Assembly: GCA_907163375.1 (NCBI GenBank)
Contig: CAJQUW010003176.1
Coordinates: 62,001-126,000 of the forward strand
From: Prostheceraeus crozeri
Lineage: Eukaryota > Platyhelminthes > Polycladida > Euryleptidae
Direction of reading: 5' to 3'
DNA: 64,000 bases
Shown here piece after piece: positions 1-64,000 of the stretch. The position numbers and the translations under genes are program-made. How positions within the stretch are numbered: the first letter of the stretch is position 1; the number at the start of each line of letters is the position of its first letter. The notes below the pieces were generated by a model that was not told where the DNA came from, searched no databases, and saw only the letters and a program-made list of their open reading frames with translations.

Positions 1-1194
1 CATTTCTAAAAGAATTTTGAGTACTTGAGATACATGCATGTGTATGTTTGGAAGGTATTTCAAATCTGTTTCTTATGACTATAACAATGTTTTGTTCTGA
101 TACTCTATTTGTTTTACAGCCTTCGGTAAAACTTAAGAAAACTGAATAAATTCAAAGGTAAAACTATCTTCAGAATTATTTGCTTACTTTTCCTTTAATA
201 TTTCTCTCTTCTTTCTTCTGTCACCTTTTTGATATCGTCCTTGTCTAATTCAGTTGACGTGAAAAGAAAGCCGAAACTTCCAAAGCTCATGTCTCCATAT
301 GCATTTATGTGCAGTTGAAAAGCTAAACTTAATTTGTCAATTATTAACACAAAAACATCAATCGTGAAAGTTTCTACAGGAGAAAATATTATTTCAGTTG
401 ATGATTGTGAGTTCAGTGATGAATGACTGTCTGCGATCACAGCGGTTTTGAATTCAATAATGGTTTGACCTCGTAGACTAACAGACAACATACTGCAATT
501 AATATTCATCAGATAAAAACTGAGAACTAAGTACTATCCACCACTTACTTCCGAGAAGAATTTTCAACCTTTCCCGAGCAATCCAATCTAATGATGTCTA
601 TATTTCAGAAACAAGAGTCGACTAGAGCTATCGTAGAAATTCTAATGGCACTTAAAAGCCAGGTGTAGTCTTTTTTTAAAAAAAAGTAAAATCTGCGCAG
701 AGTACATCATTATTTTTTGCGTTATTTGCATCACACCATTAGTGGACAAAATAAGGGACAAAGCATGTGGTATATTTATGAAATTTTTGGACCTCTTCGT
801 GTGGTCTTTTAAACTATTTTGAACTTCTGACATTATTTTGAGCCTTCCTTTGGACCTTTTGAACTTTTTGTGTACTTTTTCAACTACTCGCACTTGTACC
901 CTTTATTTGAGCCTTGTTCAAAGATCAAACCAATTTGTGCATCATGCTTAGGCTAACCAGAAATTCCCTTGCGATCATACAAGAAAATCATTTGTCGTTC
1001 AAAAGTGCTTCATTATCAAGAGAAAAGCAAAACATGTATTCAAACCTGTATGCAGGTGAAGCACGCAGATCATTGTAAATGTTTCTCTTCTAGTGCATTT
1101 AATTGGTGATATTAAAATTCCAACACTGCAAAATAGAATCATATATGAGTTATCTGAATGCTTATTTCTGAATAATAATGACAATATGATGATC
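1..1194. other. host flank left of the Polinton, no gene seen
   Basis: AT-rich sequence with only short open frames on both strands that show no domain, no biased codon pattern and no splice architecture. I see no RNA gene or repeat that I can name. It ends at the target-site duplication. Confidence 0.6.
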
Positions 1195-1200
1195 AACAAA
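1195..1200. repeat. left target-site duplication AACAAA
   Basis: Six bases directly outside the left terminus, identical to 26556-26561. This is the length made by Polinton integration. Confidence 0.95.
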
Positions 1201-1797
1201 AGTAGTAATAAAACGGCGAACACTCGACCGGCGCCCCCCCCTCTGGAACGGCAGAGTGTCGTGGTCGGCCGCCGTGGTGCTTCGAGTCTGAATCCCCCCC
1301 TCTGGAACGACAGAGTGTCGTGGTGGTCTTGGGCGACCGCCAGGATTAGTCTTGATGCTATAGTGTGTGATGTTTTTCGTGCAATCTGCTGAATGTTTGG
1401 TTGTAAAATGGGTTGTTTCGAGTGGAAGGAGTGCTCGGATGTGAAAACGGAGGCCAGATTTGGATTCAGCGTGAAATTCTGCATCGGTATGGTGAGTTTG
1501 AACGCAATCGGAGAGAAAAAATTTTCGCTGACGTCCCCCCCCCTCGGGAGAGCTAGCTTCGATCTTGGCTTCTAGTGGACGGATTTTGTCGTGCCATAGC
1601 TCGTTTGAAAGGTAAGAGTGAGACAAATTCAGTGAAACAAACGGCTTGTTCATATCTGTCTTCGTTCGGATGTGAGACGCCATTTAAGATTTTGGGACAT
1701 TGGCGAAAAACGACAGAGTTAGAATTTGGGACGTTTTGGGCTGTAGCTTCAAAACGAAGCATCGGATTGGAAAACGGATTTCAGATTTGGAATCAGC
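1201..1797 (+). repeat. left terminal inverted repeat of the Polinton
   Basis: It matches the reverse complement of 25812-26555 with few substitutions, ending at the word TTGGAATCAGC. It is about 150 bp shorter than the right copy because it has two rather than four copies of a C-tract plus CTCTGGAACGNCAGAG unit (1241-1256 and 1300-1315). The start AGTAGTAATAAAACGGCGAA is shared exactly with the other end. Confidence 0.93.
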
Positions 1798-2465
1798 GTG
1801 AAATTCTCTATCTGTATAGTGAGTTTCAAGGCAATCGGCGAGAAAAAATTTTCAACATTTTTCGAAAAAACGACAGAGTTAGAATTTGGGACGTTTTGGA
1901 CTGTAGCGCCCAAACGAAGCATCGGATGGGAAAACGGAGGCCAGATTCGGATTCAGCGTGAAATTCTGCATCGGTATGGTGAATTTGAACGCAATCGGAG
2001 AGAAAAAATTTTCGCTGACGTCCCCCCCCCCTCGGGAGAGCTAGCTTCGATCTTGGCTTCTAGTGGACGGATTTTGTCGTGCAATAGCTCGTTTGAAAGG
2101 TAAGAGTGAGACAAATTCAGTGAAACAAACGGCTTGTTCATATCTGTCTTCGTTTAGATGTGAGACGCCATTTAAGATTTTGGGACATTGGCGAAAAACG
2201 ACAGAGTTAGAATTTGGGACGTTTTGGGCTGTAGCTTCAAAACGAAGCATCGGAACGGAAAACGGATCAGCGTGAAATTCTCTATCAGCATGGTAAGTTT
2301 CAAGTCAATCGGAGAGTTTCAAGTCAATCGGCGAAAAAAAAATTTCAACATTTTTCGAAAAAACGACCGAGTTAGAATTTTTGCGATGGCTGCCTACTGT
2401 AGAGCCAAAACGAAGCATCGGATGGGAAAACGGAGGCCAGATTCGGATGCAGCGTCAAATTCTAC
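1444..2465 (+). repeat. subterminal tandem duplication, unit about 488 bp
   Basis: The word AAAACGGAGGCCAGATT recurs at 1444, 1931 and 2427, and the roughly 488 bases between the first two recur with few changes, so the left end has two full units and a short third start. Each unit also has an internal half-repeat around GACAGAGTTAGAATTTGGGACG. Only the first unit is represented in the right TIR, so the duplication arose at the left end or was lost on the right. Confidence 0.85.
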
Positions 2466-2544
2466 ATGAAAATGGTGTATTTCCAGCTCAATCGGAGCAC
2501 TAGAACCGGAGATAGACGGGTTTTTAGTGTTTGGATGATGGGTA

Positions 2545-2580
2545 TTACGTCATCAGCTGATCGCCACACACTATATAAGC
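2545..2580 (+). promoter_or_regulatory. candidate promoter of the left Polinton gene (CRE-like site and TATA box)
   Basis: TTACGTCA at 2545-2552 matches an ATF/CREB site, followed 20 bases later by TATATAA at 2572-2578. A short transcribed leader would then run to a good 5' splice site, CAGAG|GTAGGT at 2627/2628. No other gene lies downstream before the ATG at 4412, so this is most simply its promoter with a 5'-UTR exon. Confidence 0.6.
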
Positions 2581-2627
2581 TGGGAACCGACAGAGACTTG
2601 TCATTCAGACGAGAGCGATTGTCAGAG

Positions 2628-4409
2628 GTAGGTCGTCTCTCTGAGCTCCGATCATAGCTTCGGACATTCCAAATCCCGGGTTTCTGTAAGAAACCGACTT
2701 AGAAAATTTCATTGCTGATATCAGCTAAGGCGTCAGACTTAGAGGTTCGCCAGGAGATGGCTTTCGTCTCCAGGCCATGAAAGACTCCAAAACTTTAAAG
2801 GCTTGTAACTTTGCTTCTACAAGTCCGTTTGACTTTATTCAAAAAAGGTTTGGTCGCTATTGACCTGGTCTAAGTGATAAACTACTTATAAAATTTCATA
2901 AGTAGTGCTAAAAAGTTGAAAAATTTAAATTCACTAGTTTTGGAGGTTTTCTGGGGTTTTCGACCCTGCTGAAGTCAATGAAAGCATTTTTAATGATGTC
3001 TGAGCCAGTCTTCTCATGTTATAAGCGGCTTTTCACTGAAAGCGAGCACGACATGGAGAGTTTTGCTGTAATATTCCACTGACAGGGTGTTCATTCGGGA
3101 CGGCGGACGATGCCGTAGTGATAAGTGTGGCAAGGGAGTGTGTCATAGTTAAGACCGTAACCGCTGGGACAACTCATGTCTCATGTTGGGCATTTGACAC
3201 AGTTCTCAACGTAGCACTTTGAACGCCAATCGGTTGAGTCTTAGCTATCTTGTCATGGGTGGCCTCTAAACATCTCCATTGCAAAACGCTGGTGAATCAA
3301 GCTCTCTACGGCTTGCTATCAAGCTACTATCAAAGTCTGTCAACCTCTTACCAACTCTACAGGTTTTCATGTCTGAGCCAGACTTCTCATGGTATAAGCA
3401 GCTTTTCACTGAAAGCGAGCAAGACATGGAGAGTTTTGCTGTAATATTCCACTGACAGGGTGTTCCTTCGGGACGGCGGACGATGCCGTAGTGATAAGTG
3501 TGGCAAGGGAGTGTGTCATAGTTTAGACCGTAACCGCTGGGACAACTCATGTCTCATGTTGGGCATTTGACACAGTTCTCAACGTAGCACTTTGAACGCC
3601 AATCGGTTGAGTCTTAGCTATCTTGTCATGGGTGGCCTCTAAACATCTCCATTGCAAAACGCTGGTGAATCAAGCTCTCTACGGCTTGCTATCAAGCTAC
3701 TATCAAAGTCTGTCAACCTCTTACCAACTCTACAGGTTTTCATGTCTGAGCCAGACTTCTCATGGTATAAGCAGCTTTTCACTGAAAGCGAGCAAGACAT
3801 GGAGAGTTTTGCTGTAATATTCCACTGACAGGGTGTTCCTTCGGGACGGCGGACGATGCCGTAGTGATAAGTGTGGCAAGGGAGTGTGTCATAGTTTAAA
3901 CCGTAACCGCTGGGACAACTCATGTCTCATGTTGGGCATTTGACACAGTTCTCAACGTAGCACTTTGAACGCCAATCGGTTGAGTCTTAGCTATCTTGTC
4001 ATGGGTGGCCTCTAAACATCTCCATTGCAAAACGCTGGTGAATCAAGCTCTCTACGGCTTGCTATCAAGCTGATCAAAGCAATAACTTGGGATGTTTCCT
4101 CAAGGTTTTCAAGTATGCTGAGTTCAAATCTGCTATCAGATTTCAAATTTAACTAAGTCTAAGGCAGCTTTGAGGGGTTAGATCCCAGCTACTGTTCACT
4201 ACCTTTGACTCGGCGTTGCTGTTACCACTTCGGGGCAGTGACAATGATGTCTTCAGCTGTAAATAGTGGGTATCGGGGAAGATCTCTCACTTCCCTAGTG
4301 ATCAGTACAAGGCCTTCGGGCTGTTGACGGGATCGAGTGCCACTCACTATACTCAAATCTATCATTCCTCACTAAGTGTAAAATCATTGTTTTCAGTTTT
4401 TCGCTTCAG
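2628..4409 (+). other. predicted 5'-UTR intron of the left Polinton gene
   Basis: The donor GTAGGT is at 2628 and the acceptor TTTTCGCTTCAG ends at 4409, two bases before the ATG at 4412. The interval has no credible coding frame; the open frames in it repeat with the tandem array and carry no domain. It contains the 373-bp repeats. This is an inference from splice-site words and context; no transcript evidence is available. Confidence 0.5.
2999..4071 (+). repeat. tandem array of a 373-bp unit, almost three copies
   Basis: Copies begin near 2999, 3372 and 3745. The second and third are nearly identical and the first differs at a few bases (for example TTCTCATGTTATAAGCGG against TTCTCATGGTATAAGCAG). 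The third copy ends early at about 4071. The unit has GC-rich self-complementary stretches (GGACGGCGGACGATGCCG, then ACCGTAACCGCTGGGAC). A diverged relative lies at about 5770-5990. Function is unknown. Confidence 0.9.
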
Positions 4410-4411
4410 AA

Positions 4412-5590
4412 ATGCCGAAATACAATAATGTCAAGACCTGTTTCAAACTATGTCAATGCCGGAAGGTATTCCGAGCTGACGCCTTCAAGAAACACGCTTG
4501 CACTAACAAGAAACAGATAGGGATCGGTCGCTACTATTGCGGAGCCCACAAAGTCAGTCGCTTAAGTGAGCGGTTGGAGGATTGGCACTCACAACACAGC
4601 GAGTGTCAAACAGGCGAAGTAGGCGAAGAAGAACGGAGTTCACTCTTCGCCACTGAGCTCCGTTCTTTGGAGCTACAATCTGCCAACGAGCAAGAACGGA
4701 GCTCACTCTTCACCACTGAGACGACTGAGCTACAATCCGCCATTGAAGCGATTTCCGCTGTATCCTCGCTTAGTAGCGAGAGCTCGCTGTCCAGCAGCGA
4801 TAGTGAGGAGGAGGAGGAGGAGGGAGAGCTACAGTCGCAACCTATCGAGAACGTCGACCTCGATCGCGAGACCCCTACAGCCGTGACTGCGAGCGGAATT
4901 GCAACACAATGTCGCAATTTTGTCAAGCGCCCCCCGATGATCGCCGAACGGGATAGACTAAAGAAAGAGGTGGAGAAGTTGAAGGAGGAAGCCTTCTCAT
5001 ACAAGGCAAAGTATGAGGACCTAAAGAACGTGGCCGGAGAGATGAAGAAGGTGAAGGAGAGATTAAGCGAGCGCGATGGCGAGTTGGAGCAGGAGAGGCT
5101 CAAGACTCTCGAGGGGAAAGCCAGAGAAGAGGCTTTGCTAGCAGAGAGGGAAAGTAGGGAGAAGGAGATACGAAGGTTGAAGGAGGAAGTGGAGAGACTC
5201 CCTGTGCAGATGGCTAAGGTGGTCGAGACGAACCACGAGCTGCACCGTTCGACGCAGCTGGTGGATCGCGATCGAAGGGTGCGTTCCAGCCGTCTGCACA
5301 TCCCTATTAGAAAGGGGAGAGTAGCAGAAACTCCTCTCTTGTACGAGCGTGGAAGAGGGGAGAAATGCTACTCTCGGGTGAAGAAAGGGGTGGAGTGTCT
5401 ACACTTCACCTTCGATCATCGTAATCCGATCTCGAATTTCCTTTATGAGGAAGCGTCCGAGAAGATCTGTAAGTACAAATGACTAAATTAAAATGTAAGA
5501 TGATAACTCACTACTTCTTTCTTTACAGACATCCAAGAGAAGCGACCACCCGCCCCGATGCCGGAGCCACAGTCGAAACAGCAAGCCTGA
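4412..5590 (+). CDS. spliced coiled-coil protein with N-terminal Cys/His fingers, function unknown
   Basis: Two exons, 4412-5468 and 5529-5590, joined across an intron with GTAAGT donor and TTTCTTTACAG acceptor; the phase is kept, giving about 372 residues. Without splicing the frame stops at 5482. The first 70 residues have Cys and His spaced like zinc-finger ligands (CFKLCQCRKVF...HAC, then YYCGAH...HSEC). Residues about 60-160 are acidic and Ser/Glu-rich with a poly-Glu run. Residues about 170-270 are charged heptad-like coiled coil. The C-terminal tail is basic and proline-rich. I do not recognise the family. It lies alone near the left TIR, reading inward, with its own promoter, so it may be an early or regulatory gene; that is inference. 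Confidence 0.75.
5469..5528 (+). other. 60-bp spliceosomal intron in the left gene
   Basis: The donor is ATCT|GTAAGTACAAATG and the acceptor follows a pyrimidine run, CTTTCTTTACAG|ACATCC. Removing it extends the frame by 20 codons to TGA at 5588. Length and signals match the other two short introns seen in this element. Confidence 0.75.
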
Positions 5591-6338
5591 GTCCCTACCA
5601 CACACCCCGAGAACTAACCACCAGCTCTCTTAAGGGCCACCATGGGCAAGACATGATAGAACCTCCACGCGGTTTGCCCTGGGCAGTCTTTAGACTGGCG
5701 AATACTATCATTAAGTTGAATCTGCTATCAGTCAACTTGAACGTTGCAAATGAAGCTCGGTGTAATACTTCCTTTCGACGGGCGTTCCTGTAAAGGGCGG
5801 CGGTGAAACCCGTAGCTATGTATACCGCAAGGGACATTCGGCAATGGTCAATCTTGTTAAACCTCTCTGCGTCATGTTTGCAAGTGATTGCCTCTGTCTC
5901 AACGTAGTATGCATTCGCGCCAGGGCGACATTTAGCCAACTGTCGAAGGTTGCCTAAAACTTTCCATTGCATACGTTATGAGAACCATGAGTTCTACCTT
6001 TCTCTATCAATGAGACGAATTGATGAATGGAATGAAATGGGAGGACACTCACGCGCCACACGCAACATAACACACTTCTCTCTTCCGTAGTCTAACAAGC
6101 TCTTTACACATGGATCGCAGTCGATTGCTATCCCTGTATCAGAAGTGTAAGCTATCTTAATTTTATTTAACACTATTTCATCTACCATCATCACCCATAT
6201 GAAATGTTATACGATTTACAAGTTAGACTAAGCGTGTTACTATTTCCAAATGAAAAAGTATACATGGTTAAATGATCCACTGAAGCCCCATTCAAGTAAG
6301 TCAGTATGAAAGCAAAGATAATATGAAATAAAAATTTA
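5591..6338. other. gap between convergent genes, holds a diverged relative of the 373-bp repeat
   Basis: No credible gene. Between about 5770 and 5990 several words of the 3-kb array recur in the same order: a GGGCGGCGG block, CCGTAG, GCAAGGGA, CTCAACGTAG, CATTCGCGCCAGGG-like, and CTAAA...TTTCCATTGCA. A hairpin-like AAGTTGAATCTGCTATCAGTCAACTT is at 5713-5738. Confidence 0.5.
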
Positions 6339-6788
6339 TTATGGCATGTATTTCAAAAGGTCTTCATCGTCAATATCGTCCCAGAGTCTGACTTCACATA
6401 GATAACAAAAACAGTTCACTTGCTTTAATCGTTCTTCCACTTCAAGCCTCACTTTGTCGATATACTCCCACTCCGCCATAGTTCGTGGCTGGGAGTTAGG
6501 GGTGTACCACTCCCATAATTGGCGGAGGAATTTGGTGCTGGTGATCTCCATCACATCGTCAGTATCGTACTGGAGATACTTCCACCTCACGCCTGTTAAG
6601 TCGGGACACTCCTTCTCACATACACTCTCCTCTTCGTCATCCGCTGGTAATGACAACTTTCTGATATTGTCCAGTCGGTACACCTTCTCTACCTTTCCCT
6701 TCGTTGGAGCGTTTGGTGCAACGAGCGCCTTTGGTGTTGAGCATGGAGAAGAGAATTTTGTGTTTGGTGTTGTCGGAGGGCTTGTCAT
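6339..6788 (-). CDS. 149-residue Polinton accessory protein, function unknown
   Basis: The frame is open from ATG at 6788 to TAA at 6339 with no break. The N-terminus is Pro/Ser/Thr-rich and looks disordered. The middle is acidic (DDEEESVCEKECPD). The C-terminal half is predicted helical and has a CxxC (CFCYLC) followed by an acidic tail. I do not recognise it. It is divergent from polymerase B and shares the 257-bp spacer containing two CCAAT words, so the two genes are likely switched on together. A polyadenylation signal for this strand overlaps the end (TTTATT at 6333-6338). Confidence 0.65.
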   Translation of the reverse strand: MTSPPTTPNTKFSSPCSTPKALVAPNAPTKGKVEKVYRLDNIRKLSLPADDEEESVCEKECPDLTGVRWKYLQYDTDDVMEITSTKFLRQLWEWYTPNSQPRTMAEWEYIDKVRLEVEERLKQVNCFCYLCEVRLWDDIDDEDLLKYMP

Positions 6789-7045
6789 GTTGACTGAATA
6801 ATAACTTTGAAATGTTTTCTAATTCTTAAGTATCAACAAGCAACCAATCAGAATGAACAGCCAATGAATGATGAATATGAAAGTATATATGTAAAGTGAC
6901 ATTCGTGTCATTTCACTCTGTCTTTGAGACGTATAAGTGAAGTGTTCTCTGGCGAATTCTATATTTGAGGCGTGCAAGTGAATTCCAAATTTGAGTGAAG
7001 TCTCTATCTTCTTGAAGTATCAAGCTTAAACATAATTTCGTTCAA
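6789..7045. promoter_or_regulatory. bidirectional promoter between 6339-6788 (-) and polymerase B (+)
   Basis: It contains two CCAAT words at 6844-6848 and 6861-6865 and, for the rightward gene, TATATAT at 6884-6890, about 160 bases before the ATG. The same layout (two CCAAT words, then TATA) stands in front of the rightmost gene at 25751-25798, which supports a shared promoter design. Confidence 0.65.
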
Positions 7046-10000
7046 ATGGTAAGTTGAAAATTTCTTCACTCATCTCCCTCAAACGTGTGGCTAATAGCAT
7101 CTTCCTCAATTTCAGGCATCAACTTCATCACCAACGCCCTCCCTACTCGAGGAAAGTTTAGAGTTGTTGAGTCAAGGTAGGTTGTAACAATACACTGAGA
7201 CTTGAACAGAGATGATAGAATGATTTCTCTTTCAGGTGATACCAGTCCCATCTCGAGCAAGTCCACGTCAACATTGTCGCGGGAATGCAACGATCGGGAA
7301 TGTGCTGACTGTGGACACATCTTCACGAGGAAGCGTGATCTCGTCCGACACATCAAGCGAGGTGTTTGTAGACCTAAGTCAGCATCAATCTCCGAAGGTG
7401 GGGATGATTCTGTTAACGATGTCTCCTTTTCTTGCGATTTATGCATTCAGTCTTTTGAGTCACATTTTGAACTATCTTCACATAGACTTCGACATACACA
7501 CAGTGACGATAGTTATACTAACAGCACCTCCTCTATCCGACTCTCTGAAGTGTCGATAAATAATTTAGTGAGGAACTACCAGATGGAATCCTCAGAAACC
7601 ATTACTGACTTTGAAGAATGGTTTCATCAAAATTCATCTTTGATTGGTGCGCTCTTCAACAATTTAGTCAATTTTAGAATGAAGGCGCTCATCTATCTCA
7701 AAATAAAATATGTAAAAATCGACCACCATACTGGTCAAATAGTAGAGAGGTTGGAGTCTCACATACCCTCCTCTCCTGCAACCGAAGTTGTAGACTGTGA
7801 GTCTTGGATAAATTTTCATATCCAAGGGTTAAAATTAAATATAGATAAATTTAACGAGCGTGATAGTGGTCTCGTTTTTGGTGGTATTGAGACCGCCATG
7901 ATTAAAATCACTTTATTAGAGAACTACTCTGGACGAGGCTCCTTTAAACTTCCGAAAAATTTAAGAAATAAAGCAGCAGTCATTTCTGTAGATTGCGAAT
8001 CGCAATGTTTTAAGTATGCCGTCCTCTCCATTCTCCACTATAATGATGTACAGTATAGCCGATACCGTAAGAGTAAGTATCAACAGTGGGAGAATGAATT
8101 AAAGTTTGATGACTGCAATAGTGAAGATATGAAAATTAAAGATATAGAAAAATTTGAAAAATTGAACAACATCAAAATAGTTCTCCATGTTTGGGAAAAA
8201 GGATTGAAGGGCGTCCGTTACAACTCGCGTTCGAGTTGTTATGACCACGTTGTTAACCTTTTATTAGTAAGACAGGATGACAGTGAGGAATGGCACTACT
8301 GCGGTATTCCCAAAATTTCTCGCTTATACCACCACCTAAGAAATTCTAGCTCAGAGATTTATTACTGTGACAGATGCATTCGCAACTTTAGGAGTAAAAA
8401 TAGATTTGAAACTCATTACGAATGGTGTAAGCGAGGTAAACTACAAATGGAGCGCATGCCCAAAGATAAGGAGTTTTCATATAGAGAGAATGGCGATGAA
8501 CTAAGTCCTCTTCGTGTCATCTATGCTGACATCGAATGCTATATCGATGATATCATCCACAAGCCAGCAGCCATATCCTGCTATGAAGTATGGCATGACC
8601 ATTTCCAAAATAGAAAAAATAAAATGCACGTCTGGCAAGGTGAGGATTGTATTTACCAATTCCTACAATTCCTCGAACAGGCTGTAAAATTTCAACAAAA
8701 GTATGATGGTGAACTCTATCGCAGATCATTGCATATGACAGCAGATGATCAAGCAAAATTTGATAGTTGCAACGTTTGCCCCAAATGTAGTAAAACATTT
8801 GATGATGATAAGATTAAGAAAGTGCGCGACCATGATCACATCACTGGTAAATTTAGAAACGCACTATGTTCAAAATGCAATTTTTCACTTAGGATGAAAC
8901 GGCGTACATTACCCGTCATTTTCCATACTTTCAAGGGCTACGACAGCCATATGATAATAAAAGGAGGTTTAGGTCAAATGAAAGAGTGGAAGCTTGATGT
9001 AATAGCACAAACGAGAGAGAAGTTTATGGCCATGACAGCAAAAGTGCCTGTCGATAAAACTAAAGAAAATAAAACGGTCTATTTTGATATAAAATTTTTA
9101 GATTCCTAACAATTTATGACTGCATCACTGGCCTCTCTCGTACAAAATCTAAAGTCTCTTCCACTAACACAAAATCTTAAGAAACAATATCCAAATCTAA
9201 CCGATGAAGTCATCACACGGAAAGGAGTCTTTCCATATGCATATTTTGATGCGATTAGTAAACTCAGCGAGACATCTCTTCCGCCCATAGATAAATTTAA
9301 AAATGATTTGACCGGCGCAGAATGTAAGACCGAAGATTATGATCATGCACAAGATGCATGGATAAAATTTGACTGCCATACATTTGGCGAATATATGATT
9401 GCCTATCTTAAGTTAGATGTATTTTTGCTGGCTGATGTATTTCAGGAGTTTCGACGAGTGGCATTAGAAGAAGATAAGTTAGATCCCGTCCACTTTGTCA
9501 GTCTGCCAGCCATGTCATTTAAGTCTGCTTTTAAAATGACTGGTGAGACCATTCATCTCTTACAAGATCCAGAGATGTATAATTTATTTGAGCGAGGAAT
9601 TCGCGGTGGTCTCACATTTATAAATAAACATAGATTAAAATCAAAATTAGTAGGCGATGATCACACTCATCTTAAGTATTATGACCAAAATAATTTATAT
9701 GGTAGTTCACTATCCAAACCACTCCCTCACTCTGAGTTTAGCTGGTTAGATGATAGTGATATTCAGCATCTCTCCAACCCTTCTAACATACTAGCAATTC
9801 CAGATGAAGGTGATTGGGGATATTATTTTGAGATAGATCTTATTTATCCAAATAATATTAAACATAAAACCGTAGATTTTCCACTCGCACCCGAATCAGG
9901 TGAAGTGAGTAAAGATATGTTTTCCGACTTTATGAAACAATTTCATAAAGATTTAGAATCATGCGGTCAACCCGACTATAAGCCTTGCCGCAAACTTTTA

Positions 10001-10957
10001 CTCACCCAGTATGATAAGGAAAACTATCTAGTCCACTTTAGCATCTTAAAATTTTATTTAGAAATGGGCATGATTTTAAAAAGAGTTCACCGCATTATTA
10101 AATTTAGACAGAAAGCCTTCCTCAAACCATATATTGATAGCAACAGTCAGAAACGTGCACTAGCCCAAAATAATTTTGAAAAAGATTTTTATAAGTATAA
10201 GAATAATAGTCTATTTGGTAAGACGATGGAGGATGTTAGAAAACGTGTAAACTATAAACTAGTCAATGATGTTACAAAATTTAAGAAATTGGTCTCATCA
10301 CCTCTATTCATTGATAGAGACATTATCGATGAGGACCTTGTAGGTTTTAAAATGATAAAATCTGAAGTTGAGTTGTGCAAGCCCATCTATATTGGTCAAG
10401 CTGTACTAGATTACTCTAAGCTTGAAATGTACCAATTCTTTTATAAAATACTAAAACCATGTCCTCTCGTAAAAGAGGTTCGTTTGTTGGGTGGTGATAC
10501 AGATAGTTTCTTCTTAGGTATTACCACTCAAAAAGATTTAAATTTCAATGAAGTAGGAAAATCTTTAGAAAGATATTTTGACACATCAAATTATCCTACT
10601 GATCACCCACTCTACTCCATCAAAAATAAGGCAAAACTTGGCTGCTTTAAGGATGAGACAGCAGGGAAGGAAATAGATGAAATGATTCTCCTCCGTCCAA
10701 AAATGCACAGTATGAAATTAAAGGATAGCGACGATAGTATTAAGCGCGCTAAAGGCATATCAAGATCATTGGTGTCTAACATGAAACATAAAAATTTCAG
10801 GAAAGCCTATAGAAGTAAAAATATAACGTTTGTCAATATGACAATCTTAAAATCTAAGTCGCATGAGATCAAAACTCATACTTTTAGGAAACGGGCGCTT
10901 TTAGCATGGGAGGATAAGAGGTGCTGGTTAGAACACAACATATCTCTTCCACAATGA
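7046..10957 (+). CDS. polB: protein-primed family B DNA polymerase of the Polinton, spliced, with a nonsense codon
   Basis: Predicted exons are 7046-7048 (only the ATG), 7116-7176 and 7236 onward; phases fit. The first exons encode a short Ser-rich N-terminus. C2H2-like fingers follow (CADCGHIFTRKRDLVRH; CDLCIQSF...HRLRH; CDRCIRNF...HYEWC). The 3'-5' exonuclease has IYADIECYI, HTFKGYDSH and YLKLDVFLLAD; between the first two is an endonuclease VII-like zinc segment (VRDHDHITGKFRNALCSKCN). Palm motifs are intact: YYDQNNLYGSS (A), NNSLFGKTMEDVRKR (B) and GGDTDSFF (C). It copies the element from a protein primer. The frame is cut by TAA at 9107-9109 between the second and third exonuclease motifs and continues in phase at 9110. 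A TGA at 10955 may also be early, because the frame stays open to 11032. Confidence 0.96.
7049..7115 (+). other. 67-bp intron directly after the polymerase ATG
   Basis: The sequence is ATG|GTAAGTTG ... CTCAATTTCAG|GCATCAAC. The ATG at 7046 stands alone as the coding part of its exon. The joined frame runs without stop into the next exon. Confidence 0.8.
7177..7235 (+). other. 59-bp second intron of polymerase B
   Basis: The sequence is GTCAAG|GTAGGTTG ... TTTCTCTTTCAG|GTGATACC. It splits a Gly codon (G|GT), and the phase matches the long downstream frame. Confidence 0.75.
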
Positions 10958-11182
10958 CATCCTGATAAAGACATACCACCACCCAAAAGAATTAAACTCA
11001 CACTACCACATTCAGGAGACGTCTTAGCATAATCATCCTTAACTTAGTATTTTGATGTTGATTTCTGTAGATAAACACTGTTGTTTTATGTATCGCATTA
11101 GATCGGTTCTTCCTTGTGAATATATGCCTACAGTCAGCCCATTCCCCCTATATCTGTGAAAAGACTTTTTCATATACATATT

Positions 11183-11196
11183 TTTATTTCAATAAA
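11183..11196. terminator. back-to-back polyadenylation signals
   Basis: AATAAA at 11191-11196 serves rightward polymerase B, and TTTATT at 11183-11188 reads AATAAA for the leftward gene ending at 11212. The two genes converge here. Confidence 0.65.
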
Positions 11197-11211
11197 CATA
11201 TCACAATGACT

Positions 11212-12762
11212 TCACTTTGTTTTCCGAAACACTAAAGTTACGAGGGATTTAGTATCTTTCACATGGATGCACTCTTGTAAACCATTGATAATTTTGATAG
11301 CAATAGAGGGTATAGTTTGTTTGACGACGGGATGATAGAAAATAGATTCAAACATCTTCTCGACTATTCCATATGAAGCGTCTTTATCATGAATGAAATC
11401 ACGTAAAATGTATTCTTTTTTCTCACCAACAGAAATAGGTAGAATCAAATCACTTTGAATGTAAAGGTGCTGTTCATGTTTATCAAGTGTCATTGGTGTT
11501 TCTATACCAATCGTATGCGCAGCAGCAAACACAGTTTGTAGCATTGAAAAACCAAAGAGTTTTTTCAAATTTTTACTCAATTGACATTGAATGTCATCAC
11601 CCAGTTTCAGAACAACGCGTTGATTTTCAATTGAAAACGAAATGTGGTGTGTCTTTACATCATAGTTACTTTTCATCACATGCTTCAACTTCTGTTGTAT
11701 ATAAGGATTTACTACATGAATGAAGCTTTCAACTGTATGATATAGACGCGGCATTATATTGATAGCAACTTTAGATTCTTCACAAGACTGGTAAATTTTC
11801 TTGATGCGATCACCATAGATGTCCACCCACCATTCATCATTAACTGAATCAGCTTTAGTGTGATATTCATGAGAAGCATACACCACACCGCTTCCAATAA
11901 TAGGTGTATAATGTCTTACAAAATGACGCAAGGTTGGAGAGAAATAAACTGTAAGTTTGTCATTATATTTCTGAATGACCAACTTATTTTTGTCCACCAT
12001 AATTTTCTCTCCATACTTCTTACCCACAGTCTCATTCCATCGTTTTACTAACTCAATAAGTGATAAAGGTTGAACACCACGCTTTTTCAAAATGATGCGT
12101 TCTTCGCATTCTACAACATCTTCATCAAATATTTTAAATCTATAATGAAATTTGTTGATTCGATTTGAATAAACTTTTTTAACATTTGCAGTAGCAATTG
12201 ACGTTAGATGTAGTCCATGGCCAAAACCGAGATGCGGATAGAATTCATTATCCAACCTCAGTGTAAGACCTTTAGTAAAAGAATGAAAGCGAAGGAACTG
12301 TCTCCCACTCCAATGATAGATAGTAAACTCATAAACTTTCTGATCCTTATTCTTCATGATGGAAGTATTACCACTATTGAATGCCTTAATAATTTTCTCA
12401 TTCCCAAATGGTTCATAAGAATCTGATTTTATCTGAATCCATTCATAGTTCCACTTTCCATCTGATGTTAAATTGTATGGGAACTGGAATGCATTATTCA
12501 TCGTTATTCCATCATGGGTGCGAGGAGTCAATATCATTTCTTCCAAATCATTCACATTCTGAATATTGCTATCATAGCAAATACTAGAAACGCCAACCTC
12601 CCATTCACCTTCTAAATGTAGTGGGCGATTTAATTCTACTCGATAGTCTGATGGTTTATTTTTGGGAAATTTATTCATAGAAGCATTACTGGGCAAGTAG
12701 ATTAGAAACGAGTCCTTATGTTCACTTTCCATATTATTCACATTGGAAAAATATATTAGCAT
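11212..12762 (-). CDS. Polinton WEVGV-motif protein, intact copy
   Basis: The frame is open for 516 residues. ATG at 12731 (residue 11) begins a sequence closer to the family pattern (DSFLIYLPSNASMNKFP) and is perhaps the true start. Near residue 50 is the hallmark NRPLHLEGEWEVGVSSICY, and the end is LVTLVFRKTK, close to the LHFR-type ending of this family. I recognise it as one of the large, poorly understood proteins found in many animal Mavericks and annotated only as uncharacterised; a virion or surface-fibre role has been supposed, but nothing here proves it. It is followed upstream by a paralogue at 12883-14169. No break is seen. Confidence 0.75.
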   Translation of the reverse strand: MLIYFSNVNNMESEHKDSFLIYLPSNASMNKFPKNKPSDYRVELNRPLHLEGEWEVGVSSICYDSNIQNVNDLEEMILTPRTHDGITMNNAFQFPYNLTSDGKWNYEWIQIKSDSYEPFGNEKIIKAFNSGNTSIMKNKDQKVYEFTIYHWSGRQFLRFHSFTKGLTLRLDNEFYPHLGFGHGLHLTSIATANVKKVYSNRINKFHYRFKIFDEDVVECEERIILKKRGVQPLSLIELVKRWNETVGKKYGEKIMVDKNKLVIQKYNDKLTVYFSPTLRHFVRHYTPIIGSGVVYASHEYHTKADSVNDEWWVDIYGDRIKKIYQSCEESKVAINIMPRLYHTVESFIHVVNPYIQQKLKHVMKSNYDVKTHHISFSIENQRVVLKLGDDIQCQLSKNLKKLFGFSMLQTVFAAAHTIGIETPMTLDKHEQHLYIQSDLILPISVGEKKEYILRDFIHDKDASYGIVEKMFESIFYHPVVKQTIPSIAIKIINGLQECIHVKDTKSLVTLVFRKTK

Positions 12763-12771
12763 ACTTTTGCA

Positions 12772-14169
12772 TTAACTCTTCATTCGGAAATGGAGTGTGA
12801 TACTTGTCACAGCATCTTTATGAAAAGGAATCAACGCACCAGCATCGTCATAAATTGCAATATCAATTTGTGGGATGTAGTTTCATTTCAGCTTTGTATA
12901 ATGCACTTTCTTGAAAGTATGCTCAGATAAAATAATGCAGCTTTTTGGCTGGTATGGTATCATTGCTAGCAATGGAGCTTCAACATCTCCCACACGTACA
13001 TCTTCACCAATATTGGAATATATCTGAAAATAGTTAATACGACGCGATAGCGACATGTCTGCGCTAGCTTTGGTTACAGTGCCACTTTTAAAGATATTTT
13101 GATCAAAACCCAAAATGTCCATTAGAGTTTTATCCATAATTAGTTCAATACCTTTTCCACTTATAGTGAGAGACAAAGTACCTTCTTTTTCAGAAAATGA
13201 AATATGTTGCTCATTAATCACTTCATTTAAATAATCTACAACCAATTTAACCGAAGTAATAATGCGAGGCATCAACACTCTTGTTTCATGTAAGATACCA
13301 CCTAAAGGCTCTACATACTTTCTGTATAAAGATACGGTCCATTCTGTATCAAATTGATTTGGCCTTTCACATGGTAAATGTTGCATATCAGATTTTCCAT
13401 GAACAGCTGCAGAAAGATGTCGTAAGAACTGATGAAAATCTTTTGAACAAACTAATACTAGATCATCATCATTTAATTTACTTATTGCAATATGATTAGA
13501 TGATTTGATATAAGTCAATGTTGCCACTTGTTTACTATCAACTCGAAGGAGATAATCAAATTTCTTCAATAATGTTTCAGGAGTCATGTTTGTCTTTCTT
13601 GGCTTAATCACAATCTTCTTCACCAACGTCTTCTCATTTCTTGGAATAAGATCTACATAATAAGCTTCCTCTCGATATATTAACTGTTTATGACCACTTA
13701 TGTGGTAATTAACGTTAAAATTATCATAGCTTGTTAAGGCGCTAGCGAGGTAACCTATATCATTTCTTAAACTTGGACTTAAACCAACAATCCAATCTTT
13801 CTCAACTACATGATGTACATAATTATTATCATCATTGTGCGGAGTAAATTGGACAATATGTTTACACGCTTTATTCAAGAAATCATATATAAACTTTTTA
13901 CATGATAAGAGATCTTTCTTTGGCCACTGTGGAATGTATACTCGGCAGCCCTTTTCACATTGGTAAGCAGCTGTACGTCTCATATTAATAGTCATTACCT
14001 CATAATCAAAAGTATAGACACAGTTGCTATAAACACGTTGAGTGACACCCACTTCCCAATTTCCATTTAGCTGTTGTGCATGATCAATGGGAGTAGAAAA
14101 GAGTGCGGCTCGATTACTAGCAAATCTCTTAGTAGCCGCATTGCTAAGCAAAATATGATAAAAGGACAT
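12772..14169 (-). CDS. second WEVGV-motif protein, interrupted by a late stop codon
   Basis: It starts at ATG 14169 (SFYHILLSNAATKRF...) and has NGNWEVGVTQRVYSN near residue 40, so it is a paralogue of 11212-12762. Both also share a DEW/TEW-V-x-x-Y block in the middle and an LFGF/ILGF block later. The frame meets TGA at 12883-12885 after 428 residues. The same phase then stays open for 36 codons to TAA at 12772 and ends with the same kind of tail as its partner, so the TGA is best read as a nonsense mutation that removes the conserved C-terminus. It lies 35 bp from the divergent gene at 14205. Confidence 0.75.
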
Positions 14170-14204
14170 TTTGATATTGCTGATCTGCGGCTTTGCATAA
14201 CATC

Positions 14205-14561
14205 ATGAAGACTGGGATTTTGGACTCTCTACAATATATCAGAGTTGATCGTGATGGAAACGTACATTTCAAAAATTCTCATGGTCATTCATCAAGAGGT
14301 ATTACATTAACATGGCGACAATTTGTCAACCTCAATGATATCATGAGGGATTTGGAATATTTTGAAACATTAAGATTCATCTCCTTGGGTGATCAAGTTT
14401 GGCTTCAACATTACAGAAATGAAATTCAAATCTACCATTCTCATTCCGCAAACTGTTTCTCATTTCGCAAATACAATTGGGAGAAGTATAGAAGATATAT
14501 ACATCGCTCCATCATGACATTTATTCGTCGTGAGTTCATCGCCCTACTATGCAAATCTTAA
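14205..14561 (+). CDS. PC4-like small protein A, accessory Polinton gene
   Basis: 118 residues from ATG 14205; the frame is open a little further upstream with a TTG. It is a clear paralogue of the next gene: DGNVHF / DRNVYF, NWEKYRRYIHRSI / SWEKYKRKVHRSI. Each protein seems to hold two halves built as several short strands followed by a helix (SRGITLTWRQFVNLNDIM; then CFSFRKYNWEKYRRYIHRSI). This pattern resembles the single-stranded-DNA and transcription cofactor PC4/Sub1. The resemblance is by pattern only, so treat the fold as a hypothesis. The neighbouring TBP-like gene makes a transcription role attractive. Confidence 0.6.
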   Translation: MKTGILDSLQYIRVDRDGNVHFKNSHGHSSRGITLTWRQFVNLNDIMRDLEYFETLRFISLGDQVWLQHYRNEIQIYHSHSANCFSFRKYNWEKYRRYIHRSIMTFIRREFIALLCKS

Positions 14562-14583
14562 TCAGACATGACTATCACGCACC

Positions 14584-15234
14584 ATGAGTTGGAAATTAGA
14601 TTCCCTACAACGTATTGAAACGGATCATGATCGAAACGTCTATTTCAAAGATTCAACTGGAAATGTGAGAAGAGAGTTTGCTTTATCTTATCGTCATTTT
14701 CAATCTCTACATCATATCATGAAGGACTTGAAATACTTCTATATGAAAAGACATTCACGTATTGGAAATCGCATCTGGCTGCTCGTCAACAATCGGCGAA
14801 TTCAACTCTATCATTCCCAACTTCATACTAACTTCACATTTCATCAAGGTAGTTGGGAAAAGTATAAAAGGAAGGTACATCGCTCAATTTACTCATTCTT
14901 TCATCATGAAGCGTCATCGCTACACCATCGTCAACATTCTCCGTCGCTTCAGACTCTACACCAAAATCGATCTCACAACATTACACCAACACCTTCCAAA
15001 CAGCAAGTATTACCCGGGCCGACCTCAAATGTTAGTGGTGAAGATGAACAATGCACGGAATCTTCAACTCTTCCCAAATGGGACTGTACAGATTCTCGGC
15101 GCCCTTTCTCATTCATCGGCGCAGTCAATGCGCTTAGAGCTACAAAGACTACTACGTCGGATATGGAAGAGGGAGAGGTGTGTGATGTCGAATCTGACTG
15201 TGGACAATATGGTGATCTCTACTCAATTGAGTGA
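14584..15234 (+). CDS. PC4-like small protein B with a C-terminal extension overlapping the TBP-like gene
   Basis: It starts 22 bp after gene A. Residues 1-110 align with gene A along their whole length. The frame then continues about 105 residues beyond the point where A stops, through a His/Ser/Thr-rich and finally acidic stretch ending GDLYSIE. This extension overlaps the TBP-like frame (14906 onward) in another phase. The extension may be real overlapping coding or simply an open shadow; the conserved part is 14584 to about 14915. Confidence 0.55.
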   Translation: MSWKLDSLQRIETDHDRNVYFKDSTGNVRREFALSYRHFQSLHHIMKDLKYFYMKRHSRIGNRIWLLVNNRRIQLYHSQLHTNFTFHQGSWEKYKRKVHRSIYSFFHHEASSLHHRQHSPSLQTLHQNRSHNITPTPSKQQVLPGPTSNVSGEDEQCTESSTLPKWDCTDSRRPFSFIGAVNALRATKTTTSDMEEGEVCDVESDCGQYGDLYSIE

Positions 15235-15451
15235 AAGTGTATCATTTTTGAAGATTCGTACCAGCAGTTACAATTTGTGTTATGAACCCGAACTTTTTCC
15301 TGCAGCTCTCATTAGTTGTTGGTTACCTGTGCATGTGGCAATCTTTCATAATAGTAAAGTGATCATTACTGGACTAAAATCTCATGTACAAGCAAATGTG
15401 ATCCTAGACTATCTCATCGAGTATGTACGTACCCAGCGGATTGTAAAATAA
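14906..15451 (+). CDS. TATA-binding-protein-like protein (TBP-like)
   Basis: 181 residues from ATG 14906, the size of a bare TBP core; the frame is open upstream but that part overlaps gene B. Two direct repeats are visible. Repeat 1 has TIVNILRRFRLYTKIDLTTL, SKYYPGRP and LQLFPNGTVQILGA, matching the TBP pattern IVN...IDL..., YNPKRF and LIFSSGKMVVTGA. Repeat 2 has YEPELFPAALI and VAIFHNSKVIITGLK, matching YEPELFPGLI and LIFVSGKIVLTGAK. Of the four DNA-bending Phe positions three are kept; the first (RF in TBP) is Pro. It would bind promoter DNA in the nucleus. The AATAAA at 15447-15452 overlaps its stop. TBP ancestry is well supported; its actual target is unknown. Confidence 0.82.
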   Translation: MKRHRYTIVNILRRFRLYTKIDLTTLHQHLPNSKYYPGRPQMLVVKMNNARNLQLFPNGTVQILGALSHSSAQSMRLELQRLLRRIWKRERCVMSNLTVDNMVISTQLSESVSFLKIRTSSYNLCYEPELFPAALISCWLPVHVAIFHNSKVIITGLKSHVQANVILDYLIEYVRTQRIVK

Positions 15452-15481
15452 AAAACAATTTTCCAACATGATGTTTTTATT
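15447..15481. terminator. convergent polyadenylation signals overlapping both stop codons
   Basis: AATAAA at 15447-15452 overlaps the TAA of the TBP-like gene (15449-15451). TTTATT at 15476-15481 (AATAAA on the minus strand) overlaps the stop of the protease (15477-15479). Confidence 0.7.
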
Positions 15482-15938
15482 TCAAATCATGATAGAACTT
15501 ACAAATCATTTTTTCATTAGAGGATGGATTACATGAAAAGTTTTGAATAACAGATACAAATCGAGATACATGTAAACGTTTTAAGATGAAGTACAGTACA
15601 AAAGCACCACACGTTGATGAAAGTGGATGTTGTAGTATGCGTTCATTTCGCTGATATTGACGCGTATGTTTTCTCAACCACTGCTGTGTTGGTATATTTG
15701 GAGGTTGAGGAAGAGAGTCAAATAGTTCACCACGTCGGTCTTCTCCAATAAAGATCGCTTTCCAATGCTCACCGCCTAAATTCTGCGAATGAGTGTTTAG
15801 CACAATAAAGATGGGATAGTGATTTACTGCAGGTGGTAAGGTATCGAGTGAATAGACATTATCGAAAGCTTTCAACGTCCCTTCGTCTGCATTACGCTGC
15901 ACTTTAGTCTTAATATCGTCAGCAGTCAACCAACTCAT
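15477..15938 (-). CDS. adenain-like cysteine protease (Ulp1/C5 type)
   Basis: 153 residues, no break. The catalytic set is present in the expected order: His58 in GGEHWKAIF, Asp74 in ELFDSLPQ, Gln103 as the likely oxyanion residue and Cys110 in SSTCGAFVLYF. Polinton and adenovirus proteases of this family mature virion proteins. Its ATG overlaps the capsid stop (TAATG), suggesting both are made from one message. The length is somewhat short compared with adenovirus protease, as usual for Polintons. Confidence 0.92.
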   Translation of the reverse strand: MSWLTADDIKTKVQRNADEGTLKAFDNVYSLDTLPPAVNHYPIFIVLNTHSQNLGGEHWKAIFIGEDRRGELFDSLPQPPNIPTQQWLRKHTRQYQRNERILQHPLSSTCGAFVLYFILKRLHVSRFVSVIQNFSCNPSSNEKMICKFYHDLK

Positions 15939-17214
15939 TAACGATTATACTGAAGAATCACGTCACGATACTTTGTAATTTCAATATTTGAATCGAAGAC
16001 TGCATAAATTAATACATTGATCGTCTCAGGTAGTGTTCTTTTGAACTCCAGATCCAAGCGAATATTATGAGGCACGTTCGCTTGACGATAGGGTGCACTA
16101 ATATCGCTGTCAGCAGTCAAATCAAATGCATAAATAGTATATCCACTCTTAAACTCTTTCATAGTAAGTCCGTTGGTGTCATCCGTATTGTAAAAGCCAA
16201 AGACATCCATAAAATCAACATAACTGCGCATAAATTGATCCGAAGCAAAATCTCGTTTGTAGGGTGGACCAGGATGACTCACACCATTTACACGTAAAGC
16301 AATTTCACTTAACTGATTGTGTTTAAAATTGAAAGGATTCTTCTTTATATTACCATTAAATGCATCATTTTCAACCATTGCCACCATGAGGAGCTTCGGT
16401 GCTTCCGATGGAAAGAGGCCATCTTTCATGAAACTCTTTTGATCTTTCGGAATTGTAAAGGTGAGAAGCTTTGTATGCTGAACGGGGTAAATGGCATTTT
16501 GGCGGTTAAGACCTTCAGCATGTCCTCTAATGACACTTGGATTCGGTACTACTCGACGAATGTAAAGTGCAATATCTTCCACATGAATTCTAAAATTGTC
16601 AACTTTAGCAAATGCATTCAGCGCAAATTCAGTCTTATTCAATGTCAGCTTGAGTCGCATGCTGGTATTACACAGTAAAAACTTTGACTGTCTAAAGAAG
16701 TCTAAATTCAGCGGACCATATAGCTGACATACTTTACTATCTTTAATCATAGCAGATCGCTTTACAAAGCCACTGTTTGTTTCAACATCAAATTTTCCTG
16801 CTTCATCTCTGTACCATCCCATGGCTTCCATATGACTTTTTTGTGCTGCTGGATGAAACTGTGATACATGATTGAAATATGATTTATAGGGATAATCGCT
16901 TTGACCACCTTCCACCTGCTGCTCTCCAATCATTAGAGAAACATCGCGAAGTAATGTAGTCAATGGTAAATTGTTCAGTCCAACTTTATGTGCATCGTCA
17001 ATAGCAGTTCCATCTGATTGATGAATTCTAAACCTCAAATCAACCATCGCATAACTCAAATCTATGTAGTCATCACTACCACCAGGAATAACAAATTCAA
17101 TAGGCCAGCATTCTCAGCTGTTCGAGGATGATAATCTACAATACTTGAACTAAGAATATCTGTCTGTATGGCTTGTTGATCAAACAAACAAAAACCGGAA
17201 GTTTTACACTCCAT
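15938..17214 (-). CDS. major capsid protein (double jelly-roll type), frameshifted
   Basis: The long frame 15938-17059 carries the recognisable Polinton capsid pattern: PLTTLLRDVSLMIGEQQV, SDYPYKSYFNHVSQF and EAMGWYRD, the family known in nematodes as the transposon-derived F54H12.2 protein. The true N-terminus begins at ATG 17214, two bases after the stop of the preceding gene, in a different phase. The two phases are separated by a single missing base close to 17105, so about 36 N-terminal codons are out of frame with the rest. Both sides are otherwise well preserved, so the lesion is recent. The protein would form the icosahedral shell. Confidence 0.85.
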
Positions 17215-17216
17215 GA

Positions 17217-17672
17217 TTAGAAGTTATAGCAGCGTCGTCGTTTAGCGCCTGATGAATGATTAGAACCTCTGCGACGTTTGCGTGAATGCCTTTTGACTGA
17301 AGATCGCACCTTACCAGCTCCGCGATGTTTCCTCCTTTCTTTATTCATTCGTTTAGGTGATTTCTTTCCTTGAGTAACACCAGCAAAGGTCTGCTTCAAT
17401 GTTTTTAAACCGCGTTCCTTCCCACGATTCAACAAACTGCTCTTAAAACTTCTACCTCTGGAAAGATCACTAGCAACATCACCAGCAAAGCCAACGGCAT
17501 TATTTAAAACATTTCGTTTTAAAGATCTACCGACATTGGATATGAGAGGTGCTACAACAGATTTCAGTGCACCAAGTATGCTACCTCCACGTTGGCGGCG
17601 AGCACCGATGTAAATTTGTCCTCCACCACTTACATAGGAGGGTCGTGAATAAAATGAGGCAGTTGGATTCAT
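17217..17672 (-). CDS. basic core/membrane-active protein (adenovirus pVI/pX-like)
   Basis: 151 residues, intact. The first 30 residues are Gly/Ser/Tyr-rich. Residues 30-95 contain an amphipathic stretch (GGSILGALKSVVAPLISNVG) and the family-like segment NNAVGFAGDVASDLSRGRSFK. The remainder is extremely basic with many Arg/Lys and is probably nucleic-acid binding. Polinton genes of this layout sit directly before the capsid gene and are compared with adenovirus minor core proteins. The function given is by family resemblance and position. Confidence 0.72.
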   Translation of the reverse strand: MNPTASFYSRPSYVSGGGQIYIGARRQRGGSILGALKSVVAPLISNVGRSLKRNVLNNAVGFAGDVASDLSRGRSFKSSLLNRGKERGLKTLKQTFAGVTQGKKSPKRMNKERRKHRGAGKVRSSVKRHSRKRRRGSNHSSGAKRRRCYNF

Positions 17673-17713
17673 AGCTCAAACCCTAAGCATTGTTAGTTAC
17701 AACTTTGCATGAA

Positions 17714-18941
17714 TCACTGTCGATCACTTAGATGAAAGATGTCGGCACGACGCATCCAAGATTCCATGCTTGAAGGATAACCAGTCCATTTAACAAGACA
17801 CCATTCTTCACCTTGCCGTTTTTTACATCGAATGATTTTCTCTACCAAATATGTTTCACTTTCAGTGACTACCTCAATCTCATCGCGGTAAAAGCTACCC
17901 TCAATTTCTTCATTATCGTAATCCTTCAACTTGTAGGTGGTTGGAGAGTCTTTTTGATTAATCCTTGATACTGTAAATACCTCCTCTGTCCAATTCGGAA
18001 GGTACCCTTTAGCAAAAACACTTTTCACTTTTGAGATTTCACTTTTACACTTTATCACCAATTTTCACATCAATTTTCACAAGAGTGCGTTTACGTTGCA
18101 ATGATTCGCGCACTTTATCTACATTGTCAACATTTACATCTACTGGTCTGAGTCCAATAGAACGATGGATAGAGTGATTGTAGGCATGGAGTGTATCTTG
18201 TAGAACCTTTGTCCAATTTTGTGTCAAGTTGGCAGTAAAATGTCGCCGCAAGCGATTTTTTAATGTGCGATTAAAACGTTCAACGAGTGCAACTTTATAA
18301 GCACTCTTTACACTAAACAACTCAATGTCATGCCTCTCAAATAATCTTCTCACATGCTGATTTTCAAACTCTTTTCCTTGATAACTCTGAATTCTTTTTG
18401 GAATCGGACCTTCTCGAAAAATTGTTTGGAATGCTTTTGCTACTCCTTTCCCTTCTTTAGTTTTTAAAGGTTGAGCCCACGCATAACGCGAGAAAATATC
18501 AATGACGGTTAAAATAAAATTATTGCCCGAGTTATGTTTTGAAATGGAGGCGACATCGCACAAATCTGCTTGCCACTGTTCATTGATGTCATGAACAATA
18601 TAATGGCGGGTGCGGTACTTCTTTTTCGCTTGTTTGTGGAGTGTATAGGTAGCCTGACCCTTTAACCATCGTTTCACTTGTGATTGTGGAAGACCACTCG
18701 CTTTTGATAATTTCTTGATAGATGCAAGTCCTGCCGGATGTTTTACATCATAATAGATTGACTTCAAACGTTCAGTCGATGACGACTGACTCTTTTTCCT
18801 CCTTCTCATCTTTTTGTTTTCTTGCCTTTCTACATTTACAACAACTGCAGCATTTAGCTTTAGCGGTTTTGCGATCGTGTTCACATTGCTTAGGGGTTTC
18901 ATAATGAGAGCTGGCGCAGCAAGTGCACGTGACAACGACAT
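17714..18941 (-). CDS. int: retroviral-type integrase with chromodomain, frameshifted and active-site mutated
   Basis: The frame 18045-18941 holds the N-terminal helical region (from about residue 45; the residues before it overlap the preceding gene) and the DDE core. First Asp is D126 (QWQADL) and Glu is E221 (LVERFNRTLK). The second catalytic Asp should precede QGKEF; here residue 187 is Tyr (codon 18381-18383, TAT where GAT is expected). The C-terminal SH3-like domain (GYLPNWTEEVFTV) and a chromodomain (YLVEKIIRCKK...WCLVKWTGYPSSMESW) are in another phase at 17714-18061. The phase change lies at 18045-18061. Integrase would insert the linear element; this copy is doubly inactive. Confidence 0.93.
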
Positions 18942-19041
18942 TCACCTCTGGCGGCTCATTACATGGCAAGCAACACATCTGCTTCATATTAATAGTCTGA
19001 GAACATGTATTTCCTGGGAGGAGCTGTTTTACGTTTTCCAT
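18772..19041 (-). CDS. 89-residue Cys-rich protein overlapping the integrase start
   Basis: ATG at 19041, stop at 18772. It has at least 14 Cys, arranged in CC and CxxC pairs (QMCCLPC, VTCTCCASSH, AKCCSCCKCRKARK), and then a Lys/Glu tail, so it probably binds zinc. It overlaps the 3' end of the gene before it by 53 bases and the annotated 5' part of the integrase frame by 170 bases. Since integrase homology begins only near residue 45 of its frame, the real overlap is small. I do not recognise the family; the Cys density makes chance unlikely. Confidence 0.55.
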   Translation of the reverse strand: MENVKQLLPGNTCSQTINMKQMCCLPCNEPPEVNVVVTCTCCASSHYETPKQCEHDRKTAKAKCCSCCKCRKARKQKDEKEEKESVVID

Positions 19042-19681
19042 TTACTAGTTTTAGTGGTGATATAGATCTACGTCGAGTTCTTCCTCTTGTTTGCTTAGTG
19101 AGTGTGGGAGGGGATGTAGCAGGTGACGCCTTAAACCAATTTGTTGGCATTTTCATCGTCTGAAGCATTGGAGTAGTAGCCACTGTTGAATCAAGTTCTT
19201 TCAATGTCTCATTATTCAAAGCAAATTTTGGCACATTATGCTTTTTCAATAGTTTAAGAAAGTATGACCAACCAGGTGGAACATAGCCCTGACGGCGCTT
19301 TCTACGTGTCGCATACTGAATCAAGTCTTCATAACGTGAAGCATCAATCACTTTATTTTCATCTGTAATGATTTCTCCTCTATCATTTACATTGAGATGG
19401 GGTTCAATACTGTTGAAAAGAGATATGGCATGTGCGCGAGATGCTAAAGGTGTAGCAGTCGGCACAGAGTCACGCATCTTATTCTTCAAGTTTTTTAATT
19501 GCTCAACAGTTTCCGATTGTAATAATACAGCACGATGTGGATCTTTGATGTGAACATTTTGCTGATAATCTATTTCTTTCGTATACATTTGATTTGCAAG
19601 AGGTTGCTTTACTTGCTGCATGGCAGTCAATTGTGCATATTCATCCTGAGGAATAACAATCATGCGAGAATAAGAACTCAT
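18989..19681 (-). CDS. conserved Polinton protein starting SSYSRMIVIPQDEYAQL, function unknown
   Basis: 230 residues, no break. The opening RMIVIPQDEYAQLTAMQQ and the later LASRAHAISLF and GWSYFLKLLKKHNVP segments are the kind of sequence that recurs between ATPase and integrase in many animal Mavericks. The C-terminus is basic (TRGRTRRRSISPLK). Its ATG overlaps the ATPase stop by four bases (ATGA). A structural or packaging role is guessed from position only. Confidence 0.7.
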   Translation of the reverse strand: MSSYSRMIVIPQDEYAQLTAMQQVKQPLANQMYTKEIDYQQNVHIKDPHRAVLLQSETVEQLKNLKNKMRDSVPTATPLASRAHAISLFNSIEPHLNVNDRGEIITDENKVIDASRYEDLIQYATRRKRRQGYVPPGWSYFLKLLKKHNVPKFALNNETLKELDSTVATTPMLQTMKMPTNWFKASPATSPPTLTKQTRGRTRRRSISPLKLVNGKRKTAPPRKYMFSDY

Positions 19682-20294
19682 AGTTTGTAGATAATCATGG
19701 GAGTTTTCAAAATATCACTTCGAAATCTAAATTCTTCCGGACACTCTTGCGTAAAGTCAATGAATAAGTAACCGTATGGTTTTTCAGTAGCTGCTTGAAA
19801 AATTTCAATTAAGGCTTTTGATCCTCTGGGTGCAACTTGTCGCGCTAAAATTTCAAATTGACTTTTATCTCGCGGATTCTTGAAAATAGCATAATAGTGT
19901 GTATTCAGGTTTCGTGTACGAGCTTCTTTTCCATCAGAAAACAAATTTTGTGTGATATAGATGATAAAACACCTTTTATGATGTGCTGCACGAGTGAACA
20001 TATCTGTAATATCTTTGGAATTCTTACTTTCTTTTAATAAATCATCCAATACAACAACATCATTAGACTGAAGTTTATCCACTGGAATAATTCCTTCATG
20101 TCGAATAAAGTTGCGACTTTGCAATTCCTGAAACAGGGACGGTTGATAAATACCATAACACAAAATCACTCGATTGATAGGTTCCTTAAACAACTCCCTT
20201 CTTTTATCCAATAAATTCAGCGTAAAAACAGTTTTACCTGCATGAGATGGACCTGATACAGTCAGAACTTTATCACATTGAAGTCTGAATCCAT
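19678..20294 (-). CDS. packaging ATPase (FtsK/HerA type), frameshift near the start
   Basis: The Walker A GPSHAGKT lies about 20 residues in, and Walker B is NDVVVLDDLL; a following HHKRCFIIYITQNLF fits the sensor region. Family proteins pump DNA into the capsid. The Walker A frame has no ATG: it is closed upstream by a stop at about 20298. The only nearby ATG (20294) is in another phase and runs for ten codons. One base lost within 20285-20292 explains this. About 205 residues are otherwise intact. Confidence 0.88.
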
Positions 20295-20325
20295 TTTATT
20301 ACTTTGAGATTCAACATTTGCATAA

Positions 20326-20682
20326 TTAACGCTTAGAGCCAAAGATATTACCCAATAGGTTGCCCACGGCAGGAGCTATCATTGGAAGTATTGCTGAAAG
20401 GAAACCGCCCTTTTGTGTTAGAGTTTTCCTCTTTCTTTGAAGGGTGACTTTAGGATTGGAGATGAAACGCAATTTCGTAGCATATCGCTTAAGTAACTTT
20501 CGTTGTTTTGGCGCTAATTTCTTCGTCCTCAACTTCCTCACATGAGAAATAATTTCACGAATGAATTTATCGTTAGCATGTCGTATAGCATTGTATCACT
20601 GATTTGCTTTCATTCGTCGGAGAGCTTGAATGGCTGAAGAAAACTTTTGACTTTTACGTTTCGTCATTTTACGTTTCGCCAT
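20326..20682 (-). CDS. small basic Polinton protein with hydrophobic C-terminus (pX-like), nonsense mutation
   Basis: It begins at ATG 20682 with a very basic start (MAKRKMTKRKSQKF). TGA at 20596-20598 interrupts it after 28 codons, and the same phase continues to 20326. The second part is basic, then LTQKGGFLSAILPMIAPAVGNLLG, a hydrophobic Gly-rich tail that suggests a membrane-active peptide. Similar short proteins (basic region plus QKGGFL and a hydrophobic tail) are common in Mavericks. One base change accounts for the break. Confidence 0.7.
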
Positions 20683-20733
20683 TTTCCGTATTAGTCTTTG
20701 CTAAAACCTATCTTTATCACATTTGCATAGGTA

Positions 20734-21057
20734 CTAACTATTGCGGCATAAGTGACACTCGAAATGAGCAATATCACAGTGGTTACATTTGCAAAGTTGA
20801 ATGCAATTACGTATGAAACAGCGTTGACAAAAAGCATGCTTACATCTCTTGAAGATGCGCTTTTCATTTCCATCCTTTCGCTTACATACATCACAACACA
20901 TAGTTTCACCGTTACTGATGTCTATAGCAAGTCTTTTTGAAGATATGAATTTGCTAGCCTTTTCTAAATAATAGACACATGTACAGAAGGAATATACTTC
21001 GAGAGTGAGCAGACATAGCTCGAAAACCAGTTGTGCTACAATCAAGTACCACTGCAT
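20734..21057 (-). CDS. membrane-anchored RING-finger protein, accessory Polinton gene
   Basis: 107 residues from ATG 21057, which lies 3 bp from the stop of the preceding gene. Residues 3-30 are hydrophobic (WYLIVAQLVFELCLLTLEVY), a likely signal anchor. The C-terminal half has a C3HC4 RING spacing: C55-x2-C58, C72-x-H74, C77-x2-C80, then C91-x2-C94 (or C101-x2-C104). RING proteins of this shape are E3 ubiquitin ligases, and viral ones often act on membrane or immune proteins; here only the zinc pattern and anchor are seen. It is not a known Polinton core gene. Confidence 0.65.
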   Translation of the reverse strand: MQWYLIVAQLVFELCLLTLEVYSFCTCVYYLEKASKFISSKRLAIDISNGETMCCDVCKRKDGNEKRIFKRCKHAFCQRCFIRNCIQLCKCNHCDIAHFECHLCRNS

Positions 21058-21059
21058 TT

Positions 21060-21398
21060 TCAATTTTTCTTTAAGGAAAGTTGAATGTGAATATCTGAAA
21101 TCGCTTCAATCACTAGACTGCTACCATGATGGTTAAATGCGTTAAGACGTTCAGCAATTTTTATCATATGTCTTTTAAAAAATTCTTCGGGGTGATCTAC
21201 CACTTCCATTGAATAAGAAGCAAAATGGAAAGAGCGACTTTCCACCTCTTCCTTTCCAAAATGACTAAACTTAATTTTCGCAACTAATCGCGCCATGATA
21301 ATGCTATCAGAGAATGTATTCATTAACTCTAGAAATAGAGTGCTAGCATCATCGACCACTGCTTCGATGTCGGTCTCATCTTTATGAAAATTTATCAC
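21060..21398 (-). CDS. stand-alone relative of the polymerase B N-terminal domain
   Basis: 112 residues from GTG 21398; the frame is open about 13 more codons upstream without an ATG, and a CTTTTTCATAG acceptor-like word stands there, so the start may be spliced. It follows the pre-exonuclease region of polymerase B over its whole length: MEVVDHPEEFFKRHMIKIAE against TEVVDCESWINFHIQGLKLN; LNAFNHHGSSLVIEAISDIHIQLSL against DKFNERDSGLVFGGIETAMIKITLL. In many Maverick polymerases this segment carries an SGW-type motif. The function of the domain is unknown. A duplicated domain kept as its own protein next to an exonuclease suggests a replication partner. Confidence 0.6.
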   Translation of the reverse strand: MINFHKDETDIEAVVDDASTLFLELMNTFSDSIIMARLVAKIKFSHFGKEEVESRSFHFASYSMEVVDHPEEFFKRHMIKIAERLNAFNHHGSSLVIEAISDIHIQLSLKKN

Positions 21399-21557
21399 AT
21401 AATCTTGAACAGCTCCTTTTAAACTTTGCCTATGAAAAAGTAATGTTCCTCAGTCGTTTGAGAAAGACATGATCGCCCTTTATCTAACCCATCCATTGCA
21501 TGAAAACAACAACTCTTCTCATAGTAATATTTATTGAATAACGGTAACAAGCATGCA

Positions 21558-22094
21558 TTATAAATCAATGGTTTGAAAGAGATAAAATAGATACAGCTGG
21601 TAACTATCATGCAGCGAGCAATGATAACCATGCAGGACTTTGGCAGTGTTGAGGTAAGGAGGAAAGAAGCATTGGTTATGAACGTAGCTACTACAACGAA
21701 TAGACAAAATAGGAACACACAAATCCTTAAAACGTTTCGTGACTTCATGATAATGTTGATTCACTCTACTATCCCAAGGCGGGAGCAAAATATCATCAAT
21801 GATTAGATTAGGAAATACTTTCCTCTCCTTACCAGGATTATTACAAAAGATGCGTACGAGTATAACATTGAAAGCAGCTAACCATCGTTTAAAGTCAATA
21901 AGAAGAGCACTCTCACAAGAAAAGCCATAGTCTTGCAAATATTTCAGATTAAGTCCATGAATGTGTTTTCTCGCCCATTGATCAACATTGGGATCGCAGT
22001 TGGCATGTTGATGATAGACACTAACAATCTGATATGTCCAATTGTTCATAGCAATAGCACTGAGCTCCTGTACAGGTTCACCCTCACAATCCAT
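21558..22094 (-). CDS. DEDDh-type exonuclease-like protein
   Basis: 178 residues from ATG 22094. The D-x-E motif is DCEGEPVQE at residues 2-4, and the closing H-x4-D is HCSLHD (H158, D163). Between them are ARKHIHGLNLKYLQDYGFS and LLPPWDSRVN, typical of a family found in many invertebrate genomes that starts with a CEG-x-PVQE motif. The expected middle acidic position (FCNNPGKE) reads Asn, so activity is uncertain. The ATG is so close to the first motif that a strand is missing. The frame upstream is open back to an acceptor-like TTTTAG at 22113, so an upstream exon is likely. It would trim DNA or RNA 3' ends. Confidence 0.68.
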   Translation of the reverse strand: MDCEGEPVQELSAIAMNNWTYQIVSVYHQHANCDPNVDQWARKHIHGLNLKYLQDYGFSCESALLIDFKRWLAAFNVILVRIFCNNPGKERKVFPNLIIDDILLPPWDSRVNQHYHEVTKRFKDLCVPILSIRCSSYVHNQCFFPPYLNTAKVLHGYHCSLHDSYQLYLFYLFQTIDL

Positions 22095-22146
22095 AAAAAT
22101 GATGATAGAAGCCTAAAACGGAAATTTACACATCTAAGGAAGCGTT

Positions 22147-22347
22147 CTATAACATATTACAAAATGAAGAATTACATCGATGCTTTTCACGACAAAATAC
22201 ACAAATGATATGATGGAAACGAAGAAGTAAAATGTATCTAATAAGACCACGTCCACGACACTCAAAGCACATAAGCGAATTGTCATAGGGTAGAGTTAGG
22301 AAAGGACTAGTAATTCTCCTTCTTTGATTTGCGTTTTGATGCAGCAT
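22147..22347 (-). CDS. possible small Cys-rich protein
   Basis: 66 residues from ATG 22347. It contains CFEC, then 16 residues later CVFC, and further Cys (KHRC, SSFC), a plausible zinc site, with a hydrophobic stretch between them. It overlaps the tail of the gene interrupted by piggyBac in another phase. It is short and unlike anything I recognise; it may be chance. Confidence 0.3.
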   Translation of the reverse strand: MLHQNANQRRRITSPFLTLPYDNSLMCFECRGRGLIRYILLLRFHHIICVFCREKHRCNSSFCNML

Positions 22348-22383
22348 TCTTCTCCGACTTGCGCTTCGTACCACTGCTGTTAA

Positions 22384-22398
22384 CCCTTATCGGTATGC
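22384..22398 (+). repeat. piggyBac terminal inverted repeat, left
   Basis: CCCTTATCGGTATGC, directly next to TTAA. The reverse complement of the right end reads CCCTTATCGGTATAC. Confidence 0.93.
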
Positions 22399-22793
22399 AA
22401 CTTTGGAACACCCTCATCGGTATAAGTGTCACATTTTGTTGCAAATGTCTTCTAAATGCATCCAATGATTTTTGATCTCCATCTATTACATTTTTCTTAA
22501 AAGAATCGATATTTTTGTTCTGAAGACGTTTAGGTAATTGAAAGTGGAACATACAGAACTGGTTACTAACTGAAATAAAACATTATATAGGCCTACACTT
22601 TAAATCGATTACAGTATAAATGCGATTAATCCGATACGCAGAAAAGGCAACAACTTTCAACTTCCTTAATGTTTGTATCTGCTTGCATGTGCATGTTCAA
22701 ATAATATAGAATTCTACATTAAAAAACAGAGTACACAAAATATTCAAGGTTATTTTCATTCAATTCTATGATACACAGATCGTAGGCTACAAC

Positions 22794-24446
22794 TCAGATT
22801 CTCAACAGTATAAGCACTTTGTGAGCTTCGCTACTCTGCGATGACGAGGACACACGAAGTTTTGACAGAGACACTGATGACCACACTTTGCAACGGCCAA
22901 ATTTTGATTGAAGAGTGGTCAAAAGAAGAGAAGTTGCTGGTTGCGTAAACCCCAAGATCTCTGCGGCATGTTTCGTAGCACGCGGCAAGTTACGGCTTTT
23001 CTTGTGTCTCGTTTCTGCATATGGTTTGGCCAACATCAAACTCAACTGTTTCATGAAATGTCGCCGAGAGTTTGGATAACCGTCGTGTTTCATTATGAGA
23101 AAAGCGTTGAAAGCCGACACATCAAGCATATTATAAAAAAGAAGTAACGGCCAACGAACTGTCTTTCTCCTGCATGTAAATTCCTCAATGTTCTCATCGA
23201 ACTGGTCCACTCCTTTCTTCCCGAAGTTGTAGTCGATTATCATTCGTGGTTTCACTGACGATTCCGGAACAATTTCATTGCCAGAGTGAGATGAGCTTAA
23301 CAACACAACGTTTCGGTTCTTCTTCGGACAGTAGGAAACCATAACAATCTTGTTTTCGTGATCACGAACGAAAACTGAAGAATTAGGCTGGCGATCCTTA
23401 CTTTTCAATTGTGGGGGAATTTCTCTTCTGTTTATCCTCACGGTCCCTAGCAACGTTAAATCTTTCTCGAGGAGTGAAGTAGCGAGAGAATAACTGGTGA
23501 AATAATTATCTGTCACAATATCTCGACGAGATCCATACACTGGTACGCACAATTCCATCACTACATCTTTTTCGAGATTTCTGTGAACTTTGTTGTCTTT
23601 CTTTCCGATGTAGATAATTGAATTCAGAGCAAAACCACTCTTGGCCTCACAAAGCCAAAATATCTTGACTCCATATTTAGCAGGCTTTGACGGTAAATAT
23701 GTTCTTCCGGGTACCTTGCCCCGGTATCCGACAAGCTGTTCATCAACGGTTAGGACAGTATCAGGTACATAAAATCTCATTAAGTTGCGTTGGAACAAGT
23801 CCCATATCTCCCGTATGGCAGTGAGGCGATCATCCTTCAGACGTTCTTCCCGATTTCGAAAGTCATCGAACCTCGCGGTGCGAAGAAAAAATTTGAATCG
23901 CAGAATGCTGATCACGGCCCGAAAGAATGGCCTTCCATCGGTAGGATTCCACAATTCTTCTATCGATGTGACATTGTCTCTATCGAGACCAGCCCGCAGT
24001 AAAATTGACAGACAAGCTAATATTTCGTCGAAAGTGAATGGACACATGTACGAATGAATTTTCCTGACAGTCCGTATGACGTCGCTCACTTTCCTATTTG
24101 TGTATCTCAAAATAATGAGGACGATTTCTTCGTTGATAAACAACTGAAATGCCTCCTTCTCTGATGATGGGTGAGCCAGATTACGCGGATGAAAGTTCGT
24201 GATATTTTGGTTTCTTGACCTGGACTGAAATGGCTCTGTCGAGAAAATTATATCGTTTACTTGAATTTCCGAAGGGAGAACCTCTTCCTCTACTTCATTG
24301 CTGTCACTTTCGCTGTCAGTGTCATTTTGAATGGGAGACAGTTCACCGAAAATTTCGTCTTCTGATGCACTTTCGTCGAACGAATCATTGTTTTCGCTGA
24401 GATTCATGATCAATTCCATCGCGGCTTTAGCACTTAGTCGAGTCAT
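22794..24446 (-). CDS. piggyBac-family transposase, C-terminal frameshift
   Basis: 550 residues. The acidic N-terminus is typical. The DDE_Tnp_1_7 catalytic core is complete: D235 (LTVDEQLVGYRGK), D313 (RDIVTDNYFTSYS) and D414/D417 (GKKGVDQFDEN). SKPAKYGVKIFWLCEAKSG is a family signature. The expected C-terminal Cys-rich DNA-binding domain is absent in this frame, which ends SSSQSSEAHKVLILLRI. In another phase, from about 22884 to a stop at 22802-22804, a Cys-dense tail is readable (KCGHQCLCQNFVCPRHRR). One base lost near 22880-22884 therefore removed the domain. The protein cuts and pastes its element at TTAA; this copy is probably defective. Confidence 0.93.
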   Translation of the reverse strand: MTRLSAKAAMELIMNLSENNDSFDESASEDEIFGELSPIQNDTDSESDSNEVEEEVLPSEIQVNDIIFSTEPFQSRSRNQNITNFHPRNLAHPSSEKEAFQLFINEEIVLIILRYTNRKVSDVIRTVRKIHSYMCPFTFDEILACLSILLRAGLDRDNVTSIEELWNPTDGRPFFRAVISILRFKFFLRTARFDDFRNREERLKDDRLTAIREIWDLFQRNLMRFYVPDTVLTVDEQLVGYRGKVPGRTYLPSKPAKYGVKIFWLCEAKSGFALNSIIYIGKKDNKVHRNLEKDVVMELCVPVYGSRRDIVTDNYFTSYSLATSLLEKDLTLLGTVRINRREIPPQLKSKDRQPNSSVFVRDHENKIVMVSYCPKKNRNVVLLSSSHSGNEIVPESSVKPRMIIDYNFGKKGVDQFDENIEEFTCRRKTVRWPLLLFYNMLDVSAFNAFLIMKHDGYPNSRRHFMKQLSLMLAKPYAETRHKKSRNLPRATKHAAEILGFTQPATSLLLTTLQSKFGRCKVWSSVSLSKLRVSSSSQSSEAHKVLILLRI

Positions 24447-24943
24447 CGTTTGACGTTAGATCACTGTGCAATTTACGAAACACGTAGTCAAGGTTTGGCG
24501 GTCACACGTCTGCACTGTATCGCATATCGCCAGTGAGCGTTCGCACAGAGGGATAACGTTCTCCCGTATTCTCAAATGTATAGCTGCGTGTGTTTATTGA
24601 TACGCCCATGGGAAGATGGCAATGAGTAATCAAGAGGTAACTTTGGAAGGCAAGTAATCAACCATCGCTAACTAGTGAAAAAGATTAATAGCGATATTGC
24701 GGTCATTACAATGACTGCAGTAGGACAAGATCGGTGACCTTTGTGAATGCAACAAAACGTGACACTCATACCGATGAAGGTGTTTTGCAACTGAGCCATG
24801 ATTTAAACAACGGATTAAAATTTATCAGCGCAGGGAATCTTTATTGTTAACATTTCTTCATCGTCACAAGAGGAAAAATATATTGAGTAATTAGTAACAA
24901 AGATATCGCTATTTAAGAATTCTTTGCAACAAAATGTGACGGC

Positions 24944-24958
24944 GTATACCGATAAGGG
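24944..24958 (-). repeat. piggyBac terminal inverted repeat, right
   Basis: GTATACCGATAAGGG followed by TTAA at 24959-24962; the first 13 bases match the left end. Confidence 0.93.
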
Positions 24959-25590
24959 TTAAGGATTTGATCAATTATGTCATCCACGTTGGGTGGTTTT
25001 GGAATATATAGGATGGATTCCATATGCATGGAGAGAGAGACTATTTTATTATCCTTGTGTCGACCATAATATAGCCCATTCACTTTGAAAAGGATATCCC
25101 AAGTACCTTCTCCGAGCTCATCACATCTGATGGGTATTGAATGATCTCCATCCTTCTTATAGTAAGTACACCAATGTGATACCGGTAGGCAAATGTGATT
25201 ACCATCCCAAATCTTTCTATAGGGAGTATCCTTGTCATCTCTAGCCTTCCACTCTTGAGCAAGAGGAGTAGGAATGTCCATATTTAATGTCACGTACTCC
25301 TCAATAATATCAAGTTGGTGGCGAATGTACGGACTCACGGGGATCAGTATGTAGTCCCCATACTGATTGCGCATTATCTTGACATCCGTGGAAGGGAGCA
25401 TTCCCGTTTGGAGTACTACGCTATGATCATCATAACGCAAGACTTGTTTAAATTTACGCTGTAGCGGTGTAGGATTATGTACCTTGGTTGTTTCTTCCAC
25501 TGGCCTCAGTTGTAGATGATCTGACCGTAGCGAACCTTGTAACGTTTGACCGCCATTTTGTCTTACTAGTGCAGCAGATGGAGTAGATGC

Positions 25591-25657
25591 CTGAAAATGA
25601 AAAAGATTGTATTAAGTTTACGTTCAAGGGAGGAGAGGGAGGAAAGTAGCGACTTAC
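25591..25657 (-). other. 67-bp intron directly after the ATG of the rightmost gene
   Basis: Minus strand: ATG|GTAAGTCGC ... CATTTTCAG|GCATCTAC. It has the same length and the same position after the ATG as intron 1 of polymerase B, and both second exons begin with GCATC and encode A-S-T. Confidence 0.8.
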
Positions 25658-25750
25658 CATTTTAGTTGGATAATAGAATAGAGAGAGAAAATATGCGTCC
25701 GTCACTCGTGTGATTCAACGATGGAATGATTCTCACTGTGGAAGGCTCGC

Positions 25751-25798
25751 TATTTATATAGAAATGCTTGATTCTCATTGGATGATGATCCTCATTGG
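25751..25798 (-). promoter_or_regulatory. promoter of the rightmost gene (two CCAAT, TATA)
   Basis: On the minus strand, CCAAT is read at 25798-25794 and 25781-25777, and TATATAAATA at 25760-25751. The ATG follows about 90 bases later. The order and rough spacing repeat those in front of polymerase B. Confidence 0.7.
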
Positions 25799-25811
25799 AC
25801 AATAACATCAA

Positions 25812-26555
25812 GCTGATTCCAAATCTGAAATCCGTTTTCCAATCCGATGCTTCGTTTTGAAGCTACAGCCCAAAACGTCCCAAATTCTAACTCTTGTCGT
25901 TTTTCGCCAATGTCCCAAAATCTTAAATGGCGTCTCACATCTAAACGAAGACAGATATGAACAAGCCGTTTGTTTCACTGAATTTGTCTCACTCTTACCT
26001 TTCAAACGAGCTATGGCACGACAAAATCCGTCCACTGGAAGCCAAGATCGAAGCGAGCTCTCCTGAGGGGGGGGACGTCAGCGAAAATTTTTTCTCTCCG
26101 ATTGCGTTCAAACTCACCATACCGATGCAGAATTTCACGCTGAATACAAATCTGGCCTCCGTTTTCACATCCGAGCACTCCTTCCACTCGAAACAACCCA
26201 TTTTACAACCCAACATTCAGCAGATTGCACGAAAAACATCACACACTATAGCCTCAAGACTAATCCTGGCGGTCGCCCAAGACCACCACGACACTCTGTC
26301 GTTCCAGAGGGGGGGGAGTCAGCGAACATTTTGTGAACGTGGACCAACCTGGCCGGCACACCACGACAGACCACAACCTCTGTCGTTCCAGAGTGGGGGG
26401 ACTCAGACTCGAAGCACCACGGCGGCCGACCACGACACTCTGGCGTTCCAGAGGAGGGGGGACTCAGACTCGAAGCACCACGGCGGCCGACCACGACACT
26501 CTGCCGTTCCAGAGGGGGGGCGCGCCGGTCGAGTGTTCGCCGTTTTATTACTACT
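25812..26555 (-). repeat. right terminal inverted repeat of the Polinton
   Basis: It is the inverted partner of 1201-1797, about 744 bp. It contains four copies of the CTCTG-N6-CAGAG palindrome next to G-tracts (26294-26309, 26378-26393, 26438-26453, 26499-26514). The outer 30 bases are almost identical to the left end. Confidence 0.93.
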
Positions 26556-26561
26556 AACAAA
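26556..26561. repeat. right target-site duplication AACAAA
   Basis: Six bases directly outside the right terminus, identical to 1195-1200. Confidence 0.95.
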
Positions 26562-27100
26562 TGAAATTCAAGTATAACATAATTAGGCAAAAATACTAAA
26601 CCTTTAAAAGGTACAAAATAACGGCCACTATATGTTAGAGATTTTGCACCTTATTGCGAAGACAACATAAAATACATTATTTCTGTGCCTTAAATTGTCA
26701 TCGAAAGAGCAAGAGTGTAGAAGCGAATGTGGGTAATCAGCAGAAGGTGCGGCATAGATAGTTTTTAAATATTCTTTTAACCATGCAGTGAATCACATAT
26801 TTGGGAAAGCTTTGAGACTTGCAAAAAGATGCGTGTTGAATGCTGCATCGTCTTTGGATTGCACTCGTTGATGATAAATGTGAACAAATTTATCATCAAC
26901 AGAATGTACCTTGCAACATCAGTTATTCCTTCTATGTAACCTTTTGTGCAATATTTCTTTCTCCCCGGCATCAGTGCATCAACGTCTTGATAATATTTGT
27001 GTGAAATTCTTAAAGAAAGTCTCATAATCCTGTCTCCCATCCTCTCGTACCCTTTTTCATGTTCCGTAAACCCATTGATTCTCTAAGACATACCCGTTGA
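26562..27100. other. host flank right of the Polinton, no gene seen
   Basis: Only short frames without domains; nothing recognisable. Confidence 0.5.
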
Positions 27101-27268
27101 CTCCTACCACCTCGTCAAATGCGCCAATCTTATTATAACAATACCATTGTTAGCTTCTCCTCGCTGATCAGATTATTGTATTCTCTCTGTATGGTTTCAA
27201 AATTTCTACTGTAACCTAGTACCGCTCTGTATTAGGAAATAAAGTTGATAATTATTATTATTAAAAAA
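27100..27268 (+). mobile_element. likely 3' end of a retroposon
   Basis: The stretch ends GAAATAAAGTTGATAATTATTATTATTAAAAAAAA: a polyadenylation-like word, an ATT microsatellite and an A-run, as left at the 3' end of many LINEs. No coding part remains upstream. The left limit is uncertain. Confidence 0.4.
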
Positions 27269-27443
27269 AATCACATTTGATGTTTCTTGAAGTGTAAATA
27301 TCATTTTACATATTCATCGCAATGGCTTGGCCTACTTTTAATCCAAATATTCCACTTTTCATATACCGGTCTGCATGTTTAAGTTGAATTCCATGCAGAA
27401 ATCAATCGCATCAATCTCCTTTTGTACTCATAAGCACAGGTAT

Positions 27444-28337
27444 CGCAAAAACTTCAAATGAAAAATCATGTTTTTGATGTTAATAGTTTTATATTTGCCA
27501 TTTCGCGAATATTTTAGAGCATTTTGACATTTGTACTAACCCAGATGATTTATTCTACTGCATCGTTCATAATAAAACTTGAAATTGCATGAATGAAGCA
27601 TTTTGTGACTCAAATAAAAGCTGATATTTTTGAAAATTAAGAATTTAAGATATATTGCTACCTTTTTATTCAAAAGATATCTTCATAAGGAAAGTGATTG
27701 TTGTGTGAAATTAACCTTAAATTTTTAAAAAGGTGATCAAATTCTGTAAAGAAACAAACGATCCGCCAATCAAAATTTGTCGCTCAATATCTTGTCTAAT
27801 GATCTTGCCCATCCGGCTGGTCATGCTCCTGATTAAGGATGCACGATGTTATTGGGTAGTTCGTTGCACCATACTCGCTTGATTACTTCTTTCAGACTGA
27901 GTATACTACAGTTATTCAGTACTCAGTATGAAAGAAGAAATCAAGCGAGTATGGTGCAACGCAACTCCTCGCGATCATCTCGCATCCACATTATTTGATA
28001 TGTGAATCGTTTGTATCTTCATAACACTTCATCGGTTTTTTGAAAAATATATTGGGCGTCACACAATAATCATTTTTCTTTATGAACAGAACTTTTGCTG
28101 AATTACGAGGCAGCAACATGTCTTAAATTCCAAATTTTCTCAAAAAAATTAGCTTGTATTTGTGCTATAAAAATCCTTGCTTCATTTTTTTAAATCTTTT
28201 TATGAACGATGTTTGAAAATATATTATTCGCATTAGTATAAATGGCAAAATGCTCTAAATTATTCGCGAAATAGCAAATATAAAACCATTAACATCAAAA
28301 ACATATTTTTTCATGACTAGGTGCAAAAGTTCTTGCG
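27444..28337. repeat. fold-back element of about 0.9 kb
   Basis: The left arm and the reverse complement of the right arm match over most of their length: TGTTTTTGATGTTAATAG / ATGTTTTTGATGTTAATGG; ATTTCGCGAATATTTTAGAGC / ATTTCGCGAATAATTTAGAGC. The centre is an almost perfect hairpin, 27863-27906 against 27919-27960, with 12 bases between. No coding frame. Probably a fold-back DNA transposon or two inverted copies. Confidence 0.85.
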
Positions 28338-30138
28338 GTTCATGTAGCTTTTAAGCTTGTTCAACCGCCTTGGCATCCTAAACAGCAAGCATGAAGGAGT
28401 TTCATAACCAAAGTTCGCCAACATTTTCAATAATCGGTCAAATTATTCAATAAATACCCTTGATATAGTGTACCGTGAATTTCATTCCATTCGGAGCAGC
28501 TCTCTGGAAGTTAAGGAAGTGGCCGAATCCTCCCGGGATATCGATGCACTTCGTAAGTATCTGACTTTTACCGAGAAAGATTCTACTGTGGTTAGGTGGC
28601 CTGACCATCTCATTGTCTAAATACATATCAAAAGAAGCCTTTCAGACAGATGGTAGCACTATTCATTTCGAAACCAATATTCTTAGGGATCAGATTGCTA
28701 GCACATATAATGGCGTTTAGTTTCATTCAAAAATGAAAATCGTAGATATACAAATCAAGTTACACGATCATTTAAGAAAGAGTTTCAAATAAACACAACA
28801 CAATGAGGAAAATTACAAGAAGTAAGTTGAAGTGAGATGGAAAGGCACGCAGAGAAACACTTTATAGCATCTTTGCAAGTGATCGACAGCATTAATTAAA
28901 GTTCGATCTCTATGCCAACATCTTTGCCAACATTGAAGACCGCTTTCATGCAACCTCTATCCTTCCTGCTAAATTGCAAATGTGCATTATTCCGATAATT
29001 CATCAAAAGTTTATTGCATCATTGCATTTATTCAGTATGGGAATAGACGAAATGTTTCTCCCACAATTATTTTTATTCCTCATAATGCACTCACCTAGCG
29101 CATGCCTTTCATCTTCCAATGCTCATGATTGAATGATTTGAATACTCCTGCCGACTTTTTGAATGAATAATTTAATTAGCGAAAGGGAAGTCAGCTGCTT
29201 AAATTAGTCAGTCTACTGTAGGTACTCGATTATGTATGTGGGCAATAACAGGGTTGTTTAAGCTAATTGCTTCCATTGCTGTCAACGCCCACAGTTTAAA
29301 AATGGATTGCCATCGAATGTCGTCAGGCAAATGAAATTATTCACTATTACATTGCAGCAGCCTCTCAAAGATTTTCTATTATCGTGCAAATATGTAAAAA
29401 TAGCCGATTGAAACAGAGTTTAAAAACTTGTCTAAGTAATTTAATCCGATTAAAAAAAATAGTTTTTGAGATTATCTTAGAGAGGAAAAAAATTACGAAA
29501 ACTTATTCATTTTCAATACATTGCCCAGTCGCTTCCAATGTCCCACAACCATCAAGAAAGGTTAAGAAAATTAAAGTGCATTATATTGAGTAAAATTCAC
29601 AATACAAGCAAGTTCCATGCACGAATCTAAAACTAATGCTAAGAATCAAATGCTACGAATCAAATCTAATGCTAAGAACACACAAATACCAAGTCAAATA
29701 ATAAAGATAAAGCATGATACTAGCACAATAAGATAAATAGTGTAAAAGTCAAGTGACGTAAAACTTTATACGGCTGAAAGGCCTCGCATTTGCGAATAAA
29801 GAGGGTCATCATATCTCAAGGATTTTTCTCAACCTTTCTTGATTATGCCAAGTCCTTTATTCAGTGATATTCACACAAACATCTTCAGTAGAACGATAGA
29901 ATAGGGATGAGGGGTACACTTCAAGCTTAGCTTACAGGAGTTTTCAAGTCAATAGTAGGATAAAAAGAAGTATACAATGTGTAATACCCATCCAAGAAAT
30001 GATGACATAAGATGTTAAGCGTCACCACTGAAGCACCACTTAACAACTTCACCGATACAGAATCCCACTGTGCGTTGAAAGAGATGCGGATTATATTAAT
30101 GAATAATATGTGAAACAGTTCCTCTTCTCCGAGATCCA
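28338..30138. other. no feature recognised
   Basis: AT-rich sequence with short frames only. A short degenerate repeat of CTAATGCTAAGAA / CTACGAATCAAAT lies at about 29627-29670. Confidence 0.5.
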
Positions 30139-30295
30139 TATAATTTGTCAACATTTAGTACTTCAAAATGTCAATCTCGGATTCGAAATTTTTTATTAAA
30201 GACCAGCTTCCGAGCGTTTCGCTCGTCTTCAGACAGGCAGAGGTAAAAAATTTCGAATCCGAGATTGGCTTTTTGAAGTACTAAATGTTGACAAA
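30139..30295 (-). repeat. hairpin element A with hammerhead-like core
   Basis: Arms TTTGTCAACATTTAGTACTTC and its complement enclose about 157 bp, with inner arms TCTCGGATTCGAAATTTTTT. The loop, read on the minus strand, contains CTGAAGA, a CGAGCG-AAA-CGCTCG hairpin and GAAG, and then a TTTAATAAAAAA tail. This order resembles the CUGANGA-stem-GAAA core of hammerhead ribozymes found in Penelope-like elements. Folding and activity are untested. Confidence 0.65.
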
Positions 30296-30604
30296 ATAGT
30301 GAATACTACTTTATATTTCGTAAAATTGGAGGTCAAACTAACCTATTCAGTAATTCAAGACTCAGTCTTGACTCGGTCATTCCACTGAAATGTCTGCATG
30401 ACAAGCGAAACGTCTGCACAATGCATTTGAAAAAAAATGAACGCCCTCTCACTATTATTTCTTTCTAAGATAAATAATTTAGATCATCCTAATTTAATGA
30501 GCATGCACAGTCTATTGTAGGTCTGTTATTTTCATAAACTGGATGTTTTTTCGTTATCATGTCTCAATAATCTCTTGATTCCAGAAAATAGTGGGCCAGA
30601 GTGA

Positions 30605-30742
30605 ATATTATCCATTGAGAGAGGCCACAAAACCAGGTATTGGCTAAATGCGAATTTTATTAGGCAAGGCCTTTCAACCGGCCCAGCCGGTCATCGTCAG
30701 GCAAGTGACTTGGTTTTGTGGCCTCTCTCAATGGATAATAAT
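30605..30742 (-). repeat. hairpin element B with hammerhead-like core
   Basis: Outer arms ATTATCCATTGAGAGAGGCC and complement. The minus-strand loop reads CTGACGA, then a CCGGC-TGG-GCCGG stem and GAAA, followed by GGCCTTGCCTAATAAAATTCG. The layout parallels hairpin A about 300 bp away, including the AATAAAA tail. Confidence 0.65.
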
Positions 30743-30799
30743 CTCTTGAGATTCACTAGAGCTGCTTTCTCTTTCAATCCTGCTTCGATAATAGCAGAC

Positions 30800-31310
30800 T
30801 TGCGCTTTAATTGTAATTGCAATTACAATTACTTTAATTAAACATTGTAATCAATTACATTTTATGATGAATAATTTGTAATTGTAATCAATTACATTTT
30901 TTAGCATGTAATTGAGAAGTAATTGCAATTATTTTGCAGGCAGATTTGCTAAATATTCATTTAACATGCAATATAAATTACTTTATTCTCCTCGTCGATA
31001 CTGCGATACTACAAGAGCTCAAAATGCCGCATTGTGATATTACACTTTTATGCGTACCAGGGATAGAACCGGGTACATCTACAAGTATAGGTAACTTTTT
31101 TAATTGAAATTTAAGACGAAGCTTAGGCCTACTGTTAAAATCTAAATTAAGAGCCGACAGTTCTCTTTAGTAATTGTTAAGTAATTGAAATGCAATTTAA
31201 GAAAAACGGAGTAATTTATAATTGCAATAAGTATACAATTACAGAGATGCAATCAATTACATTTTCAAGTATGTAATCTGTAATTGTAATCAAATACATG
31301 TCATGAGTAA
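30800..31310. repeat. cluster of GTAATTGTAATCAATTACATTTT-type words
   Basis: Two groups of near-palindromic TAATTG/CAATTA words (30805-30930 and 31185-31310) surround a stretch with no such words. The motif GTAATTGTAATCAAxTACAT recurs in both. It may be the ends of a decayed transposon; no target duplication could be assigned. Confidence 0.5.
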
Positions 31311-34300
31311 TTAACACAAATCTGACCACGATTACTTCAGCAAGAAACTATTTTTCAGAATGATATTTTCAGAAGATACTGGCTGAACAAAGATATTCAC
31401 AATTGTTGAAAAGATAGCTGGGATGATTTCTGTTATATCGTATTGATTCATTAACCGATATTATTTGGTGCGTTAACGAATACGGTATTCACATGAAAAG
31501 TTACATGAAACAGCCAAAATTATTTGGAAAAAATGGAGAAGATAACCTACAAAGCTCAAAATGCCTTTGCAATATTCAAATTAAGATCGCTTATAATTTC
31601 ATACCAATGCAGAAGTGGACACTGGAAAGGTTCCAATTTCTACAAAGTGTATTACTTATCCCTGCGTAAAATCAAGCCATCAAAATTTAGAAATAAACTG
31701 TAAAGGTCCATTTACGCGTCCTCACGCATCAAGAATTTTCTTTCAGAGACATAATAAACCTATGGATTGTTCACACAGTGACGCGCGGGACCGCGTCGCG
31801 TCACTGTGTAAACAGCCCCATATGTTTATGAATGTTCTGATCGAAATTCTATACGCGTGAGGAAGCGCCTCGCCGCGACCGGTGTAACTGCACCTCAAGA
31901 CATCGGATTCAGGATGTCAAGTTCACAACTAATACTGATGTTATCCGATAATTGACGTGCTGATGTCAAAATATCTAAAGGGAGAACTCGCTATCCCGAC
32001 TTTCCTTACATGCACGCATGCGGGATTCCTCCAGTACCATCTATAAACGATCTTTCAAAAAAAAATATTGCCTTATGTCGAAGATTTTTTGCAACACAGT
32101 GTAAAGTAGTGCCTTATAATAGTTGAGAGTAAATCATCATTTTTGATGAATAACTTTTCTTCGTACAGATCGTTAGTTCATGCGAAAGAATGTTCTTATA
32201 ACTAAAGACCTATCCTAAGAGTAATTTTCATCTTCCACTAAAATCATCCGAGGATTTTAACGTCAAAGTCTAATTGCATGATCTTCGTAAGTCTTCCTGA
32301 TACAAAAAGAATTTTCGATGAAACCGTAGCAGTAATAAATTATCCTAGCTAATCTGACTATGTTAGCGCAAGCTTCTAATTAACGAAACGTTTTGGTCTT
32401 TTCAACTTGAAAAATTCACGATAGATTCAAGGTTGTTGTCATTGCATATTTCTTTTCGTATTGTCCTCCACAGAATCAAACGCAAGAGAGCAAATAAAAA
32501 ATAGGAGCTTTAATATCTATAAATCAAAAATCAGTTCACACGAAATTCTATGAATAACTTTAGTTTATTAATTTTTGTCACTGTCGGAATCATTTCTCCA
32601 CGTATTCCAAAAGGAAGGAATGCATCTTAAAAAAACTAATAATTTCATAAAGCGCACTGATGTTAGCAGACTATGTGGGTGTCACGGATGTGTCATCTAT
32701 AAAATTGTTTGATTATTTTTTTTTACTTTCTCAGTGTATTCACTTTTATCAAAATTAAGAAATGCATGTCTTCTGTTTAAAATGCCTACCCATGGAATCA
32801 ACATGAAATTATTTAACACAAATTACTAATGCTTTTAAATCATTCTTAATTATATTTGGGTTCATATTGTCGGCATTTGCCTCAAACATGAGCTTTACAA
32901 AATTGTGATTAATGCTCTTCGTTGATTCCGTGGCAAAGGTAGTGCATGCATGTAAATACATGTAAATGTAATTCGGAGAAATTGGTTTCCGATGGGAGGT
33001 AATTGTAGCTCTTTACAAGCGGATTTGTTTTTAGCACATTGTGAATTTAATTTTATAAAGTCTTTGTTAGCAGAAAAGAAATTTGAGCCTGCAAGATTGT
33101 TGCCATATGCATCTCACTGCATGACATTTGTGTTATAAACTATCGTTATTTTGAATTCCCAAAATATATCCTAGTGATCTCAAGGCTGAAAGAAGTGGTG
33201 GCAATGATAAGTCCACATGATATTTATATGTTAAAATCAACATTGTTTTAGATTGTTTGCACACATCAGTATATCACAAAGTGGAATATTTTGCTTTTCC
33301 AGTGGTGTTGTTAACTTTCCAGAAAGCCTCATGCACCCGAAAGACGGGTATTCACGTATTTGCGAGCCAAATAATTAGAATTTTACGTACATGTACTTGC
33401 TCGCATTTTCAAATGTTTTTGAAAGGAACCACAAAAGATTGTAAATATTCTTGTTAACAGAAGTTATCCTCGTAAAGATTTACGTTGTGATACCACACCT
33501 TTCCTGTGCAGACTTATGAACCGATACAAAAGTTTGGAATTCTTTCATGCATAGAGTTCTTCGATCGTTGTGTGTAATAGGTGTCACAGGGTTCGCTGTA
33601 CTACAGTGACGGTCCATCAACCAGGGAATAAAAGAACCCGAAATGCAAAGATGGTTGTTTTCCTGATGACGTACCTGAAATGTGACTCACTGGTGTCGAG
33701 ATTTGTATTTGACAATTGGTAATTTTCGTTCGCCGATTGTTTTATGATAGCTTTCAATGTGTGTGTGTGTTTTGATAGGAAATTTTGACTTTGCCTGGTT
33801 TGCCTGCGGAAACACTGATCAGTCCTCTTAAGAACTACCTAAATTTCTACAATTACATAAAATTATGAAATATTTGTATATATTTTGAAATGTTGTACAT
33901 CATTTGAAATTTAATATAGTACTCACACATGTGATGCTACTGATACAGAAATGGTTCACGTTTTTGAATTTCATGTCTTAACAATGGACGATCGCTCAAA
34001 GCGTCGTTGACATGTCGGCATTATATGCGGAAAGCTTATAACCGATCGAAAGCAATGCTGACTTATTACTTTCCCTGTAGGTAAACCATCACAGGAATAT
34101 TTCATTTTCACTAATAATGAAGACTTGTCACTAAGCGCACTTATCTAAACATTTTGGAAAATTATGTAATCAAAAATTTTTTATTCAAAACCAGACTGCA
34201 AATAAGATTTGAAACAACAACAACTGATTGGTTTAGGCCCTGCTACAAGAGTAAATAAATAATTTACGGATGCATGGTTGGTTGGCGAGAAATTTAAAGT

Positions 34301-34515
34301 AAAGGGTTTTTTTTGAGTGATTCGATTGTAGGACCTATTTCATCTCATTCCTAAATTCCTACTAAAATGGAAATATTTCAAATCTTCGATACCGACAGTT
34401 TTGCTGTTGCGGCACTTTTTCCCACTAGGCTTACAGCCGAAAAATAAATTCCAGATTTAACTCTCCATTCGGGCGACCAAGGTGATTATCCGATAAAAAA
34501 TGCAATATCTTTGTA
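31311..34515. other. no gene recognised
   Basis: Short frames only. A compact palindrome, ACACAGTGACGCG with its complement, lies at 31773-31812. Nothing else stands out. Confidence 0.5.
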
Positions 34516-35782
34516 ACCAAAGACAGTGGCGGAAGCAGTTAATCGATTCCGCACGATTAATCGTGCGACGAAATCAATCGCACGATTCTTGAATGACCAG
34601 GAATGGTGCGATTTTTTTTGGAATGTGCCTTCTCAATGAAATTTGCTTGATGAGGTAAAAACAATGCTTTTATTCAGTCTTTCATCGTTTGAGATAATTG
34701 CAATGCGCGGTAGCTCGTTCCTATCATGTATAGCTAGACAGAGTTGCCGTGAGAAATCTCTATGGGAGCTCTTCACATAGTATTAAACACGAGCGCATAG
34801 CTTGTAGAGTTCTGGGCATAGAATAGAAAGATGTCCTCAGACTTGAACTATTTGAGCACAAACATTCCTTGGCAGCAGTGCAGCAGACGCTGCGCTTTTT
34901 ACCTACAGGGGTTCCTCAGTGCTGTTCGGTATTGCCCAAAGTAGCTTAAAATATCTGGAATGGCTGACCAGGCTAAAGGGCTCCATAGCGGGCTGCTCTG
35001 TATCTATCTATCCTGACTATCCCGAGCGCTTGATAATCATAAAATTTTTAGAGTGTCAATTCTAGATATTTTAAGCTAGTGTGGGCCACTCCTAGCCGTG
35101 CTGACGAAGCCTTGTAATGCAAAACGCAGTGTCTAAAGCTGTCACAGAATTTCTGCGCTTAAAATTGTTTAAGTCTGAGGACATCTCTCTTTTAAATTTG
35201 CTTATGTTCTGCAAACATTATAAGTCTAATAGTTTGATTTAATTGATGCATTGTTATACTTATCTCAGGGCTGATAGAAGGAACGGAGAATACATTTCTA
35301 TATGATTGATAAAGACCAAAAGAACCAAAACTGGGAAATATTGATAATATACTTCCTCTTGGTACATGTACAAGATGTAGTGCGTACTTGCAGTACTTCT
35401 ATGATGGCAGATTTGCAGTAGAATCTTAGAAATAGATTATTAAGACTTTTCATGCCTTGTTTGCGACTTTTTATGTGTTCTGATGTATTATGCTGTTTTC
35501 CCAAACATTTACGAACAGAGTATTGCATTAATTAATAGGATAATTATAATTTCAGTCTACATAAACTATGAGTGTCAAATGCTCTCAATTTTAATGAAAA
35601 CAATCAAACTTTTAATGAAAAATGGTCTAGAAATGAGAAATTATAACAGCAAGATTAACAGTAATCTTCAAGTCATTGAATCTCAAAATGTTCAGAATCA
35701 CGCGATTCTCGATTAATCGTGCGCTGAGTCGCACGATTCGGAATCGCGCGAAAATCTGTTCGCGCCCGCCACTGGCCAAAGA
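34516..35782. mobile_element. hAT-like non-autonomous element with 8-bp target duplication
   Basis: The ends are CAGTGGCGGAAGC at 34524 and the complement of CAGTGGCGGGCGC ending at 35774. The flanking 8-mers are ACCAAAGA (34516-34523) and GCCAAAGA (35775-35782), seven of eight bases alike. Subterminal inverted words such as CACGATTAATCGTGCG lie near both ends. No transposase is present. A second inverted-repeat element is nested inside. Confidence 0.85.
34830..35187. repeat. inverted-repeat element nested in the hAT-like element
   Basis: GATGTCCTCAGACTTGAAC at 34831 pairs with the complement ending at about 35186, and AGCTTAAAATATCTGGAAT near 34950 pairs with its partner near 35060. The arms are about 130-140 bp and diverged. 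No coding frame. Confidence 0.7.
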
Positions 35783-36936
35783 TCTTGAAATTTTAGTAGA
35801 GAGAGCTGCTATCATTTTTCCAACAGAGTGACAGAAATTTCCATTACACAGATAAAATCCCGGGATTTCCAGTCCCTATAATCCAACGTTTTGAATCTTT
35901 GAAAGCAGAATTACATAGTATTGCTAGAATTTTATTCCTGGTATCGTGGGATTGAAGCACAAATTATTCAACAAATGAGTTATTTTTTCACTATATAATA
36001 AGTTCTATATTCAAATTGGCAATTATAAAATTGATGACTATCGAACTACTCTATCACATATACCTGAAAGGATGCACCTGTAATTTCACGTTGTCTAATT
36101 CATGTCGATACAACGAAAATCAAAATAAAGTGCCCGTCTAAAGGACGCATTGAATAATTTAGCTCTTCAGCATAAAACCTTCTATTATTCGCATCCTGCA
36201 AGTGCTGACTGTATAAGTCACTCAATAATAGTTATCTTGAAATGGGAAGCAATGTCCTGGCTCCAGATAATTTGATGCTAATTAATCTCAATGTCTGTAT
36301 TGAAGAAAGTTTCAATACTGCAGATCGTGAGATATTCACAGATATTCATTTCAAAGAAGAATTGGGAACGGCAAGTGTTTTGTTGATTTATTTTTCAGTC
36401 TTAAAACCATGGCTATCATCGGGAAGGTGCTAAACAACAAATCAGCTTTCGAAGCGTGTGCAACAACATTGAAATATCAATCGTCAAAGGAAACATGATA
36501 TTTCAAAGAAATGAGTGAAATATTAGGGAGATGTAGGAATGTCATGAATTAGGAGTAGGCAAAAAAATGGAGAGACTTTTAATGTTATAAATCATATAGT
36601 TATTTAATTTCTATCTTCGCATTAATTTGTGGCTTACGATCTTCAATTAAGATAGCTTCATGCAGTCGAAATTTATCTCCTATGGGTCAAAGACAATGAC
36701 ATCAATTTCAAAGTTATCGGGGTTGATATTGAATGATTTCTTTGTGTTTGAAAAAAGGCTTATTTTTGCTTATTAGTTTCTCTTTATAACGCTGGTGCAA
36801 TAGCCCTCTTATGCTGCCGATGTGCGTCTTGCTACAAAATTTGCATATAAAAAATCGTGAGTGGAATATAAGTGTAAAGTGAACCAACTTGGCATATCAT
36901 TTAACATCTCTATTGTTAAAATTATTGTTGTTATAA
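35783..36936. other. no feature recognised
   Basis: AT-rich, short frames without domains. Confidence 0.5.
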
Positions 36937-37154
36937 ATGGGCGAAATAAATAATGAAAATCAAATTCCGAAAACTAGCGAATACAGTCGAGCTTCTATTC
37001 AAGCGTACCGACTGTTGAGTCAGATCAGGGAATTCCTTGAAAGGAAAAGTGACCAGCTCGATCAAAAAGCTTGTGATCGGGTAGAAAACATGATTGCTTC
37101 TGTTGACGAGCGACGTACTGTACAGACTTGTATTGACAGTTACTTCCATCGTTC
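36937..37154 (+). CDS. candidate host first coding exon
   Basis: The frame begins ATGGGCGAAATA and encodes a charged, helix-prone stretch (SRASIQAYRLLSQIREFLER, then DERRTVQTCIDSYFHR) unlike the low-complexity frames around it. A donor-like TTC|GTATGT lies at 37154/37155. No partner exon was identified, and the family is unknown. It may be chance. Confidence 0.3.
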
Positions 37155-40100
37155 GTATGTAGCTTATACTGTATGCATTTTGCATCTTGAGTTTACATTA
37201 TCATTTAATATGACATATTGTGATACAATACAGCATTACTAGTAGCAATCCTTATACAAAGTTGTTTTCTAAATACATGTATTAGTTTTAATTATTTTGT
37301 ATGACTGGTTTGACTTTATATGCTTACTTTAAAAGCAATCTTGCACCAAATTTTGAAAAACCTCCTTATAGTAAACTCTCCTCATAGTGAATCTGGTTTC
37401 CAGAAATTTACTATGTAGAGGTTCGACCGTACCGGTATATTGCATCACCATCATGGCCTTGTCAATTTTAAAGAAGAGAGGAGTATACTATGAGTGAGAC
37501 AATGCGCGTGATTTATATTTTTATAAGTTTATACTATAAAATATAAGTTCTACAAGCACTCTTGATTTAATGGTTAGCTGGTTTATTATCTATTCGGTTA
37601 CTTGCTAGCACTTTGTAAACGCTTCTAGCCCTGAGTGTGTTTATTAATCACCTTGTGAAAAATTGAAGTATTCAAGTAATGCTATATCATGCGCAAACTT
37701 TTTGCAAGTAAACAGCTAAATATCACTTCCATGAATTAACGACATTTATGACACTGAAAGAAATTTGTTTTAAAGGTAAATTTCAATATTTTTCATTTTG
37801 TTGAGACATTTTATCAAAAAGTCGACTGCTAACCAAACGTTTCCATAACATGCTTAAAGCGCGCATAAAAGTCTTTTTCAAGCTCAAACTTACTTGCAAG
37901 AATGCTATATTTTCTATAATTTTTTGCAAGCTATGTTTAATCATTCACGACAGTGACACAATTCAACGTTCCTTGACAACTACCTTACCTTTCATTATCT
38001 TGAAGAGTAGCTTACTTACTTATTATGAATTTTTTATTGAAGCGAGGAAAGTAAATAGCGAAGCTTCCTTTGTCTGAAGAATGGACACAAGAATGTAAAG
38101 CAGACATTATCTAACGTTGCTACGTTGTCAAACAATTGATAGAAACTTTCTAGACTCTTCCATAGTTAGTGCTGCGACACTATTGCATAATGTCATCATG
38201 TTTTAGAATGATCAAAAATCAATAGATTAACCAATTCAGAAAATTATAACCATTACATGACCTCTCCACAAACACATAAATGAGAAATTGCTAGTCACTT
38301 AATCAACACGACAGGATATATAAATATTTGATGATAAACTTGTACCCGGGGAATTACGATAAGTATTGTATCCGAGTAAGAATCAAGTGACACATCGGAT
38401 CGTTTGATGAATACCTGCAGTTGAGCAAAATTTATATTCTAAGCCGAAAAAAAGTTGTTCTCAAGTATTGGAAGTCGATATATGATTAATGCTTATCTCC
38501 AATTTTTATCAAATACTTATTGTTCTTCTACTTTTTCCGCTACATGGCTACGTTCGGAGGCTGCTGTTGACATGTCTTCCCCAGAGGATGCAGCTATTTT
38601 GAGAAATACTCTCTCATTTCCCTTGATGGATTATTTTTCGAAATGCTCCTGCTCAAATTTTTTTGGAGGGATGTCACTCGGTTCATTGCGATTTTTGCTA
38701 ATCTCATCGAGTGATCCCAATAATTGAAGGTTGGCACATTCTTTATTATAGGGCAAAACATGTTGAAATTTGATACATGGCAGCATCAATTTCAGTGTTC
38801 GAAAGGAGTAGAATTGATTTTGCGTATAATTTTATGTTACTTAAAGTTTAGATTGCAGTATCAGAAATTGAAAGGCATGAAAATGAATTCCTCTGGAAAC
38901 ATGTCTGGAACTTTATTCCCTAACTAGCAACTGTTTAGAAACAAATGCTTTTGTATTTGTATCAAAAATGCTCTTAAACAACGACTCTTTCCCAATAATT
39001 CTTATTTGGACTTTCTGAAAAGAACGATTTTCCACTTTTCTTTTAGACTTTATGAGGAAAGCATGACTGAATGCAGGCCTATTTGCATTCAGAAGTTTCC
39101 GAAAGAAGGATTTGTTCATCGACTTGAATTTGAGAAATTTCTGCTACATAGGCCTATACACCATTTCACAGCATGCACATTAACTGATAGGGAAGCTTGG
39201 ATTCCTGTAAAAATTGTAAAGCTTTCTACCTTCACGACTACCGCCAATAATGCGTACAACACAAAAATGGCGACTGGACATAGTGTGAAAAACGTAGTGA
39301 TTCAACTTCGATGGCACATTTTCAATGAAAATGTTTTACCTGACATCAGGTAACCTTCTACCAAAGTATCTGATGCTCTGATGTGCATTGCATCCACGGC
39401 GCAACTTCTAGTCCTTCAGTATTAATTTTGATTTGGTGGCTTCCTATGGTACAGATCAATACCATAGGATAGAACAAATATGAAATAATCTATCCATCGA
39501 TGAAGCCATCGATTATAGGCATTTAAAATATAGACTAACATTTAATTTAATATTTAATATTTTAAATATTTTATAATTTAAATTTAATATTTTTTAAATA
39601 ACATTTAAAAAATAGACTGATTTGTCACGAATAATTTAAATTTGAGTAAAATCAACCAGGATTTTCTGAACATGAAGACAATCCGAGAATGACCGTTAAT
39701 ATAGAGCGTTTAATAGAAATGGACGTAATTCTTGAGAGAAAATACTTTATTTTTTAAAAATACTTATCTAAATCATTTCAAATACAAAGATTGATTAGTT
39801 GATCAGCATTTTTTTATCAACAGGATGAAAGGGGGAAACCTTTGTTATCTAGAACATTTTATAATCAAAGAAGCAAGTAAATTTGATATACAGGCCTACT
39901 CAAAATTTTAGGGAAATATTTGCAAAATTACAAAAGCTACAGTTTGTGAACTTTAGCTTCCATTTGCTATTGTTTTTGCTGGTTGGGCGACAATTTAATT
40001 CTGGTTTTGTCACAATCTGGCGCTTGTCAGACCATTCAACGAAGCAAAGTGCGTCAAGGTAACAAAGTTTAAAAAAACAAGCTGATGACTAGTTAATTTT

Positions 40101-40970
40101 CAATAGGTACAAAATATGATTTAAAAAAAAATTTATCCTAGAATGTCTAAAGATTTTAAAAATACTTACTAGAAGGGCAAACAACGCTTCTCCTCTCCTC
40201 ATGTGTAATGAATTGGCGAGTAAGTCGTTCTGTTCAAAAACCATGTCAGACCATGTAAGAATGATCACAATAATTCTTTGACAAAAAATGACTTTCTCCT
40301 GGAGATCAATTCATAACCTAGTTATAAAGGGAAGCATGAAATAGGGCCGCCGTCCACTCTCATGATTTTATGTCTCGTTTAGGAAACTTTGAAAATGTGA
40401 GCGGCTGCACGAAAGCTTGACAAACCACATGTCTTACTTTTGGACCATCGTTTGTTGACTGCGGTGCTTGAATAAGACGATTATCCATAGCTTATATATC
40501 AGCTTTTGTATGTTCATCAGCATATGCATGTACCGGCATATGTGTTAGCCCTATTTCACCCGTAATATTGTGTGTTCCGAAGCCCGCCACCTCACTCTAA
40601 TTTTGATGCTCCTATAATTCAATCGTTCCCAATTTCATTTTACAATGCAATTGACGTATCCTTGTTCAAATAAATAGCAGTTTGAAATCTTAATTCCATT
40701 TTTTTAAAGAAAGATGTCTTTCACATCTGTTGAAAATAGATGGCGGGTGGCCTCGGAAAACGATGTATTTTAATCAATTATCGCACAAAAACGCATGAAA
40801 ACAATGTTGGAAGCAAGTTTGAACACAAGCCGTGCTGAACACAGCTCAAATAGAGAATTGTGGAAATATGCATGTAAATTAAAAATTGTCTGCTAGAGTC
40901 TCATTTATGTATTGAGCGGAAAGAATACAGTAACTGCACATCTAAGTAAACAAGTACAGCAAAAATATTG
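37155..40970. other. no gene recognised
   Basis: Short frames only. A strongly AT-rich low-complexity run of TTTAATATTTAAAT words lies at about 39535-39610. Confidence 0.5.
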
Positions 40971-40973
40971 TGG

Positions 40974-41238
40974 GGCCACACGATGTCCTAAGGAAATGAG
41001 AAGAGACTTGATTTGATTTACTATGCAGAGAATTATTTCTATCCAGAGGAATGGTAATGATTTGCAGAGGAATATCATGTCCTCTGCAAGTAAATGCTAT
41101 GCTCAGGTCGGTTTAGATCTAATGTCTCCCATTGTTAGACATCAACATTCCTCTGGATTGCGCATGCAATTGGAAAAATGCTGTGGCTGTTAACACAAAA
41201 GAAGTGTTACCTCATTTTATTAGGACATCGTGTGGCCT
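40974..41238. repeat. small TIR element (MITE-like)
   Basis: GGCCACACGATGTCCTAA at about 40974 and its exact complement ending at about 41237 bound a 264-bp stretch. The match continues inward through AAATGAG. No target duplication could be fixed, and there is no coding frame. Confidence 0.7.
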
Positions 41239-43345
41239 ACCCTAACAGAGAAAGCTCGCTTTGATTTGCAACCTGACTATATTTCCATGAATAATCAACG
41301 TGCTATGAATTTAGCTTTAATTGATGAGCGGACATCAACAGACAGACTACACTAGAGATTGGAGTTGGAGAATAGAAATAGAATTACCAACATCAAAAAA
41401 TTAACTGTCTGCACGTGCTTTTCGACATTATAAATTTTCCTGTGCATGACCATGCAGTAAAACAAAGAAATCTAAAACTTGGGTTTTATCAAAACATTTT
41501 GGATGAAACTAAATCAAAAATCACACGCGATCACAATTTCCTATTTTGCTTTCAAACTTAGAATTGCCGGTTTTTCCAAAATAATCGAGGTCTGACCGAC
41601 TAAAGCTTTCGAAGAGACCTTGACGAAGTTCATGTAAAAAGTGCAAATGTTTGCAAATAACCACCTTTTCTAGTTGCCAAGGTCACATCGATTTGACAAC
41701 TCGAAAAGGGCCACTAGTTCTATTCGATATTCTGAACAGCATGACTTGAGAGAAGAAGGAAGCATATACTGTACTTTCGCTTTGATAACTCACTCATTGC
41801 TCAGCTATTTCAAGAAATCGCTATGAAGGAGCCAATTGTATTTTGTTCCGTCTGCGACCAAAATTAGGAGACTCTGAATCCGATGTTTAAAGTCTGCATA
41901 CATAAATTCATATACTACCCCGGTACGCATATTCGACAATGTTTACTTAATTATCTCAAAAGACATAATCATAGTTATTGACAATAAGAAGTGACCAGCG
42001 GGTGTATGTGGGTCATTATTTCATATTAATTTATTTCCTTTGCGCAGCAACAAATGTGGATTATGACCAATTACAAATCCGCCACAACAGCAAGATCTCA
42101 GATATTTTGTCTGCTATTTGAATTATTACATAATTCCTTTGGGATGGATCATCAAGCTACAATTACGATAACATTTGACAAATTTCCTTAGTTTCTCACA
42201 ACAGAGCTGACTAAGAGTCCACTTTCATTTGTCAGCATCTTGTCTTAGCCAATTGAATTATAGGAGATTGCCTGAAAAGCTTCCTACTATTTACTTCGCC
42301 ATATCCTTTCGAGCAAACAGGAAAAGATAAACGAACAAATGCAGCAAGTGAAAATTTCATGTACGATTTCATTCAATAGTCAGTTGAATTCAACTGTGTA
42401 TTATCAGGAAATTTACTAATACCCGAAGCAAGAAAACTTTAAGTGAGCCATGTGCATTAACAAATGCTCATATCTTGATTACAGCGCGCTGCGATCTCAT
42501 TTTTCTCGTAAGGCATTACATTGGTCTATAATGTTACTTTGTAATGCATTCAATAGTTTCATTGTAACTCCATCAAATTGAGGCACATTAATATCTTTCA
42601 TTTTTGGCAAAAAGATTCAGATATTCAAAGATTCAAATATTTGAAATCTTTTGAGTCTGAAACCTGCATTCACGGTTAAGCTTGATGATGATTCTAACTT
42701 CAAGAAGTAAGCTATATTCTATCTATTCCATATGACGAATCAAATATCCTGAAGCATATGTGATTTTTCAGAAAATAGAAAAATTCATCAAAATCTGTCA
42801 GATGATCGATGCGTGTGTCTTTCTGTCTGTCATATACCCTCGTGCATTACTCTAGTTGAATAGATCATAGATCATTCATAAGTAAATTTGGCTTGCATTC
42901 TGATTCCATGCTTTGTGTGATTAATTCATCTGAATCAGATTTTGCCATTTTTATGAGAATGCTAGTATGAAAACACTTAAGCAGGTTTCAAACAATTTTT
43001 GATGTCTTTGTATAATTGCTGAAGCAGAAATGTAATCGTTATTGGAAAATAATCTGTGAAAATGATCCAAGTATATGCAATCCATGCTTATGGTATTTAG
43101 TCGTTGTTGTGAAGTGCCTTAGGCATTCAGCGCATGATTGGAAGTTTTGAAATTTTAAATTTGAATTTGATTTTCAATGCTTACATGAGAGTGTATCTCA
43201 TGCAGTCATACGACCTACTGTCATCATTTTCTGAAGCGTCTCGTAATTCAAATTACCAGCAAGAAGAATTTGGCCATCGTTTTTTAGGATGCTTGTGACA
43301 TTCTTTATATTGCTATTTTGGTCGTGGGACAACGCGTAGCATATT
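41239..43345. other. no gene recognised
   Basis: AT-rich sequence with no credible frame, RNA gene or clear repeat. Confidence 0.5.
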
Positions 43346-43693
43346 TTGTTTATTGAGAGAAGCCTGAAAGAAAAAATGCTGTACACGAGAAGATATGTTG
43401 CACCAATTTCAGTGACTTTTTGTACGATAATTCGAGACCACACTGTACGTCTTCAGATGCAAAGAAGAGGCTGTTTGAAATCGGACTTTCCTCCTTGTTT
43501 CCCGGGCCTATCTCCATCTGACTATTACTTGTTTTCTCCGATGAAGAATGTGTTGAGAGGTCAATCCTTCACAGAACGTACAGAAGAAGTCTTGTCAGCA
43601 ATAAATCACTGTTTCGAATCAAAAGACCGGCATTTTCTGCTGGAAAGCATTCATAAGGCTGTCAAGGAGATGGCAGAGGTGCATCAATATTGA
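43346..43693 (+). pseudogene. mariner/Tc1 transposase C-terminal fragment
   Basis: The frame contains PCFPGLSPSDYYLFSPMKNVLRGQSF and then EVLSAINHCFESKDRHFL, matching the end of the mariner DDE domain (P-x-SPDLxPxDYxLF-x-LK-x-LxG-x-F). The last catalytic Asp is the one in SPSDYY. The first two acidic residues and the N-terminal helix-turn-helix domain are missing from this frame. It is an old, truncated copy. Confidence 0.8.
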
Positions 43694-46600
43694 TGTGATT
43701 ATTTCGAAGACCCATCGAATAGTGATTGGCCTGCATAGAAGAAATAATTTTACTTCTTTTATTTGGAATTGAATGTATTTAATAGGAATTGAATTGATCA
43801 TTTTTTTTCAAGTGATGATCTTTGCCCTGCATGTATCAGTGGAAAATAAAATTAATATTTTGCATAAATTTGATCAAAATTGAACTAGAGAGCTGATGAT
43901 GTGAAAAGTAATTGCATCAGATTAACATGAGGAATTTAGGATCGCATTTATATAGGCAATGTGTGCTAAAGTATGCAATTAATTAGTTGAAAAACAAAAG
44001 AATTATAATTAAATTTCTATTGCTCAAAACATTTTCATCAAACTATAAGTATATCTTTATTGAAGTCCTACATGTCAGGAGTCGGTAAGAAATTTTACAA
44101 AGGAGAATCAAAGCGCGTCGCTAGCTGTAGTTCACAATAAGTCAAAGAGTATAGAAGCAGGGGAACTCGTCACACAGCATTCCAGAAAGATGTTGGAGAT
44201 GTCAAGGACAGGAGAATATGATGTGCCTGGATTCATTGTACCGAAATAATTGGTTCCTAAATGAAGACATGACACAAACATTTCCGATAATAGGACCTGA
44301 CTTTTGTTGTTTGGAAGATTTGTGTGACTGCTAATGTATGCATTGTCCCTGCGGAATATGCAGACGTGCATTATTGTTCTATATAAATAACAATCATTTG
44401 CTAAATGTGTCGAACATATCGAAGTCAAGGTTATTAAGCTTCACTTAATTTTCTTCAAGCAGTTAGAAGCAATTTGAAAGACAATTTATCTTTTAATGAT
44501 AATTTAATAGAACCAGTCTTTATATTTTTGGATGATGATGCAACATTTGTTTACCAGCCACAAAGACAGAAGTGTGTTAAAATCAGTAAATGACTCTAAA
44601 TGTGACATTTCTTGTAATGAAATAAAAATGGTTGCTGTGTATGTTGAATACAACATGTGTGTGATGCCAAAAAGTCACTGGCACTGTTGAATTAACTATC
44701 CTATCTATCTGTGCAGTAGATATCTACAATCTTCAAAATGAATGCTACAATTTTGATATGAAAAGAATGTGTGTTCAATGGCTCCCACCGATTTTGAAGA
44801 TTTCTTGACCCGAGAGCCTATGTGAACTGACAAAAATTGCAATGTGGCGGTCACACTGTAGCGGCGGCGAATGCATTTCAAAAGATGTCACATACATCAT
44901 TTGTAGTGAGTAAATATAAAACTTGATGTGAAGATATACATTAAAAAGCAATGACCTTACTTCATGTATGATTCGACCATGTGCAACAGGATGAGGTGCA
45001 GCAACACTCGATTTTTTGCAGTTAAATGTCGTTCCTTGAAAAAATCATATTATGGATGTTCTTTAGTATGTCTCCTATCTAAATAAATTGTTGCAAAACG
45101 TGAAAATTTGTCAGTAGTCTCTGATGGGTCACAAAATTGAAATTATTTAAAAATGAGGAGTGCGATCTTCAGGATCAAATGCGCATCAAATACTTCGGCA
45201 GGTTATAGATTCAAAGGAAATGAAATTTTAAAATAAAGTGAATATATACAGGATGCATAGCATTTGAATATCAATTCTTCTGAGCTCTCAAGAAATATTT
45301 AGTAGAGGAGTAACTTCTTGATATCGTTAAATTGGACATGTCACATAAGTCGGTCCCGCTATGAATTAAGTGCAAGCACGTTTACTTTATCTGCTTGTCG
45401 ATAAAATAATTGCGTCCCTTTTCCAGTCCCTTCAGATCTTCGAAACTAACATTCCATGAAACAGTGGATTAAGTACAATTCGAGTATGCTGCTCGTGATG
45501 GTCACATTCATTTTGTATTTTGAGTTTGTCCTGTAACTGAGTAGTTTTGAATACTTAAGTAAATAAACAAACCTTCAATTGAATACTTCATTAATTTGCT
45601 TCGCAGATGATGTATCATATTTATCTTTCTCATAAACTGTAATAGTTGTGAGATGATGTTCTTGGGGATCCTTACTTGTTTGTGATTAGATTTTAACCTG
45701 TGACTTCCTAATCACTAAGACATGTCATTAAGTACTACGTCACGGAATCACCCAAAAGCAAAATTGCAATGATTTTATGTTCATAGAATGGAAATGTGTG
45801 AGATGAGAAGAACAACTGCTAAAACGAAGATGAAATATAAAACTAGATGTCTGATCCCTCAAGTAACAAGTGCATCTGCAGATAGACTTGTTCAGTTTGC
45901 AAACATTTTTTGCCAGCGTGCACTATCTCGCCCTCAAAATTTGTGTGTCCCAGCTATTAGCCAGTTTCATTATGCATTTTTTCAAGAATATGAAGCACGT
46001 TATCACCATCACCTATCGTGATCGAGTGCCAGCGACAAGTTGATTATGTGTCTAAGTTTGACTGCTATAAATAGTGGATTTTAACACGTGAGATTTCTAT
46101 TTACCATCATGCTGCTGTATATCTAAGATTTTAATCCGGCACTGACATAAGTACAAATCACCGTATAAATTTTCAACAAATGAAATTAATATCATTACCT
46201 CAGAAGAAGTCAGCAATGTTAACTATGGGCAGCAGAAATGTCTACATCAATATAGGACAATGTTAAGTAATTCTCCATCGATACACCCTCTCATTCATTT
46301 TTCTATCAAACTCATGAGCTGTGCAAAAAATGCGCTTGAAGAAATTTTGAAAAAGATGAGCGCCATGTGAGCGAGAGGAAGCTTTAACAACGTACTTGAA
46401 CTGAACGGTGTTTATTTTGAAATCTGTGAAGTTGAAGTGAGCGCCGCTCAAAAGTTTCGTTAACTTTTCATTCTCTAATGACTCCTTGCTTGGGATTAGG
46501 CCTGAAATATTTTCTTAAACCAAATTGATCCATGCTTTGTTTTATTGGGTAGCCGCTTTATGTGTTTGTAGAATTACTAATTTCTTTAGTATTCGTGCAC

Positions 46601-47370
46601 CAATTAAATAATGAGAACATTAGACTGCACAGAGATAGAAGTGACTTTAGAAGACACTTATGAGCCACTTTGTTTGTTTTCTGGACTTTCGTATATCAAA
46701 TTGCAAATGACAACATCACGTGTTTCAAAGTACGCACTGCAATCAAAGAGACTTCCACCCGTCATGTTCATATTCACAATGCAAATAATTAGATTGGTGG
46801 GTGTGCTCTCAAATCAGTTGTGAAATCACCGGGTTTCAAGGGCAGATTGATTGTGTGCAAATCTTTGAAAGTACATTTCTTTTCATCAGTGCATTATGTA
46901 CTCTTGAGCATGTCACTCGGAGATTTTCAAGGATTATTGCATTATTAACAGTTGAATATTTTGTGCTTCATTTTTAAGTTTGTAAATAGGGATATGTAAT
47001 ATAATAAGTAATGCAAATATCTGTTCTTCATGCATTATCCGTTCAACTTATGAACATGTTCTTTAAGCACTCGAGTTCATGTTTTCCATCAGCAGATGCT
47101 GTGAAGTGCGTCCACCACTCCAACTGGCTCCACAAATGAGCAATTTCCTAAAATCTTCCTGACTTATCAATGCTAAAAAATCGTTCAGGAATTTCTGGCC
47201 CAGACTACAAGCAAAGACAAAGTCGTCATTCTTTGATTATAATCGAACATTATAATAAATCGGACAAGTATTTTGTCCGACCACTGATTCCTCCAGTGGC
47301 AACGTTTTGAACGTCTGCACGTCTGTAGCTTCTGTTTCAGATAGCTCGAGCAAATTTATCTTCGACTGAA
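43694..47370. other. no gene recognised
   Basis: Short frames only; no convincing exon or repeat. Confidence 0.5.
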
Positions 47371-47675
47371 TTAAGTCGCCTCCAAACAGTTTTTCATAGA
47401 AAGATTTGAACCTGATGAAAGCTCAGATAAGGAGGTAGAGAGGAAGCTGCTGACCACACCGATGATGTAGCGATTTAACCTGCGAGAAATCAGCCTTGGT
47501 CGCCCGGAAAAACTTTCATTAGGTAGCTGATACCCTCGTCGGAACAAAATGTAGACGTTACTTTTGGACTTTCCAGCTGTTGTGACAGTCTCAACTGGGC
47601 AGCCACTTCGGATGAAAGTCTCAGCTGGACCCACTGCAAGACCATCTGGCAAGCCTTCACTTCAAAATTTCTCAT
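47371..47675 (-). pseudogene. possible mariner helix-turn-helix fragment
   Basis: Across two phases, the minus strand gives a helical start (MRNFEVKACQMVLQWVQL...AAQLR) and then KSNVYILFRRGYQLPNESFSGRPRLI. The last part fits the mariner N-terminal ending (TVYxWFxxFxxG...DxxRSGRP). It is frameshifted and weak; no transposase core follows. Confidence 0.4.
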
Positions 47676-47782
47676 TTTCGATCAGCACTGACAGACAAAA
47701 TAAATTATCTGATTCGATATCATTCTAATCACACATTCGCTGTGAACCTTCATTATTCACTTATTTATCTTGCCAATATAGT

Positions 47783-48504
47783 CCGGCAGCCAGAGCGAGT
47801 TTCCGCAAGGAACGAGGCCGAAAATGAGACTTTCACAGAATGATGTGCACACTCTGCCTGCTACGAATCTGCACATCTGCCGAATTCTAGTTTTGTTTCT
47901 CTTCTTGTCAGACCGGATCAAATAAAAGGTTAATCCAATGGGAAGCAGATAGCAGTTTTTGGTTAAAATGAACTTATCTGCAAAATAGTTTGCTCTTATC
48001 AACTGAAAAGTACAAAGTATAGAGCCACTATCTCCGGCATGATATGTATACAGGTCATTTCCAATCATTTGCATGTGACATTATCATGCTTGTGATCAGC
48101 TATGCATTCGAGAAGAGAATGTGGTTCCTTGTGGATAAAGTGGGCCAACATGTTGGTGTTTGCCGACAGTAGGAGCCTTGTCAAAATTGAATGTGTTAAG
48201 CTCCATAGATAAATGTTCATGAATATGATAAGAACTGACCTGAAGACATTCCTTGTAAACAATTATGGATCTAAACTTAGTACTTTAGTACTCAGTTGAT
48301 AAGAGAAAACATAGAAAATTTCGTTTTTGTAAAAAACTGCGATCTGTGTCCTATTGGATTAGCATGTGTTTTTCTTTGATCCCGTCTGACAACTAACTAA
48401 AACTTAGCAGACGTGCAGATTCGTAGTAAGCATAGGGTATACATCATTCTGTGAAGGTCTCATTTTCGGCATCGTTTCCTGCAGAAACTCGCTCTGGCTG
48501 CCGG
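47783..48504. mobile_element. TIR element of 722 bp
   Basis: CCGGCAGCCAGAGCGAGTTTC at 47783 and its complement ending at 48504 start arms of about 110 bp that remain alike (GCCGAAAATGAGAC, TTCACAGAATGATGT, CTACGAATCTGCAC). The interior has no transposase. Target duplication is not clear. Confidence 0.8.
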
Positions 48505-51500
48505 TCTAACAGAGGTTCCAATCTAATGCGTGTAGGTGATGAGTCGTGCGTTTATCAAGAAATGCTGTCAGCAAATGAAAGAATTGGATTACACCTCCAC
48601 CAAGTTATGATATTTGTTCAAGAATTTTGTACAAATCAGAAAAGTCAGAAATCGTCAAACTGCTTCCATGAACTGTTTCGTCTAATTGTTGTCCGCTTTG
48701 CACATTGTAGGTGTTTTATTTCACACATCAAAATGGGTTTGAGGTTGTCTATTCATGCAATAAATTGGCAAATTGAAGGAGAAAATTCAAAAGATTAGAA
48801 TCAAAATAATGAAGAATATTGTATTCGAAAAGCCTGGCTATTTCATGAAGCCTGCTTATGATTATTCAATGAGGACTGAATCTAGGAGAACTGAAGAGAA
48901 TTTCTTCGAACAATCTATTAAAAGTAAACTTAAAAACAAATGGTTCCGATATTTTGCAGTCAGCTTCATCTAGCCAAAATCAAAATCACGAAAAGTGTTG
49001 TACATTGTTGGAGGATCCCATTTTCTTAAGCGAAGATGTCTGAATTTCATGGAAGAGTCGAAAAATATAGATTTACCTCAGTGCCTTATGTTCTTTATCA
49101 ACCGCTGGCTATAAGTTGATAATTACCATCCATTTTATTAACATAAAATGAACATAAATACATGTTGTGTATTACAAACATATACCAAATTTAAATATAA
49201 TTTGAAACTAACAATTGGCACGGGATTCTCGGATGTTTACACAGATCTGGTATGTTTTTCATACGAAAGCTCACTCACTTTATAGCGATACGAACCATTC
49301 CATATGTGATTGGTTGTTTTACGATGAAATACGAGTTGCTCGCATGTTTTATACACGAGGCCCTATGCAAATTCGGCCTCATTTGTATAGCTTTCGTATG
49401 TAGAGTTTTAAATCACCTAGCAGAAAAATATATTTATTACATACTACTTTCAAATAACTGCTGTCAGTAATATCAGTCATGTGTATTCTTTTGGATAGTG
49501 TGGTATTTAGAGTACATAAGCTACGTAATAGTTGTTGCACGAGTGCGACAACTATTTTGTTCAACAGCTTGTCTGTCTCAGTATTCAAGTAAGCCCCCTG
49601 TCTATCTCATAGTGAGAGCGCAATCGCCTCTCGTCTTCAATTCACACCTGGAATCATCAAAACTGACTGCGGGAGCTTTAGCATGCTTCTCGAGTATACT
49701 ATCTCTTAGTATGTTGCCCCGCACTGAACTGTCAACAGAACTGACAGCCTTATCTTTTGAATTATTAATCGGAAATTAACCGAAAAATAGTTCCTTCATC
49801 CCTTTCCTACTTTGTTACTAAGTCCAACACACCACCAGCATCTGGTGGCAGTCACGCACCGAATTGGTCTGTAGAATTCGATGCAATAATTCTGAAATGT
49901 CTATCTCTCTACGACAAGTTTGCTCTCCACTCCAGTCATTTCCTATCTTACGACGAGATGGAAAGGTTCCAATTTGCTGCGAAGCAAGAAATTGATGCCT
50001 GTATCGGGGGAAGTATACCACGAATTTGAATTGTTTGCAATTTAATATCTATTACATTATCCAATAATCATCAGATCTATCTAAAGCTGATTTAGAACCG
50101 CTTGGAATTGGGTAATTTGCAGTGACTAATGAGCAACTACAAGTGACTCATTGACATACTGTAATTGGAGTTTCCTTCCAATAAATTAGCAATTTCCCTG
50201 TCGTTCCACAACTGACTTCAGGAAAATTCATCTTGCCACCTTAAGTTTGATATTTGCCGCGCGATTGTTCAATTGTCTCTGAAAAAATTACTGTGACACT
50301 CCTAGCTGAAATTTGATGCCTTCTATCTTTCTTGCACAACTGAATTTGAAATAGCTCCGCATCTCTTTCGTTGGAGTGCCGACAAGTGCTCCTGTGCAAC
50401 AGATAACTTGTCGCACTGGACCTATACTTGTCGTTCGCCGTTGAACAAATAAGAATCATTGTGTGATTAATGCTATGTATATAACTAATATTATATATTA
50501 CATTATCTATTATATATAAATGTAAAGCACGTTACATAGCGTCGTTACTTCTGGCCTAGTAATATTAACACGATTCTTAATTACATTCACTTTATGAATT
50601 GAGGTGACAAACATCACTTCAGTCAACAAACACACCTGTATATGCAACCATGTTGACTTACATATCTCAAACATAATTACATTTGCTTTCATCAATTTAT
50701 GATGTGCTTTTATTTGGGATTGATGATATGCTTAATTTCAAAATTGCATAATACATAATTGTCGATGGTTGAATACTCATAGATTATTCATTAAACGTCT
50801 TAGACTTACGTGCATTAAAATCGAATTCAGTATTGTAAGTTTGATTCTTAAATGTCACTATCTTACTACTTACAAAACAGCCGAAAGTGCCATGCGATCT
50901 TTATTGACAAAATGCCTTAAATCAGCATATTTTAAATTCAAGAATTCGGAAGTTGTAATTCAATTCTTATAAACATTATACCGAGGAAATCCTGATGTTT
51001 CATAGGTTATTTTTGTATGTATGCCTCTTTCTTAAGTGGGTAGTTTTGACCGGTAGTCCTCCCGAAATAATATTGAACGTGATGCGGAGTTTCAACATCG
51101 AGACGACAGAATTTTTTGAAAATTGGCTGACAGTGTGATTTTTCACGATGTCTTTTTCATGGTGCAAAGATTTTCGGATTTTTGGGATGGTCAAAAAAAA
51201 TATACAGTGTGCTTCTCATTATTGCTAGCTTTTATCAATATTTTAATATCAGTTTTTTGAATGATATTTTAGAACAAACAAGATATCAGAGCGTCACGGT
51301 ACACCTCACTAGGCCGTTGTTGAGTAGCCACTCATTAATTTATTACACAATTTCCAGTAGTAATCTTTTCATTTTAGAATGCCCATTTGTCTATTATATT
51401 TGCTTGGGTCTATAGGAGAAATCCTTTTTGTCACATTTATGGAATGACGTAAGTAGGTCTATAACCTGCAAAAGGGACCTCAAGTAATTCGCAATGTGTT

Positions 51501-52050
51501 CTTCGTACATTGTCATATGCATCATAACAAAGCACAACTAGACTTTAGAAGCAACAGTGAACGGTGCTTCAAAAATTTGCACGAATTTATAGCATGAGAA
51601 ATTTAAACCTTCAAAGTTATTGGATGTAAGGCTGTTGAATCGTCATGAAAAGAATGAAAATTACTGGGAAGTAAAGTCTAAATTTGAAATGTACATGAAT
51701 AATTCCAATGCAAACCTTACACATTGCCATATAAATCCTGACAAAGCATCGAAAATTGCCAAAGTCAATGTACATGTATTTTGTGACAATTTCAAAAGTA
51801 AACAGTCGTATTTTTTCTTGGGCAGATAGGAATCCACACAGTCTGAGAACAACCGCAACTATCAGCCACATGGCATCAGCAAAGCTCAACTTGAAATGAT
51901 CCTAAATTGAAATCGATCATGGAGAATTCAGATGACAATTGGATGAAGAATTGTCGATAGCATCATATTGCCACATATTTGATTCATAGATGCAAAGATA
52001 TCTCTTTAGATAGATGAAAAGATCGATAGTTGCATTTCACATTGGACGTA
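48505..52050. other. no gene recognised
   Basis: Short frames only. A small hairpin, GTTGTTGCACGAGTGCGACAACT, lies at 49522-49545. Confidence 0.5.
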
Positions 52051-52435
52051 GTATCACACAGGGATGCGGAGTCGGAGTCGGAGTCCTATCCAATTATAGG
52101 ACTCCGGACTCCGGCCTATAACTAGAGTCGAAATAAAATACAAGCAATTATCTATTCTCGTGCATGGCTGGGGATTTTCCTGCCTGGTAGAGACTGGAGA
52201 AAAACCGTATGGAGCACACATCAACAAAATGGGAGGATCCGAGTCGCATGCATCCGACTTAAACGACATTTGATAACAATTGATACAGCAATGATCAATA
52301 AAGATAGGTTCAGGTAAGTCTATAATGATCTATGATGTATGTTAAGTTTTTTAAAAAAAATTCAGGCTATATATACTTGCCACCCGGAGTCGGAGTCCTA
52401 TCAAAATGATAGGACTCCGTATCCCTGGTATCACA
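52051..52435. mobile_element. hAT-family MITE with perfect 8-bp duplication
   Basis: GTATCACA at 52051-52058 and again at 52428-52435 flank 52059-52427 (369 bp). The ends are CAGGGATGCGGAGTC and the complement of CAGGGATACGGAGTC. Each side also has a GGAGTCCTATC...GATAGGACTCC hairpin, so both ends fold. No coding capacity. Confidence 0.92.
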
Positions 52436-54122
52436 TGTAGATGTCGTTGGTTTGTGAAGAGAAATCAAATCTAACAATGACAGATATATAGACATCACTA
52501 ATGCTTTCCTTTAGCATTGTGTTGGTACGTATGGCTTTAGTACATAAATCATACCACAGTTGAAATGACATACGAAAAGCATACAAATCGATACAAAAAT
52601 AAACCAAACATTATTTTGGTATGCATCCTTCGTATGTGATTAGTAGCGAGAGATTTACAGTGTAAAGTCAGGAGAACATCCATAAAACGTGTTTTTATAT
52701 TCTATCTGATAGGTATCTCAATGGTCTTAAAGTCGCTACAATTTATAAATTTGTCAACGACGGACATTATCTGAGTCATACATCAAGGAATTATTTGCCA
52801 AAACCCCAAATCTTTGATTACTAGGTGGCAGCATCAGAATATCAGAATATCAGATGTTTATTTGCAAAACAATTTGCATAAACATTGGTAAACAATATGA
52901 GTAACTTTGAGTAAACATGATGTAGCACAAACATCATAAATGAGAGGAGAATGAGAGGAGGATACACCTTATGGATAAGTCTGATTAATTCAATGAATTA
53001 GCCAAGCTAGCAGATTCCCGTTAATTGATTGTAAACCACATCTATATTTTGTTTTATATGTATTCCTAATTTTCCGTCATTCAATCCTGAAGCTAAATTA
53101 ATTAATGTTACTTTGAGGATCAGCCACGAAGAATATGCATACTGATAAATATCAATTTACAAGAAACATGAAAAATTCGAATGATTTATATCTCACCTGT
53201 AAAAGAGCAGGAACTTAAAGAAGAGGCGAAATCCAAAATTGTGGCTGATCCTCGGGAGAAATTATTTGTTCAGTAAACCATTCAGTAGGTTCGTATAGTT
53301 CAACTGAGACTGCATCGATAGCAGTCGGTTAAATAACAGCATCTGAATACTTTTCACTTTCTGATAGTTGGCCAGACTTGATACTTTACAAAATCAATAT
53401 TGATGTGCATTGTCTAGCCGTCTGCAGTAAATGTTCAGTGTAATAAAACGAAGTCTAATCAGATCAATTCTAATGATTGTCCCTAATTTCGCTGGCCAGT
53501 GTTGTAAACTATGTTATAAATTTCATTTCGGTTGGCTTTAAGTCACACATAATGGCATAGAAATCAGCCTTTGATATGTTTGTCATGAAAGGTATATTCA
53601 ATTGTCTAATCCACAGAATTAGATTGTTTAATTGTATCACTTTGCTAGAAGTGCAAACTGATTCAAACAGATGTCACATGCAGGAACTTAATAAGTGGGC
53701 AAAAAGAAATTTTTAATACCTTATAGAGATAGGAAAAATAGTCGTGCGTCGCTTGCGGATTGCTCTGAATTCCTTCAAAATGCTCCGATCGCCACGATTC
53801 CTTCAGATTCGAAGAATTCAGATCATTACGCAAAAGTTTTCTCGATAATGTTGGGCCCTCCGATCCTTTTAAAAAAGTTAGCAGGCGCATGAAAAAACGC
53901 TCACAAACTTCTCTGTAGGACTTGACATCAACTGTGTCTCTTTGCTGTGTGATCCGGTTGATAACAGTCACTGAAACTTTGCACAATTTGGCGTGTTTAA
54001 TGTTGAACTGGCTGCTCATTGTTCGATTGCTATGGTACTTAGTCAGGAGATTGTGCCATTTCATTTACATGTTCCAATGCTTCCCTTCTAGTCAAACGGA
54101 AGAAGAGACGACCTGTCTAATT
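52436..54122. other. no gene recognised
   Basis: Short frames only; AT-rich. Confidence 0.5.
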
Positions 54123-56130
54123 CTATGGTCTAATCAATTCATATCGCTGACATTCAACGATGAAATGAAATAGATCTTCTGTCTTTTCAAGATTGCATGA
54201 GGTACATGAACATTCTTCAAATAATCTGCTGCTTACGTTTCTATATTTGTTTGTTTGAACTGCCAAGTTGTGGCTACCTGTTCTGAGTTTTAAGATGGTT
54301 CTGGTTACATTATTTTCTGCGGATGCATTCAAATAACATTTTGTTTCACAGCTAAATTGACAAATTTGGAAATAATCAAGTCCATTCATGCTATTTTTAG
54401 CACTGTAAATCCACTCTAAAGTATTCTATCAATTGTGTATCTATTGTCTTAATAGATTTCAGTTTTTCATCATGACTTTGATTATCCCACAAGTCTTGCA
54501 AATATATTTTAGTTAGTAATTTTCAAATCCTATAGCACCAAGTATTTTTAAATTGCTTTTTCGTCAATATTCTTGTAGATGATGCTGTATAGCTTTTCAG
54601 CTAATGATAATTTTTTGCAGTGCAAGATTCTCATCCAATAATGTAAGGCTGCCTTATAAAAGTGATACTCAATTGGTTTTATACCAAATTCACCAATTAT
54701 ACTATAAGTTGCTGTTGTGATTTTCAGATGACAAAATCTTTTGTAGGATTGCACTTGCAGCTTATTCAATTCTTTCAAATTCAAATGATGACAGAATTCG
54801 GCACAGTGCTTTATTTGAGAAAGAGTTAAGATTTCAAACGCATCTTTTAGTAAAGTTCCATTGACATCTCCAAATTCCTTTAAAGTTTTGCTTGTTAAGT
54901 ATGATGACGTTTTACCCTTCTTTTCTAATTTCTGAATATGCTTTTTACTATTTAAAGATATCCACATACCTAGGTACTTATATCCGCCAACAACATTGAT
55001 AATGTTCATAGTATTATGTATTTCTATGTTTTGTATTTTTAAGTTAGAATTCTTTATCGCAATTTTCGTTTTGTCATAATTAATTTCCAAGAAATTTTCT
55101 GTGCAGTAATTTTGCACTAACTTGATTTGTTTTATCAGTCCATCTTGTGTTTCACTCATTAGCAAAATGTCGTCAGCATAGATCATAGCTGAAATTTTTA
55201 GGTCTCCGATTTCGATTGGGTTGAGACGTTCCAGATTTTTATCAAATGTTGTTGAAAGGTCGTTCATGTATATGCAAAATAACGTGGGAGACAAGCTATC
55301 ACCTTGCGGGATTCCATTCTTTAATCCAAAAAGTTCACTTTCATCACCATTATAAAGTATTCGATATTTTTTTTCAAGAATATTAGTGATTAAAGCTGAT
55401 AACTTATCATTCGGAATTGTCCTTTTCAACTTTCGTATTAGTTTTAATATTGATATGGAATCAAAAGCTTTTGATATATCGATGAAACACAAGAAGAGTG
55501 GACGCTTTTTATTCTTATAAATCTGTAGTATTTCATTTAATACCATGATGTTGTCTAGGACAGAATTTCCTTTAATGAAGCCGGTTTGAGACGGATGCAT
55601 GATATCGTTTTCGTTTAGCCATTTAATTACTCTATTGTTTATAACTTTTGTGAGAATCTTTTCTAAATTAGAAGAAAGATTTATACGCCGGTAAGACTTT
55701 AAATCTTTGATATTTCCTTGTTTGTATATTGGTGTGATCCAACTTTCTTGCCATGGAATTTCACAGGAAATAAGTAAATTGTTAAACAAATGCTTTAATA
55801 CATCCTTCGCATCATTTAGGTTCATCTTAAACATTTCATTGGTCAATCCATCTGGGCTACTAGATTTCGAATTCTTAGCTGATATTATAGCATCTATTAT
55901 TTCATTATCGGTAAATTCACAGTCAATTTTTTCATTTAAAACTTCTGTCTCTTCAGTGTCATGTCAACTGTTGAGTAGTGCCATTTTATTCGTGACGGTT
56001 TTTTTGATGTCAACAATTTCTATTTGTAATCGAAATTCATCTGCTGTAAAATCTTTTGCACATTTGAATGCTTTTTTATCTTTGTTTAGAAGTACACTGC
56101 TACAGTCTAGTGATGATAATTATGTCCAAA
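54123..56130 (-). pseudogene. degraded non-LTR retrotransposon (reverse transcriptase part of ORF2)
   Basis: The main frame, 54548-55846 (432 residues), has the reverse transcriptase motifs in order: SQTGFIKGNSVLDNI, FLCFIDISKAFDSI (D123), NGIPQGDSLSPTLF and MIYADDILLM (YADD at 223-226). A second frame, 54123-54389, carries the C-terminal Cys/His segment (CSCTSCNLEKTEDLFHFIVEC) seen after RT in CR1/L2-like LINEs. Upstream, 55850 to about 56130 continues in broken phases (KNSKSSSPDGL precedes the RT). The endonuclease part is missing, so the copy is 5' truncated. The clade is not settled. Confidence 0.88.
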
Positions 56131-57940
56131 TCTTGGACCCAGACCCAAGTAGGTATTAAAGAATGAAGGGGCATCACACAAAAAATCAAATAAAAGCAGA
56201 GTACTTTTTTATGACTAAAATGCAACTTAGATCCACAAACTCACCCAGAAACACAAGATAACTGCAGTCTGACGCATTTGCGATCATTTCTGTTATATTG
56301 TCAAGCACGTATTATTTCCACTCAATTAAGATGCTTGTTATCAAATATTCATTCCTTTTGATATCCAACTTGCTTCATACTACTTATAGAATGGCTTCAT
56401 CTCGTACTAGTACTAGTAGGCTACTTCACCGGTACTAGTAGACCTATTATTCGATGATTTTATAATGTAGCTTTGTAATGTCATGCATAAGTGATTTCAT
56501 GATTATATTTCAAACGAAGGAATTGTGAATATGTATGGGGATATGAACAAGTTAGTACAATACTTATACTTAAAATAATGAAATATCTGCTGATCAGTAC
56601 ATTGACAGTGCAATTGTAAACTGGTCATTTGTTTTTCAGCGACATAATAGAAGTCGTGTAGCCTCGCTAAATTTCTTTTAAACATATCTATGCAGCAAAA
56701 ATCAACAAAAACCTGTTTCCGCAAGAGGACTACACTAACCGTGCTACAGTGGCTTTGTCGGAAAATTTGCCTTTAAACATATTGATAGATGTCACCCGGA
56801 AACAGTGGTTACTGTAAGTAACCAGCAATTTCAAAATTTGCATATTTTGTTAATTAATTTAGCAATGTTACTTTTGCCAAGGGGTTCGGTTCTGATACCA
56901 TGCTTCATCGACTTATGTGAAACTAACAGTGTTTGGCTCTTTGGAACAGGCGGGTCGTATTCACCGTTGAGATCAGAAATATATTTCAGGTATTCCGATT
57001 CAGGGCAAAAGGATTTGATTCTTCTTCATATATCCTCCCACCGTTAGAATTTTCAGAGTCATCCTTGAGCAATTTCCTCTCGTCCAGTCTCCTCCACGCA
57101 TCGAGTTGTTGGCAGCGATAAAAATTAGAGTCCATTTAGCTCAATAAAATATCCACAGACCTGATAGTATCACACGAGGTCCCACAAATTTTCTACTCTA
57201 GATTTTTGATTGACCTGATTTTAAGACAGGAGTGCATTAACTAAAAAAACAAATTAAAAGTGACCATGAACACTAATGATGTAAGGTATTTTATGCTTGG
57301 GTCTGAATGGGTTCGGCTTCAGACCCACACCCAACAGAAAATTGTTGAATTCCAGAGACCAAAACAGATCCAGACCAAAATATTATTTCTGCTAGGGTCT
57401 ACAAACCTTTTGCGCCAATTGTGACAATTTCGACTAAATCTGACAGTCTAATCCTGTCAAAAGGTTTGAGTACGGTACACTATTGAGTTAATGATGATGT
57501 TCTAAACACCTCATGTGTATGACAATGGATATCATCAAATTCTTCATATAGTTACAATTATTCACTATCGCCTAACTCGTTCTGATGTGGACCATTAAAC
57601 GTAGTAATTTTGTCTTTCACTCCAAGAGATGGAATTCCTTAATCAAAAGAAGAAGATTTTACTCTGAACTAGACCACATGCTGAAAGAGAAACCGACGAC
57701 TAATACGAGGACAAGGATGAGGATTCGGAACACTAAAATTGGTAAGAGTGACGCGAATTTGAAAGAGTAATCAAATGACATCGCTATGCAAAACAAATGA
57801 ATAAGAAATTTGTTTGCTTGAATCTGTAAAATAAAATAATTGAAGCAAAATATATCTTCATGGCAACACCTAATTTAATGGAAAATGTTGCTTACTATAT
57901 TTCTGGAACACTAATCGAAGCGCTTTGAAAGCGGTTTAAG
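56131..57940. other. no gene recognised
   Basis: AT-rich, short frames. A GGGTCTGAATGGGTTCGG / CAGACCCACACCC stretch lies at 57299-57332 and faintly echoes GGACCCAGACCCAAG at 56138. Confidence 0.45.
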
Positions 57941-60900
57941 TACACTGTAATCTGGCACCTCCTAAAGCGGAAGAAATCTGCATCCTAAAGCGCCACACAC
58001 TAAAATTTCAGAAGGCTAAGTTGAATTAGTAGGCTAGCATACTGAAGAGAACAATAACCCTTAGACGTAAGCATCTGCATAGAGGAGAGCGTGAGTCACT
58101 GCTTGCCAGACAGCAGGAACGCTGTCGCATAACATTAGCTGCTATTGAGGACATCATAAGTTCACGTTGCTGTATGTATACGTGAATCATTCTCCGCTTC
58201 ATCTCATCGAGGTTATGTAGCTGGCTTTGACTTCGAGTGGCAAGTTGACTTTCCGTCAGTGATATTGCAATTAAATTGTTCATTGAAATTATCTGTTGAA
58301 GTTGTGCAGCAGTAAATTGCAAATATATGGGTATCATGATGTCATACCATCTTTCCCATCAACGTCGATCGAAATGCTGGATAAATGGAAAAGAAATATA
58401 ATGACTTGAAACCAATCTGCATTCTACATTTTCTCGTGATAGTCAATCGTGACAGATATAATGATCAATCTGGTTCATCAATTAACGTCAGCTCTGAAAA
58501 ATGAGGTGAGTTTCCTGTTGCTCTGATAGCCTATTCGAAAGAGCTGTAATGCATGCATGCTGTATAGCACTAATTTAAATCGAGTCTGCGACTTCTGTAG
58601 TTAAAATGCCACTTTTCATAACGGGACTAAATTAATTCTTGCGAATAATGCAAATTATAAATTTCAAAAAGCTGAAAAGTTTTGAAGTAGGCATATATTG
58701 TATTTGTCAATTTCATGCATTCATTCGCGTTATCTGTGCTCGGTGAAGCCTCTGAGAAGCAAATGCGCATTCTTAGAAACTGCGCAAAGTACTCATCTGT
58801 TATAAGTGGCGTGTCCAATAAGGTTTCCGAACGAAGGTAGAAAAATAGTAGATGCACGCATGTGAAGGGTTAATTGAATTAGCATATCAAGTTTAGGATT
58901 CAATGCAAAGTTCTAAATGCTTTGATGTACACATGTATCATTTATGTGTGGTCAATTATATTCAGAATATTCGAAAATTCGTTTATTTCAATGAATTTTA
59001 ATAGAAATACAACAATCAATTCTGTATTTAGTTTATTGGAGGCACAAATTAGTTGACTGTAACCTGCTAATGTAGCCATTTATCACTAACTGTCATGATA
59101 ATCTTTAGTCAGATAATAGTATAGACATCGAAAAAATGCAATAGACGACACTTAAGGATGTAAGGATGTAGTAGAAATATTGTCTTCAGTCTTTCCTGAT
59201 TCATACATTTAAGAAGAAACAAACATCTTTGTAAACATATGCTTAAAATTTCTCATTCAATCTTTTAAACGTTTTTATCTAATCTATTAAAATTCTGCTG
59301 CTATATACTCGTAGTTGTGAATTCGTTTAATAAATACTCATCAAAATATGTGAAATTCCGGATGTTGAAATATGGGCCAACGGACTACTGAAAAATTAGA
59401 ACTTCTATACTTCTGTATAAAATCTTCTGCCAATAAATATCCTTCTTCTCAGTATTCAAATATCCGCGGTTTTTCTGCAATGTCCAGACACTATTGGATG
59501 CAAACGTATTTTTAATGCACGGCGTTAAGTGTTCGACTTCTATAAATATTCAGTCCATCCTGTTGGCTACTTTTAAAAGTAAATCCATTTTAGCAATGAA
59601 AGTCTCTTTCATACTCTATTCATATTAGTCATTATTATTAAGTTCTCAACGTAGCATGATATCAAGGCGAAAATAGACTCCAGCACAAATAAGAAAGACT
59701 AAACAGTCATCAACACAAAAAGAGAAGATTAATTAATTAATATAGAATGTTTCTATTCTGTAAAAATACATGATAAGGTAATTCTGATGGCAAGAAAATG
59801 TCCGCCTATTGAATGGAACTTTTTTTTTAATAAAATCATCTCATGATCAGCATATCATGCTGGTTTCCTCAAACGAACTATACTCACATAAAACCAAGAC
59901 CTCTGACGTTGAACAATTTCAGACGCCTTCAAAATGTCTATTAAATCACCCTAGAAAAGGAGAAATTCCATTTTTTTATTTTTATAAAATTTCTAACGAC
60001 GATCTTAGGCCATATAAGCCACACCAGTTATTATTTCTGAAGTCAACTTAGCTCATGCATGTTTGGTAGAGACCTGTGACGCTCATATTGTTTTCATCTG
60101 ATTAATAAGTACGGCCACTTGTTGTCGACACATAGCAGTTTGCAAGACAGTGCATGCTGTCTGAAGTGGGAGAGTCAATAAGAAACATGTGCAGTATTGC
60201 ATTAGAACTTTCAAACGAAAGTTAGTTCCTGTGAATATGGATTATTAGTATAATATGTGCTATTTTTTGGAGATCTGAAACTAGTGAATTTCCATAATCT
60301 GTAGAACATCGAATAACTAACAAAGGAGCCAATTTTCTGCAACAAGAGGTTTCAATCATTTTATCAAATACATGTGCATGTATTCAATTCAGCATTGATA
60401 AATTATATTATCTAGGCGTATATCAAAATAGATAGCGTAATAAAAATAATTAAAAAATACGATATGCTCTGTGTATGCATGATTATAAGAAATTCTATTT
60501 TTTTCAATTGTCTGTCAAATCAAAAACTTCGAATTTTTGAAGAAATATTAACTTGTTCAGCCTGCTGCATGTAGCATGTAGATCCTTGTATCTTAAAGTT
60601 AATTATTTTCTTCCTTTCACTCCATAGTTCGTAACTAAAGTTCCTTTTTCTTTTCAGCAATCATCTCGACTGGAATATCAGTGAATACTAATATATGGTG
60701 TCCAAATATTATATATGTGCTTTGACGGATGCAGCATCTATGCCATCACGGTACATGCAGTCTTGTTTCTAACGTATAATCTCCAACGCAATCGACAGTA
60801 CTTGGCCACCGTAGAAACTACTGGAAGGACTTCTTCGTGTGCGTCACATCTTCACCAAGATCAGTGCAAAACTCTGTGAATTTTTTTGGTGCCATAAATT

Positions 60901-61728
60901 ACTTTGAATTCCTTAGTTTCCATCTTTCTATAATAATTCCTTGATGATTTCCATGATGTTTCAGAGCTGCAATATCCGCTAGTTTAAATCGTAATTTACT
61001 TGAACAATAATAGAGATTGATTTGCATATCTAGCACTTGATTGTTATTCGATATTCGCATCTTGAGACTCTATTTGTTACTTTATCTTTATTGCAACTGT
61101 TGATCTACGATTTCACACATGCTTTTATCTACATAATTCTGTAATAAATATCCTGCATGTTTCTGACATTTTTTACTGTCCCGACACTGATTATATTATG
61201 TAGCATTTGTATTTATTTCACCGAAAATTGCGTGGTCAGGCCAAAATTTTCATTGTACATGTATACATGAGATTTCGCTGCATCTGTTACATAAATAGAC
61301 CTGTGATTGTATTCAATTTGGTACTGGGTGTCAATTTTATAAATTTCAAGTGAATTTCAGTAAAGTTTGTTTTATGTATTCGAATTGTACAACACTAATA
61401 TCCTGTTCTCTTGTATAACAGTACTACAGGGGTTAAAGGGTTCTTATTTCTTCAGAGGGTTGTTTGTAAAGCAAGAGATAAATATTGAATGAATTAATGA
61501 GAGCTTTGTCTGCAATAAATCTCAATGCGTAACCCGTCTATTGCTGAATAAAGATAGTAGTATGCATTGTCATAAGGGAAAAGTAGAATATGGCATTGAA
61601 AACATGTTTTAGGTGAGAGGCTAGCCTTCTAAAAGGCGCATGCTTTAGGATTTTTTTATTAGTTACGAATAGTGTCTTGCTTTAGGAGGTGATTCAGCTC
61701 GCTTTAGGAGGTGCTGGTTTACAGTGTA
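57941..61728. mobile_element. 3.8-kb TIR element bounded by TACACTGTAA
   Basis: TACACTGTAATCTGGCACCT at 57941 pairs with the complement ending at 61728 (TACACTGTAAACCAGCACCT); CTCCTAAAGCG follows in both. Further CCTAAAGC words and AGAAGGCTA continue inward on both sides for about 90-110 bp. If TA is the target duplication, the ends are CACTGTAA. No recognisable transposase remains in the interior, which has only short frames. Confidence 0.7.
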
Positions 61729-62970
61729 GTAGACATACTGCTCTCCGTGAAGAATTCACCACAATACAACAAGCGATAGTTGATTCTCTAATATTTAAAA
61801 TTTCGAGTCAATATGAAAGTCTCCTTACTAGTTATACACATTTCTTTCTGAATATTTACGTTGAAGCTGTCGGTTTTTCGGTTTATGAATTTCAAATCTC
61901 GCTTTCATTTATGGTTGTTTATTATCTGATTGTTTATGGTTATATTGCATTTTTTCCCACACATAATAACTGTTCGATGACACACTTTGTGTTCAAGCAA
62001 GATATACTTTGACAACTTTTTGGGAATTGAACCATACACAAATGCTAGATTGAAGATTATCTGGTCTCTAAAATGGTCTCCCGACGACTGGTCAACTATG
62101 TCCTTTATTTGTTGGATTAACTGCAAGTAATGCCAAGAAACTAGAGCTAATCAGAAAGCGGTGTCGCCGGATCATCTGCAATTTGGATTGCGGTTGTGAT
62201 ATTCTGGAGGATCCATCATTCCGACGAGCTAAACTTTCTAGAACAACCGTAGAGAAAATCATAGAGCCCAACAACATTATTCACGAATCAGCACCTGAAT
62301 CTTTGACCAGAACTGGCCAACTTCGGATGCCGCTATGCAAATCAAAAAGGCGAGCCTCTTCCTTTTTCAATCTGCAATCGGGCTGCATAATCTATGTAGC
62401 TGAGCTTGTCAGTCATGCTATTTTACATTAGTAATTGTCTATTATGAAGCAATAAAGGCATTCATATATTTCATGCAAGTCTTCTTCAAATTTTACTGCT
62501 TACAATTCATTGATAACTGTAATATTATCAGCTTGCGAATATTATAGGTACAATATATGTGACCTACAATGGAAGTTAATTCACGATATTTCAATTGCCG
62601 CTGCATAGAGTAAGTACATAGGCTTGGTGGGTAGGCTGTCGACTCAAAAAATGTCATCATACAGTGAAAATATTTATATCAATAGATTCAGTTTTTTGCG
62701 CGGAAATTAAGCTGATTATCAAGGAAATTTCATGAACCACATTATAATGCAAGTCTTCATCGAAAAGTTACACTGACAGTGACATCTGTTATTTGTCCGT
62801 GCATTCATTCTGTTGCCTATGAAGAATACCGAAATATTGGGTGGTACAAAAATTTATTTTTATTCCTGAGAAAGCCAGTGGCAATTGATTCAAAATTACA
62901 ACAGGAATGGTCTCACTACAACTTATGGAACTAATTCATCTAATATTGGTGACACAATCTGCATAGGAGA
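61729..62970. other. no clear gene; faint transposase-like stretch
   Basis: On the plus strand, around 62125-62275, the frame reads KRCRRIICNL...DILEDPSFRRAKLSRTTVEKIIEP, which vaguely recalls the N-terminus of PIF/Harbinger transposases. It is too short and weak to call. Confidence 0.25.
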
Positions 62971-62977
62971 TTTTCAA

Positions 62978-63236
62978 TGACGCAAGTTTGACGCAGAAAA
63001 CCATTTTTACTAACTGAATTCGTCACTTCAGATGCGTGACGTGACGCAAGTCGGTATTTATGACGCAAATGGTATATTAGACGCAAGAAGTATATTTGAC
63101 TCAAGCTGAAGTAAATGAAAATTGAAATCAGACTTTTTGACGCAGTCCGTATATTTGACTCAAATTCATGAAATAAATTCTGAAAACTTCCTGACGCGTC
63201 CGGACAATTTGACGCATTTGGTATATTTGACTCAAA
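62978..63236 (+). repeat. array of TTGACGCA/TTGACTCA words phased at about 18 bp
   Basis: TGACGCAA/TGACGCA/TGACTCAA words occur at 63042, 63061, about 63079, 63097, 63138, 63156, 63192, 63210 and 63228. Neighbours are 18-19 bp apart, and between them stands GGTATATT or a variant. The first copies, at about 62978-62995, are closer. Read as protein the unit would be a six-residue repeat (LTQSVY, LTHLVY), but there is no other sign of coding. Confidence 0.7.
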
Positions 63237-64000
63237 AACGATCGATAATGCAATGCAGTATATTGATATCTAAATATGCGGTCAGAAGTCCTCTCAACAA
63301 TTTTATGTATCGAATAAAGCGCTTATCTCAAAAGAACAAGTTAACATGGAATCAAATAGGCCTATATTATATGATGCCCAAGATTAACAATCTTAGTTCA
63401 GATAGCGGTTCATGGTAAATTTTACACAACAGAAATTAAGCGATCACGCTTCCTTCTAATTCAATGTTATCCGCTGTTAGAATTATTTGGCAAGAGAATT
63501 TGCTCAAAGTTTCAGAGATCATCACACTATAAATGAGCTAATCGCAGGAGTAATTTTCTGTCATTCATCGTGGAACATTCATCATAATCGAAATATAATT
63601 TGCAGAATGTTCGAATCGATTAATTAGAAAATTACCATCTCATGTCAAGTAATGAGACCGGAAAGTTGACACTCCGTTTATCAGGAGGGCAACGGCATGA
63701 CCTGAATAGTAGACCTTGACTACATTCTTTGACTTTTATTCAAGGGATCGTCAAGTAGGCATGTTATTCCTTGAAGATGCATGTAACTGGAGGAAAGAAT
63801 TGAAACTGAGAAAATTGTTTAGGTCCAATTTTTGGAATGTGAATTTAGCAAGGATGTGGAGGGGAGCACAGTATGGAAGTTACAATATCCGAAAGCAATA
63901 GGCCTATTGTCAATAAGAACATTGTAAAGGGATAAAACAACAGAGCATTTATAGGCCTTACACCAAGTGAGGAAAAGTTAGAGGAAAATCTTGGCAACAA
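63237..64000. other. no gene recognised
   Basis: AT-rich, short frames only. Confidence 0.5.

Follow-up and report, generated by a model that had tools for sequence, protein, structure and literature searches.

Why would a mobile element carry its own TATA-binding protein (TBP), and what would it do with it? The question is raised by a 64,000-nucleotide stretch of the genome of the flatworm Prostheceraeus crozeri, the whole of which is called the window here. A first-pass annotation described a 181-residue frame at 14906 with both TBP repeats, placed it inside a Polinton, and likened two tandem paralogues just upstream (ORF1 and ORF2) to the coactivator PC4. It proposed that the element steers host RNA polymerase II (Pol II) to its own TATA promoters. 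Here we ask what the TBP is, which DNA and which partners it is likely to contact, and which promoters the element offers it.

The element can be delimited by its ends. Terminal inverted repeats bound 25,355 bp (1201..26555), the termini read AGTAGT...ACTACT, and a 6-bp target duplication, AACAAA, lies on either side (1195-1200 and 26556-26561). AGT-type ends with inverted repeats are given as the Maverick end type in section 7 of PMC8097293. The ends identify the element as a Polinton, and the TBP gene lies within it, where the annotation had put it.

The gene layout is recognizable to varying degrees. An rve integrase (18045..18941, minus strand) matches PF00665 above the Pfam cut-off (E 1.5e-8); in the PDB its match to Ty3 integrase (E 0.005) is outranked by double-homeobox proteins (E 3e-5, residues 44-105). 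The adenovirus-like cysteine protease (15477..15938, minus), which is convergent with the TBP gene, matches C48 (E 0.0027) and C5 (E 0.047), both below cut-off, and the ATPase has an A32-like Pfam match, also below cut-off. The gene at 15938..17047 (minus), putatively the major capsid protein, matched nothing in Pfam or NCBIfam. The region at 7220..10957 (plus) is presumably DNA polymerase B, judging from layout. It consists of two parts in the same frame (7220-9109 and 9116-10957) with an in-frame stop between them; the first part matches PF02945 in Pfam (E 1.2e-6) and the second matched nothing in Pfam or the PDB. Pfam searches across the element, with the PDB added for the second polymerase part, matched no polymerase or capsid family. 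A 428-aa protein (12883..14169, minus) is encoded divergently from ORF1 and is related to a 516-aa protein (11212..12762, minus); the 516-aa query also matches the 428-aa gene of a diverged copy, L082 (35% over 66 aa, E 2.6e-6). The window copy is damaged in places. In-frame stops interrupt the polymerase frame and a small basic gene, and comparison with relatives, which have longer frames, shows the ATPase gene broken close to its 5' end.

The TBP gene (14906..15451, plus) comes last on the polymerase strand, with the protease gene facing it. Its frame is open and contains the strings quoted by the annotation. Pfam finds the TBP family (PF00352) in two stretches that cover nearly the whole protein (E 1.7e-20; 73.1 bits against a cut-off of 22.9), and a PDB search with the 181-aa protein returned 35 distinct TBP sequences, all with an E of 2.8e-7 or lower. 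NCBIfam adds matches to ten TATA-box-binding models (E 4.3e-19 to 2.5e-6), none of which reaches its family cut-off. Among 90 candidates, 61 homologues were found at E below 1e-3, each with a TBP domain, on contigs of up to 24.7 kb; we infer that those from outside this genome are Polinton-borne. In a tree, these 61 and the window protein (62 sequences) stand opposite five cellular TBPs across one branch, with support of 100/100. The protein shares with eukaryotic and archaeal TBPs (PF00352) the two-repeat signature, most C-lobe DNA contacts, and E186, E188, and L189. It differs from them in sequence (21-28% identity to the human, yeast, and M. jannaschii TBPs), in its N lobe and TFIIA surface, and in being encoded by a Polinton. 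Judged by its sequence, the Polinton protein is a genuine member of the TBP family and belongs to a lineage of its own.

Sister copies carry the gene too. In the source assembly (2.05 Gb, 14,165 contigs), the TBP query scored at least 150 places, these being the best 150 of 11,875 first-look candidates. Apart from the window itself (100%), these places are 99% identical to the query, and none of the best 150 has an internal stop. A distant TBP query gave another 150 scored places, at least two of them with a stop; at least one place, C7549, is on both lists. Searches of viral_contigs and genome_contigs gave no usable match.

How such a protein would read DNA can be predicted from its contact residues. 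The list of minor-groove contacts of yeast TBP used here agrees with Table 1 of PMC12529657. Residues were counted over the 62 members, and gaps count as different. In the C lobe, 6 of 8 DNA contacts are identical to yeast in 58/62 members. N159 (62/62), V161 (62), F190 (61), P191 (62), F207 (62), and T215 (61) are kept; L205 is replaced by A, T, or S in all 62 and V213 by I in 44. In the N lobe, 2 of 8 contacts are identical to yeast in 48/62. N69 is kept in 50 members (the others have gaps), and V71 is replaced by M in 38 and by H in 11. The remaining changes in this lobe are A101 to M (62/62), L114 to Q (58/62), V122 to Q (62/62), and T124 to L (56/62). Intercalating Phe99 is Pro in 58 members, the rest being three gaps and one Q. 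The other intercalating phenylalanines, F116 (62/62), F190 (61/62), and F207 (62/62), are kept, so the annotation's count of three of the four DNA-bending positions holds across the alignment. The missing fourth says more about what the protein does than about its family membership. I194 and V203 are L and H in all 62; together with L205, these positions make up the known altered-specificity triple of yeast TBP.

The protein contacts divide in a different way. Residues that contact TFIIB are kept: E186 in 61/62 members, E188 in 62, and L189 in 55. Glu191, a TFIIA contact, is Lys in 46/62 and Arg in 4/62. The Lys substitution weakens the link to TFIIA that the earlier reading had drawn. On these alignments the N-terminal DNA-binding half is uniformly changed, and the C lobe and the TFIIB contacts are nearly canonical.

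This pattern bears on whether the protein still acts at promoters. It could instead have lost promoter function and serve some other purpose, such as shutting down the host by tying up TFIIB or subunits of TFIID, with the ATGCAAA box described below unrelated to it. An N lobe without Phe99 and two hydrophobic contacts, and changes at TFIIA-contact residues, would suit such a role, and competition for TFIIB needs nothing more than the kept TFIIB face. However, C-lobe contacts that are almost invariant over 62 members would be needless in a pure protein sink, and the N lobe has changed in a uniform way, unlike a decaying one. We consider this alternative unlikely. One lobe uniformly changed beside another nearly kept is the pattern expected of a re-specified TBP; decay would not be uniform. 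We favor, with moderate confidence, a TBP-family protein whose role is to select the element's own promoters for host Pol II. The annotation's proposal that host Pol II is steered by the element thus survives on other grounds: the altered DNA lobe, the kept TFIIB face, and a candidate promoter box, ATGCAAA, in place of TATA.

Herpesviruses offer a comparison. KSHV ORF24 is a virus-coded TBP-like protein that uses host Pol II at a non-TATA late box, TATT, according to PMC12529657, and other abstracts describe BcRF1 of EBV and UL87 of HCMV as beta/gammaherpesvirus TBP mimics too. PMC12529657 also reports changes at the contact positions L114, V122, and L205, and KSHV ORF24 is polar at L114 and V122 and small at L205, as is the Polinton TBP. 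Differences are equally clear. KSHV ORF24 has extra domains up to residue 752 and keeps all four Phe, whereas the Polinton protein has 181 aa, the TBP domain only with no flanking domains, and one Phe changed to Pro. KSHV ORF24 is also without the acidic TFIIB residues in that account, and the Polinton TBP keeps both Glu; the passage concerned (PMC12529657) names yeast E184 and E188, and our alignment puts the Glu at 186 and 188. By these residues, the likeness to KSHV ORF24 is one of kind, not of membership. The Polinton protein would be a natural altered-specificity TBP, comparable to herpesvirus mimics that changed some of the same contact positions.

If the DNA-binding half has been rebuilt, which promoters would it serve? 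The annotation had named TATA promoters. TA-rich stretches do exist near 6884 and 25751; the one before the polymerase gene is about 336 nt from the first ATG. As general promoters of the element, canonical TATA boxes did not hold up, since they are not clearly enriched: TATAWA lies within 200 nt of 4/16 gene starts, compared with 12.6% of random positions. One TATA box, TATAAAAG (14863..14870, plus), lies within ORF2 coding sequence, 35 nt upstream of where TBP translation starts, and is kept in 3/4 copies of a diverged lineage. This lineage, called lineage B (L079-L082), has a TBP protein 13-17% different. The element's second TATAAAAG, at 10438 (minus), has no long gene after it.

A different motif, ATGCAAA, lies before several likely gene starts. 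It occurs six times in the element, and the remaining window holds 23. On the plus strand, the box at 14549..14555 lies 28 nt before ORF2 and overlaps the last ORF1 codons (kept in 2/4 lineage-B copies). The others are on the minus strand. The box at 14192..14198 is 22 nt before the 428-aa gene (exact in 3/4 lineage-B copies), and that at 12766..12772 precedes the first ATG of the 516-aa gene by 3 nt and its Met11 by 33 nt (kept in 3/3 alignable lineage-B copies). The box at 17704..17710 lies 31 nt before a 151-aa basic gene (kept in 4/4). That at 20317..20323 is 22 nt before the ATPase ATG that opens the long frame in relatives, and that at 20722..20728 is 39 nt before the small basic gene, which has an in-frame stop here (each kept in 3/3 lineage-B pieces). 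All six are oriented in the sense of their gene, and the distance to the likely start codon is 22, 22, 28, 31, 33, or 39 nt, if the 516-aa protein is assumed to begin at Met11 and the ATPase at the ATG seen in relatives.

The 7-mer is enriched near gene starts. With the small basic gene not counted, ATGCAAA lies within 80 nt of 5/17 starts (p 2.9e-7, or about 0.005 corrected for 16,384 7-mers); with it included, all 6/6 boxes are in sense orientation and no more than 65 nt upstream of a start. In 300 random placements of the starts, no 7-mer with 4-12 occurrences did as well, in a test that includes hindsight. The motif is absent from 12/18 listed gene starts, among them those of the putative capsid, protease, integrase, 230-aa, and polymerase genes. 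The first four of these may owe their transcription to boxes further upstream.

Lineage B gives a view of the box over a longer divergence. It keeps the box at 18/21 examined sites (piece L092 is unalignable, as is L080 at the 516-aa gene). At the 151-aa gene, 0/7 columns of the motif vary, against 23/61 in the flank (p = 0.047; L079, L081, and L082, with L080 left out). Four 10-kb stretches of lineage B hold 28 ATGCAAA, 12 of them at a gene start (11 by script plus L080:4192, counted as the promoter of the 428-aa gene). Of the 16 away from starts, 15 fall within matched genes, in sense or antisense. L086 has seven ATGCAAA, two of which (1315 and 1856) are at no recognised start. The exclusive placement of the box at gene starts holds for the window copy only, because lineage-B boxes also lie inside genes.

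What reads the box? ATGCAAA is identical to the core of the POU octamer, and ATGCAAAT, the octamer itself, is found at 3/6 box sites. A host factor may therefore read the box. The boxes could then be octamer sites for a host POU factor, with the viral TBP working on ordinary TATA-like or TATA-less promoters. The octamer at half of the sites speaks for this; yet all six boxes are gene-oriented and 22-39 nt separate them from the likely start codon, a distance at which a core promoter element would be expected and not an upstream octamer. We regard the POU explanation as rather improbable. The putative link between the TBP and the box is, for its part, one of co-occurrence alone.

Returning to a promoter-selectivity factor, the following scheme can be outlined. 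The viral TBP would bind asymmetric sites, TATA-like in one half and unlike TATA in the other. Among candidates for such a site, the ATGCAAA box before ORF2 and five opposite-strand genes ranks first. On TATGCAAA, the changed lobe would read the GCAAA half and the canonical lobe would read TAT, if the lobes are oriented as in known TBP-TATA structures. Bound to the box, the viral TBP would bring in host TFIIB and then Pol II. The TATAAAAG box of the TBP gene would let host TBP start the program, which the viral TBP would continue, so that early expression gives way to late. In this scheme ORF1 and ORF2 act as partners specific to the element, and the acidic end of the ORF2 tail is a possible activation region. 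The full cascade with the ATGCAAA box is a tentative proposal. Equally tentative is its wider form, an alternative, early-to-late mode of Pol II initiation in which the viral TBP is expressed from a host-type TATA box and reads the half-TATA TATGCAAA through its rebuilt N lobe, ORF2 assists with an overprinted acidic tail, and the TBP gene may be the Maverick gene PZ.

ORF1 (118 aa, 14205..14561, plus) and ORF2 (216 aa, 14584..15234, plus) are the two paralogues read earlier as PC4-like. They are, as described, tandem frames on the same strand, 42% identical over their shared part. The end given for the second, 14920, was wrong: its frame continues as far as 15234, so that its last 329 nt are shared, out of frame, with the TBP gene and give ORF2 a C-terminal tail. 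Ten database relatives of the ORF1/ORF2 family were found, of which two match the window at 98-99% identity, and ORF2 has full-length relatives (P0068-P0071).

Are they PC4/Sub1-type coactivators? The best profile alignment to PC4 is a short match in register, RGITLTWRQFVNLN against KGISLNPEQWSQLK, of about 15 residues, and it is the best argument for that assignment. The PC4 profile was thin, with two sequences only; against it, 22/100 shuffles were as good for the whole protein and 6/100 for the first half alone, the latter being the other point in favor. With 17 sequences, 36/300 column shuffles reach the score for the whole protein and likewise 36/300 for the half alone. PF02229 matched 0/8 ORF1/ORF2 members at E up to 10, and no PC4 family was matched for ORF1 or ORF2 in Pfam or NCBIfam. 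The sole family listed for the eight members is INTS1_R4, in one member (E 0.14), and neither ORF1 nor ORF2 matches a known family. PDB profile matches are weak and to unrelated proteins (best E 0.033), and PHROGs gave weak matches to families of unknown function only (best E 0.012, for ORF2). A PC4 identity finds no support in Pfam, NCBIfam, PDB, or profile-profile comparison with this thin profile, and we consider it unlikely. We also rejected ORF1 as an internal duplication of PC4-like halves: 86/100 shuffles were as good for the second half against PC4, and 95/100 for the halves against each other.

The linkage of the two paralogues to TBP is firmer. ORF1- and ORF2-like frames, some broken, lie upstream of TBP in 10/10 loci compared, and the order ORF1-ORF2-TBP is the same in 4/4 lineage-B loci. 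Lineage B is 83-87% identical to the window in TBP, 82-84% in ORF1 (three copies, the fourth being in pieces), and about 74-78% in ORF2. For the near copies, 60 were chosen by best TBP score and compared together with the window (61 in all). Their pairwise difference has a median of 1.5% of bases, and by this low difference the sampled copies are young. TBP is intact in 61/61, largely by construction since copies were picked on TBP score, ORF1 in 51/61, and ORF2 in 45/61. Six of the 60 are very different around and upstream of TBP; these were dropped, leaving 55, and nine with indels in the trio were dropped as well, leaving 46. Private changes in the 46 are near the neutral expectation, both in ORF1 (51 nonsynonymous, 17 synonymous, 1 stop) and in the first part of ORF2 (57, 15, and 6). 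Changes common to at least two copies are few (14 nonsynonymous and 6 synonymous in ORF1; 5 and 6 in the first part of ORF2).

In the overprinted region (14906..15234, plus), the ORF2 tail of 108 codons and the N-terminal part of TBP are read in different frames. Nine of the last 24 ORF2 residues are Asp or Glu. The tail might not be a protein at all, its frame being open by chance or through constraint from the TBP frame. Selection on it is not clear: of 14 TBP-changing differences between lineages in the overlap, 8 are silent and 6 changing in the tail, with about 41% silent expected. ORF2 is moreover broken in 16/61 copies, and the tail frame, open in 3/4 lineage-B copies, has a stop in one. 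Yet synonymous shuffles of TBP leave the tail frame open in just 1/20,000 (codon permutation) and 3/20,000 (codon draw), and four relatives with whole-protein identities of 99, 78, 67, and 54% share the stop position and a similar acidic end. We think it unlikely that the tail is not made as protein.

The position of the TBP gene has a counterpart in vertebrate Mavericks. There, section 7 of PMC8097293 places the uncharacterised gene PZ last in the polymerase-strand module, facing the protease end, as TBP is here; the same section puts the ATPase in the polymerase module, and here it is on the other strand. The TBP gene may be the identity of PZ, a likeness that is positional.

Other DNA viruses also carry TBP. 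It is present in 59% of mirusvirus genomes according to PMC10132985, and Yellowstone Lake phycodnaviruses carry it according to PMC4602308. Both are DNA viruses that, like the Polinton, have a TBP, but they have large genomes and further genes of their own. PMC4028283 presents the proposal that several groups of eukaryotic DNA viruses arose from ancestors near the Polintons. We met no TBP in a Polinton in searches of openly licensed papers, passages of PMC10675990 and PMC11071296 included, which does not prove novelty, and no account of how Polinton capsid genes are timed. A Polinton TBP with a uniformly altered lobe would be a concrete and testable candidate for a switch in capsid-gene timing.

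Two smaller observations concern the trio. In four copies the ORF2 frame runs into TBP, which might have indicated a fusion subfamily; each does so through a different deletion, a sign of decay and not design. Among the database relatives, the longest contigs with a TBP homologue (P0001) and an ORF1-family member (P0063) are 1,771 bases each and are perhaps one and the same.

The Polinton family is young and has reached a very high copy number in the 2.05-Gb genome assembly. With the TBP gene as query, at least 150 scored places match at 99-100% identity, none of them with stops, and these are part of a far larger first-look candidate set. The paralogues directly upstream of the TBP gene, ORF1 and ORF2, have database relatives (P0062 and P0068) that are 98-99% identical to them, with JGI listed among the sources. 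Near-identical element DNA is therefore present in other data sets, on contigs of up to 12.9 kb (P0062) and 10.3 kb (P0068).

Another copy in the assembly, L086 (on C9053), carries a structural module (858-4679) that is chimeric relative to the window's Polinton. Its integrase is 40% identical to the window's, its 230-aa protein 52% and its capsid-like protein 59%, and the protease found no match in this module when the window's proteins were used for searching. The diverged module adjoins an ATPase and a TBP that are 96% and 98% identical to the window's. The copy looks like the product of recombination between two Polinton lineages.

Within the window's element, the integrase protein (18045-18941, minus strand) has double-homeobox (DUX4) domains as its top PDB sequence matches (E 3e-5), ranking above Ty3 integrase; they cover residues 44-105, possibly a homeodomain-like DNA-binding part. 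In the first polymerase part (7220-9109, plus strand), PF02945 (E 1.2e-6) marks an endonuclease VII-like region, and there is a C2H2 finger match below cut-off. A 107-aa cysteine-rich protein, RING-like by eye, is encoded at 20734-21057 (minus strand). A 550-aa piggyBac-type transposase frame (22794-24446, minus strand; PF13843, E 1.9e-69) also lies in the Polinton and would be either a captured gene or a nested insertion. Near the element's left end, at 2996-4041, a 300-nt repeat occurs in three 98% identical copies at 373-nt spacing. Outside the Polinton lies a reverse transcriptase frame (54548-55963, minus strand; PF00078, E 9.2e-37).
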